DNA of 36,307 bases, from positions 1 to 36,307 of the forward strand of contig NZ_NGFP01000066.1 in assembly GCF_002149035.1 (NCBI RefSeq), read 5' to 3'. Source of the stretch: Streptosporangium minutum (GTDB taxonomy: Bacteria; Actinomycetota; Actinomycetes; Streptosporangiales; Streptosporangiaceae). A model generated the notes under the pieces. The model ran no database searches and was not told the origin of the DNA. It worked only from the letters and a program-made list of their open reading frames with translations. This document shows, one piece after another, positions 1-36,307 of the stretch. The position numbers and the translations under genes were made by a program. Each line of letters begins with the position of its first letter. Position 1 is the stretch's first letter.

Positions 1-110
1 GCCCCCAATCGGTAGCCCCCGATCGCGCCCATCGTGGCCTGAATCGGATAGCCGAGGTTGCGCAGCTTGTCGATGTCATAGCGGATCGTGCGCGGACTGA
101 CCTCCAGGCG
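1..110 (-). pseudogene. N-terminal HTH fragment of a WYL-family regulator, truncated at both ends
   Basis: Read on the minus strand from about 110 to 1, this encodes a typical DeoR/YafY-type winged-helix segment: RLEVSPRTIRYDIDKLRNLG, followed by a YPIQAT...GGYRLG wing. In WYL regulators this block lies at about residues 20-57 and is followed directly by an ALPPLLLDDEEAV linker. That linker is present here, but on the opposite strand from about position 108. The first 20 or so residues, including any start codon, are missing at the junction, and the gene runs off the left edge. It is either one half of a regulator split by inversion or the start of a second WYL gene recombined with the first. 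The family assignment rests on motif recognition and is fairly secure; the mechanism is not known. Confidence 0.6.
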
Positions 111-857
111 CTGCCTCCCCTGCTGCTCGATGACGAGGAAGCCGTCGCGGTGGCCGTGGGCCTGCGCACTGCCGCCGGTGGCGCGGTCACGGGCATCGAG
201 GAGACATCCGTGCGGGCGCTGGCCAAGCTGGAGCAGGTGCTCCCGTCACGGCTGCGCAACCGGGTCAACGCCCTGCACAGCCACACCACACCGATCACAG
301 CGGCGAGTGCCCCCGTCGATGCCGAGACCCTCACCACGATCAGCGCCGCCTGCCGGGACCATCACCGGCTGCGCTTCGACTATCGCACGCATGCCGACGG
401 TGATCAGGTCCGGGACGCCGAGCCGTACCAGCTCGTGCATATGAACCGACGCTGGTATCTGGTCGCCTGGGATGTGCACCGAGGGGACTGGCGGACGTTC
501 CGGGCCGACCGGATGACGTTGCGGATCCCGCACGGCCCTCGCTTCACCCCCCGGGAGACGCCACCGCCCGACCTCGTCCCGCGGGGGGTGGACACGGCGC
601 TCTTCCTTTACCGGGCGGAGGTGACCGTGCATGCCCCGGCCGACTCGATCAAGGTGCCCAGCGCGGTGCAGGTGGACCCGGTGGACGACAACACGTGCAT
701 CGTCCACGCGGGCGCCGACACCCCTCACCAACTCGCCCTGCACATCCTCATGCTCAACGCCGACTTCACGGTGGACGGACCGCCCGAGCTGTTGGAGGAG
801 CTAAGGAAGATCTCCGCACGATGCACAGCCGCTGACCCCACGCAACCTTCTGCATAG
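108..857 (+). pseudogene. WYL-domain transcriptional regulator, lacking its HTH domain
   Basis: The frame starts with the linker ALPPLLLDDEEAVAVAVGLR seen between the HTH and WYL domains of actinobacterial YafY-like regulators. It continues through a WYL domain (RRWYLVAWDVHRGDWRTFRADR, about codons 113-134) and a WCX-type C-terminal region ending at TAG 855-857. WYL regulators bind DNA through the N-terminal HTH and sense ligands or nucleic acid through WYL. Here the HTH-coding part is absent from this strand and lies inverted just upstream. The frame stays open to the left edge with unrelated residues, and the first usable start is GTG at 150, which could give a 235-residue HTH-less protein. 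Probably a broken gene; expression as a WYL-only protein cannot be excluded. Confidence 0.7.
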
Positions 858-1082
858 AGGTCATGGCTCTCACCAGCCCCGGGCCGCGAACGGCACCCCC
901 TACCTCCCTGCCTCCGGCCGCTGACCGATCCCTCGCCCGGCTGGTCGACCACGAGTCCGACCACCTGCACGGACGGCTCCAGACCGACGCATGCGCCCGG
1001 GCGTGGAGCCCGATCCCGGCCGAGGCCCACAAAGGGGCGCTGGCCGTGACCGGTCGCAGGCGTCATGGATGAGCAGCTCCCA

Positions 1083-1349
1083 TCAGGCGGCCAGGCCCAG
1101 ATCGAGATGGGCGTCCATGTCGATCTCGATCGACCCGTACAGGTTCGCGTGCGACCAGAACAGTGGCGACAAGGCGCGCCGGTCGGCGTCGGTGAGCTTG
1201 TCGGCCCACCCGGGGTCCTTGGGGATCGACTGGACCAGCAGCGTGTCGATAAACACCAGGGCGGACTGCAGCAGGCGCAGAGCGAGCATGGAGACCTCCT
1301 GGTTCTCCCGGTCGCTACCGGTCAGCACCCCGTCCTTGCCGTAGAAGCT
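1083..1349 (-). pseudogene. C-terminal fragment of a Tn3-family transposase
   Basis: Minus-strand reading gives SFYGKDGVLTGSDRENQEVS, then MLALRLLQSALVFIDTLLVQ and LTDADRRALSPLFWSHANLY, ending at a TGA at 1085-1083. This is the characteristic last 85-90 residues of Tn3-family DDE transposases, whose full length is about 1000 residues. A nominal GTG start exists at 1328, but homology continues upstream of it to about 1346, so the start is not real. The fragment stops exactly where the att-associated repeat begins (1350), so the transposase was cut by an integration or deletion at that boundary. No Tn3 terminal inverted repeat was recognised nearby. Non-functional remnant. Confidence 0.8.
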
Positions 1350-1507
1350 GAGAGCCGCTCACGGTGGCGTACGGCTGCGCACCCCGGAAACGATCAACGG
1401 CGCCCGGCCCGGGGGAAATCCCTGGTCAGACGCCGTTCGCGGTGCTCAGCGGAGAGCGTGGGATTCGAACCCACGAGGAGCCGCAAAGCCCCTAGCGGTT
1501 TTCAAGA
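1350..1507. repeat. attL-side repeat: tRNA-Ser 3' fragment plus 98-bp flank
   Basis: Positions 1448-1507 are a 60-bp copy of the anticodon-loop-to-3'-end part of the tRNA-Ser(UGA) gene at 29534-29622. The preceding 1350-1447 is nearly identical to 15538-15636, so the whole block is a direct repeat of about 158 bp with the block ending at 15696. It is read as the leftmost attachment core of a tandem array of integrative elements. The left flank represents the integrase-side end of an earlier, otherwise lost element of the same family. Confidence 0.8.
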
Positions 1508-1582
1508 GGGCTGCCTCCCCAGCTGAGACAAGGTCTCTGACCAGGGCGGCAGCATCTTCCCGTACCTCGACCACCGAAGATC

Positions 1583-1600
1583 ATCCCGCGCATATCCCGC
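1583..1600 (+). repeat. Phased ATCCCGC pair, candidate integrase arm-type site
   Basis: ATCCCGC occurs at 1583-1589 and 1594-1600, exactly one helical turn (11 bp) apart and 76 bp inside the att core. The same architecture with ATTCCGC is found at 15509-15526 near the other end of this segment. Tyrosine integrases bind such paired arm-type repeats; assignment to an integrase is inferred from position and symmetry. Confidence 0.5.
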
Positions 1601-1605
1601 AACGC

Positions 1606-1860
1606 CTATTCATCGACCTCGGCGTGCCTGGCACGCTCTCGCAGCCGGCGTAGGCGGCGGTCGTACTGACCGGCATAGGACCTCTCGGCTCTGTCGACCA
1701 ACCGGTTCTGCGGGTCGGAGAAGCTTTCATACAGTTCGGTTTCGAACGGATCATGGTCGTACTCGATCAGCCGGGCCAGCACCTCACGGTCCTGCTCGAT
1801 GGAACCTCGCGCCCGAACCTGTCCGCGCCACCTTTCCGCACTCGCTATGGCCTCGTCCAC
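1606..1860 (-). CDS. Small charged hypothetical protein
   Basis: An 84-residue protein starting at GTG 1860 with AAGGTCAAGG upstream as a plausible ribosome-binding site. It is rich in Arg, Glu and Asp, predicted helical, with an RRLRRLRERARH stretch near the C-terminus and no membrane segment. It is the first gene inside the left att core of the degraded element, reading toward that core. No family recognised. The frame is supported by length, start context and composition, but the evidence is modest. Confidence 0.5.
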   Translation of the reverse strand: MDEAIASAERWRGQVRARGSIEQDREVLARLIEYDHDPFETELYESFSDPQNRLVDRAERSYAGQYDRRLRRLRERARHAEVDE

Positions 1861-1900
1861 GCCTTGACCTTAACCGTGGCGCCAGGCGATAGGGCACCTA

Positions 1901-2022
1901 CCCAAACCGCATTAGCAGCTTGGGCCGTGATCATTCCAGGACGTTCAACCTGGGCCGACGCCCGTGAACGGCCGTTCCTGAACCGGGCAACATGGCGCGG
2001 AACTGCAACCCAAACTGCAACC
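1901..2022 (+). repeat. Dispersed 122-bp module, copy 1 (tRNA-like core plus phased AACTGCAACC)
   Basis: It begins with CCCAAACCGCATTAGCAG and ends with AACTGCAACC repeated at 12-bp spacing (2001-2010, 2013-2022). Two more copies of the same length and layout lie at 3583-3704 and 6437-6559. On the minus strand the first part reads CTGCTAATGCGGTTTGGG, which resembles the anticodon loop (GCU), 3' stem and variable-arm start of a tRNA-Ser. A tRNA-derived core followed about 80 bp later by paired repeats is the layout of an integrase attachment end, so this may be a relic att site. The tRNA reading is inference. Confidence 0.6.
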
Positions 2023-2336
2023 GCGCTCGACAGTCGCCACGCTTAACATCCTGCTTGCGAATCTGCCCGATCTTCAGATGGCGAGCTGGGCGGCGGGATG
2101 TCTGTGAGTGACCGTGAATCTCCCTCGTTGGTCGCCCTTGATGGCATGCCAACCGGCGTGCCATCACGCTCTCGAACTGGCACAGCGGATTATACAAAGC
2201 TTGGCCCCCGATGTTCTGCTGTCTAGCGTGGTGATGTACCCCTAGGATGCGAGCCTCGTCAACGTGACATGCACGTAGCTTTGGGGTGAATACTTGCTCT
2301 CTGTTCATGCTCTGATGCATTCAGTAGTGTCCGGGC
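2023..2336. other. Intergenic stretch with a strong hairpin at 2139-2166
   Basis: No convincing gene is seen here. The arms TGATGGCATGCC (2139-2150) and GGCGTGCCATCA (2155-2166) pair over 12 bp with one G-U-type mismatch and a 4-base loop. No T-run follows on either strand, so it may be a structural or protein-binding element rather than a classical terminator. Confidence 0.4.
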
Positions 2337-2732
2337 GTGGCCAAACGAAAATCGGGATCACTCAGGAAGTACTGGGGTTACCTGCTCTTTGTGGTGGTGA
2401 TCACAGGTTGGTTGACTCAATCAGTCGGCCCTGCGGGCTTGCTTGCTCTGTCCGGGTTGACCACGGTGTTCTTCCTCTTTCGCGTGCCGGTGTGGTGCGG
2501 CGCCCTCACGCGCGATAGAGAACCCTGCCGGAAAAACGCTCACGGCCTCCTGATGGGGTGCTCGTATCAGCAGCACAAGTGGCAGAAGCTGAAGTTCGCT
2601 GTGGTGCCGCCGAAGTGGCGTGAACTCAACCGAGGACTATGGGTTGCGCCAGAGAAGTCGGTGGCCACCACCGCTGCCTTCTGCGGCATGATCTCGGCCG
2701 TCGTCGCCACGATTGATCTCATTGCCAAATAG
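2337..2732 (+). CDS. Small membrane protein with a Cys/His motif
   Basis: A 131-residue protein from GTG 2337; no strong ribosome-binding site is visible. The N-terminus is basic (MAKRKSGSLRKYW), followed by two hydrophobic segments (about residues 14-30 and 34-48). Next comes a cysteine-rich motif, CGALTRDREPCRKNAHG, with a further Cys and His downstream (CSYQQH). This resembles a short zinc-binding module seen in phage and plasmid proteins of actinobacteria (C-x8-C then C-x4-H). A third hydrophobic stretch lies near the C-terminus (about 112-128). It sits alone between a tRNA-like att module and phased CGGGCAC repeats, so it may be cassette cargo. Function unknown. Confidence 0.6.
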   Translation: MAKRKSGSLRKYWGYLLFVVVITGWLTQSVGPAGLLALSGLTTVFFLFRVPVWCGALTRDREPCRKNAHGLLMGCSYQQHKWQKLKFAVVPPKWRELNRGLWVAPEKSVATTAAFCGMISAVVATIDLIAK

Positions 2733-3036
2733 AGCAATCACACCTCCTAATGGAAGGGCGCATAACCGGGACCGCAAGCTGCTCGAGCGCCGACCTCAGC
2801 GTTGTGTGCGTGCTGGCCGCCATCACGTGCCACTTCAGTCAAGTCAACTACAATCTCCCGCGATTGCCCGCACCATCGGGCACGCAACGGGCACGACCTG
2901 ACCTTCAAGACCGCTTCCTTATCAGGACCATCCCGGCCATGATCGGCGGCTCACAATCCGGTCTTGAGCAGTGCTGGACGGGTGTGGATGTGAGCTGTCG
3001 TGTGCCTCTGTTGCAGTACGCGTCCGCCGAGAGCCC
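2733..3036. repeat. Gene-free stretch holding phased CGGGCAC repeats (2877-2894)
   Basis: CGGGCAC occurs at 2877-2883 and 2888-2894, 11 bp apart. The same pair with the same spacing, in a similar context beginning CATCGGGCAC, is at 4304-4321, and a single related copy lies near 3556. No gene is supported in this stretch. The phasing suggests a second class of integrase arm-type site; the link is inferred only from spacing and recurrence. Confidence 0.4.
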
Positions 3037-3396
3037 TCACTGCCCGAAGGAGAACCGGAGCTGGGCATTGATCAGGAAGTTGAGCCGGTGACGCAGACGA
3101 TCGATCACAGCCTGTTCCGGAGCTTCCGCAGGTGTCAGTAGCGTCCAGCGCAGGGAGCACCCGCCGTCCTCGGTCGGCCGGATGTCGAATCGGATCTCGT
3201 CGTCGGGCCTTTCCTGCCACAACGACGACCAGACCACGAGTTCCGGCTCCACCGCCCGGAGGATACGCGGCTCGACTTCATCGGAGTGCAGATCCAGCCA
3301 CTGCCGTCCGCCAGGTCGCCGAGGGGCGGCCAGACTCTCCCACACGATGTGAGGCGGCGGCGGCTGCGTACGCTCCCGCGAACCCAACTCGATCAT
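3037..3396 (-). CDS. START/SRPBCC-like protein
   Basis: A 119-residue protein from ATG 3396. The sequence pattern (PPPHIVWESLAAPRR at the N-terminus, LVVWSSLWQERPDDEIRFDI in the middle, GGCSLRWTLLTPAE, and a C-terminal helix RLRHRLNFLINAQLRFSFGQ) matches small actinobacterial SRPBCC-superfamily proteins. These fold as a helix-grip barrel that binds hydrophobic ligands. The length (about 120-150) is normal. No catalytic residues can be assigned and the ligand is unknown. It is a stand-alone minus-strand gene between att-like relics, likely accessory cargo. Assignment is by overall pattern, so moderate confidence. Confidence 0.65.
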   Translation of the reverse strand: MIELGSRERTQPPPPHIVWESLAAPRRPGGRQWLDLHSDEVEPRILRAVEPELVVWSSLWQERPDDEIRFDIRPTEDGGCSLRWTLLTPAEAPEQAVIDRLRHRLNFLINAQLRFSFGQ

Positions 3397-3582
3397 TTCC
3401 GCAGTTTAGAAGGACCCGGTCGGATCGGTCGTCACGCGGTCGCTGTTCACCAGTTTGGAAGATCTCAGTACGCGACCCTCTGAGCTGCTGCGTTCCAGGT
3501 CAGAGACGATTTCGCCTTGCCCGTGAGTCCCCGCGAGTCCCCCTTGCTCACCCTCCTGACGGGCACGGCACTGACGTCCCGA

Positions 3583-3704
3583 CCCAAACCGCATTAGCAG
3601 CTCGGGGCGCCATCGTTCAGAACGGTCCCACCTGGACCAACGCCCGTCGGCGACCTTCTTGGAACGGACTGGTACGGCGGTGAACTGCAACCCAAACTGC
3701 AACC
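3583..3704 (+). repeat. Dispersed 122-bp module, copy 2
   Basis: Same layout as at 1901-2022: CCCAAACCGCATTAGCAG at the left and AACTGCAACC at 3683-3692 and 3695-3704. Immediately left of it (3523-3568) lie two AGTCCCC repeats 10 bp apart and one CGGGCAC. This resembles the R-type block at 4261-4321, so the 3523-3704 interval looks like the right end of one relic joined through a core to the left end of the next. Confidence 0.6.
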
Positions 3705-3766
3705 CCGTACAGGGTCTTCACCCTGCCTTCGGTCGCCGCGTCCTCCGGCGCTCACATCTGCGGATG

Positions 3767-4009
3767 TCACTCAGCCGGGTGGCGTTGCCTTTCCCTGATC
3801 TTCCGCACCAACCACACAACGAAGGCCACGAGTCCCAGCAGGACCAACAGGAAGAGCGAACCGATGAGTTCTATGGGTCGGCCACCCAGTACGTTCACCA
3901 GCCACGGCAGGTCGAACAGCGCGGATATCCCGAAGACCACACCGAACCCGATCAATCCTAAGATCATCGTGAAGGCGAACCCTGTAGCTGCTTCCCGCAG
4001 GCGGCCCAT
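3767..4009 (-). CDS. Small two-pass membrane protein
   Basis: The likely start is ATG 4009 (MGRLREAATGF), giving 80 residues; the longer open frame upstream is not membrane-like and looks non-coding. Two hydrophobic helices are visible: about residues 11-30 (FAFTMILGLIGFGVVFGISA) and 46-67 (ELIGSLFLLVLLGLVAFVVW). A basic tail, RKIRERQRH, follows. No family recognised. It lies directly right of module copy 2 and reads toward it, like the other single genes placed between att-like relics. Confidence 0.55.
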   Translation of the reverse strand: MGRLREAATGFAFTMILGLIGFGVVFGISALFDLPWLVNVLGGRPIELIGSLFLLVLLGLVAFVVWLVRKIRERQRHPAE

Positions 4010-4155
4010 CCGGCACCTTTCGTCGTTTAACCTGATTCTGTCTGGTAACCGGTAAGGGTGCATGGCAGCCGGTAAGCAGGTTCGTGGTCGGAACCGAACG
4101 GGAGTAGCGACCCACAGAGTCAGCAGGGCGTCGGCGGCCGGCGAACCGCTGAAGT

Positions 4156-4321
4156 ACAGCACGTGCTGTGTGACGGCTCGAACTCCTGACAGCCTGCTTG
4201 CAAAGACGTATGCCGATCATGCTCGACCTGCGAAGACGAAGATCACAGCATTGATCGCGTTCCCCGTGACTCCCCGCTGTTCCCCCTTGTTTCCCGTCCC
4301 ATCGGGCACACGACGGGCACG
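4156..4321. repeat. Gene-free stretch with a 14-bp palindrome and phased TTCCC / CGGGCAC repeats
   Basis: No gene is supported from 4010 to 4382. A perfect palindrome, ACAGCACGTGCTGT, is at 4156-4169. From 4261 to 4296 there is a ladder of TTCCCC-like elements at about 10-11 bp steps. Two CGGGCAC copies 11 bp apart follow (4304-4310, 4315-4321). The same ladder-plus-CGGGCAC order occurs in degenerate form at 3523-3568, and the CGGGCAC pair at 2877-2894. Candidate binding array for an integrase or a related protein. Confidence 0.4.
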
Positions 4322-4382
4322 ACGGTCCGAGGCGGAAGAACGAAGCCCCGGACCGCCGATCACCTGATTCATGAAGCAAGGG

Positions 4383-4577
4383 TTAGGACTGTGCCCGAGC
4401 TAAGAAGTTAGCGATGGCCAGTGCGAGGGTCATGAAGCCTGCGAAGCCCCCCGCGCCGACAAGTACCGCAAGTGCGGTGGGAGTCCCTCCCATCCAGGCC
4501 AAAGCCCCCCCGACGATGCCAACAACGAAGCCTGCGGTAGCAATGACCGCCACCCAAAGGCCCTGACTGCTCCCCAT
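4383..4577 (-). CDS. Small hydrophobic membrane protein
   Basis: A 64-residue protein from ATG 4577, preceded by an excellent ribosome-binding site (AAGGAGAACG just before ATG), which fixes the start. It contains two Gly/Ala-rich transmembrane segments, about residues 7-28 (WVAVIATAGFVVGIVGGALA) and 36-58. No family recognised. It resembles short membrane proteins found as accessory genes on actinobacterial integrative elements. Its promoter region contains two strong inverted repeats (4739-4769 and 4815-4855). Confidence 0.65.
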   Translation of the reverse strand: MGSSQGLWVAVIATAGFVVGIVGGALAWMGGTPTALAVLVGAGGFAGFMTLALAIANFLARAQS

Positions 4578-4738
4578 TCGTTCTCCTTGTGTCGTGGCAG
4601 GGCGAGGTCGCGACCCTGCCGAACGGCACCGGACATCGATTGCTCATAGGCGCAGGCGCTGGCTAGTCTGCACGTGTAGGCACAGGTAGTTAGCGCCTGG
4701 ATCCAAGCTCTGGTTCCGGTGTTTCTTACCGCTGGGAC

Positions 4739-4769
4739 GGCTCGGAACCGCTGGTACCGGTTCCGAGCC
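4739..4769. promoter_or_regulatory. 12-bp perfect inverted repeat, 7-base loop
   Basis: Left arm GGCTCGGAACCG (4739-4750) and right arm CGGTTCCGAGCC (4758-4769) pair perfectly around CTGGTAC. On the plus strand it is followed by a T-rich TTCTTTCT after a short gap, so it could be a weak plus-strand terminator. It lies 160 bp upstream of the minus-strand gene starting at 4577 and could equally be a regulator-binding site. Confidence 0.45.
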
Positions 4770-4814
4770 CTCCGGTTCTTTCTGTCCAGCCCCCTCTTCG
4801 CAGAGGGGAAACCA

Positions 4815-4855
4815 CAACATGTAGTGGATTTGAGCACCTTACCTACTACATGTTG
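4815..4855. promoter_or_regulatory. 11-bp perfect inverted repeat, 19-bp spacer (operator candidate)
   Basis: CAACATGTAGT (4815-4825) and ACTACATGTTG (4845-4855) are perfect inverted copies whose centres are about three helical turns apart. Each arm contains the near-palindrome ACATGT. The 490-bp gap 4578-5069 holds no gene. This is the more AT-rich part of the gap and a plausible operator or promoter region for the minus-strand gene at 4383-4577. Confidence 0.45.
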
Positions 4856-5069
4856 GGGTAAACACTAGGAACGTCGCGCCCCGAACGCAACTAGGTGCGC
4901 TCCGTTCCCCTGGCTCTCTTACGTCTCTGGCATACCAACGCCCTCGAGACCGAGCAGAGGCGGGATGCAAGGGGTCCGACCGCGCCCCACGGTTGTGTCT
5001 GCACTAGACAGGCGAGTCCTGGTCTCCTGGCTACCGCGGGATCGCCTGATCAGGGCCAATGGAGTCAGG

Positions 5070-6323
5070 TCATGGAACTTCGAAGTACGCCGCTGCCTTC
5101 TTGCGGATTCGTGCTAGGCGTTTAGAGATCGGACTGTGGTTCTTGTAGCCCAGAATGCTGGCTACTTCACCAATCCTCGTAACGCCGCTGTGCAGTAGGA
5201 TGACCACTTGGCGCTCACGCTCATCCAGTAGGGCGAGGAAGTCGGAGAACACCAGGTTGGCTTCCACTTCCGTCTCAGGACCCTGCACGGGGATAGTGTC
5301 AGTGAGTTCGACGAACCGGACCTTGATCTTGGAGCGCTTGTGATACAACTTGCGCTCGAAATCTTCCCGGGCATATGACCAATGCTCAGAGAAGTCATCC
5401 TCAACACGGTGGGAGCGCACAGCGTCGAGGATTCCCCGTAGCCGGCCATCAGCATCAGCTTGATCCACTGTCAGTCGCATGACCTCGGCCGCCTCCGCCT
5501 CCCCTCGCCAGAGGTCCGAGCCCATGCGAGGGCTGGCGGTCACCGCGCCCTCAAGCACCGTTCCATCATCCAGTGGTACAGCCTCCTCGGCGACGGTGGC
5601 ATCTACCACGGGAAGAGCACGAAGGATCTCCTGGATGACGGCAGTTACAGGTGGGAGCCAAAAGTCCAGGTTGTGCGCTAGGAGCCGGATCGGGTCAGAC
5701 GCGCTGAAGGCTCGCTGCGGTGAACCCGGTATGAGATGCCGCCACACTGCCGAGGCCCACGCATGGGATACGCGGTTTTCGAAGTCTGCTGGGAGATAGC
5801 GGTCAACCGATGTCGACTCGATGAGAAAAGGCCATTGGCCGCCTCGTAACAGGGGTAGGCCGTACCGCTCCAGGGTTGAGTGCGACAGCAAGTGGAACAA
5901 GGGTAGGTACTCGTAGTAGCGCGTGGTCGTCCTCGGCACGAATACGACATTCACGTCGCCACGATCAGCGATCTCGCGCATCGCGCCGGGAATCTCCTCT
6001 TCTGAGAAGAACCGGCGTCGAAACTGAGCGGCTTCCCACAGCATGTTCCACTTGGCGATGGCCAGCGGCACATCCCACTGCCTTTCACCGATGCCAGCAC
6101 CAAGTAGAGGCAGGGTGACGTACTCGGGTGGAGCAGGTGCAAGGGGACGAACGATCCTCCTGTAGATAAAAGCCGCAGACCGGTTCCATGCCCGTGGGTA
6201 CTCGTCCGCAGAGGCCGATAGGGGGGCGAAGAAGTCCTCGCGCTGAAATGCCTCGATCTCTTCGGCAGTGGGCTCGTGGTCGTCGGTCATCGGCAGTCCA
6301 GATCGGTGAGTCGTGTCAGCCAT
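5070..6323 (-). CDS. Large protein with a C-terminal sigma-70 region 4-like HTH
   Basis: The start is placed at ATG 6323 (MADTTHRSGLP), preceded by GAGATAGG, giving 417 residues; the frame extends further upstream without a better start. The last 60 residues (LLDERERQVVILLHSGVTRI then GEVASILGY...SPISKRLARIRKKA) resemble sigma-70 region 4 or LuxR-type HTHs. Preceding residues include FERKLYHKRSKIKVRFVELT and an acidic linker, reminiscent of a sigma region 2/4 junction. The N-terminal 290 residues are not recognised; they are rich in Trp and aromatic residues (PRTTTRYYEYLPLFHLLSHS) with no clear motif. It could be a sigma-like regulator with a sensory domain, or a DNA-binding effector. It is a lone gene with lower GC than its neighbours, suggesting recent transfer. 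Confidence 0.65.
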   Translation of the reverse strand: MADTTHRSGLPMTDDHEPTAEEIEAFQREDFFAPLSASADEYPRAWNRSAAFIYRRIVRPLAPAPPEYVTLPLLGAGIGERQWDVPLAIAKWNMLWEAAQFRRRFFSEEEIPGAMREIADRGDVNVVFVPRTTTRYYEYLPLFHLLSHSTLERYGLPLLRGGQWPFLIESTSVDRYLPADFENRVSHAWASAVWRHLIPGSPQRAFSASDPIRLLAHNLDFWLPPVTAVIQEILRALPVVDATVAEEAVPLDDGTVLEGAVTASPRMGSDLWRGEAEAAEVMRLTVDQADADGRLRGILDAVRSHRVEDDFSEHWSYAREDFERKLYHKRSKIKVRFVELTDTIPVQGPETEVEANLVFSDFLALLDERERQVVILLHSGVTRIGEVASILGYKNHSPISKRLARIRKKAAAYFEVP

Positions 6324-6436
6324 ACCTATCTCACGACAGACAACGCCGTCTTCGTTCCGCTGACTGCCTGAAAGATTCACCCCAAGTGCGACCAGCTTCC
6401 CGGACACATGTTCAGCCAGGAGCCGCGGTACTCCGA

Positions 6437-6559
6437 CCCAACCGCATTAGCAGCTCTGATCTCGCTCGTCCCGATCAGTTCCACCTGGACCAATGCGCTT
6501 CGTCGGTCCGTCTGGAACGGCATGGCACGGCGGTGGATTGCAACTAGAACTGCAACTAG
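6437..6559 (+). repeat. Dispersed 122-bp module, copy 3 (diverged)
   Basis: Starts with CCCAACCGCATTAGCAG and ends with TGCAACTAG at 6539-6547 and 6551-6559, 12 bp apart. This preserves the layout and spacing of copies 1 and 2 while both repeats have changed in concert from AACTGCAACC to TGCAACTAG. Its right end overlaps the last codons of the gene at 6556-7149. Confidence 0.55.
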
Positions 6560-7149
6560 GAGCTGGCTGCTACAGGGAGAATGACTTCTGTGACGCGGGC
6601 CGTACCGGTAGAGGGCCGCATCACGTGCATGGTGATCGCATCGCCCGGCTTCACGTGCCGCCAGTGCTCGAAGGTCAGCGGTAGCAGTCTCACCGGCCCG
6701 CACTCCCCAGGCTTCAAGGGGGCGCGGCCCTCGACCCAGAGTATGGCGATGCTGAGCAGGGGTTCACCCTCGGGCGTGAGATGGCCGATGTCCCACATGG
6801 GCCGAAGCACTGCATCAGGAGGAGCGGGCCTGGGCCAGCCCCCCTCCTCTGCGCTCATCAGACAGAGCTCGGCGAGAACGGCACCGTTGCGAGCCTCGCT
6901 GCTCCGCCATCCGTACCAGTAGGCGTCCTTGGCAAGCCACAACAGGCGAGCGGTGTCGGCCAGCAGCTCCCAGAACTGGGGCGGCTGAGGATGTGCGTCG
7001 CCGATCTCTTCGAGAAGGAGAAGGGCCGTTTCCCAGTCGTCATGCTCCAGGTACTTCAGCACGTCGGCCACATCGACGCCAGTCTCAGTCTGGATGTCGG
7101 CGGGACAGAGCCGGGCGGCTTTCAGAAGCGGGGAATCCTGGAAGTCCAT
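6556..7149 (-). CDS. Hypothetical protein, possible immunity-type
   Basis: A 197-residue soluble protein from ATG 7149, with AAAAGGG as ribosome-binding site. The N-terminal half (about residues 1-100) is helical and Trp-rich (LEHDDWETALLLLEEIGDAH, FWELLADTARLLWLAKDAYW), of the kind seen in TPR-like or immunity proteins. The C-terminal half (about 130-190) is beta-rich and includes KPGDAITMHVMRPSTGTARV, reminiscent of the domain III barrel of EF-Tu-like proteins. No family is named with certainty. It neighbours a DUF6461-like gene, and the two upstream regions share a 160-bp repeat. Its stop codon lies inside an att-like repeat. Confidence 0.55.
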   Translation of the reverse strand: MDFQDSPLLKAARLCPADIQTETGVDVADVLKYLEHDDWETALLLLEEIGDAHPQPPQFWELLADTARLLWLAKDAYWYGWRSSEARNGAVLAELCLMSAEEGGWPRPAPPDAVLRPMWDIGHLTPEGEPLLSIAILWVEGRAPLKPGECGPVRLLPLTFEHWRHVKPGDAITMHVMRPSTGTARVTEVILPVAASS

Positions 7150-7150
7150 G

Positions 7151-7310
7151 GAGCCCTTTTCGTCCTCTCAGCCGGACAGTTCGGAAGCGGGTGATGTGGA
7201 GTTGCTTGGACTGGGCAGGATCGCCCGACGAGCTGTCCGGCGGCGGCCTGAGTGTTCACCTCTACCGGCCCACTCGCTCTGAGCTGCGGCTTCAGGATGG
7301 AGAAGGCTCA
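7151..7310. repeat. 160-bp direct repeat, copy A
   Basis: Positions 7151-7310 match 8019-8177 at about 80 percent by eye, with a continuous identical core GATGTGGAGTTGCTTGGACT and beyond. Copy A abuts the start codon of the minus-strand gene at 7149 and includes its ribosome-binding site. A plus-strand frame is open through both copies (WSCLDWAGSPD shared), but substitutions fall at all codon positions, so coding is not supported. Probably a duplicated 5' flank or a gene remnant. Confidence 0.6.
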
Positions 7311-7323
7311 CTATCGGCCAACG

Positions 7324-7896
7324 TTACGACTTGGTTGGTACTGGGACGACGCCCCACATGAACGTGGAGCTCTTCAGTAGATGCTCCGTCACGCTGATCC
7401 CGGTCAGGTTCTCGACGAGTAGGAAAGCCGGCCCTTCGTAGAGCGGGGGAAACGATGGGTAGAGCCTGTCGATCTCCGCCATCGCGTCCACGAGTTCGTC
7501 CGGGATCTCCGTCGGATGTTCGGTATCGACTCCGGAGCAGAATCGGATCTCGCCGTTCTCACACCAGTAGAAGTAGTCCATGCCCTTGATGGCGAGTGCG
7601 GCTTGGGAGACGAGGCGGGTGCCCTGGGAGAGTTCAGTGATCACGTCTTCGCAGGTGCCGAGCCAGTCAGGGTCGAAAACGAACGTCCAATCGCCGATGG
7701 AGGTGACGCCGAGAGGCTCCCCAGAACGTGGGTAGTGATCCGGGTCGTCGGGGAAGGGGCCCGGCGTGAAGTCCTCCCATCGACCGCCGAGGCGGGCAAC
7801 CACCTGCTCAGGCGTGGCACGGATGTAGATGAAGCTGTAGCACTCCTCGGAGTATTCGCCGCAGAGCCATGAGATATCGAGGGGCTGCATAGTCAT
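7324..7896 (-). CDS. DUF6461-like hypothetical protein
   Basis: A 190-residue protein from ATG 7896 (a second Met follows two codons later). The pattern is that of actinobacterial DUF6461 proteins: ISWLCGEYSEECYSFIYIRA near the N-terminus, a TPEQVVARLGG motif, then GDWTFVFDPDWLGT and YFYWCENGEIRFCS. Such proteins are often encoded near polymorphic toxins and are thought to be immunity-like; the molecular function is unknown. No toxin gene is visible in the window. No membrane segment or signal peptide. The family call is from recall of the pattern and should be treated as moderate. Confidence 0.6.
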   Translation of the reverse strand: MTMQPLDISWLCGEYSEECYSFIYIRATPEQVVARLGGRWEDFTPGPFPDDPDHYPRSGEPLGVTSIGDWTFVFDPDWLGTCEDVITELSQGTRLVSQAALAIKGMDYFYWCENGEIRFCSGVDTEHPTEIPDELVDAMAEIDRLYPSFPPLYEGPAFLLVENLTGISVTEHLLKSSTFMWGVVPVPTKS

Positions 7897-8018
7897 GTCG
7901 TCATGCTGCCAGCCGCCACCGACAGGCGCAGAACCCGGTCGTCACAGGATGATGGGGCTGGGCGCAATGCGGCGTGACGCACCTTGGCCAGCGTGAACTC
8001 AGGATTTTAGTGATCAGT

Positions 8019-8177
8019 GAGCTTTTTCATCTTCCCAGCCGGACAGCTCGGGAGCTGGTGATGTGGAGTTGCTTGGACTGGGCAGGATCGCCCGACGACC
8101 TGCCCAGCGGCGGCCTGAGTGCTCACCTCTATCAGTTCACCCACTCTGAGCTGCGACTTCAGGATGAAGAGGCTTCA
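8019..8177. repeat. 160-bp direct repeat, copy B
   Basis: Second copy of the repeat at 7151-7310, with one single-base indel near its left end. Here it is about 120 bp upstream of the gene starting at 7896 and is not joined to a coding region. On the minus strand the segment that carries the start region of the 7149 gene in copy A is followed by a short open frame, MKKLTDH. The gap 7897-8489 contains no other supported gene. Confidence 0.55.
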
Positions 8178-8396
8178 CGGTCTGATTGTGCCTGGCCACG
8201 GCGGTAATCCTCAGCTCAGGCACCTTATGATCCACAATTCCCCGAACGGCTTCCGTTCAGCTCGATCGATGTCGTACGCCTTCTTTAGTTCCCAGTGTCA
8301 GAGCGTCGACGGTTTTACAGCGGGCCGACGTTCCTGACCGCATCATGCCCCTGACCTCGGTGTACGACTCTCGCCCTCTCCCGACCAGGGAAGATC

Positions 8397-8414
8397 ATCC
8401 CGGATATATCACGC
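8397..8414 (+). repeat. Third phased ATCCCGG/ATCACGC pair
   Basis: ATCCCGG (8397-8403) and ATCACGC (8408-8414) are 11 bp apart within GAAGATCATCCCGG, very like GAAGATCATCCCGC at 1577-1590. It is a degenerate copy of the candidate arm site seen at both ends of the degraded element, placed here in its middle. This may mark the end of a nested or earlier insertion. Confidence 0.4.
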
Positions 8415-8489
8415 GAGGCATGGCGACCCGCTGGCACGATCTTGTCAGGGCCGGGCGGTAGCGTCATTGACGAGCTCACGAGGAAATGG

Positions 8490-9749
8490 ATGAACATGGC
8501 TGAGAGACCTCCAGTCAGCGAACATCGCAAGATCGGCCGTAAGATGGCGGCGCTCGCAGGAACTATGGGCAGTGAGATCGCAAAGTCCTTCCGGCAATCG
8601 GGCATCCCAGCCTACGACAAGGGATTTATCAGCGCGTTGGGGCAGCCGTTCGGGCGGTGGGACAGCGAAGCGGATGCTGTGCTTTGGTATCTGCTGCGAC
8701 TCTTCATTACTGGTGACCTGCTCCTTGGTCATATTCCGCTTGATGCAGGTCCTGGGCGCGACAAGGAACGGCGCCGCAATCAAGAGCTTCTCGACGAGCT
8801 ACTCTCCCCCCACGACATTCTTCTCTGCGTTGACCAGGAGCAGCAGGGTGCTGGCTACGATGGCCATGTTCATCTACACAAAGGATGGAAAGTCGAGCGG
8901 ATATGGTTTCACATCGAGAAGCAAGATAAACTCCGTTTCCAATACGACCTGGAAGCAGTTGGCCCGCTAGCCGAAGATGAAATCCTCCCACTGGAGATCG
9001 GTTACACGGACCCGACACGAACCTTCACACACCTAAGCGAGTACGGGGCGGTTGTTCGGTGGCCCTACGACAGCGACGGGTTGTACTTGCTAGTACTCCG
9101 AGAAGGAAGAGAGGCAGATCTTCAAGCAGTATTTGAGAAAGATTGGAAATCGATGCCCAAGGGCACCCATGTGCCCACAATTCACACGGCGTTGATGCTA
9201 TGGCTCTATAAAGTCCAGGTGAACCACTACACGCAAGTCCACGACGTCGAAATAGACGATATCAATGTCGCGACGATGGCAGCAGCCCTTGCCGTTCTGA
9301 GGGTTCCGATCGCAATGTTCATACACGTCACCGGCGAAGACATCGAGAGTCCCGACATTCGCATTCTTACCGAGGATCGTTGGATGAAGATTACCGGTAG
9401 AGGGATCACCGTTTACGCCAAGAACGTCTCACAAGAGGAGGACTGTGTAGAACCGTGGACTTTGATAACACAGGATTCCTCGATGCCATACGGCCGGCTA
9501 AGAACGAGGATAGAAATTGAGGTCGGCTCAAATGGGGCTATGATCGCGGTCCCTCCCCAGCGTGTCACAGAGCTTCTGCGTATCGCGAATGGATCCTACA
9601 GCGTGGAAGATATGCCCATGTTGCTTGGTGCGATGGACGCGCTGGAAACAAACGGGATAGGTATAGGCACCTATGCAAACTCTGGGAAGAGCCAGCGTTC
9701 AAGTAACAAGTCCGGCCCAGGCGCTAATGAAGACAGTGTGGGACAGTGA
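8490..9749 (+). CDS. Large hypothetical protein of unknown family
   Basis: ATG 8490 follows GAGGA at a 5-base spacing; the in-frame ATG 8496 is an alternative, and GTG 8442 is less likely. The product is about 419 residues, soluble, with no signal peptide. The N-terminus is basic and helical (RKIGRKMAALAGTMGSEIAK), followed by aromatic-rich alpha/beta sequence (LWYLLRLFITGDLLLGHIPL; HVHLHKGWKVERIWFHIEKQ). An Asp/Glu-rich middle (VHDVEIDDINVATMA) precedes a Ser/Gly/Asn-rich disordered tail. No catalytic motif is recognised. Codon use is visibly less GC-biased than in the neighbours (many ATA, GAA, AAA codons), which suggests a recent import. It stands alone, with 550 bp free of genes downstream. 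Confidence 0.6.
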   Translation: MNMAERPPVSEHRKIGRKMAALAGTMGSEIAKSFRQSGIPAYDKGFISALGQPFGRWDSEADAVLWYLLRLFITGDLLLGHIPLDAGPGRDKERRRNQELLDELLSPHDILLCVDQEQQGAGYDGHVHLHKGWKVERIWFHIEKQDKLRFQYDLEAVGPLAEDEILPLEIGYTDPTRTFTHLSEYGAVVRWPYDSDGLYLLVLREGREADLQAVFEKDWKSMPKGTHVPTIHTALMLWLYKVQVNHYTQVHDVEIDDINVATMAAALAVLRVPIAMFIHVTGEDIESPDIRILTEDRWMKITGRGITVYAKNVSQEEDCVEPWTLITQDSSMPYGRLRTRIEIEVGSNGAMIAVPPQRVTELLRIANGSYSVEDMPMLLGAMDALETNGIGIGTYANSGKSQRSSNKSGPGANEDSVGQ

Positions 9750-10309
9750 TCGAACCGCGCTGGCTAGCCTGACGCCCGCGAGGGTTCTGAGTCCGCGGTT
9801 AAGGCCGGTTGCACTGGCCCTACTCAACTCCTCATATCTCTCTTAAGAGGAACAGATGGTGGCCTAGAACCTGCGGAAGGTCACGCATGCAAGTCGAACT
9901 GGCCCCTGCGTCCGGTCATAGGCATCTTCGTGTGCCGAGAATGGCGACGGCGATCAGCCATGTAATCCGGTGATCCAGGGTGAGGAACGAGCCCTGGATC
10001 GTCGATCGCCCCCAACCATGTACGGCGACTGGCCACGACCTGGCGATCGTAAGGGCTGTATCTGTGCCGCGGCGTGGCAACCCGGGTCGGAGCATCCGGC
10101 TAGTACGGCGAGGCCGACGTGCGGGGCCCGGCCCGGTGTCCCGCCGCCGTCCGGGACCGGCCCCCAGGCCGCACGCCCGGATGGCGGGCGGGCGGAGGGC
10201 CGGGGGTACGGCGGCGCGCCGCGCCGCCGCTTGATCTCCATAAGAACAATTCGGCAGTGATCCGGGATGGGCTGCGCTCGATGTGTGAGCGGCTGGTAGA
10301 ACGCTGGAT
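9750..10309. other. Gene-poor stretch upstream of the XRE regulator, with GC-rich hairpin
   Basis: No convincing gene is seen. A 21-bp perfect palindrome with arms CGGCGGCGCG and CGCGCCGCCG occupies 10209-10229. Several long minus-strand frames cover this GC-rich DNA but continue antisense into the XRE gene and look like artefacts of composition. Promoters for the gene at 10310 should lie between 10230 and 10300, but none is clear. Confidence 0.35.
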
Positions 10310-11149
10310 GTGGAGGATCGACGGGATCGCCTGCGGGCGCTGGGTGAGTTGCTGCGTCGGCTGCGTAAGGATGCCGGGCTGACCGGCAAGGATCTGGCGT
10401 TGCGGGCTGGGGTGGCCCAGCCGACGATCTCTCGGATCGAGACGGGGCAGCTTCTTCCGGTCCCGGAGACGGTTGATCGGCTCGTCGAAGCACTGGGCCT
10501 GGATGACGCGGGCCGCGGGGAGTTGGACGCTCTGCTCGTACGGCTACGCGATGAGGTCTCCCGTCTCAAGGGTGGGCTGGCCGGCCGAGAGGCGGCCAAT
10601 GCTGCTCGGCTCCGTTCGGCTCGTCGGGTGGTGTCGTTTCAATCGGCAATGGTCCCGGCGTTGCTCCAGACGGCGGAGTATGCGCGGCTTGCCTTGGCTT
10701 TCGGCCGGGATGTCGATGAGGAAGATGCGGCCAAGGCTGCGGCGGTCCGGGTGGAGGGGCAAGCTGTCCTGTTCGAGTCGGGGCGTGAGTTCTCGTTCGT
10801 GCTGACGGAGGGGGCGGTTCGGACGTGGCCGGGGTCGCCGGCGTTGATGCGGGCGCAGCTTGATCGGCTGGTTCAGGTCTCGACGCTTCCCCATGTGGGA
10901 CTCGGGGTGGTGCCGTGGTCGACAGAGACGCCGGGGTTCCCGCTACACGGGTTCACGATCTATGACGGGTCGGTGAGCGTGGTGGAGAGCCTGACCGGTG
11001 ATCTCATGCTGAGCGAGCCGGGAGAGGTGGCCGCGCATGGGGAGACCTTCGAGGCGTTCGCGGCGGCTGCTGTGTACGGCGAGGGACTGCGGGATCTTCT
11101 GGGGCAGATCGGTGCCGACTATGAGGAGTTGGCCACCCGCCTGAGCTAA
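10310..11149 (+). CDS. XRE-family regulator with DUF5753 (Scr1-type antitoxin-like)
   Basis: A 279-residue protein from GTG 10310. An N-terminal Cro/C1 HTH is clear (LGELLRRLRKDAGLTGKDLA, LRAGVAQPTISRIETG; about residues 10-50). The remaining 180 residues are a DUF5753 domain (VVSFQSAMVPALLQTAEYAR; PHVGLGVVPWSTETPGFPLH; FTIYDGSVSVVESLTGDL). In Streptomyces such proteins usually pair with a small DUF397 partner; no DUF397 gene is seen here. Instead the next gene, 97 bp downstream, is an anti-sigma-like ATPase. Probable DNA-binding regulator of this accessory cluster. Length and domain order are typical. Confidence 0.85.
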   Translation: MEDRRDRLRALGELLRRLRKDAGLTGKDLALRAGVAQPTISRIETGQLLPVPETVDRLVEALGLDDAGRGELDALLVRLRDEVSRLKGGLAGREAANAARLRSARRVVSFQSAMVPALLQTAEYARLALAFGRDVDEEDAAKAAAVRVEGQAVLFESGREFSFVLTEGAVRTWPGSPALMRAQLDRLVQVSTLPHVGLGVVPWSTETPGFPLHGFTIYDGSVSVVESLTGDLMLSEPGEVAAHGETFEAFAAAAVYGEGLRDLLGQIGADYEELATRLS

Positions 11150-11151
11150 GT

Positions 11152-11167
11152 GACGTATTTATACGTC
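11152..11167. promoter_or_regulatory. Inverted repeat GACGTAT / ATACGTC
   Basis: A 7-bp perfect inverted repeat with a 2-bp centre lies just after the XRE stop codon and about 80 bp before the next start. Its AT-rich context and position between the regulator and the ATPase gene suggest an operator, possibly bound by the upstream XRE protein (inference). Confidence 0.4.
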
Positions 11168-11217
11168 GAATAGCTTGAGTGTCTTCTAAGGTCACTCATA
11201 CGCTGACGGCATGCATG

Positions 11218-11232
11218 TATAGTCCCCTAGAC
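11218..11232 (+). promoter_or_regulatory. TATAGT then CCCCTAGAC motif upstream of the ATPase gene
   Basis: A good -10-like TATAGT (11218-11223) is followed directly by CCCCTAGAC (11224-11232), 15 bp before the ATG at 11247. The related string CATAGCCCCCTAGAC occurs at 14492-14506, and GTCTAGGGG (its complement) plus GTCTAGAC at 12021-12036. The motif therefore appears upstream of three genes in this region and is a candidate shared operator. Confidence 0.45.
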
Positions 11233-11246
11233 ATCGGAGTTCCCCC

Positions 11247-11654
11247 ATGTCGCCGTCACGCGTCTCCCGCACCTTCCTCGGCTCCCCCGCCTCGATCACC
11301 GAAGCCCGCCGGTTCATCACCGTGTTTCTCCGCAACTGGCCATGCGTGGACGACGCCGAGCTCATCGTCAGTGAACTGGCCACGAACGCGGTCCGCCACT
11401 CCGACAGCGGCCGATTCGGGGGCCGCTTCACCGTCTCCATCGAGGCGGACAGAAGCCGGATGTGGCTCAGCGTCCTGGACGAGGGCGGTCCCCTCTCCCC
11501 TCGGGTGCTCCCGCCTCTCGCGAGCGGAGAGAACGGGCGGGGATTGGTGCTGGTCAACGAACTGGCGGCGGCCTGGGGAATCACCGGCGACGACAGAGGC
11601 CGCATCGTCTGGGCCGTCCTGGAGGCGCTTCCCGAAGCGGCGACACGTCGGTGA
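11247..11654 (+). CDS. Anti-sigma-factor-like ATP-binding protein (HATPase, RsbW type)
   Basis: A 135-residue single-domain GHKL ATPase. The N box is clear (AELIVSELATNAVRHSDSGR, about residues 37-56), as is the G1/G2 region (LSVLDEGGPLSPRVLPPLAS, then GENGRGLVLVNELAAAWGIT). Length and organisation match Streptomyces RsbW/SpoIIAB-like regulators that bind ATP and sequester a sigma factor or partner. No sigma or anti-anti-sigma gene of the usual kind is adjacent; the target may be encoded elsewhere. The next gene begins within its stop codon, indicating translational coupling. Confidence 0.85.
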   Translation: MSPSRVSRTFLGSPASITEARRFITVFLRNWPCVDDAELIVSELATNAVRHSDSGRFGGRFTVSIEADRSRMWLSVLDEGGPLSPRVLPPLASGENGRGLVLVNELAAAWGITGDDRGRIVWAVLEALPEAATRR

Positions 11655-11920
11655 GCTGCATAGCCCCTCACGTGGCACCGCTCCAGGCGACCCATGAACG
11701 GCTGACCTGGCTGAACCCGCGCGACGACGACCGCTACCGGCTGGTCGCCTGGACCTGCGACTGCCGGGCGGTCGTCTACGAGCTGCGCAGTTCGGGCGGG
11801 GTCTTCTTCGTCCACCGGATCGTCCAGGGCAGGCCGCGCACCATTACCGAGACCGGCCGGACTCGCGCGGCCGAAGCGCACAAACTTTGGATGGCCATCC
11901 TGCTGGGCCAGGCGCGATGA
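11651..11920 (+). CDS. Small hypothetical protein with a CxC motif, coupled to the ATPase
   Basis: An 89-residue protein from GTG 11651, overlapping the ATPase stop (GTGA overlap), so the start is set by coupling. Middle residues read DDDRYRLVAWTCDCRAVVYE, with a Cys-x-Cys followed by beta-rich sequence (SGGVFFVHRIVQGRPRTITE) and a C-terminal helix (AAEAHKLWMAILLGQAR). The CxC could bind metal or be redox-active, but there is no second Cys pair. No family recognised. It probably works with the XRE regulator or the ATPase. Confidence 0.65.
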   Translation: MSCIAPHVAPLQATHERLTWLNPRDDDRYRLVAWTCDCRAVVYELRSSGGVFFVHRIVQGRPRTITETGRTRAAEAHKLWMAILLGQAR

Positions 11921-12020
11921 CGAGAGGCGTACCGCGACGGCGCTCGGCGATCCGCGCAGTTCACCCGAAAACCGGCGAACCACTCACATCCATACCGTCA
12001 AGGGGGATAGACGACATTTC

Positions 12021-12036
12021 GTCTAGGGGTCTAGAC
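12021..12036. promoter_or_regulatory. GTCTAGGGG plus GTCTAGAC palindrome upstream of the HTH gene
   Basis: GTCTAGGGG (12021-12029) overlaps the perfect palindrome GTCTAGAC (12029-12036), 30 bp before the GTG start at 12067. GTCTAGAC-type palindromes are typical operators of GntR-like and related regulators; identity of the binding protein is unknown. Confidence 0.5.
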
Positions 12037-12066
12037 TCGGTTGAGCACCACCGAGGGAGAACCACC

Positions 12067-12906
12067 GTGCCATCGAGTGACCTTGAGCGGATCGCCGCCA
12101 TCGACAACCCGTACGTGTTGATCCGAGCCGCCACCGAACGGCTCAGCGCCGCACAACAGGAGGTCACCGAGCTGGCCCGGATGCGTCGACGCGTCATCCA
12201 GGAGCTGCACGCCCAAGGTATCTCCTACGCGCAGATCGCCGAACAGGCCGGCCTGTCACGCGGGCGTATCCACCAGATCAAGCACACCGGCCCCGCCCCC
12301 GAGGGCGCCTTCCTCGGCACCGGCACGATCACCCTGGCCACCCCGCTCAAGCGCGAGGCCAACAACGCCCGGCCCGTGGTCGCCATGGAAGACGTCACCG
12401 CCGCCAAGCGCCTGGAAGACCTGGCCCGCGGCTTCGACCTGGCGCTCAACCTCGAACACGTCCCGCTCGGCGGCGAGATCGACCTGAACCGGCCCAACCT
12501 CATCATCATCTGCGGGCCGAAGCTGTCGCCGGTCATGGGCGCGCTGTATGAATCCGACCCGGTCCTGGAGTGGATCAAGGACGGTGCGTGGACCCTGCGA
12601 GACCGCCGCACGGGGGACAGCTACCGCTCGGGCGAGGACTCCGACCCGGCGCGCCCGGTCGACTACGCCTACCTCGGGCGACTGGCCCGCCCCGACGGCA
12701 ACGGCAACCTTCTGGTCTTCACCGGCATCCACCCCCAAGGCACCCTCGGCGTGGTCGATCTGCTCACCTCCGAGATCGCCACCCTGTGGGGGCAGGTCGG
12801 CGAAAACCGCTTTTCCACCGTGGTGGGGGTGGAATACGACCCGGCGACCGGGGAACCGGTCAGAGCGGAACTGGCCAGCCCGCTCTACCGGCACGAGGAG
12901 ACCTGA
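12067..12906 (+). CDS. HTH protein with an uncharacterised C-terminal domain
   Basis: The start is GTG 12067, preceded by GAGGGAG; upstream frame extensions lack a ribosome-binding site. The product is 279 residues. About residues 20-75 form a sigma-4-like HTH (MRRRVIQELHAQGISYAQIA, EQAGLSRGRIHQIKH). The C-terminal 170 residues are a separate alpha/beta domain with a hydrophobic strand and glycine turn (RPNLIIICGPKLSPVMGALY), a DYAYLGRLARPDGNGN motif and LLVFTGIHPQGTLGVVDLLT. I know this pattern from actinobacterial proteins but cannot name the fold. The next gene, a PP2C-like protein, starts 5 bp after the stop, so the two form a pair. Confidence 0.7.
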   Translation: MPSSDLERIAAIDNPYVLIRAATERLSAAQQEVTELARMRRRVIQELHAQGISYAQIAEQAGLSRGRIHQIKHTGPAPEGAFLGTGTITLATPLKREANNARPVVAMEDVTAAKRLEDLARGFDLALNLEHVPLGGEIDLNRPNLIIICGPKLSPVMGALYESDPVLEWIKDGAWTLRDRRTGDSYRSGEDSDPARPVDYAYLGRLARPDGNGNLLVFTGIHPQGTLGVVDLLTSEIATLWGQVGENRFSTVVGVEYDPATGEPVRAELASPLYRHEET

Positions 12907-12911
12907 CCCCG

Positions 12912-13730
12912 ATGCGCGTCACCTTCGCCACCGAAGCGGCCCCCGGCCGTCCGAATGAGGACTTCGTCGGCGCCACCCCGGACGCGCTCGTCCTGCTCGA
13001 CGGCGCCGGCACCCCGCCCGGCTCGGAATCCGGCTGCGTTCACGGTGTCGCCTGGTACGCGCGCTCCCTCGGCTCCACCCTCATCGCCGGCCTGGCCCAG
13101 GACGGCAAGCCGTTGACGGAGATCCTGGCCGAGGGCATCAAGGCCGTGGCCTCCCTGCACGACTTCGTCTGCGACCTGACCCATCCCGGCTCGCCCTCGG
13201 CCACCGTGGTCATGCTCCGCCGTACGGCCGACGCCCTCGACTTCCTCGTCCTGGCCGACTCCGTCCTCATCCTCGACGTGATCGGTACGGCGGAGCCGAT
13301 GGTCATCTGCGACGACCGGGAGGCCCAGGTCGGCGCGACCTACCGGACGGCCATGGACGCGCTCGCCTCCGGCAGCCCCGGGCACGTCTCAGCCCATCGG
13401 GCGTATGTGGAGACCCTGCGCGATCACCGCAACCGCGACGGCGGGTTCTGGGTCGCCGCCGTCGACCCCCTCGCCGCCGAACAGGCCCTCACCGGCACCG
13501 TCCCCACCGACCGCGTGCGCGCCGCCGCGCTGCTCAGCGACGGAGCCTCCCGCCTCGTCGACCGCTTCGCCCTGGCCACCTGGCGCCAAGCCCTCGACCT
13601 GCTCGACGACTCCGGCCCCGAAGAGCTGATCCGTCAGGTGCGGGAGGCTGAGCACAGCGATCCGGACGGCTCTCAGTGGCCCCGCGGGAAGGCGTTCGAC
13701 GACGCCACGGCCGCCCATTGCCGCATCTGA
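12912..13730 (+). CDS. PP2C-like protein phosphatase
   Basis: A 272-residue protein from ATG 12912. It shows divergent PP2C-family features: GRPNEDFVGATPDALVLLDG at the N-terminus (the NxD motif of metal site 1 and the beta-strand Asp-Gly), SPSATVVMLRRTADALDFLV and LADSVLILDV in the middle, and AALLSDGASRLVDRFALATW near the end (the SDG motif). Such enzymes are Mg/Mn-dependent Ser/Thr phosphatases; the visible Asp residues suggest it could be active. No kinase gene is present. It is co-transcribed with the HTH protein ending 5 bp upstream, suggesting a two-gene signalling unit. Confidence 0.75.
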   Translation: MRVTFATEAAPGRPNEDFVGATPDALVLLDGAGTPPGSESGCVHGVAWYARSLGSTLIAGLAQDGKPLTEILAEGIKAVASLHDFVCDLTHPGSPSATVVMLRRTADALDFLVLADSVLILDVIGTAEPMVICDDREAQVGATYRTAMDALASGSPGHVSAHRAYVETLRDHRNRDGGFWVAAVDPLAAEQALTGTVPTDRVRAAALLSDGASRLVDRFALATWRQALDLLDDSGPEELIRQVREAEHSDPDGSQWPRGKAFDDATAAHCRI

Positions 13731-13733
13731 CCC

Positions 13734-14369
13734 CTACTCCACCCACCACCAGCCGTCCCCGAGGTCATGAACAGGACCACCCACAGAGCCAGCGGAGGTC
13801 TGGAGCGACGTTTTGGAAACCGGCAGGTAGGCGATCCCTGCTCCGGACTCCCCGCGCCATTGGTCTAGAACCACGGGGAGATAGATAGCATCGCCCTGCT
13901 TCTGAACCTCACCATCTACCGACAGGTACCTCATCCACCACGGCACGACCAGTGGCCGATGATTTTCATGAGCGATGGCGAGCTGGGCAAACGTGTCTCG
14001 ATGTAGCGCGAAGAAGCTCTCCACGTAGAGGGCGTTCCAATTCGTCGTCCAGACGACAGCCCAGGTGATCGCTATAGCGACCGATGCGGCAACGCACCGG
14101 CCGTACGCCTTCCTCGATAAGTAGGACATCACTGCCTTTACGGACTGAACGATCGCCCACAGCCAGACCACCAGGATCGCCATCCAGCTGAGAGGCAAGT
14201 TCACCCTGGTCGCCGGGATCCAGAGGACTTCAAGGCCGACCAACAAGGCCCACGCGAACAGCGCAAGCACAGACGGGCGCCTGATCCACCTCGGCGATCC
14301 CTTGAGAGAAGAAGCTGTCACACTCGCAGTTTCATTGAGCTGGCAAGCGAAGGCCGCCCCCCACCGCAC
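13734..14369 (-). CDS. Membrane protein with C-terminal extracytoplasmic region
   Basis: A 211-residue protein; GTG 14369 is the only upstream start in frame, and a GTG about 17 codons inside is an alternative. Three or four hydrophobic helices are visible: LALFAWALLVGLEVLWIPA (about 34-52), WMAILVVWLWAIVQSV (62-77) and CVAASVAIAITWAVVW (92-107). A soluble C-terminal half rich in Trp and Gly follows (RPLVVPWWMRYLSVDGEVQK; HDLGDGWWWVE). It converges on the PP2C-like gene with only 3 bp between the stops. No family recognised. Confidence 0.65.
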   Translation of the reverse strand: MRWGAAFACQLNETASVTASSLKGSPRWIRRPSVLALFAWALLVGLEVLWIPATRVNLPLSWMAILVVWLWAIVQSVKAVMSYLSRKAYGRCVAASVAIAITWAVVWTTNWNALYVESFFALHRDTFAQLAIAHENHRPLVVPWWMRYLSVDGEVQKQGDAIYLPVVLDQWRGESGAGIAYLPVSKTSLQTSAGSVGGPVHDLGDGWWWVE

Positions 14370-14453
14370 ATAACGACATTATCTTCACATTTCCTCCACA
14401 AAGCCTCTTTGTTTCGCTCATCTAAAGCATTTTTACTTCATCGCGTTTACCCT

Positions 14454-14542
14454 CCTAGACAGTTGGGGCAGACTCCGGATATCTGCGCTTGCATAGCCCC
14501 CTAGACACCTCACTTCTGCGGATCGGTCGCGACTGTCTAAGG
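14454..14542. promoter_or_regulatory. Regulatory region with CCTAGACAGT / ACTGTCTAAGG and CCCCTAGAC
   Basis: CCTAGACAGT (14454-14463) and ACTGTCTAAGG (14532-14542) are near-perfect inverted copies flanking a CATAGCCCCCTAGAC string (14492-14506) related to the one upstream of 11247. The spacing is wide (about 70 bp). These sites precede the fused AICE-type gene at 14565 and fit repression by a CTAGAC-binding regulator. The region upstream, 14370-14450, is AT-rich and gene-free. Confidence 0.45.
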
Positions 14543-14564
14543 GGATGGACGAAAGGTAGAGCCC

Positions 14565-14804
14565 ATGGCTATCCAAGGCCCCATCCCCATCGGCTTCGAC
14601 CAGGTCTTCCCGCACGGCTGCTACATCGTCGGCGAGGTCGAGCAAGTCAAGGTCTCCCTCTGGCTCAACGCGGGCGTTGCCGCTCCTGACGTGGCCGAGC
14701 GGGCAGGCCATGGGGTGGACGTACTGCTCAAGGTCTACGCCAAGTGCATCGACGGCGGCATGGAGATCGCTAACCGGCGGATCGAGGATGCGCTGGCGGC
14801 GTGA
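14565..14804 (+). pseudogene. Deletion fusion: AICE plasmid-type protein N-terminus joined to tyrosine integrase C-terminus
   Basis: A 79-codon open frame from ATG 14565 (GGTAGAGCCC upstream). Residues 1-28 (MAIQGPIPIGFDQVFPHGCY, IVGEVEQV) match the N-terminus of a conserved protein found on actinobacterial integrative elements. From about residue 31 the sequence is the end of a tyrosine recombinase: LWLNAGVAAPDVAERAGHGV, DVLLKVYAKCID. This includes the catalytic AGH histidine and the VYAK tyrosine nucleophile but lacks the Arg and HxxR boxes. An in-frame deletion has removed everything between, which explains why the element at 1448-15636 lacks an integrase. No recombinase activity is expected. 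Confidence 0.75.
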
Positions 14805-14815
14805 GCGGAGACGCG

Positions 14816-14845
14816 AAGGGACCTCGGGTAGTACCGGGGTCCCTT
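14816..14845 (+). terminator. Rho-independent-like hairpin after the integrase scrap
   Basis: AAGGGACCTCGG (14816-14827) pairs with CCGGGGTCCCTT (14834-14845) over 12 bp including one G-U, with loop GTAGTA. CACTCTTTCT follows. It lies 12 bp after the stop codon of the fused gene. Confidence 0.7.
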
Positions 14846-14914
14846 CACTCTTTCTGGTGCGACGGCTGTTCATCGAAGGCCGACCTGTCGGGATGATCTC
14901 CGAGAAGGAGAGCC

Positions 14915-15436
14915 GTGGGACAACATGGTCCTGTGGAACCGATCATCATGCGGCGCTTCGCCGACAGCGACTCAGTGGAAGAGCTCACCACGTTCCTGCA
15001 CCGCGCGTATGCGGATCACGCAGCCGCCGGACTCGTCTTCTTCGCCTCCTACCAGGCTCCTGAAGACACACTGAACCGCCTGGACAAAGGGGAGTGCTGG
15101 ATCGCCCTGGAGCAGGAGGCGATCATCGGAAGCGTCACGGTGACAGGGGCGTACGACACTCCACCTGGCTACCCTTCATCCACCGATGCGGGATCCTTCT
15201 GGCAGCTCGCAGTGGATCCAGCCCGACGAGGAACAGGCCTGGGACATCGTCTCCTGGCCTTGGCTGAGACTCGCATCGCCACTCTGGGTGCATCAAGGGT
15301 GGTGATCGACACTTCCTCGCAGGCCACCGATCTCATCACCTGGTACAGGCACCACGGCTACACATCGATCGGAACGTGGAAGTGGGACGTCACCAACTAC
15401 GACAGCGTCGTTCTGGCCAAGAACCTCGTCGCTTGA
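14915..15436 (+). CDS. GNAT-family N-acetyltransferase
   Basis: A 173-residue protein from GTG 14915, fixed by AAGGAG seven bases upstream. The GNAT fold is evident: an N-terminal IIMRRFADSDSVEELTTFLH, then WIALEQEAIIGSVTVTGAYD (beta4), FWQLAVDPARRGTGLGHRLL (motif A, the R-x-x-G-x-G/A acetyl-CoA loop) and LITWYRHHGYTSIGTWKWD (motif B). It transfers an acetyl group from acetyl-CoA to an unknown amine substrate. It lies between the integrase remnant and the right att core, so it is cargo of the degraded element. Confidence 0.85.
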   Translation: MGQHGPVEPIIMRRFADSDSVEELTTFLHRAYADHAAAGLVFFASYQAPEDTLNRLDKGECWIALEQEAIIGSVTVTGAYDTPPGYPSSTDAGSFWQLAVDPARRGTGLGHRLLALAETRIATLGASRVVIDTSSQATDLITWYRHHGYTSIGTWKWDVTNYDSVVLAKNLVA

Positions 15437-15508
15437 GCCTGTCCCTTGCACGACAAGGTCTCAAGCCACCATCCAGGGGCAGCCACCTGGGGAAACGCGA
15501 CCAACATC

Positions 15509-15526
15509 ATTCCGCGTATATTCCGC
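15509..15526 (+). repeat. Phased ATTCCGC pair, candidate integrase arm-type site
   Basis: ATTCCGC at 15509-15515 and 15520-15526, 11 bp apart and in the same orientation as the ATCCCGC pair at 1583-1600. It lies 110 bp inside the right core of the degraded element, as expected for an arm site on the opposite end. Confidence 0.5.
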
Positions 15527-15537
15527 GAACACCGGCC

Positions 15538-15696
15538 GAGAGCCGCTCACGGTGACGTACGGCTGCGCATCCCGGAAACGATCAACGGCGCCCGGTCCGA
15601 GGGAAATCCCTGGTCAGACGCCGTTTCGCAAGCCTGGCGGAGAGCGTGGGATTCGAACCCACGAGGAGCCGCAAAGCCCCTAGCGGTTTTCAAGAC
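15538..15696. repeat. Central att repeat: tRNA-Ser 3' fragment plus 99-bp flank
   Basis: 15637-15696 is a 60-bp copy of the tRNA-Ser(UGA) 3' part (29533-29592). 15538-15636 repeats 1350-1447 with a few substitutions. The core is at once the right end of the degraded element and the left end (attL) of the intact AICE. No gene lies between 15437 and 15831. Confidence 0.85.
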
Positions 15697-15812
15697 ACCT
15701 GACCATTACGTTGGTGACCGTTGGTCACTATTGACTGTTTTCGGCTGCGCTGGTGACACGGGCCGTGGAGCGTTGGCTAACGACAATGATCATCGGTCAC
15801 ATTCGGTCCTGT

Positions 15813-15831
15813 TGTTCCCAACCTGTTCCCA
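15813..15831 (+). repeat. Phased TGTTCCCA pair near attL (integrase arm-type candidate)
   Basis: TGTTCCCA at 15813-15820 and 15824-15831 with a 3-bp spacer (11-bp period), followed by TC. The same pair with the same spacing and trailing TC occurs near attR at 29459-29477. Presence at both ends of this element only, and in the same orientation, supports recognition by its own integrase. The pair overlaps the extreme 3' edge of the following minus-strand gene. Confidence 0.55.
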
Positions 15832-16044
15832 TCAGTCACCCGCCTTGCCGTCGCGGATCTGCGCAACGTACTCGCGGGTCCAACGTGCGCGCCTGGTGAC
15901 TTCGGTGAGCAGCCCCCGCTTTGGGGGCTCGCCTCGGTTCTCGGGGAACACCGCTCGGATCTCGGCGAACAGTTCAGCGCGTATGGCGTCGAGTTGGTCG
16001 CGGAGCTCCGCGATGCGATTCAAACGCTCTTCATCAGTGGTCAC
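15832..16044 (-). CDS. Small HTH-like regulatory protein
   Basis: A 70-residue protein from GTG 16044 (first residues TTDEERLNRIAELRDQLDAI). The N-terminal half is a charged helix; the C-terminal half (GLLTEVTRRARWTREYVAQI, RDGKAGD) resembles a short HTH in which ARWTREYVAQIRDGK would be the recognition part. It is the first gene inside attL and is transcribed toward the att core, divergently from the transfer operon. The shared intergenic region contains an elaborate symmetric repeat (16060-16148) that this protein could bind (inference). Similar short genes occur at this position in other AICEs. Confidence 0.65.
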   Translation of the reverse strand: MTTDEERLNRIAELRDQLDAIRAELFAEIRAVFPENRGEPPKRGLLTEVTRRARWTREYVAQIRDGKAGD

Positions 16045-16059
16045 GGACTCATGCTGTCA

Positions 16060-16148
16060 CAACTTTGTATGCCAAGAAAGTAGGCCAAGAGTATTGACCG
16101 ACAATCTCCCCGTGGCTAACGTACAGACTGTTGGCAAACAAAGTTGGC
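16060..16148. promoter_or_regulatory. Symmetric operator-like array between divergent genes
   Basis: CAACTTTGTATGCCAA (16060-16075) and TTGGCAAACAAAGTTG (16131-16146) are inverted copies matching at 15 of 16 positions. A second half-site lies exactly 13 bp further along on each side: GCCAA at 16071 and 16084, TTGGC at 16131 and 16144. The array brackets a good promoter (16094-16122). It suggests cooperative binding or looping by a regulator controlling the transfer operon. Confidence 0.6.
16094..16122 (+). promoter_or_regulatory. Predicted promoter of the transfer operon
   Basis: TTGACC (16094-16099) and TAACGT (16117-16122) are separated by 17 bp, a good match to a vegetative sigma-70-type promoter in an otherwise GC-rich region. 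Transcription would start near 16128, inside the TTGGC array, about 100 bp upstream of the first gene at 16230. Confidence 0.55.
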
Positions 16149-16229
16149 AATAAGCGAGGCGGCCCCGGCCGGTGTGCAACCACCGCCCGAGGCCTAGATC
16201 ACCACCTGCACGAACAGGAAGTAGATCCA

Positions 16230-17057
16230 ATGCCCAACCTTAGCGACATCATCAGGCCCACTGACGACCAGCTCGACGGCATCGCCTGTATCCGCTGCAG
16301 CGCCACCGACGCCCCGATGATCCCCGCCGGGTCCGGCGAGCGCGGGCAGCTCTTCGAGTGCTCGACCCACACCGCCGTACCGGCCGGCCGCGAGTACGGG
16401 GTGCGCGGCACCGTCGACACCGCCGAGGGCCGCCAGGTCCGCACCTACACCGGCCGCCGCCTCGACCAGGCCACCGCCGCCTCGATGCTGAAAGAGCTGC
16501 AGGACGCTCAGCAGCGCGAGGGCATCACGGCGGACGCGGTCATCGTCTCCCGTGACCCGGGCGGCGCGTGGACCGCGATCGAGCTCCCCCACAGCGAAGA
16601 CAAGACGGTCGAGGTCCTCGCCGATGCGGGCGCCGCACTGTCCGACCTTGAGGTCCGCGTCTGCTACGTCTCCGGTTACCTGTCGGCGGTGACGATGCTC
16701 GCCGAGCAGATGCGCACCGCTGGAGTCGACGCCCCGATCTGGGAGGAGTACCGGGCCAGTCTCCTCAATGAGGACGAGCGGGAGGAGATCATCCACGCCG
16801 TGAAGATGGTCATCCGCCGGCGCCGCGGCGAGGAGATCCGCGAGAACGTCGCGTTTGAACTGGCGATGCGCGCCGGGATGCTGTGCGGCGTCGAGCTGGC
16901 CACGACCTTCGACGGCGACACCGTGGCGGAGGTGGCCTACAACGCGGCCCGTGAGTGCATGTCCGAGTCCGAGGTGTCCGCCATGGCCGCGACGGTCGAG
17001 GACATCATCGTCAGCCGCCAGAGCGCCGAACCGGCCGCAACCACTGACCTCTCTTAG
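16230..17057 (+). CDS. AICE hypothetical protein, first gene of the transfer operon
   Basis: A 275-residue protein; ATG 16230 is chosen for AGGAAG 9 bases upstream, although the frame is open further. Near the N-terminus, ACIRCSATDAPMIP and a later C-x-H (LFECSTHTAV) could form a small metal site (about residues 22-50). The rest is soluble, with an acidic, helical C-terminal half (YRASLLNEDEREEIIHAVKM) and an RRRRGEEIRENVAFELAMRA segment. No family recognised. Position and strand place it at the head of the rightward transfer operon. Confidence 0.65.
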   Translation: MPNLSDIIRPTDDQLDGIACIRCSATDAPMIPAGSGERGQLFECSTHTAVPAGREYGVRGTVDTAEGRQVRTYTGRRLDQATAASMLKELQDAQQREGITADAVIVSRDPGGAWTAIELPHSEDKTVEVLADAGAALSDLEVRVCYVSGYLSAVTMLAEQMRTAGVDAPIWEEYRASLLNEDEREEIIHAVKMVIRRRRGEEIRENVAFELAMRAGMLCGVELATTFDGDTVAEVAYNAARECMSESEVSAMAATVEDIIVSRQSAEPAATTDLS

Positions 17058-17133
17058 CAGTACGGCCACGGCCGGTGTCTCACCACCGGCCGTGGCCTCG
17101 ACCCCATCCCCTGCACACACAGGAGACAGAACC

Positions 17134-17472
17134 GTGTCTGAGAACGTACAGCTTCCCTTGCCGTGCCCGCCATGGTGCGCGGTCGAGCACGCCGACGCCG
17201 GCCCGGACCGCACCCACACCGCCGGCCTTGGTCCGTTCGGCGGTCCGGGTCAGGTCGTCATCTGCTACGTGCAGGCCGACGAGAACGGTACCCGCTACCC
17301 GGTGCTGGGCCGCCTGTCCTACTACGTCGGCGGACAGCGGATGGTCCGCGACCTCGACCCGACCGACGCCTACGACTGGGGCCATGTCATCGCCGGCCTC
17401 GACATCCGGTCGTTCACCGAGTTCGCCGAGGCGCTCGGTACGGCCGCCCGGGTCCTGGACGGTGGCCTGTGA
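17134..17472 (+). CDS. Small AICE protein (DUF6907-like)
   Basis: A 112-residue protein from GTG 17134 with AGGAGA upstream. The N-terminus carries LPLPCPPWCAVEHADAGPDR, a Cys-Pro-Pro-Trp-Cys...His pattern reminiscent of DUF6907 proteins common on actinobacterial plasmids and AICEs. A beta-rich middle (GQVVICYVQADENGTRYPVL) and a helical C-terminus (SFTEFAEALGTAARVLDGG) follow. The Cys-x3-Cys-x3-His cluster may bind zinc. The DUF2637 gene begins within its stop codon. Family call moderate. Confidence 0.65.
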   Translation: MSENVQLPLPCPPWCAVEHADAGPDRTHTAGLGPFGGPGQVVICYVQADENGTRYPVLGRLSYYVGGQRMVRDLDPTDAYDWGHVIAGLDIRSFTEFAEALGTAARVLDGGL

Positions 17473-18674
17473 ACGCCCGCCGCGACTGGACCGTGATCGG
17501 GTGCGTTGCCCTGGTCGCCCTCGCCACCGTGACCGCGTCCTTCACCGCACAGTCCGGCCTCGGCGAGCTCGCTGGGTGGACCACCGTGTTCCACGTGTTC
17601 GGCGTCGAGGTGTCGATGTCGTGGCTGCTGCCGATCACGGTGGACGCCTACGGGATCGCCGCGACCCGCATCGCGACCGACAAGAGCAAGTACTCGGCCG
17701 AGGTGCGCGGGCACGCGTTCGGCCACGCGCTCGCCGCGGTGGTCGTCTCCGTCCTGGGCAACGCCATGTTCCATCTCCTCGAAGCTGAGGTGATCGTCCT
17801 GGGTGGCGCGTCCTGGGTGCTGGTGGTCGCGGTGTCGGTGGTGCCGCCGATCGCCCTGGGCGGGTTGGCGCACCTGCTCGGCGTCGCCGCCCGGGACGAA
17901 GTCGAGGTGCCCATGTCCGAGGGTGTCACCGCTGACACTCTCGAAAGGGTCGAGGTCACCGTCCCGGACTTCCTTGTGAATCACAAGGAGGTCCAGTCGG
18001 GTACGGCTGACGTCGGTTCCCCAATTGGGGAACCGATCGACGTACCCGCCGTACCCGCGCTCTCACCTGCTCCGATGCCGGTTCTCACACCCGCACCTGA
18101 TGAGCTGTTCCCGGTCGCCGCAGCCAGGTACGCCGCCGAGATTGCCGAGGGGCAGGCGCCCGCGGTGAGCCGCCTGAAGCGGGACCTGAAGATCGGGCAG
18201 CCGCGCGCCGTGAAGATCAAGGCATACCTCGACTCCCTCGCCGAGGCGAAGCCCGGCCCGGTGCTGCGAGGACAGGACGTCGTCGAGGACAGGACGTCGG
18301 TCCCCGCTGCTCCCTCGCGGAAGATCAGCAAGGAGGAAGAAGCGCGGAATGCTCTGGCTTTCGCCACCGAGTTCACGAAGGACAACCTGCCGAGCGAAGC
18401 CGACCTGGACGCGGCCGGACTCACCGAGCTCGGCAAGGCCGTCTTCCGCAAGGCGTGGAACATGCCCGTCCCGAAGCAGTCGGCCGAGGACAGCGAGCAG
18501 CCGTGGGAAGGCCCCTGGGGCGACGAGCCGACCGATGAGGAGCTGACCGCGGGCATGACGCCTGCCGAGGTCTTCGCCGGACCTCCGATCAAGGTCCTTC
18601 GGCAGCAGTGGCGGGAACGTGAGTGGCGGAACCGCACCGCCGCCATGAACGGCCACAGCCCCGCCTCGACCTGA
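17469..18674 (+). CDS. DUF2637 membrane protein (AICE, Spd-like)
   Basis: A 401-residue protein from GTG 17469, overlapping the previous stop (GTGA), so the start is set by coupling. The N-terminal 150 residues match DUF2637, with four hydrophobic helices: VIGCVALVALATVTASFTA, WLLPITVDAYGIAATR, AFGHALAAVVVSVLGNAMFH and ASWVLVVAVSVVPPIALGGL. A long Pro/Val-rich linker leads to a cytoplasmic region containing an HTH-like RLKRDLKIGQPRAVKIKAYL (about residues 235-255) and an acidic tail. DUF2637 proteins lie next to tra genes on AICEs and Streptomyces plasmids and are thought to aid intramycelial spread; the role here is inferred. Confidence 0.8.
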   Translation: MNARRDWTVIGCVALVALATVTASFTAQSGLGELAGWTTVFHVFGVEVSMSWLLPITVDAYGIAATRIATDKSKYSAEVRGHAFGHALAAVVVSVLGNAMFHLLEAEVIVLGGASWVLVVAVSVVPPIALGGLAHLLGVAARDEVEVPMSEGVTADTLERVEVTVPDFLVNHKEVQSGTADVGSPIGEPIDVPAVPALSPAPMPVLTPAPDELFPVAAARYAAEIAEGQAPAVSRLKRDLKIGQPRAVKIKAYLDSLAEAKPGPVLRGQDVVEDRTSVPAAPSRKISKEEEARNALAFATEFTKDNLPSEADLDAAGLTELGKAVFRKAWNMPVPKQSAEDSEQPWEGPWGDEPTDEELTAGMTPAEVFAGPPIKVLRQQWREREWRNRTAAMNGHSPAST

Positions 18675-18759
18675 CCCCTCCCTGAAACCAGGTCCGCCCC
18701 CGGATCAACCGTCGAAAGCAGGTCCAGGGGCGGGTCTCCCCAATGAAGGAGAGAGATCC

Positions 18760-18984
18760 ATGATTCACCATGTCCCCCGCCCGAGCATCTGGGCGGGTAT
18801 CTGGGCGGTGATCCGCCTGTTCCTCACCGCGCTCGATGACCTGGTGGCCGCGCTCGCCGGCGCCCGCCCGCTCCGCTACGACGCCCGCGATTCCGCCCGG
18901 GTGATCGGCGACGCCTACCGCACCGGCAAACACCACGTCGCCGACGCCGACGTGATCGACGACGACGAGGAGGACGAGCGATGA
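18760..18984 (+). CDS. Small AICE protein with one hydrophobic segment
   Basis: A 74-residue protein from ATG 18760, with GAAGGAGAGAG as a strong ribosome-binding site. The N-terminal third is hydrophobic (SIWAGIWAVIRLFLTALDDL, about residues 9-28) and could be a membrane-associated helix; the C-terminus is very acidic (DADVIDDDEEDER). It overlaps the next gene by ATGA. Small membrane proteins of this kind accompany tra genes on conjugative Streptomyces plasmids. No family named. Confidence 0.7.
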   Translation: MIHHVPRPSIWAGIWAVIRLFLTALDDLVAALAGARPLRYDARDSARVIGDAYRTGKHHVADADVIDDDEEDER

Positions 18985-19367
18985 CCGCCGACCGTCCCGG
19001 CCGTAGCCGGATCCCCGAGCTGAGCAACATCCCGTGGGGTGGTCCGCGGGCCGTCACCGACTACGCCAAGGTCGGGCGGGCGCTGTGCCGGGACCTTCAC
19101 GGGGAGTTCCTCATCGGCGCCGACGAGCTGTACGCGGTGCTGATCCGCAGCTTCAAGGGGCACCCGGTGCTCGCGCTGATGGGCGCCCCTGACGTACGGC
19201 TGCGCGCCCGCCGCGTCGTCAAGCGGCTCAAGCGGGCCGCGGAGCTGCAGAAGGGCGCCGGGGTCGAGCTGGTGAAGTTCCACCAGCAGTTCCGCAAGGA
19301 GTTCATCGACCAGTTGCCCGCGATCAAGGACAAGAAGAAGCCCGTCTTCAACTGGGACGACAACTGA
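18981..19367 (+). CDS. Small basic protein upstream of tra
   Basis: A 128-residue protein from ATG 18981, overlapping the previous stop by 4 bp and followed by a TGATG overlap with the translocase. It is strongly basic with a helical pattern (LRARRVVKRLKRAAELQKGA; KFHQQFRKEFIDQLPAIKDK) and no membrane segment. Tight coupling on both sides indicates a role together with the translocase, perhaps as an accessory transfer protein or DNA-binding factor. No family recognised. Confidence 0.7.
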   Translation: MTADRPGRSRIPELSNIPWGGPRAVTDYAKVGRALCRDLHGEFLIGADELYAVLIRSFKGHPVLALMGAPDVRLRARRVVKRLKRAAELQKGAGVELVKFHQQFRKEFIDQLPAIKDKKKPVFNWDDN

Positions 19368-21394
19368 TGGCCACCCGTAGCAAGGAGCTCGCGACCGTCG
19401 ACCCCGAGTCGTCGATGGACAAAGTCGTCGCCAAGGGCGTGTCCAAGCTCGTCACCCTGTCCGGCCCGTGGGTGGTCGGCATCCTGGCGTTCGGCGTCGG
19501 GACGGCCTTCCACGCAATCCTCGCCTCCGATGACCCGCAGGTGGTCGCGTGGACGGCGTTCCTGCTGTCCACCGCCGTGCTGGTGCTGACCGGCGTCACC
19601 TACGGCCAGTCGCACGCCCGCGGGGTGTGGGGGCGCATCCACACCACCGCCACAACGCTGCTGTCCGGGCTGTGGGTGACCGCGGCCACGATCAACGGCT
19701 CGACCACCGTCGTCACCGGCCGCCTGGTGCTCATCGGCGGATTCACCATGGCGTTGACGTGGAACATCCGGACCATCATCCGGCTGAAGGGGTGGGACGC
19801 GCCCGGCGCGATGTCCGATCCACTGGCGCTGCTGTTCGGCCAGGGCGCCGAGCGGGCCGGCCTCGCGATCGAGGCGCGCACCACCGCAGCGACCGCACAC
19901 AAGGTCGAGGGCGCCGTCCAGTTGGAGCAGGGACGGCAGACCGCCGAGGACCTGCAACGGAAGGTCCCCTACATCGAGTCCGGGATTGGGTTGCCGCCCG
20001 GGTCGATCACCACGAGCCTCGACCCCGACGACGCCAGCCGCGCCAAGGTGACGATCAGCGACCCGCGGGTGATGACGCGGCCCATCCCCTGGCCGGGCCC
20101 GTCCCGGCCAGGTGCGAGCGTCGCCGAACCGTTCCGCTTGGCCCTGTGGCAGGACCTCGACGAACTGCGGTACGTCATCATCGGCCACCACCTGCAGATG
20201 ATGGGCATGACCGGCGCGGGCAAGGGCTTCGGCGGCGCCTGGAACTACCTCGCCGAGTTCGTCACCCGGTTCGACGGCGCGGTGTTCGCTGGCGACATCA
20301 CCAAGGGACGGCAGACCCTCGGACCGCTGGAGGAGTCCCTGCACAGGTTCGAGACCACCCCGGCGGGTGTGAAGGCGATGCTGTCGGAGCTGCAGAAGCA
20401 GGTGAAGCCACGCACCGACTACCTGGCCGGCAAGGGGCTGGCGAAGTGGAAGCCGGGCTGTGGGCTCACCTACTGGCTGATCTGGCTGGAGGAGTTCCCC
20501 GACATCTTCGACTGCCTGTCCGACAAGGAACAAGAGCAGTTCTTGTCCATGCTCAAGGCGATCCGGTCCGCAGGCGGGACGATCGTCATGAGCCTGCAGC
20601 GGTCGGACTATACGCAGATGCCCACGCTGGCGCGCGGCCAGCTCGCGAAGATGTGCTTCGGCGTGGAGAACAGCGCTGATGCCTCGTTCGGCTTGTCAGA
20701 GCGGCAACAGGACGCCGGAGCGCGCCCGGAGCTGTGGACCAACGCTCAGCCCGGTATGGCCTACCTGGACGCGCCATCCATTCCGGATGGGCGGATCGCA
20801 ATGCCGATGCGGACCTACGCGTGGGGCATCGACGCCGCCGGCGAGTTCGACGACGAGCTCGCCAACGCAGCGATGAGAGAGCACGCCGCACGGTGGCCGG
20901 CGGCAGACAAGCGGGTCGACGAGACCACTGCGGCGCTGTCCCGGCTAGCAGGGGGCGCCAAGCCGCTCGGGGTGGCCGCCGCTCTGTTGGAGCGGCCCGC
21001 CGACCTCGACGACGACCCCGACGACGATGATGAGGAGGTGCGCAACGTGGCGAGTGAGTACCTGAGCACCGACGACCCCGACCCCGAGGTTCAGGCCGGC
21101 CTCGACGACCCGATCGACGACGACCCCGACGACCCCGAATGGGAGTTCACCCCGCCCGCGGTGACGATGACGCCGCAGGAGCGCGGAGCGGCCCTCATGA
21201 AGCACCTGAAAGGGCTGTGGGACGGTGGCGCCCGCGACTTCGCCACACGCGACCTCAGGCCGCTGTGGGAGTCCACCGACATGTCCAGGGCGTGGGCACA
21301 GAAGCAACTCAAGAGGCTGATCGAGGCCGACGTGATCGGCTACGACGACGACGCGCAGCGATACCTGATGTCGGAGCGACCCAACGTCGACTGA
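19367..21394 (+). CDS. FtsK/SpoIIIE-type conjugal DNA translocase (TraSA/TraB-like)
   Basis: A 675-residue protein. Four N-terminal hydrophobic helices (about residues 33-51, 61-82, 94-110, 122-142) anchor it in the membrane. The motor domain has a Walker A, MGMTGAGKGFGGAWN (about 284-298), and a Walker B, YWLIWLEEFPDIFD. A long acidic linker (DDDPDDDDEEV) leads to a C-terminal winged helix (about 600-670: FATRDLRPLWESTDMSRAWA, LKRLIEADVIGYDDD), the position of the FtsK gamma-like DNA-recognition domain. In AICEs and Streptomyces plasmids this single hexameric protein moves double-stranded DNA into the recipient. It is the last gene of the operon and is followed by a strong hairpin. Confidence 0.9.
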   Translation: MATRSKELATVDPESSMDKVVAKGVSKLVTLSGPWVVGILAFGVGTAFHAILASDDPQVVAWTAFLLSTAVLVLTGVTYGQSHARGVWGRIHTTATTLLSGLWVTAATINGSTTVVTGRLVLIGGFTMALTWNIRTIIRLKGWDAPGAMSDPLALLFGQGAERAGLAIEARTTAATAHKVEGAVQLEQGRQTAEDLQRKVPYIESGIGLPPGSITTSLDPDDASRAKVTISDPRVMTRPIPWPGPSRPGASVAEPFRLALWQDLDELRYVIIGHHLQMMGMTGAGKGFGGAWNYLAEFVTRFDGAVFAGDITKGRQTLGPLEESLHRFETTPAGVKAMLSELQKQVKPRTDYLAGKGLAKWKPGCGLTYWLIWLEEFPDIFDCLSDKEQEQFLSMLKAIRSAGGTIVMSLQRSDYTQMPTLARGQLAKMCFGVENSADASFGLSERQQDAGARPELWTNAQPGMAYLDAPSIPDGRIAMPMRTYAWGIDAAGEFDDELANAAMREHAARWPAADKRVDETTAALSRLAGGAKPLGVAAALLERPADLDDDPDDDDEEVRNVASEYLSTDDPDPEVQAGLDDPIDDDPDDPEWEFTPPAVTMTPQERGAALMKHLKGLWDGGARDFATRDLRPLWESTDMSRAWAQKQLKRLIEADVIGYDDDAQRYLMSERPNVD

Positions 21395-21401
21395 GCCCGC
21401 G

Positions 21402-21428
21402 GTGAGCCCGTCAGCCTGACGGGCTCAC
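21402..21428 (+). terminator. Perfect 12-bp hairpin after the translocase gene
   Basis: GTGAGCCCGTCA (21402-21413) pairs perfectly with TGACGGGCTCAC (21417-21428) around a GCC loop, 8 bp after the stop codon. There is no T-run, but this is common in actinobacterial terminators. Confidence 0.7.
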
Positions 21429-21519
21429 GGCTGCGCGTGGGCTGCGCGCGCACAAGTTTTGATCTTGCTGCCACGGGTGCCACACCCGGGCGCCACGCCC
21501 CCGCCACGGGGGTGCCATG

Positions 21520-21548
21520 AAGGGGTGCCACGATGCGTGGCACCCCTT
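21520..21548. terminator. Second perfect hairpin between tra and gntR
   Basis: AAGGGGTGCCAC (21520-21531) and GTGGCACCCCTT (21537-21548) pair perfectly over 12 bp with a GATGC loop. It separates the convergent tra and gntR genes and could terminate from either side. GGTGCCAC also occurs nearby at about 21475 and 21595, so a protein-binding role is possible. Confidence 0.6.
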
Positions 21549-21615
21549 CTGACCTGTAACACCCTCCCGCGTGACACCCCCAGCCCCTCCGTGAGGTGCC
21601 ACACTGCCGGCGCCC

Positions 21616-21867
21616 CTACTCGGCCGGCCAGTGCTCCCGATCGTTGACGTAGGTGCCGCGGCCCTGAACCGTCACCGTCCACCCCTGCTCGCCGAGGATG
21701 CGCATCGCGTGGCGGACCGTGCCGCGGGCGATGCCGTGCGCCTGCTGCAGCTGCGTCTCGCTCGGCAACACCTGGCGGGGTTCGTACTCGCCGGCCTTGA
21801 TCTGGTCGGCGATGATCCGCGCGAGCTGCTCGAAGAACGGCCGCTTGTCGAGGTGGTCAATCGTCAC
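21616..21867 (-). CDS. Short GntR-family regulator (KorSA-like position)
   Basis: An 83-residue protein from GTG 21867, consisting almost only of a GntR winged helix: PFFEQLARIIADQIKAGEYE, PRQVLPSETQLQQAHGIARG, TVRHAMRILGEQGW and a wing TVTVQGRGTYV. The effector-binding domain of full-length GntR proteins (about 240 residues) is absent. Short GntR proteins at this position on AICEs repress transfer and replication genes, like KorSA of pSAM2; that role is inferred. Its own promoter region carries a perfect palindrome and three CTGTAC half-sites (21904-21954), consistent with autoregulation. Confidence 0.8.
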   Translation of the reverse strand: MTIDHLDKRPFFEQLARIIADQIKAGEYEPRQVLPSETQLQQAHGIARGTVRHAMRILGEQGWTVTVQGRGTYVNDREHWPAE

Positions 21868-21903
21868 GTGGAAAACGTTACGGACAGGCTTAACGACCTG
21901 CGC

Positions 21904-21954
21904 ATACGGTCCGTATTACACAGGCTGTACGAGCTGTACGAGTAGGACGTACAG
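21904..21954. promoter_or_regulatory. Operator region of gntR: palindrome plus CTGTAC repeats
   Basis: ATACGGTCCGTAT (21904-21916) is a perfect palindrome around a central T. CTGTACGAG is repeated in tandem (21925-21933, 21934-21942), with an inverted GTACAG at 21949-21954. On the minus strand a -10-like TAATAC overlaps the palindrome. Likely binding sites for the GntR protein between it and the divergent gene at 22041. Confidence 0.6.
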
Positions 21955-22040
21955 TCCTTCCTAGGTCGCACAACGTAACGGGCCGCCCCGACGCTGAGAA
22001 CGTCGTGACGGCCCTTGATCGGACGATGGAGGTCCGACCC

Positions 22041-22208
22041 ATGGCCCACGATAAGACCGGCGACACTGCCGAGACCATCCCGCAAGAGACTCCCCCGGTC
22101 CGCTACTGGCCAGACGGAACCCAGGTCACGCTAGAAGTCGAGGCCGCACTCGATCGGATCGTGGCGACCGTCAAGCGGGTCCAGGCCAACCACCGCGACT
22201 CCGGATGA
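22041..22208 (+). CDS. Small acidic AICE protein
   Basis: A 55-residue protein from ATG 22041 with GGAGG upstream, which favours this start over ATG-less upstream codons. It contains PPVRYWPDGTQVTLEVEAAL and a short amphipathic helix (DRIVATVKRVQANHRD). It overlaps the next small gene by ATGA. No family recognised; it is divergent from gntR and probably under the same operators. Confidence 0.55.
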   Translation: MAHDKTGDTAETIPQETPPVRYWPDGTQVTLEVEAALDRIVATVKRVQANHRDSG

Positions 22209-22348
22209 CCGCGCGAGAGCTGGCAATCATCCTCGCTCGCCGCTGGCAGCTCACCCGCGAGGACCTGAACCATGCGGCCGACGCCCTCGGCGTGGCCCGG
22301 GTGACCGATGAGGAGTGGGCCGAGATCTGCGCCGGCGGCCCTTCATGA
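22205..22348 (+). CDS. Very small protein, translationally coupled
   Basis: A 47-residue protein from ATG 22205 within an ATGA overlap with the previous stop. The sequence is MTARELAIILARRWQLTRED followed by LNHAADALGVARVTDEEWAE and ICAGGPS. It is predicted helical and resembles the helical part of short plasmid-borne regulators. The coupling on both sides (another ATGA overlap follows) is the main evidence that it is translated. Confidence 0.5.
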   Translation: MTARELAIILARRWQLTREDLNHAADALGVARVTDEEWAEICAGGPS

Positions 22349-22530
22349 GCTGGCGCGGCGGCACACCACACCTTCCCCGTGTCGTCGCGCCTGAAGATTC
22401 CCGGCCGCATGCGCGCTCCCTGGTCGTTACCCCGGGGACGGCCGGGCCAGTGGCCCCGTCTCGTGAAGGGCGAGACGGGGCCACCGTCATTTCTGCAGTT
22501 TCTACAGGACCTCTACGCGCGCACGTGTAA
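22345..22530 (+). CDS. Possible small protein, doubtful
   Basis: ATG 22345 overlaps the previous stop by ATGA and the frame gives 61 residues (MSWRGGTPHLPRVVAPEDSR...). However, the frame runs straight through a perfect 14-bp terminator-like hairpin at 22450-22484 and has no recognisable features afterwards. It may be real only as coupled read-through, or not a gene at all. Confidence 0.3.
   Translation: MSWRGGTPHLPRVVAPEDSRPHARSLVVTPGTAGPVAPSREGRDGATVISAVSTGPLRAHV
22450..22484 (+). terminator. Strong 14-bp perfect hairpin
   Basis: GTGGCCCCGTCTCG (22450-22463) and CGAGACGGGGCCAC (22471-22484) pair perfectly with loop TGAAGGG; TCATTTCT follows after a short gap. A good terminator for the small gene group starting at 22041. 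Confidence 0.75.
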
Positions 22531-22600
22531 GGGCGTCACGAAAGTCACGAAACCCCTCCCGCGCGCATACGTAAGAGGCTCTTAAAACTCTCAAAACTCC
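22516..22600. repeat. Short iterated repeats between convergent genes
   Basis: GTCACGAAA occurs in tandem (22535-22543, 22544-22552). AAAACTC occurs at 22584 and 22593 with a 9-bp period. Two related CGCGCGCA...GTAAG strings start near 22516 and 22560. The segment is unusually A-rich for the element. It could be a replication origin or a binding array, but this rests only on repeat content. Confidence 0.35.
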
Positions 22601-22601
22601 C

Positions 22602-22913
22602 CTACCCGCACTGGTGAGCCCAGTGGCCACCGTCGCGGAGATCGCACCAACGCCGACCCGAGTGATACAGGCCGCCCTCGCTCAACCAGGCATCCAACGG
22701 AGTAGACGCCCCCGACTTCCCCACCTCAGCCAGCAGCGGCGGCGCCGGCATGTCCAACTCCTCCGCCAGCTCGACCAGGCGCCCATACGACCCGCACGCC
22801 ACCCCCTCCAGGTCCGGCGACAGCATCGAGGCGTACATGGCCAGCGTCGTCACCTCGTACGCCTCCTCCAGCAGCTCCCGCCGGTCATCGACGTCGACCC
22901 ACTTACGCGCCAC
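22602..22913 (-). CDS. Hypothetical protein of the replication-side operon
   Basis: A 103-residue protein from ATG 22913, starting 11 bp inside the previous gene. It is acidic and helical (RELLEEAYEVTTLAMYASML, RLVELAEELDMPAPPLLAEV), with three Cys and a His near the C-terminus (RRWCDLRDGGHWAHQCG) that might bind metal. Last gene of the leftward operon. No family recognised. Confidence 0.6.
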   Translation of the reverse strand: MARKWVDVDDRRELLEEAYEVTTLAMYASMLSPDLEGVACGSYGRLVELAEELDMPAPPLLAEVGKSGASTPLDAWLSEGGLYHSGRRWCDLRDGGHWAHQCG

Positions 22914-23280
22914 GCGACCACCTTGCCCGCGACGCCTTCCGGGCGTTCTCCGACACCGTCATGCCATCGCCACCACGGCCACCCGCCGCATCCGGCAAAG
23001 CCAGCGACGACGCCAACCCGCGCAACGCAAGACGCTGCTGACGAACCTCGGCGAACAACCGGTTCGGAACCAGCCCCTGAGACGGGCTCATCACCATCGT
23101 GGGCGCGCTCTCCAGCTCCGTAGCCAGGCGCTCCAACGTGTCGAGGGTCCGGCAGAACTCCCGGACGACGTGAACCTCGTCGGTACGGAAGTCGTACTCG
23201 ACCGTCAACCGGTTCCACGCCTCCAGCCCACGCTCCGCCAGGCCCGCCGGCGGCGGCAGCGGCTCTCTGATCGACTTCAC
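22903..23280 (-). CDS. Phage terminase small subunit-like protein
   Basis: A 125-residue protein from GTG 23280 with GGAATGAGG upstream. The pattern AGLAERGLEAWNRLTVEYDF, VVREFCRTLDTLERLATELE, PSQGLVPNRLFAEVRQQRLA, LRGLASSLALPD matches the P27-type small terminase subunits of actinophages. Those proteins bind phage DNA at the packaging site. No large subunit is present. On a conjugative element it might act as a DNA-binding protein for replication or transfer, or be a phage relic. The C-terminus carries a basic tail (ENARKASRARWSRGA). Family assignment by pattern, moderate. Confidence 0.6.
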   Translation of the reverse strand: MKSIREPLPPPAGLAERGLEAWNRLTVEYDFRTDEVHVVREFCRTLDTLERLATELESAPTMVMSPSQGLVPNRLFAEVRQQRLALRGLASSLALPDAAGGRGGDGMTVSENARKASRARWSRGA

Positions 23281-23403
23281 GACGGCCTCATTCCTGCCTT
23301 TGGAACTTCGTCATGCACAGTGACAGGTGAGCGCTATACCGTACCGGGCGACCTTCCGAATTGATCTTCGGGTACCCCCCCACCCTGGGGACGTTTATGC
23401 AGG

Positions 23404-23613
23404 TCACGGCGCTGCTTGTCGTGCGGAGAGCTGTACGCGCTGCCATTCCTCGAATGTGTCGCGCCAGATGCCGGTGCTGTGTGACCACTGGTCTTGTGCT
23501 CGTCTCCAGTGTTCGCGCTTGACGAGTAGGTCAATGCTGAGGCGGTGGCTTGGCTGTCGGCCAGGCCAGTCCTCGGCGTTGAAGATGAGCAGCTTCTTAG
23601 GGATGTCGATCAC
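23404..23613 (-). CDS. Small hypothetical protein
   Basis: A 69-residue protein; GTG 23613 is chosen because TTGGAGAC lies just upstream, whereas the longer frame lacks a ribosome-binding site and has a different composition. It starts VIDIPKKLLIFNAEDWPGRQ and is Trp-rich and basic (KREHWRRAQDQWSHSTGIWR). No family recognised. The 120-bp gap to the next gene (23281-23403) holds a small hairpin, CCGAA...TTCGG, near 23357-23372. Confidence 0.55.
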   Translation of the reverse strand: MIDIPKKLLIFNAEDWPGRQPSHRLSIDLLVKREHWRRAQDQWSHSTGIWRDTFEEWQRVQLSARQAAP

Positions 23614-23724
23614 GTTGTCTCCAAGTGTGTGATGGCCCCGACCCGACCCGACACGTGCGAGCCGGGGCCATGACGGCACCGCTGCTGCCCGGGTAGGAGG
23701 AGACCACTGGCAGCGGTGCCGGGC

Positions 23725-24378
23725 TTAGCGGCTTACTGACTCCTGCTCCCGCATTCGGGTGAGCATGTCGAGGCGCATCTGTTCGCGGCGCTGCGCCTGC
23801 TCGGGGCTTTCCTGGCGGGGCCGGCGCTTAGCAACCAAGGTGATGTTGGGGGCGAGAAAGCCGTTGCTCTTGCCCGTGTCGCCGAGAGCTGAGGCGATAG
23901 CGTCGGCGCACGTGGCGCCTGGCGCGCTGTAGGTGATGACCTGGTCGTTGACGATGATGCGGTCACCGAGACCCATTCCGGCTTCGCGCCGGCTGATACC
24001 GGCCGTGGGTTCACCGCCGATGGGGACGCCTTCTCTGGCGAGTGCGCCGTAGGCCTTGTTGAAGGCGTCTTTGCGGCGTTCGGAGCGTCTGACGATGTTG
24101 GCGACTGCGTCTCTGAGGGCGTTGAAGTCGGCTTGCTCCTGGTCGTCTTCGTAGGCTGCGATGAGATTCGCGCCGATGCCGCGGATACGGGCGAGCTGGT
24201 CGGTTGCGGCCTGCTCGGCGGCGAGGATCTCGGCGGCCTGCTCGCGGAGCTTCTCGTGATCGGCGGCCTGTGTCGCGTGGCCGAGTTCTTCGGCGGTGAC
24301 GGTTTCGTCGCCGGAGAGGATGCGCGCCTTGAGGTCGTCGAGGGTCTCAGTCGCGGTCTTCATCTTTGCCGTGCCCAT
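23725..24378 (-). CDS. Coiled-coil hypothetical protein
   Basis: A 217-residue protein from ATG 24378 with AAGGAGACCG directly upstream, inside the end of the preceding gene. Residues about 10-120 are predicted coiled coil (LREQAAEILAAEQAATDQLA; ALRDAVANIVRRSERRKDAF). A small beta region follows (GLGDRIIVNDQVITYSAPGA, about 132-151), then an Arg/Gln-rich helical tail (EQAQRREQMRLDMLTRMREQ). No enzymatic motif. It may be a structural or DNA-associated partner of the replication proteins. Confidence 0.65.
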   Translation of the reverse strand: MGTAKMKTATETLDDLKARILSGDETVTAEELGHATQAADHEKLREQAAEILAAEQAATDQLARIRGIGANLIAAYEDDQEQADFNALRDAVANIVRRSERRKDAFNKAYGALAREGVPIGGEPTAGISRREAGMGLGDRIIVNDQVITYSAPGATCADAIASALGDTGKSNGFLAPNITLVAKRRPRQESPEQAQRREQMRLDMLTRMREQESVSR

Positions 24379-24712
24379 CGGTCTCCTTGGTCCTGATTAC
24401 TACCCAGGCACGGTTTCGCTTGTGGGCGCCGGGCATCTGGCCTGTCTTGCAGAGGTGGCGAACCCATCGGGGCGAACAGCCCATCCGGGATGCCACTTCT
24501 TTTGTGCTCAGTACAACGATTTCAGGCGGCCCAGATTTACTTCCGTCGGCGGAAGGGGGCGCGAAGATCTGCCGGCAGACGTCGAGGACTTCGGGAGGGA
24601 GCGAAATCCCGCGGCTCTTGTCTCGGTGGGCGTGGTTGATGACCCATGCCTCGAAGGCGGAGAGGGCTCGCAGGGTGACCCGCGAGCCCCTGTCGTAGTG
24701 CTGGTCAGTCAC
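24347..24712 (-). CDS. HTH protein downstream of the replication ATPase
   Basis: A 121-residue protein; GTG 24712 lies 2 bp after the ATPase stop, and the longer frame upstream is antisense-like read-through. The C-terminal half has a MerR/excisionase-type HTH: EIVVLSTKEVASRMGCSPRW, VRHLCKTGQMPGAHKRNRAW. The N-terminal half is helical (RALSAFEAWVINHAHRDKSR). It probably binds element DNA as an accessory replication or recombination factor. Its end overlaps the next gene by 32 bp. Confidence 0.7.
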   Translation of the reverse strand: MTDQHYDRGSRVTLRALSAFEAWVINHAHRDKSRGISLPPEVLDVCRQIFAPPSADGSKSGPPEIVVLSTKEVASRMGCSPRWVRHLCKTGQMPGAHKRNRAWVVIRTKETDGHGKDEDRD

Positions 24713-24714
24713 GG

Positions 24715-26139
24715 TTATTCGCCGGTCTTCTTCTTGCTGGCGCGGTTGGCGTTCTGCCGACAGTTCTTCGAGCAGTACGCGGCCTGACGTACCGGGGTGA
24801 ACGCCTTCTCGCACCACCCGCATTTGGGCTTGACGGTCCGGGTGCGCTTGATCGGGACGACGTCGGCAACTAGCTCGGGTGAGTCGTCAATCGGCTCGGG
24901 ATCGGGGGCAAGGGTGCCAGGGTGCCAAAGTTCCATGACACGGTCCTGGTTGGCACCCTGGCAGTCTTCCGAGGTCACAGCGTCGGGCGTGGCACCCTTG
25001 CCCTCACTATCCGACTCAGTGGCACCCTTGCCCTCAGGTTCCGGCGCGGGAAGGTTCGCGCTCTGCTCGGGCAGCGAGAGCCACCATTCGCCCTTGCCGT
25101 CCTTGCCGGTGGGGAACTTCTTGGCGACAACGGCCAGGCCCTTGCGGGCACGGTTCAGGGTTCGCTCGGAGATGCTGTGAACCTGCTTGGCCTCTTCCTG
25201 GATGTCTGTGGTCTTGGACCACGCCCCATCGAGAGCGTCCTTCAGGAAGTCGACAGCATCGAGCTTGTCCTGAGTCCGGTCTCCGTCGCTGCTGCTACTG
25301 GCAAGGATCTGCTCGACCGACCGGGGCGCTTCGCCACCGAAGACGAACTTGCCGACCTCGGCGTAACCGCCGGCCGTGGTCTGAACCTTGGTCGACTCAA
25401 TGCTGTAGGCCAGTGACGGTAGATCGGTCCGGCCGAGGGAGTTCTTGGTCTGGGTCATGACCCGTGACCCGTCTTCGGGGTCGACGGCGAAGCCGAAGAT
25501 GGCACGAGGCACGTTCTTGAACGCTCCTGAGCCTGTGATCAGTGAGCTGGCGTCGGTGCCGGCGGCCTTGCCGAAGTGGGCGATGCCGAGCATGACGCAG
25601 CCGGTCCGGTCGGCCATGCGGGCGAGCGGGTCGAGGACGGTCCGCACGGATCGCTCCTTGTGGGTGTCCACAGAGGAACCGATGGTGGATATGAGCGGGT
25701 CGAGGACAACCAGCTTCACGCCGTACTCGGTAATGGATTCTTCGAGGAGGTCGAAGTCGTAGGGCAGGTTGATCGTGCTGATCTCGTCTTCGCTGACTTC
25801 CACGTCGAGGCGCCACACGCGATCGAGGTCCGCCCCGGCCGCCTTGAGCCGTCCGGCGATGGTGTGTTCCCAGCTGTCCTCTACCGCGACGTAGATCACG
25901 TCGTACGGCGTGCCGAGCAGCGAGCCGGGCAGAGTGCCCGTGGTGACTCCGGCGGACATCCAGATACCGAAGCTCGACTTGCCCGTGCCTTCCCGACCGG
26001 CGGCGACGACCTGAGAGCCAGCGGGGATGCGACCCGCGCCGTTGTCCTCCCACATCCACGTAACCGGCTTGATCTCGATGTCCGACGCCCGGGTGAGCTT
26101 GCGCCTACGCGTAAACGGCTCCGGCGGGTAGTCGCTCAC
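24715..26139 (-). CDS. RecA-like replication ATPase (RepA/AAA_25-type) with zinc-ribbon C-terminus
   Basis: A 474-residue protein. Walker A is VVAAGREGTGKSSFGIW (about residues 46-61). Walker B is VKLVVLDPLISTIGSSV, followed by a sensor-like VMLGIAHFGKAA. This is the DnaB/RecA-fold of plasmid RepA-type helicases. After an HTH-like segment (SISERTLNRARKGLAVVAKK) there is a low-complexity linker with repeated EGKGAT. At the C-terminus, CGWCEKAFTPVRQAAYCSKNC is a four-Cys zinc ribbon. With the upstream primase-polymerase (ATGA overlap) it forms the replication module that lets AICEs replicate after excision. Confidence 0.85.
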   Translation of the reverse strand: MSDYPPEPFTRRRKLTRASDIEIKPVTWMWEDNGAGRIPAGSQVVAAGREGTGKSSFGIWMSAGVTTGTLPGSLLGTPYDVIYVAVEDSWEHTIAGRLKAAGADLDRVWRLDVEVSEDEISTINLPYDFDLLEESITEYGVKLVVLDPLISTIGSSVDTHKERSVRTVLDPLARMADRTGCVMLGIAHFGKAAGTDASSLITGSGAFKNVPRAIFGFAVDPEDGSRVMTQTKNSLGRTDLPSLAYSIESTKVQTTAGGYAEVGKFVFGGEAPRSVEQILASSSSDGDRTQDKLDAVDFLKDALDGAWSKTTDIQEEAKQVHSISERTLNRARKGLAVVAKKFPTGKDGKGEWWLSLPEQSANLPAPEPEGKGATESDSEGKGATPDAVTSEDCQGANQDRVMELWHPGTLAPDPEPIDDSPELVADVVPIKRTRTVKPKCGWCEKAFTPVRQAAYCSKNCRQNANRASKKKTGE

Positions 26140-26912
26140 GCGCTCCTCCGTGCGGTGCGGAAGGCGTCGGCCGCCGTGCGGTGCGCCTCCCGCTCGTCGA
26201 GGCCCTGCGCGCTGATCACGCGAACCAGCTCGTCAAGGTCGGATTCAGTGGCGCCGTTCTCTACGGCTCGACAGCATGCCCAGAACAGTCCGCGGTTGCG
26301 GTTGCCCTTGGTCTGGGTGGCGAGCCATGCGGCGAGACCGGGGATGCCGGTGCCGGTGGTGGGTCGGCGGGGCGCCGTGGTGATGGGCCGGGGCGGGTTA
26401 AGAAACTGCTTGACCGCTCCCCAGTTGAGTTGGTCCCGCGCTTCCGGACGTTCGCTGATCAGCTCATACGGCTGCCCATCGACGATCGACGGCGGGACCA
26501 GGACGTAACCGCCCGCGGCCTTGAAGTCGATGAAGTGCTTAGGCAGCGACCCGCACGCCTGTGAGGTGCCCGGGTAGTAGGCGTGCAGCCCACCCGAGGG
26601 GGTGCGGACCACGGCCAGGGGGACGGGCAGGACATCGGCGCGCTTGAGCCGGTTGAACGCCTCCCACCCGGTGCCGGCGGGCTTCACGTCCACGTCGAAC
26701 GCGTCGACAGTGGGGTGACCGGTGGGGACACCGACGTTCGCGTTCGGGTAGGCCGTCCACCACCGCGTAACCAACTCAATGTCGGTGGTCGCCCCGTGGA
26801 AACCGTTCGGGACGAGCTCGCCGAGCGGCTTCTTACCGCCCGGAATGCAGGGGAACACCGGCCAGCCCCGGCCCACGAGGGCCAGGGCGCCGACGAGCAT
26901 GTGATTGGTCAC
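26136..26912 (-). CDS. Bifunctional primase-polymerase (Prim-Pol)
   Basis: The start is GTG 26912 (VTNHMLVGALALVGRGWPVF), inside the stop of the previous gene (GTGA overlap), giving 258 residues. Prim-Pol signatures are visible: RGWPVFPCIPGGKKPLGELV, GVPTGHPTVDAFDVDVKPAG (the DxD metal site), RTPSGGLHAYYPG (the sGxH motif) and AAGGYVLVPPSIVDGQPYEL. Such proteins synthesise primers and extend DNA on AICEs of the RepPP type. The C-terminal helical tail is a typical PriCT-like region. It is coupled to the ATPase downstream. Confidence 0.9.
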   Translation of the reverse strand: MTNHMLVGALALVGRGWPVFPCIPGGKKPLGELVPNGFHGATTDIELVTRWWTAYPNANVGVPTGHPTVDAFDVDVKPAGTGWEAFNRLKRADVLPVPLAVVRTPSGGLHAYYPGTSQACGSLPKHFIDFKAAGGYVLVPPSIVDGQPYELISERPEARDQLNWGAVKQFLNPPRPITTAPRRPTTGTGIPGLAAWLATQTKGNRNRGLFWACCRAVENGATESDLDELVRVISAQGLDEREAHRTAADAFRTARRSA

Positions 26913-27259
26913 GCCGCCCTCCGTCCGCGCTTGACGGCGGGCTTGCGGAGAGCGAGCTCGTACCGAGCGCCACACCGCGCCTTCCGGAAGACCAGTACAG
27001 GCGCCGGGTACTTGATCCGGTGGCTGTGCCAGCACGAGCAGCCGGGGCACGTCTCGTCAGGGACGATGAGCGCCTGACTCATGCCGTACGCGGGCGGGTA
27101 GATCGTCGCGGCGAGGACAATCGGAACCTGGCCCGGGACGTGACGAGCACGCCTCTTGCGCGCTACGGTGTAGGCAGCGTTGTTGGCGTTGTAGGGCGCC
27201 GAATTGAGGGTCGAGTCCTGGCAGGGGCTCGACCCTTCGGCGTTGTTGGGGGGCTTCAT
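26909..27259 (-). CDS. Small Cys/His-rich protein upstream of Prim-Pol
   Basis: A 116-residue protein from ATG 27259, overlapping the excisionase stop (TAATG). The C-terminal half holds DETCPGCSCWHSHRIKYPA and a downstream Cys (RKARCGARYELAL), which could form a zinc knuckle. A basic end (KPAVKRGRRAA) suggests nucleic-acid binding. It is coupled on both sides. Similar Cys-rich small proteins sit between xis and rep genes on several AICEs; function not known. Confidence 0.65.
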   Translation of the reverse strand: MKPPNNAEGSSPCQDSTLNSAPYNANNAAYTVARKRRARHVPGQVPIVLAATIYPPAYGMSQALIVPDETCPGCSCWHSHRIKYPAPVLVFRKARCGARYELALRKPAVKRGRRAA

Positions 27260-27471
27260 TAGGCGGCGCCCCCGTACTCCTGTGCCGCCCTCTCCTGCTC
27301 CCAACGAAGCAGCTCAGACTCCTGATACAGAACCTTGCGTCCGATCTTTACGCCTCGAGGGCCGATCCCGATGTGACGCCAGTAGCGGACAGTCGACGGC
27401 GCAGTGCGGTAACGAACAGCGACTTCATCTGTCGTAAGCCTGCGGTCCTCGTGCTGGACCTGGGGGGACAT
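27259..27471 (-). CDS. Excisionase-like MerR-type HTH protein (Xis)
   Basis: A 70-residue protein from ATG 27471. The whole chain is a winged HTH of the excisionase/MerR-like class: RRLTTDEVAVRYRTAPSTVR, YWRHIGIGPRGVKIGRKVLY, QESELLRWEQE. Length and location at the head of the replication operon match AICE Xis proteins, which bend DNA at att sites and promote excision with Int. Divergent from the XRE-integrase operon, across a strong dyad (27482-27517). Confidence 0.8.
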   Translation of the reverse strand: MSPQVQHEDRRLTTDEVAVRYRTAPSTVRYWRHIGIGPRGVKIGRKVLYQESELLRWEQERAAQEYGGAA

Positions 27472-27481
27472 TCAGCCTCCA

Positions 27482-27517
27482 TGGAAGTTTCGGCATGACG
27501 TAATGCCATAGCTTCCA
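27482..27517. promoter_or_regulatory. Nested 36-bp dyad between divergent operons
   Basis: Three pairs of arms share one centre at 27499.5: TGGAAG/CTTCCA (27482-27487, 27512-27517), GGCAT/ATGCC (27492-27496, 27503-27507) and the central ACGT (27498-27501). It lies 10 bp upstream of the xis start and about 70 bp before the XRE start at 27586. A likely operator for the XRE regulator, controlling excision against integration. TTGTCA at 27532-27537 is a candidate -35 element. Confidence 0.65.
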
Positions 27518-27585
27518 CCCCTGGTCAACGGTTGTCAACCCGTGCCATCACTGTCATGCTGCACCTAACAACAGAGAGGGTGGAC

Positions 27586-28074
27586 ATGAAGATCGAAGAG
27601 GTCATCGGGGAGAACGTGCTCAGAGTCCGTGAAGGCCTTGGCCTATCCCAGGCTCAACTGGGAGACGCGATTGCTGACTACCTCGGCAGACCGTGGAGCC
27701 GACAAGCCGTCTCCAGCGCGGAAAAGGGGCGCCGGGCATTTACCGCAGCCGAGTTGCTCGTCTTGGCTGAGATTCTCAAGACGACTGTGTATCGGCTGAT
27801 GACTCCACCTATCTCTGTCGCAGACATCGAGATGCCCGCGCAAGGCGTCACAGTGAAGGCGAAGAAGGTGACACAGCTGACTCTTCCTTCGAACACCACT
27901 GCTGAAGCGTTCGAAGAGGCCGGTGGCGAGCTTGACCAGCTCGGACACATCCTTGAACAGATAGCTGAGCTCGGACTATCCGGTCGAAAAGCACTCGGTC
28001 GCGCCCATGGACATCTCGCGAATGCTTCCTGGTCCATGGCCGCCAGGATCGAGGAAACGGGAGATGCCTCTTGA
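27586..28074 (+). CDS. XRE-family regulator coupled to the integrase
   Basis: The start is ATG 27586 (MKIEEVIGENVLRVREGLGL), preceded by GAGAGGGTGG, giving 162 residues. A Cro/C1 HTH fills the first 70 residues (LSQAQLGDAIADYLGRPWSR, QAVSSAEKGRRAFTAAELLV). The C-terminal part is helical and Glu-rich (EAFEEAGGELDQLGHILEQI). The integrase starts within its stop codon, so both are made together. Probably the main switch between maintenance and excision; it may bind the dyad at 27482-27517. Confidence 0.8.
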   Translation: MKIEEVIGENVLRVREGLGLSQAQLGDAIADYLGRPWSRQAVSSAEKGRRAFTAAELLVLAEILKTTVYRLMTPPISVADIEMPAQGVTVKAKKVTQLTLPSNTTAEAFEEAGGELDQLGHILEQIAELGLSGRKALGRAHGHLANASWSMAARIEETGDAS

Positions 28075-29453
28075 GAGCTTCCTACTCCAAGCGCTGTGGA
28101 TGTAAGGATCCCGAGACAGACAAGCCGCTCGATTCCCGCTGCCCGCAGTTGAAGAATCGGCGACACGGAACACACGGCTTCTCAACGCGCCTCGACACCA
28201 CCGAGCGCCGGGGACGGCAGCTCAAGCGGTTCGGCTTCGCCACGCAGACCGCGGCCGAGAAGGCGTTCGGCCATGTCGAGGATCTAGTGAAGCTGGCCCG
28301 GGATGACGACGTGATGCGGCGGCGGATCGGCGACCTCATTTTCGAGGTGAAGCACGGCCAGGAACTGCCCGACGTCGAGACCATGCGGCGCAAGGTAAAA
28401 CTCGGCGTGGACCTGGCGGCGTCGGCCGGCACAGTGGCCGAGTTGCTGGAGGACTGGTATGCCTCCAAGCGCGCAAAGAAGGAGTCGACTCGGCGGGGTT
28501 GGCGTCAGCACCTCGACCACTACCTGCTCCCCCAGCTCGGCGTGATTCCCCGCGACCGCCTGCGCGCCGCGCACATCGACGGCCTGTTCGACACGATCGA
28601 GGAGTGGAACGCGGAGATCCTCACGGCCGGGGCGGAGAAGCGCCCGCCGCACCTGCCCGGGGACGTGCGTGCGCGGCACAAAGTCACAGGGGTCGCGACG
28701 CAGCATCGGGTGTTCGCCACCCTGCGCAACGCCTACAATTGGGCGGTCAAGCGGCGCATGGTCGAGTTCAACCCGTGCCTCGGCGTCGAGCTACCGCCCG
28801 AGGAGCGCGACCCGGCGCGGGTATGGGCACCCGAGCAGGTCGGCACGTTCCTCCAGGCCGCAGAGACGGATCCGCTCGGCCTGCTGTACCGCATCGTGCT
28901 GCTGCGTGGTCTACGCCGCGGCGAGGCGTGCGGGCTGCGGTGGACTGACCTCGACCTGGAGACCGGGCACGCGAGGATCGTGCAGACCATCCTGCAGTTG
29001 GGCGGGCGGATCGTCGTCGACACCCCGAAGTCGCGGGCCGGTCAGCGGGTCATCTCCCTCGACGCGGAGACGGTGCGGCTGCTCAAGGCTCACCAGAGGA
29101 AGCAGCGGCGGGCGAGGATGGCGGGCGAGGAGTACGAGGATCACGATCTCGTCTTCCCGCGGGCGGATGGCCGGCCTCTACCTCCGGACCGGGTCACCGA
29201 GGGCTTCAAGGCGGTCGCGCGGACGGCCGGTCTGCCAGTGATCAAGTTGCACGAGGCGCGGCACACGGCGGCGACCCTCGGCCTGGAGGCGGGGCTGGAC
29301 GTGAAGGTGGTCTCGGTGCAGCTGGGGCACTCGACGACGACCATCACCCGGGATCTCTACCAGCACGTCCGACGGGCCGTCCTGGACGATGCGGCGGAGA
29401 AGGTGGTGGCGCTCATCCCCGACTGGAAGGGCCCGAAAGAGGCAAGATCATGA
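28071..29453 (+). CDS. int: Site-specific tyrosine integrase
   Basis: A 460-residue phage/AICE-type integrase. The start is TTG 28071 within a TTGA overlap with the XRE stop, after GGGAGAT. The N-terminus has a small Cys pair (KRCGCKDPET). An arm-binding/SAM-like domain covers about residues 120-240. Catalytic boxes are complete: RGLRRGEACGLRWTDL (Arg), KLHEARHTAATLGLE (HxxR), VQLGHSTTTITRDLYQHV (second His and Tyr nucleophile). Its gene ends 80 bp from the tRNA-Ser core it would recombine. The protein should catalyse attP x attB exchange at tRNA-Ser(UGA). Confidence 0.93.
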   Translation: MRASYSKRCGCKDPETDKPLDSRCPQLKNRRHGTHGFSTRLDTTERRGRQLKRFGFATQTAAEKAFGHVEDLVKLARDDDVMRRRIGDLIFEVKHGQELPDVETMRRKVKLGVDLAASAGTVAELLEDWYASKRAKKESTRRGWRQHLDHYLLPQLGVIPRDRLRAAHIDGLFDTIEEWNAEILTAGAEKRPPHLPGDVRARHKVTGVATQHRVFATLRNAYNWAVKRRMVEFNPCLGVELPPEERDPARVWAPEQVGTFLQAAETDPLGLLYRIVLLRGLRRGEACGLRWTDLDLETGHARIVQTILQLGGRIVVDTPKSRAGQRVISLDAETVRLLKAHQRKQRRARMAGEEYEDHDLVFPRADGRPLPPDRVTEGFKAVARTAGLPVIKLHEARHTAATLGLEAGLDVKVVSVQLGHSTTTITRDLYQHVRRAVLDDAAEKVVALIPDWKGPKEARS

Positions 29454-29458
29454 CGGGG

Positions 29459-29477
29459 TGTTCCCATTTTGTTCCCA
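29459..29477 (+). repeat. Phased TGTTCCCA pair near attR (integrase arm-type candidate)
   Basis: TGTTCCCA at 29459-29466 and 29470-29477, 11 bp apart, followed by TC; identical architecture to 15813-15831 at the other end. It starts 6 bp after the integrase stop codon. Confidence 0.55.
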
Positions 29478-29484
29478 TCGGAGC

Positions 29485-29507
29485 GGTCCGGTGATCTTCA
29501 CCGGACC
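29485..29507 (+). terminator. Hairpin after the integrase gene
   Basis: GGTCCGGTG (29485-29493) pairs perfectly with CACCGGACC (29499-29507) with loop ATCTT. It lies between the arm-site pair and the attR core and probably terminates int transcription before the oppositely oriented tRNA gene. Confidence 0.6.
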
Positions 29508-29531
29508 CGGCTTCCGACGTTTCCCCTGGTG

Positions 29532-29591
29532 AGCGGAGAGCGTGGGATTCGAACCCACGAGGAGCCGCAAAGCCCCTAGCGGTTTTCAAGA
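29532..29591. repeat. attR core (third copy of the 60-bp tRNA-Ser segment)
   Basis: These 60 bp, covering the tRNA-Ser 3' end to the anticodon loop, are identical to 1448-1507. The copy at 15637-15696 matches 29533-29592, shifted by one base. The tRNA gene here is intact because its 5' half is on the chromosomal side, so this copy is both attR of the AICE and part of the functional tRNA. Confidence 0.88.
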
Positions 29592-29622
29592 CCGCCGCCA
29601 TCGTCCACTAGGCGAGCTCTCC
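29534..29622 (-). tRNA. tRNA-Ser (anticodon UGA)
   Basis: An 89-nt class II tRNA on the minus strand. Acceptor arms GGAGAGC (5', ending at 29622) and GCTCTCC pair. The anticodon stem GCGGT/ACCGC encloses CTTGAAA, so the anticodon is TGA (reads UCA). A long variable arm follows, and the T arm is GTGGG-TTCGAAT-CCCAC. CCA is not encoded. The gene is the chromosomal integration target of the flanking elements and remains whole after integration. Confidence 0.95.
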
Positions 29623-29693
29623 TGGCGACACGCTCCGAAGAACGTGTCAGATTGCACCTTAGCCTCTCACCGCCCGAGGCGTGCACGGGACTC

Positions 29694-29733
29694 GGCAGGC
29701 GCCCCGTCTCCGTCCGGAGACGGGGCGCCTGCC
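29694..29733 (-). terminator. Very strong 18-bp hairpin after the SCO5717-type gene
   Basis: The arms at 29694-29711 and 29716-29733 (starting GGCAGGCGCCCCG) pair perfectly over 18 bp with loop GTCC. It lies 9 bp beyond the stop codon of the minus-strand gene ending at 29743. Confidence 0.85.
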
Positions 29734-29742
29734 GTACCGGAT

Positions 29743-32391
29743 TCAGAGTTGCGTGGCGGCGAAGCCGTCACCCACCGAGGCCGCCAGGCGGAGGTAGGAC
29801 TCGCGGGTGGTGGACTGCAGCCTCTCCAGGTCGATCTCCGCGCCCTCTTCGAGATGGGGGTCGTAGGGGATGCGGATCACGGCACGGCATCGGGCCGCGA
29901 AGTGGGCCTCCAGGCGGTCGAGGTCCACGGTGGACTTCGAACGGGGGCGGACGCTGCACAGCACCACCGTGGCGGAGCGGACCAGCTCCTCGTAGTGGTG
30001 GGCCTCCAGCCAGTCCAGGGTGGCCGAGGCTGCACGAGCGCCGTCCACGGACGGGGAGCTGACCAGGACGAGCTGGTCGGCCAGGCCGAGAACGCCGGAC
30101 ATGGCCGAGTGGAGCAGGCCGGTGCCGCAGTCGGTAATACAGATCGAGTAGAAGTTCTCCAGGACCTGGGCCACCGACTGGTAGTCGGATGAGCTGAAGG
30201 CCTCCGACACCGACGGGTCACGGTCGGAGGCGAGGATCTCCAGGCGGGACGGGGCCTGCGAGGTGAAGGCCCGGATGTCGACATAGCGCTTGATCTGCTG
30301 GCGCTCGTTGAGCAGGTCGCGGACGGTGGCGGAGGTTTCGAGTTCGAGCTTGTCCGACAGGGTGCCGCGGTCGGGGTTGGCGTCGACCGCGATGACCCGG
30401 TCACCGCGGACCTGGGCGAGGGTGGCGCCGAGGCCGACCGTGGTGGTGGTCTTTCCGACACCGCCCTTGAGGCTCAGCACGGCGACCCGATGGTGACCCG
30501 TGGCGACGGGTGTGCGGGCACGGGCGACCAGTTCGCGGCGGCGGCGGACCTCGGGGGACTCACCAGGCTTGATCAAACCTGCTGAGGCCTTGTAGATCAG
30601 CTTGCGCCAGCCGCCGGCGGGCCCGTTGCGGCGGCCCCTGAGCAGCGATTCGGGATCGAGGCTGTCGGCCGACGGCCTGGGCACGCCCGGCACCTGCTGA
30701 CGGGAGGGAGCGCTGAAGGCGGGCGGAGGGACCGACTGACGGCGGCGTGCCTGGTACGGCTCCCGCGCCGGCTCGGCCGTCTCCCTGCCCGATGCGGAAG
30801 ACGTGTCCCGGTCCGAGGTGAAGGGCCGGTCCCGCTCGGGTGTGAAGGCCGCCTCCCGCTCGGACGCGAAAGCCGTGTCCCGGCCGGACGCCGGGGACGT
30901 GTCCCGGTCCGAGCCGAAGGGCCTGTCCCGATCGGGCGCGAAGGCGGTGCCACGGTCCGAGCCGAAGGGCTTGTCCCGATCGGGCGCGAAGGCGGTGCCA
31001 CGGTCCGAGGCCGGAGGCTGGTCCCGGCCGGGCGTGGAGGCCGTCTCCCCCTCGGGTGCGAAGGCCGTCTCCCTGGCCGACGGGGAAGGCGTGTCCCGGT
31101 CCGAGCCGAAGGGCCTGTCCCAGTCACGTGCGAAGCCCGGGAATCCGGAGGAGTCCGAGCCGAACGTGCCGGGGGCCCGTTCCGGCGGCGTGGCCTGGTC
31201 CGGGCGGTCGGCGCCGAAGGACTCCGGCACCCGGAACGGCTCGGCGGCCTCGGGATCGGAGCGTTCCGGAGCCGGCCGGAGGAAATCGCCGCCGGTGAAC
31301 GGCTCGGCCTTGAAAGCCGGCCGGTCACGGTCCTGCTCGACGCCGACCTTGAAAGCCGGCCGGTCACGGTCCTGCTCGACGCCGGCCTTGATGACCGGCC
31401 AGTCGCGGTCCTGCTCGACGCCGACCTTGAAGGTCGGCCGGTCGCGGTCCTGCTCGACGCCGGTAGAGGCGGACCGGTCATCGTGCGACTCGGCGCCGGA
31501 GGGGGAATCACCCTGCTCGGAGCCGGAAGCGGGCCGGTCGTCGCGCTGCTCCACACCGCCGGAGCGGGAATCGTCTCGATCGGCGCCACCGGAGCCGGAC
31601 CGGTCGTCGCGCTGCTCGGCGCCGCCGGAGGCGGACGCGTCAGGGTCGGAGCCGGCGTCCGGCAGCGCGAACCGGTCACGGTCGGCACCGCCGAAGGCGA
31701 ACGCGTCACGCCCGGCCCCGGCGTTCGGCAGCGTGAAACCGTCGCGGTCGGAGCCTGTGCCGCCGAAGGCGAACCCCTCGGGTTCCGGGGCCGGAGGCTT
31801 GAACGGTTCGAGGGTGGGACCGGCGGGCTCGGCGGTGCGGAACGTGAAGGACTCCACCGGCTCCCCGGCGCGGCGGGGCTGCTCGAACAGGCCGCGGGAC
31901 GGCTCCTGCCGCGACTCGGTCTCGGCGTGCGGCGCGCGGACCTCGGGACCGGTGAACTCGCCCGTGCTGTGACCGCCGCCCTCGCCCTGCTCCTGGCGGG
32001 GCAGGGGCTTGAGAGGGGCCAGGAATCCGTCGTTGTCCTGGCTCGGGGGCGCCGTGACGGAGGGCAGGGTGAAGGCTCTCACCGTGTCGCCCGCCTCCAT
32101 CCAGTCGGCCGCGTCGGCTTCCTCAGCCGGCGGGTCCGTCATGGTCACGGGTGCGCCCGCGGGGTCGTACGCCGAGTCGACGGCCGTGCGGAACAGCGGC
32201 GACGAGGCCACGTCGGGCTCCGACGGCACCGAACTCCACGGGTCCTTCGGGTATGGCGAGATCGCGGCGTCGTCCACCGCGTCCATCGCGGTGCTCTTCA
32301 CCGCGACGGGAGGCACCTCGTCCTGCTCCTTGATAGCGTCGAGCCAGGCGAGCTGCTCCTCGAGAGACTCCTCACGATCGTGTCTCGCCAC
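29743..32391 (-). CDS. SCO5717-type MinD/ParA family ATPase with repetitive N-terminus
   Basis: The start is GTG 32391 (VARHDREESLEEQLAWLDAI) with GAGGGGG upstream; the product is 882 residues. The N-terminal 600 residues are disordered, rich in Asp, Arg, Pro and Ser, and contain tandem repeats (13-residue GVEQDRDRPAFK-type, four copies; 16-residue RDRPF...-type units). The C-terminal 245 residues are a deviant-Walker-A ATPase: AVLSLKGGVGKTTTTVGLGA, VIAVDANPDRGTLSDKL, then SICITDCGTGLLHSAMSG. This is the arrangement of actinobacterial SCO5717/EspI-like proteins linked to hyphal growth and type VII secretion. Chromosomal, divergent from the oxidoreductase. Confidence 0.85.
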   Translation of the reverse strand: MARHDREESLEEQLAWLDAIKEQDEVPPVAVKSTAMDAVDDAAISPYPKDPWSSVPSEPDVASSPLFRTAVDSAYDPAGAPVTMTDPPAEEADAADWMEAGDTVRAFTLPSVTAPPSQDNDGFLAPLKPLPRQEQGEGGGHSTGEFTGPEVRAPHAETESRQEPSRGLFEQPRRAGEPVESFTFRTAEPAGPTLEPFKPPAPEPEGFAFGGTGSDRDGFTLPNAGAGRDAFAFGGADRDRFALPDAGSDPDASASGGAEQRDDRSGSGGADRDDSRSGGVEQRDDRPASGSEQGDSPSGAESHDDRSASTGVEQDRDRPTFKVGVEQDRDWPVIKAGVEQDRDRPAFKVGVEQDRDRPAFKAEPFTGGDFLRPAPERSDPEAAEPFRVPESFGADRPDQATPPERAPGTFGSDSSGFPGFARDWDRPFGSDRDTPSPSARETAFAPEGETASTPGRDQPPASDRGTAFAPDRDKPFGSDRGTAFAPDRDRPFGSDRDTSPASGRDTAFASEREAAFTPERDRPFTSDRDTSSASGRETAEPAREPYQARRRQSVPPPAFSAPSRQQVPGVPRPSADSLDPESLLRGRRNGPAGGWRKLIYKASAGLIKPGESPEVRRRRELVARARTPVATGHHRVAVLSLKGGVGKTTTTVGLGATLAQVRGDRVIAVDANPDRGTLSDKLELETSATVRDLLNERQQIKRYVDIRAFTSQAPSRLEILASDRDPSVSEAFSSSDYQSVAQVLENFYSICITDCGTGLLHSAMSGVLGLADQLVLVSSPSVDGARAASATLDWLEAHHYEELVRSATVVLCSVRPRSKSTVDLDRLEAHFAARCRAVIRIPYDPHLEEGAEIDLERLQSTTRESYLRLAASVGDGFAATQL
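30911..31465. repeat. Tandem coding repeats inside the SCO5717-type gene
   Basis: Two arrays: two nearly perfect 48-bp units (starting at 30911 and 30959, 16 codons each, with more diverged neighbours to about 30800 and 31100), and four 39-bp units (starting at 31310, 31349, 31388 and 31427, 13 codons each). Periods are multiples of three and the frame is preserved. Unit-number variation would change linker length without disrupting the ATPase. Confidence 0.85.
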
Positions 32392-32506
32392 CGTGTTCCC
32401 CCTCGGGATGGGCATAAAAGGGCAGCAAACACATAGCAGGTTAACGCCCTGTGTTCTCGTCAATGCGGGCAACCACCAAGTTGAGCCCACCGGATACTTT
32501 GGTCAC

Positions 32507-33463
32507 ATGCACGCCATCGTGATCGATAAACCTGGTGGACCTGAAGTGCTGACCTGGCGGGAGGTCCCCGAACCCCGCCCCGGACCGGGCGACGTCCTCA
32601 TCGACGTGGCCGCCTCGGCGGTCAACCGCGCCGATGTGATGCAGAGGCAGGGGCTGTACGACCCGCCCCCGGGCGCCCCGCCGTACCCGGGGCTGGAGTG
32701 CTCCGGCGTGGTCGCCGAGGTGGGCTCGGACGTCGAGGACTTCAAGCCGGGCGACCGGGTGTGCGCGCTGCTCGCCGGAGGCGGCTACGCGGAACGGGTC
32801 TCGGTGCCCTGGCAGCAGGTCATGCGCGTGCCCGGGGGCGTGGACCTGGTCGAGGCGGCCGCTCTGCCCGAGGTGGCGTGCACGGTCTGGTCCAACGTGT
32901 TCATGACCGCGCGCCTGAGGAAGGGCGAGACGCTTCTCGTTCACGGTGGTGCCAGCGGGATCGGCACGCTGGCCGTACAGCTCGCCAAGGCGTTCGGCTC
33001 GCGCGTGGTCGTCACTGCCGGGTCCGCCGAGAAGATCGCCCGCTGTGTGGAGCTCGGCGCCGACGAGGGGATCAACTACCGCGAGGAGGACTTCGCGGAG
33101 AGGGTCCGGGCCGATGTGATCCTCGACATCGTCGGCGGGAGATACCTGCCCGGGAACGTGAAGGCCCTCAAGACCGGCGGCCGGCTGGTCGTGATCGGGA
33201 TGCAGGGCGGCTCGAAGGGCGAACTGGACCTGGGTGCTCTCCTCGTCAAACGGGCCTCCGTGCACGGCACCACGCTACGCTCGCGCCCGGTCGACGAGAA
33301 GGGGGTCATCGTGCGCGGTGTCGTCGAAAACGTCTGGCCCCTGGTCGAGGCGGGGGCGATCCGGCCGGTGATCCACGCCCGGGTGCCGCTGAGCGAGGCC
33401 GCCGAGGCTCACAAGTTCCTGGAGGCCGGGGACCACATCGGGAAAATCCTGCTAGTAAGTTGA
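32507..33463 (+). CDS. NAD(P)H quinone oxidoreductase, PIG3/TP53I3-like MDR family
   Basis: A 318-residue protein from ATG 32507. Medium-chain dehydrogenase/reductase features: MHAIVIDKPGGPEVLTWREV at the N-terminus, NRADVMQRQGLYDPPPGAPP (a PIG3-type motif), PGLECSGVVAEVGSDVEDFK, and the cofactor loop LLVHGGASGIGTLAVQLAKA (about residues 143-162). No structural zinc Cys lobe is present, consistent with the zinc-free quinone reductase branch. It reduces quinones with NADPH. The stop is 3 bp before the bpa start, so the two are co-transcribed. Confidence 0.9.
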   Translation: MHAIVIDKPGGPEVLTWREVPEPRPGPGDVLIDVAASAVNRADVMQRQGLYDPPPGAPPYPGLECSGVVAEVGSDVEDFKPGDRVCALLAGGGYAERVSVPWQQVMRVPGGVDLVEAAALPEVACTVWSNVFMTARLRKGETLLVHGGASGIGTLAVQLAKAFGSRVVVTAGSAEKIARCVELGADEGINYREEDFAERVRADVILDIVGGRYLPGNVKALKTGGRLVVIGMQGGSKGELDLGALLVKRASVHGTTLRSRPVDEKGVIVRGVVENVWPLVEAGAIRPVIHARVPLSEAAEAHKFLEAGDHIGKILLVS

Positions 33464-33468
33464 GTGCT

Positions 33469-33978
33469 ATGAACGCTGAGGAGAGCACTCCGCACATAGT
33501 GGTCATGGGCCCCCAGGGGGTCCAGACCGAGGAGGACGGCGAGGGACGGTCGATCACCGAGTTGGTCGAGCAGCCCGCCAAGGTGATGCGGATCGGCAGC
33601 ATGATCCGCCAGCTCCTCGAAGAGGTCCGGGCGGCCCCGCTGGACGAGGCCAGCCGCAAGCGACTCAAGGAGATCCACCAGAGCTCCATCAAGGAGCTCG
33701 AAGACGGTCTGGCGCCCGAGCTGGTCGACGAGCTGGAGCGCCTGTCGCTGCCGTTCACCGAGGACGACAACGGCACCCCGCCGAGCGAGGCGGAGCTCCG
33801 GGTCGCCCACGCGCAGCTGGTCGGCTGGCTTGAGGGCCTGTTCCACGGGATACAGACCACGCTCTTCGCCCAGCAGATGGCGGCCCGCGCCCAGCTGGAG
33901 AACATGCGCAAGGCACTGCCCAGCGGCATCTCCCTCCCGCAGGAGGGCCACCAGGGCAGCTCGGGCCCCTACCTGTAG
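33469..33978 (+). CDS. bpa: Bacterial proteasome activator (Bpa, DUF2587)
   Basis: A 169-residue protein from ATG 33469. It has the conserved Bpa core: VEQPAKVMRIGSMIRQLLEE, RLKEIHQSSIKELEDGLAPE, LVDELERLSLPF, SEAELRVAHAQLVGWLEGLF, HGIQTTLFAQQMAARAQLEN. The C-terminus GPYL is the HbYX-like motif that docks into the 20S proteasome alpha ring. Bpa forms a dodecameric ring that opens the proteasome gate independently of ATP, for example to degrade HspR. Probably in one transcript with the quinone oxidoreductase. Its stop codon lies in a 23-bp tandem duplication shared with the convergent HAD gene. Confidence 0.92.
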   Translation: MNAEESTPHIVVMGPQGVQTEEDGEGRSITELVEQPAKVMRIGSMIRQLLEEVRAAPLDEASRKRLKEIHQSSIKELEDGLAPELVDELERLSLPFTEDDNGTPPSEAELRVAHAQLVGWLEGLFHGIQTTLFAQQMAARAQLENMRKALPSGISLPQEGHQGSSGPYL

Positions 33979-34016
33979 AGGTCCTCAAGAATCACCTGTA
34001 GAGGTCCTCAAGGATC
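33971..34016. repeat. 23-bp tandem duplication at the bpa/HAD junction
   Basis: ACCTGTAGAGGTCCTCAAG plus AATC or GATC occurs at 33971-33993 and 33994-34016 (22 of 23 identical). The first copy holds the bpa stop codon and the second encodes the end of the minus-strand HAD gene (...LEDLYR). The duplication leaves a short spacer between the two convergent genes. Confidence 0.9.
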
Positions 34017-34789
34017 CTGGCGACCCCGTCGTCGTTGTTGGCCGCGGTCACGTGATCGACCGCGGCCAGCACCTCGGCGTGGGCGTTGGCGACCGCGTAG
34101 GAAGTGCCCGCCCACCGCAGCATCGGCAGGTCGTTGGGCATGTCTCCGAAGGCGATCACGTCGGCGGACTTGATCTCGTGTCCCTCTGCGAGCGCCGCCA
34201 GCGCCGAGGCCTTCGTCACACCGTGGGCGCTCATCTCGATCAGGGCGCGGCCGCTGGAGTGGGTGGGCGTGACCAGGTCGCCGACCAGCTCGCAGACCGT
34301 CTCCTGAAGGGCGTCGGGGTCCATCCGGGGATGCAGGGCCAGAAGTTTGGCGCACGGCCGTGAGGTGAGCGTGGATGTCCCGACGCGGAGCCCGGCGACC
34401 GCCTTGCCGTCCCAACGGCCGAGACGGAAGTCCGATTCATGGGCGAATCCACCTTCGTATTCCACCGAGAACGCCAGCTCGGGCACCTTTTCGCGGAGCC
34501 GTCTCACGACCTGTTCAAGCACATCTGCGGCGATGAGGTGGGATTTGACGATCTGCTCGGTGTGCAGGTCGTAGACAAGGGCGCCGTTGGCGCATATGGC
34601 CAGCCCTCTATGACGTACGGCTCCCGCGACCGTGTGCATCCACCGGGGCGGCCTGCCGGTCACGAAGACCAGCGTGGCCCCGGCTCTCTCCACACGGGCG
34701 AAAGCGGCGGCGGTACGGGGGGAGACGGTTCCGTCCGAGCGCAGAGCGGTGCCGTCGAGGTCGGTGGCGACGAGCCGGGGGCTTCCCAT
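33992..34789 (-). CDS. Cof-type HAD-superfamily phosphatase
   Basis: A 265-residue protein from ATG 34789. HAD motif I is LVATDLDGTALRSDGTVS (nucleophile and acid/base Asp), motif II is TLVFVTGRPPRWM, a Lys lies in the THSSGRALIEMSAHGVTKAS region (motif III), and motif IV is ADVIAFGDMPNDLPMLRWAG. The C2B cap places it in the Cof/YbiV group, which dephosphorylates sugar phosphates, FMN or other small phosphates; the substrate is unknown. Convergent with bpa, 14 bp from its stop. Length is typical (260-280). Confidence 0.9.
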   Translation of the reverse strand: MGSPRLVATDLDGTALRSDGTVSPRTAAAFARVERAGATLVFVTGRPPRWMHTVAGAVRHRGLAICANGALVYDLHTEQIVKSHLIAADVLEQVVRRLREKVPELAFSVEYEGGFAHESDFRLGRWDGKAVAGLRVGTSTLTSRPCAKLLALHPRMDPDALQETVCELVGDLVTPTHSSGRALIEMSAHGVTKASALAALAEGHEIKSADVIAFGDMPNDLPMLRWAGTSYAVANAHAEVLAAVDHVTAANNDDGVARILEDLYR

Positions 34790-34811
34790 AACAGGTTCCA
34801 GTCTGCACTGT

Positions 34812-34839
34812 GATCCCCGGGGCGCCAGCCCCGGGGATC
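34812..34839. promoter_or_regulatory. 12-bp perfect inverted repeat upstream of the HAD gene
   Basis: GATCCCCGGGGC (34812-34823) and GCCCCGGGGATC (34828-34839) flank GCCA, 22 bp upstream of the minus-strand start at 34789. It would lie in the 5' leader or promoter of the HAD gene and could be an operator or a leader hairpin. No T-run on either side. Confidence 0.5.
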
Positions 34840-35027
34840 CGTCTACGAGGAATCTTCCTCATGGCGGGAACACGAGTGCGCCGGATAGTGTTAGATGTGA
34901 TGGCGTTGTATTAGCTGAATCCCGTTGTGAAAACCAGTTTGACTGAACCACCCCGGGGCTTGCTGTACGACACATGGGGTTCACGAGGTGTGAATCCCAA
35001 AGTTTCAAATCCTGAGGGAGAGCTTTA

Positions 35028-35231
35028 ATGGCTCAGGGAACCGTCAAGTGGTTCAACGCTGAAAAGGGCTTCGGCTTCATCGCACCGGACGGCGGTGCAC
35101 CGGATGTGTTCGTGCACTTCTCCGAGATCCAGGGCAATGGCTACCGTAGCCTCGAAGACGGCCAGCGGGTCGAATTCGAGATCACGCAGGGCCAGAAGGG
35201 CCCGCAGGCCTCGCAGGTCCGCGCCGTCTGA
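35028..35231 (+). CDS. Cold-shock domain protein (CspA family)
   Basis: A 67-residue single cold-shock domain from ATG 35028 with GAGGGAGAG upstream. RNP1 (KGFGFIAP) and RNP2 (DVFVHFSEI) are intact. Such proteins bind single-stranded RNA and DNA and act as RNA chaperones. Residues and length are those of actinobacterial Csp (about 67). The long A/T-rich leader (34900-35027) with TTGACT near 34941 as a possible -35 element is typical of csp genes with structured 5' leaders. Confidence 0.95.
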
Positions 35232-35256
35232 CGCATAGACCTCTGGTTAGCGAGGG

Positions 35257-35287
35257 AGGCGGGGTTCGCTTGACGCGAACCCCGCCT
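35257..35287 (+). terminator. Rho-independent terminator of the cold-shock gene
   Basis: AGGCGGGGTTCGC (35257-35269) pairs with GCGAACCCCGCCT (35275-35287) over 13 bp with loop TTGAC, followed by TCTTCGTTCT. Confidence 0.85.
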
Positions 35288-35666
35288 TCTTCGTTCTCCG
35301 GCAGACCCCCCTTTCCCGACAGACAACCCCATTTCGGACGCAGGCGGCGGTTCACGGTGACCGGCCGGGCCGCGCGCCCGGCGAAGGCGGAGGCGACGAT
35401 CCGTTCCGCGACGGGGCGGCGGCCGCACCGCACGCCTCCAGAGCGCCCTGATCGCCCCTCAGGGCGGCGAGGGGGCCTCGGCGGGGTTCAAGGGCCGGTA
35501 TCCATTCCCTGGCCGCCTGCGGGGCTGTGAACGTGTGCCGCGTCGCCCGCCCCTACCACCCGTCCCGCGCCATACTCGCGGGGTGACCGACACCCGTCAC
35601 GGCACAGCCTGATCACAGAATCCATGCCGTCCGAACCATGCCCCGCCACGATGCATCTATCGCGAC
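35288..35666. other. Non-coding stretch, nothing clear
   Basis: Very GC-rich DNA with scattered short inverted repeats (for example GCCCTGA/TCAGGGC near 35446-35466). Open frames on both strands lack start signals and family features. The promoter of the gene at 35667 is expected here but is not evident. Confidence 0.4.
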
Positions 35667-36307
35667 ATGAGGCATCCGTACGGCTCTGCCCTGGCCAGGA
35701 TCGGCCATCCGCCCATCCCTGCCGGACCCGTCCACCCACCCGCCCTGGCCTGGCTCGGTCACCCCGTGACCGTGGTCGCCACCATCGTGCTGCTGATCAA
35801 CGACCACGTGCTCAAGGCCCTGTGGCCCGGCCTGGTCACCGGCAAACTGAGCGACGTCGCAGGCCTGCTCGTGGCCCCACCCCTGCTCGCGCTCGTCCGC
35901 GTGCCCGCCCTCGGCGCGACGATCGCCACGGGAACCGGCTTCGTCCTGGTCAAGACCACGGCGACGGGCGCGGCCCTCGCCTCCCAGGCCTGGACCCTGT
36001 TCGCGGGCCCCTCCCGGATGCTGGCCGACCCGACCGACCTGGTCGCCCTGCCCGCGCTGGGCCTCGCATGGCTGGTCTCGCGCCGCTGCCGGGCCGATCA
36101 CGCCGTACGGCGGGCCCGCACGCTGATCATCGTCCCCGTCGCGCTGATCGCGGTGACCGCCACCTCCCAGGTGCCTCCTCCCCCCTCGGCCTCGTCGATC
36201 TCGGTCGACGGCGACGCGATCACCGTCTTCCCCGACCACGGTCTCCCTTGGGAGAAGGCCGTCTCGCGGGACGGCGGCCGGACGTGGAGCGTGTCGCCTG
36301 CCCCCAC
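35667..36307 (+). CDS. Multi-pass membrane protein, partial at the right edge
   Basis: The frame opens at ATG 35667 (MRHPYGSALARIGHPP) and remains open to the window edge, giving at least 213 residues. Hydrophobic segments include HPVTVVATIVLLINDHVLKA, VAGLLVAPPLLALVRVPALG, ATIATGTGFVLVKTTATGAA and TLIIVPVALIAVTATS. The motif NDHVLKALWPGLVTGKLSDV is familiar from actinobacterial hypothetical membrane proteins. A soluble C-terminal domain with SVDGDAITVFPDHGLPWEKA and SRDGGRTWS (BNR-like Asp-box) begins near the edge. An overlapping frame from 35624 is also open but has no such features. Function unknown. Confidence 0.7.
   Translation, partial: MRHPYGSALARIGHPPIPAGPVHPPALAWLGHPVTVVATIVLLINDHVLKALWPGLVTGKLSDVAGLLVAPPLLALVRVPALGATIATGTGFVLVKTTATGAALASQAWTLFAGPSRMLADPTDLVALPALGLAWLVSRRCRADHAVRRARTLIIVPVALIAVTATSQVPPPPSASSISVDGDAITVFPDHGLPWEKAVSRDGGRTWSVSPAP

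Follow-up and report, generated by a model that had tools for sequence, protein, structure and literature searches.

The window analysed here, a 36,307 nt stretch of Streptosporangium minutum contig NZ_NGFP01000066.1, carries five intact, collinear open reading frames on the forward strand between positions 10310 and 13730 (ORF list and Pfam), just as the original prediction had described, and Pfam supports four of them. The most 5' encodes an XRE-DUF5753 regulator (10310-11149; PF19054 E 2e-33, HTH_31 1e-16), the start codon of which is uncertain. This is followed by an RsbW-like GHKL ATPase (11247-11654; HATPase_c_2 1e-13), a CxC peptide (11651-11920) that has conserved residues C3, H7, C36 and C38 and matches no family above the cut-off, a helix-turn-helix protein here termed HTHu (short form, 12067-12906; Sigma70_r4 1e-5, residues 40-74 only) and a PP2C-like (PPM) phosphatase with all of its metal ligands (12912-13730; PP2C_2 1.6e-5). 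The DUF5753 regulator had been noted to lack its usual DUF397 partner; accordingly, no DUF397 match was found among the cluster neighbours scanned with Pfam, and no ORF of 50 aa lies on the forward strand between the XRE and RsbW genes. An anti-anti-sigma factor, the absence of which had also been noted, was likewise not detected: none of the 30 ORFs searched against Pfam, part of all those in the window, has a STAS domain. No toxin domain was found in the scan of the cluster neighbours. Between the window and S. canum, both of which lack the transfer genes, dN/dS is 0.08-0.16 for the five genes, indicating purifying selection.

Proteins of the cluster

As a correction to the ORF from 12067, the HTHu frame is open further upstream, to an ATG at 11917, the start overlapping the CxC stop codon (ATGA). 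In the first 33 codons of this extension (11917-12066, forward strand), most substitutions fall at third positions (165/142/400 for codon positions one to three; nine loci, 36 pairs), hence it is probably translated, judging from the substitution pattern. The last 17 codons, which overlap an operator, have no such bias in the same comparison (97/54/84; nine loci, 36 pairs), and a few relatives (L153 and L156) have a stop within the extension. The protein itself consists of a sigma-region-4-like HTH, with no region 2, and an alpha/beta C-terminal domain (residues about 86-279) of no known family. Its fold had been described as unfamiliar, and this stands: the best match to a solved structure, BcsB, is not significant (E 3.5e-3) and is followed by alpha-glucuronidase domains, whilst a viral fold was rejected on fold comparison. 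Pfam gave no GntR or UTRA match to HTHu, and the C-terminal domain was rejected as a UTRA domain (hhalign probability 0.1). This domain falls into two discrete, swapped types, A and B; the labels were taken from HTHu identity in the first comparison, and a separate label-free test was also run.

The metal ligands of the PP2C-like protein, on the retention of which the original prediction depended, are invariant in 57 aligned rows (the window plus 56 of 78 sequences; the HTHu alignment has the window plus 62 of 80). Its predicted fold matches PPM phosphatases (Foldseek E 8.7e-11 to 1.9e-10), such that it would share both fold and metal ligands with PstP and Stp1; it differs from these in having only 11-19% identity to 50 structures among the matches listed, and in being encoded directly 3' of HTHu in 78 of 80 loci. 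The ATP-site residues of the RsbW-like protein (E43, N47, D78, G80 and GRG 97-99) are invariant in 77 aligned rows, and this GHKL protein has weak matches to anti-sigma models. Rows with a stop inside the tblastn span were dropped (L179 and L186 for RsbW, L146 for CxC, L176 for XRE). The CxC peptide belongs to a family that is multicopy in the genus, but is not a strict RsbW partner, as an RsbW-like match lies within about 1.5 kb of its paralogues in just three of 19 loci.

Conservation and mobile-element context

The XRE-DUF5753, RsbW-like, HTHu and PP2C genes are collinear in 76 of 80 related loci, an order above chance that bears out the predicted linkage of the cluster in other genomes; as these were the nearest 80 of 161 relatives, such counts hold for the close clade. 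The XRE, RsbW and PP2C genes each adjoin the HTHu gene in 78 of the 80, and the CxC peptide is optional, being present in 28. Genes were called by a simple custom composition rule, therefore small ones may have been missed. Nine more distant or odd loci gave an XRE match in none and an RsbW match in one; one locus, L189, has kept HTHu and PP2C without XRE, RsbW or a good operator site. HTHu-PP2C distances correlate at 0.62 in the CxC-bearing set, versus at most 0.43 for other pairs; across all 85 loci the value is 0.54, below several other pairs. HTHu-PP2C pairs are also found on plasmids, with PP2C directly 3' of HTHu in 15 of the 17 loci examined. Amongst these 17 plasmid stretches, XRE was matched once (L294, which has no good site), as was RsbW (L297, which has no PP2C match). 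No HTHu match was found in phage records. Solo PP2C relatives also exist and, L260 apart, have no shared neighbour in the 22 loci examined.

The relatives carry the gene set of pSAM2-type actinomycete integrative elements (AICEs): FtsK/TraSA, RepSA, Xis and a tyrosine integrase beside a tRNA gene. With 14 of the 80 loci too close to a contig end to be counted, FtsK and RepSA genes lie downstream in 50 of the 66 module loci having at least 7.5 kb of downstream sequence, and 48 of these 50 have an integrase match of at least 200 aa; a scan of two elements matched their RepSA to PF20199 (E 2.6e-104 and 4.4e-149). Both FtsK and RepSA are missing from 15 of the 66, as they are from the window. In 17 of 18 module-free AICEs, a GntR regulator occupies the slot of the module, 16 of them having a UTRA domain and being KorSA-like; a profile search found no GntR gene near HTHu in any of the 80 module loci, which is the result of interest, since the profile was built from the module-free loci and recovers its 17 of 18 by construction.

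The window's own element does not have the pSAM2-type gene set and is a remnant. Its left limit is a 60 bp exact repeat of tRNA-Ser sequence (1448-1507), likely an attachment-site copy, and its right limit a second copy (15637-15696) that also forms the left limit of a second element. Searches of the window with queries from the module's AICE family detected none of FtsK, RepSA and Xis. All that remains is a scar (14565-14804, forward strand), in which residues 1-29 of f8, the first protein of the transfer operon, are fused to residues 401-455 of the 456 of the integrase. Hence transfer and replication genes have been lost in the window and the module retained. The f8 protein is Pra-like by position only, as it has no detectable homology to f6 (hhalign probability 0.9 percent), itself named Pra from gene order against PMC8584621 and not from sequence.

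A putative 22 bp operator has six copies in the window. One lies before the RsbW-like gene (11214-11235, reverse strand) and two before the short-form HTHu start (11994-12015 and 12018-12039, forward strand), the second of which contains a hexamer resembling a -10 element, TAGACT, as well as the palindrome GTCTAG-N4-CTAGAC. The remaining three precede the transfer-operon remnant (14442-14463 and 14488-14509, reverse strand; 14532-14553, forward strand). The matrix was trained on 40 loci and tested on 40 others, to which the training loci are related. Held-out matches occurred before RsbW in 39/39 cases, the transfer operon in 30/30 (at least three sites in 29 of 30), HTHu in 25/40, RepSA in 10/25 and XRE in 3/39, with five elsewhere in 667 kb; in the training loci the corresponding figures for HTHu and XRE are 22/40 and 0/39. 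Across 271 kb from the 18 AICEs that lack the module, the matrix gave no match. The exact palindrome is present in 69 of the 80 loci; it occurs once each in ten of 31 whole genomes, just before HTHu genes, and is absent from the other 21. One genome, G038, has a distant HTHu and no exact palindrome.

Beyond the module, GTYTA-N6-TARAC was sought before 24 HTHu genes located on plasmids or in further loci that lack the module: 15 have a site with no more than one mismatch in the 120 bases preceding the gene, where shuffling predicts 0.2, and nine do not. In the stretches examined from 12 plasmids of Streptomyces, each of the 21 GTTTA-N6-TAAAC sites (at most one mismatch) falls in the interval separating HTHu from the divergent operon, the plasmid pattern having been defined after part of the sequences was inspected and the ten perfect sites coming from Streptomyces plasmids with very similar upstream regions. 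A text search of the literature for the operator core returned no actinomycete paper among the matches listed.

A candidate switch for integrative elements

It is fairly probable that the cluster acts as control module of a pSAM2-type AICE that has decayed in this genome, with HTHu and PP2C doing the switching. From its sequence, the module, which recurs with its control sites across many soil bacteria, looks like an undescribed on/off switch of self-transferring elements that replaces a KorSA-type repressor, with HTHu likely its master regulator. The basis for this is gene linkage, the operator map, replacement of the GntR regulator and the predicted PP2C fold and ligands. HTHu, rather likely to be the operator-binding protein, would bind TGTCTAGGGGNNTANAC sites before RsbW, its own gene, the transfer operon (three sites) and, in some elements, repSA, and thereby keep the element quiet; we infer repression rather than activation. 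Its C-terminal domain may act as a sensor, and PP2C, encoded directly behind, would be the partner that sets its activity, probably by dephosphorylating HTHu or a linked protein in opposition to the RsbW-like ATPase. This phospho-switch is a tentative proposal, rated somewhat below even. XRE-DUF5753 and RsbW, with CxC where present, could form a second, separable block feeding the same circuit. A signalling module that is self-contained, as was predicted, and whose output is the HTH protein fits this scheme; by contrast, the module does not appear to be lone cargo, as had been suggested, because it occupies the AICE regulator slot and has an operator in common with the transfer operon.

As described in PMC8584621 and PMC3218068, pSAM2 and the S. 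coelicolor SCO3932-SCO3933 element are under KorSA-Pra control, which the module resembles in having a regulator beside a pra-position gene, operators in between, then TraSA/FtsK, RepSA and Int. It differs in adding a phosphatase and a kinase-like ATPase, in an operator with no site in module-free AICEs, and in its regulator: HTHu has neither the GntR HTH nor the UTRA domain of KorSA (GntR-HutC), and its C-terminal domain is unrelated to the latter. The Streptomyces XRE-DUF397 pairs (PMC10364602) also have an XRE protein with DUF5753, but in the cluster no DUF397 protein accompanies it and an RsbW-like ATPase follows instead.

The module was not found described in the open-access papers searched, with subscription papers mostly outside that search. 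RsbW/SpoIIAB partner switching involves a GHKL ATPase, a PP2C phosphatase and a STAS protein. The partner-switching analogy originally drawn therefore holds for the intact ATP-site motifs and phosphatase ligands encoded in one cluster, but not for the missing STAS component; the module also lacks a full sigma factor, and on plasmids PP2C accompanies HTHu and not RsbW.

Several other explanations were weighed. XRE-DUF5753 could be a phage-like, operator-binding master repressor, with HTHu and PP2C forming a distinct signalling pair whose role is limited to modulating it. XRE adjoins the module in almost all loci, and the joint loss of XRE, RsbW and operator in L189, which counts against our main reading, fits XRE as the binder; but its own gene is preceded by a site in only three of 78 loci, and on plasmids, where XRE was matched in a single stretch, a comparable site lies equally far from the HTHu-PP2C pairs, making this unlikely. 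Less likely still is that HTHu is a sigma-like activator, sequestered by RsbW as anti-sigma and released in a PP2C-dependent manner to turn the transfer operon on. The Sigma70_r4 match, the annotation of plasmid relatives and the weak anti-sigma matches of RsbW are consistent with this; against it are the missing region 2, the single plasmid stretch with RsbW, where PP2C is unmatched, and sites overlapping a -10-like hexamer, a pattern that would be expected for repression. That a host protein reads the operators, with the module genes merely adjacent, is very improbable: although binding by module proteins is proposed from sequence, 21 of 31 genomes lack the exact palindrome, the ten that have it carry it exclusively next to the module, and there are no sites in the 18 module-free AICEs.

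A similarly low probability to that of the sigma-like activator is given to a defence, addiction or superinfection-immunity module that serves the host or excludes related elements and does not time transfer. It would account for the loci without FtsK and RepSA, for the purifying selection in two genomes without transfer genes and for two discrete, swapped C-domain types. The stress or defence role first proposed gained no ground from PADLOC, which gave a weak Csx19 match on PP2C (E 0.015) and otherwise matched nothing outside the HTH region of XRE; no toxin domain was found, operators are arrayed at the transfer operon, and one repressor can serve both immunity and transfer control, as in phages. 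Nevertheless, 15 of the 66 loci, like the window, carry the module but neither FtsK nor RepSA, which a switch for transfer alone would leave unexplained, and the persistence of the module intact in decayed elements points to a function beyond transfer. More speculatively, and rather improbably, HTHu-PP2C may be an undescribed switch class, free of STAS proteins, with a repressor whose exchangeable sensor (A or B, swapped by recombination) signals via a dedicated PP2C, joined in AICEs by a GHKL kinase, that defines separate signal or immunity groups for related AICEs and actinomycete plasmids.

To our knowledge, pSAM2 aside, the passage from the quiet to the mobile state is understood in detail for few AICEs. 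With six mapped candidate operators, a phosphatase and a kinase candidate, the module makes an AICE switch directly testable and, if the proposal is true, would link conjugation to protein phosphorylation. The analysis also corrects annotation: among the matches listed, plasmid HTHu is named as sigma-70 family in 15 of 20 records, and its PP2C partner as an integrase in seven of the 17 loci examined. On two plasmids, PP2C relatives run on into a UTRA domain.

Conservation of the module and its mobile context

The original prediction of five collinear genes (10310-13730, + strand) was confirmed: Pfam assigned three of the products to XRE-DUF5753, HATPase_c_2 (the RsbW-like ATPase, RsbW) and PP2C_2, and found a sigma-region-4-like HTH in the N-terminal part of the HTH protein (HTHu; 12067-12906), with no family above the cut-off for the CxC peptide. 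The HTHu frame is open upstream of its GTG (12067) to an ATG at 11917, overlapping the CxC stop codon, and the first 33 codons of this extension evolve like coding sequence; hence there may be both a 329 aa and a 279 aa form. Of ten CxC-bearing relatives compared at the outset, nine share the window's 150 nt spacing between CxC stop and GTG, and the tenth (L008) has 147 nt; a stop codon lies inside the extension at loci L153 and L156.

HTHu was matched in 24 of 60 genomes from the genus, family, order and class, with 17 matches, including the window itself, spanning most of the protein, and in 11 of 396 sampled across the phylum. Scanning species genomes yielded 161 relatives; the locus counts are based on 80 of these. 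The HTHu gene is open in all 80, and XRE, RsbW and PP2C each adjoin it in 78; the order XRE, RsbW, HTHu, PP2C is found in 76, and CxC is present in 28. L189 lacks XRE and RsbW, and L174 and L180 lack PP2C; the sequence of L164 begins 187 bases before the HTHu match, making the missing XRE and RsbW there uninformative. L097 and L109 are remnants in which the tail of HTHu alone is left before an intact PP2C; the gene adjoining this remnant in L109 is presumably a transposase, from its appearance. In another class of the phylum, the HTHu C-domain lies directly before a PP2C match (L260:9042-10151), joined to an N-terminal part that is not matched by HTHu and may be an XRE HTH.

The module forms part of a mobile element. 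Downstream there typically follow a 120-141 aa gene at the start of the transfer operon (f6 in L165, f8 in L132), FtsK/SpoIIIE, the RepSA of pSAM2, Xis and a tyrosine integrase, with a DUF2637 gene between FtsK/SpoIIIE and RepSA in L165. Of 26 loci scanned for tRNA genes, 24 contain one, and FtsK and RepSA are both present in 50 of the 66 loci with at least 7.5 kb downstream (one of the two in a single locus, neither in 15).

Operator sites and the regulator slot

At 69 of the 80 loci, 40-52 bases separate the palindrome GTCTAG-N4-CTAGAC from the HTHu start downstream of it. There are 99 exact copies in 1.30 Mb, including 28 before RsbW and two elsewhere, and the gaps before f6/f8 contain further, related sites. 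The 9-mer operator core occurs 134 times before f6/f8 (at least two copies in 48 of 49 gaps, at least three in 37); a further 59 copies precede RsbW, 30 precede HTHu and 58 lie in other places, and of these last the ones listed are mostly pairs or triplets located 2.4 to 8 kb downstream. The core is absent from 18 module-free integrative elements (AICEs). A matrix built from 40 loci was tested on 40 others, which are related to the training loci and so not fully independent; it detected sites before RsbW in 39 of 39, before f6/f8 in 30 of 30 (29 of them with at least three), before HTHu in 25 of 40, RepSA in 10 of 25 and XRE in 3 of 39. Other places gave five hits in 667 kb, and the module-free AICEs (271 kb) gave none. 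Ten of 31 whole genomes have the exact palindrome, one copy each, just upstream of HTHu genes; it was not found in the other 21, including G038, which has a distant HTHu.

In pSAM2, KorSA represses pra, and Pra activates int-xis-repSA; in an S. coelicolor element the KorSA homologue SCO3932 adjoins the Pra homologue SCO3933, followed by TraSA and RepSA homologues (PMC8584621, PMC3218068). An f6 search matched 98 of 121 Streptomyces genomes; of 20 loci fetched, two (L261 and L262) have the module and 18 are module-free. A GntR protein occupies the slot beside f6, on the same strand or divergent, in 17 of these 18 (16 with UTRA), L274 being the sole exception, whilst no GntR-like ORF was found in the 80 module loci within an interval reaching from 2.6 kb upstream to 8.5 kb downstream of HTHu. 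Across both sets, module and KorSA-type regulator were never found together. Some GntR-type AICEs (L264-L273 and L280) have an RsbW-like ATPase beside a 143-176 aa gene adjoining the GntR gene; in the one scanned, L268, this encodes a NUDIX hydrolase.

These sequence comparisons support a conserved module, with operators of its own at two promoters and at the AICE transfer operon, that takes the place of a GntR regulator. HTHu would be the repressor, its state set by PP2C and the RsbW-like kinase, with XRE contributing an input; a feedback loop through RsbW is likely, as RsbW itself lies behind an operator. No STAS protein was found, hence this is not classic partner switching.

HTHu as the candidate site-reading protein

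Relatives of HTHu, all below 60% identity, are present on 24 plasmid records. At 17 plasmid loci fetched, PP2C directly follows HTHu in 15, and XRE and RsbW are each matched in one. The stretches fetched from 12 Streptomyces plasmids contain 21 GTTTA-N6-TAAAC sites (at most one mismatch), every one of which falls between HTHu and the divergent operon. GTYTA-N6-TARAC, with up to one mismatch, accompanies 15 of 24 HTHu genes without the module (0.2 expected by shuffling). Thus the site appears to follow HTHu and not XRE or RsbW. Counting against this are L281 and L297, with two mismatches, and L107, L189, L257, L258, L259, L285 and L294, with three or four; moreover, part of the data had been seen before the pattern was drawn up, and the ten perfect sites come from plasmids whose upstream regions are similar. 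The plasmid records label the HTHu relatives sigma-70 family sigma factors and call several of the PP2C partners integrase, both probably misannotations. In two Streptomyces plasmids (L289:3363-4694 and L292:3363-4694) the PP2C gene runs on into a domain annotated as UTRA, which in KorSA-type regulators is the part that binds the ligand.

Among CxC-bearing loci, the HTHu-PP2C pair has the highest distance correlation (0.62, with no other pair above 0.43); across the whole set its value is 0.54, and the contrast with other pairs is gone. Two types can be told apart in HTHu residues 86-230 (identity 0.81-0.86 within, 0.52-0.55 between, with none of 528 pairs between 0.60 and 0.65), whereas the HTH part forms a single cluster; the split is not seen in XRE, RsbW or CxC, and is weak in PP2C. 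As Streptosporangium, Nonomuraea, Microbispora and Microtetraspora each hold both types, we infer exchange by recombination. Two genomes (G012 and G004) have a type-B module plus a separate PP2C, preceded by an HTHu tail, whose identity to the type-A PP2C of the window is 93% and 85%, respectively; this hints at compatibility groups.

The predicted HTHu structure (mean pLDDT 87.5, pTM 0.73) has no match in the PDB at E 1e-3, the best being BcsB (3.5e-3), then alpha-glucuronidases. That of PP2C (12912-13730; pLDDT 94.9) matches Stp1 (8.7e-11) and PstP (1.9e-10). Its ligand columns are unvaried in 57 aligned rows (the window and 56 of 78 PP2C sequences); when the set is widened to 65 rows, the D210 column has 58 letters, 56 of them D and two N, with no variation in the remaining ligand columns.

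The module in a degraded element

An exact 60 bp tRNA-Ser repeat at 1448, 15637 and 29532 suggests that the window contains two elements in tandem. The first, carrying the module, is a remnant: all that remains behind the module is f8 residues 1-29 fused to integrase residues 401-455 (14565-14804). The Streptosporangium canum locus has the same module, an f8 gene and an integrase fragment; neither FtsK nor RepSA was matched there, and the second element is missing. Six operator sites are found in the window (11214, 11994, 12018, 14442, 14488 and 14532), and six in the same arrangement in S. canum. Between the two, dN/dS is 0.119 for XRE, 0.158 for RsbW, 0.142 for CxC, 0.081 for HTHu and 0.129 for PP2C. 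Judging from these ratios and the gene content, two strains that have no transfer or replication genes have kept the module intact and under constraint, though a share of this constraint may predate the loss of those genes.

The second, tandem element (15637-29591), absent at the matching place in S. canum, encodes an AAA_25 ATPase, a weak DUF2637 match, a short GntR protein, an Xis-like protein and a tyrosine integrase. A Tn3-type transposase fragment (1083-1328) adjoins the left tRNA-Ser copy, and a DUF6461 protein (7324-7896) is encoded within the first element.
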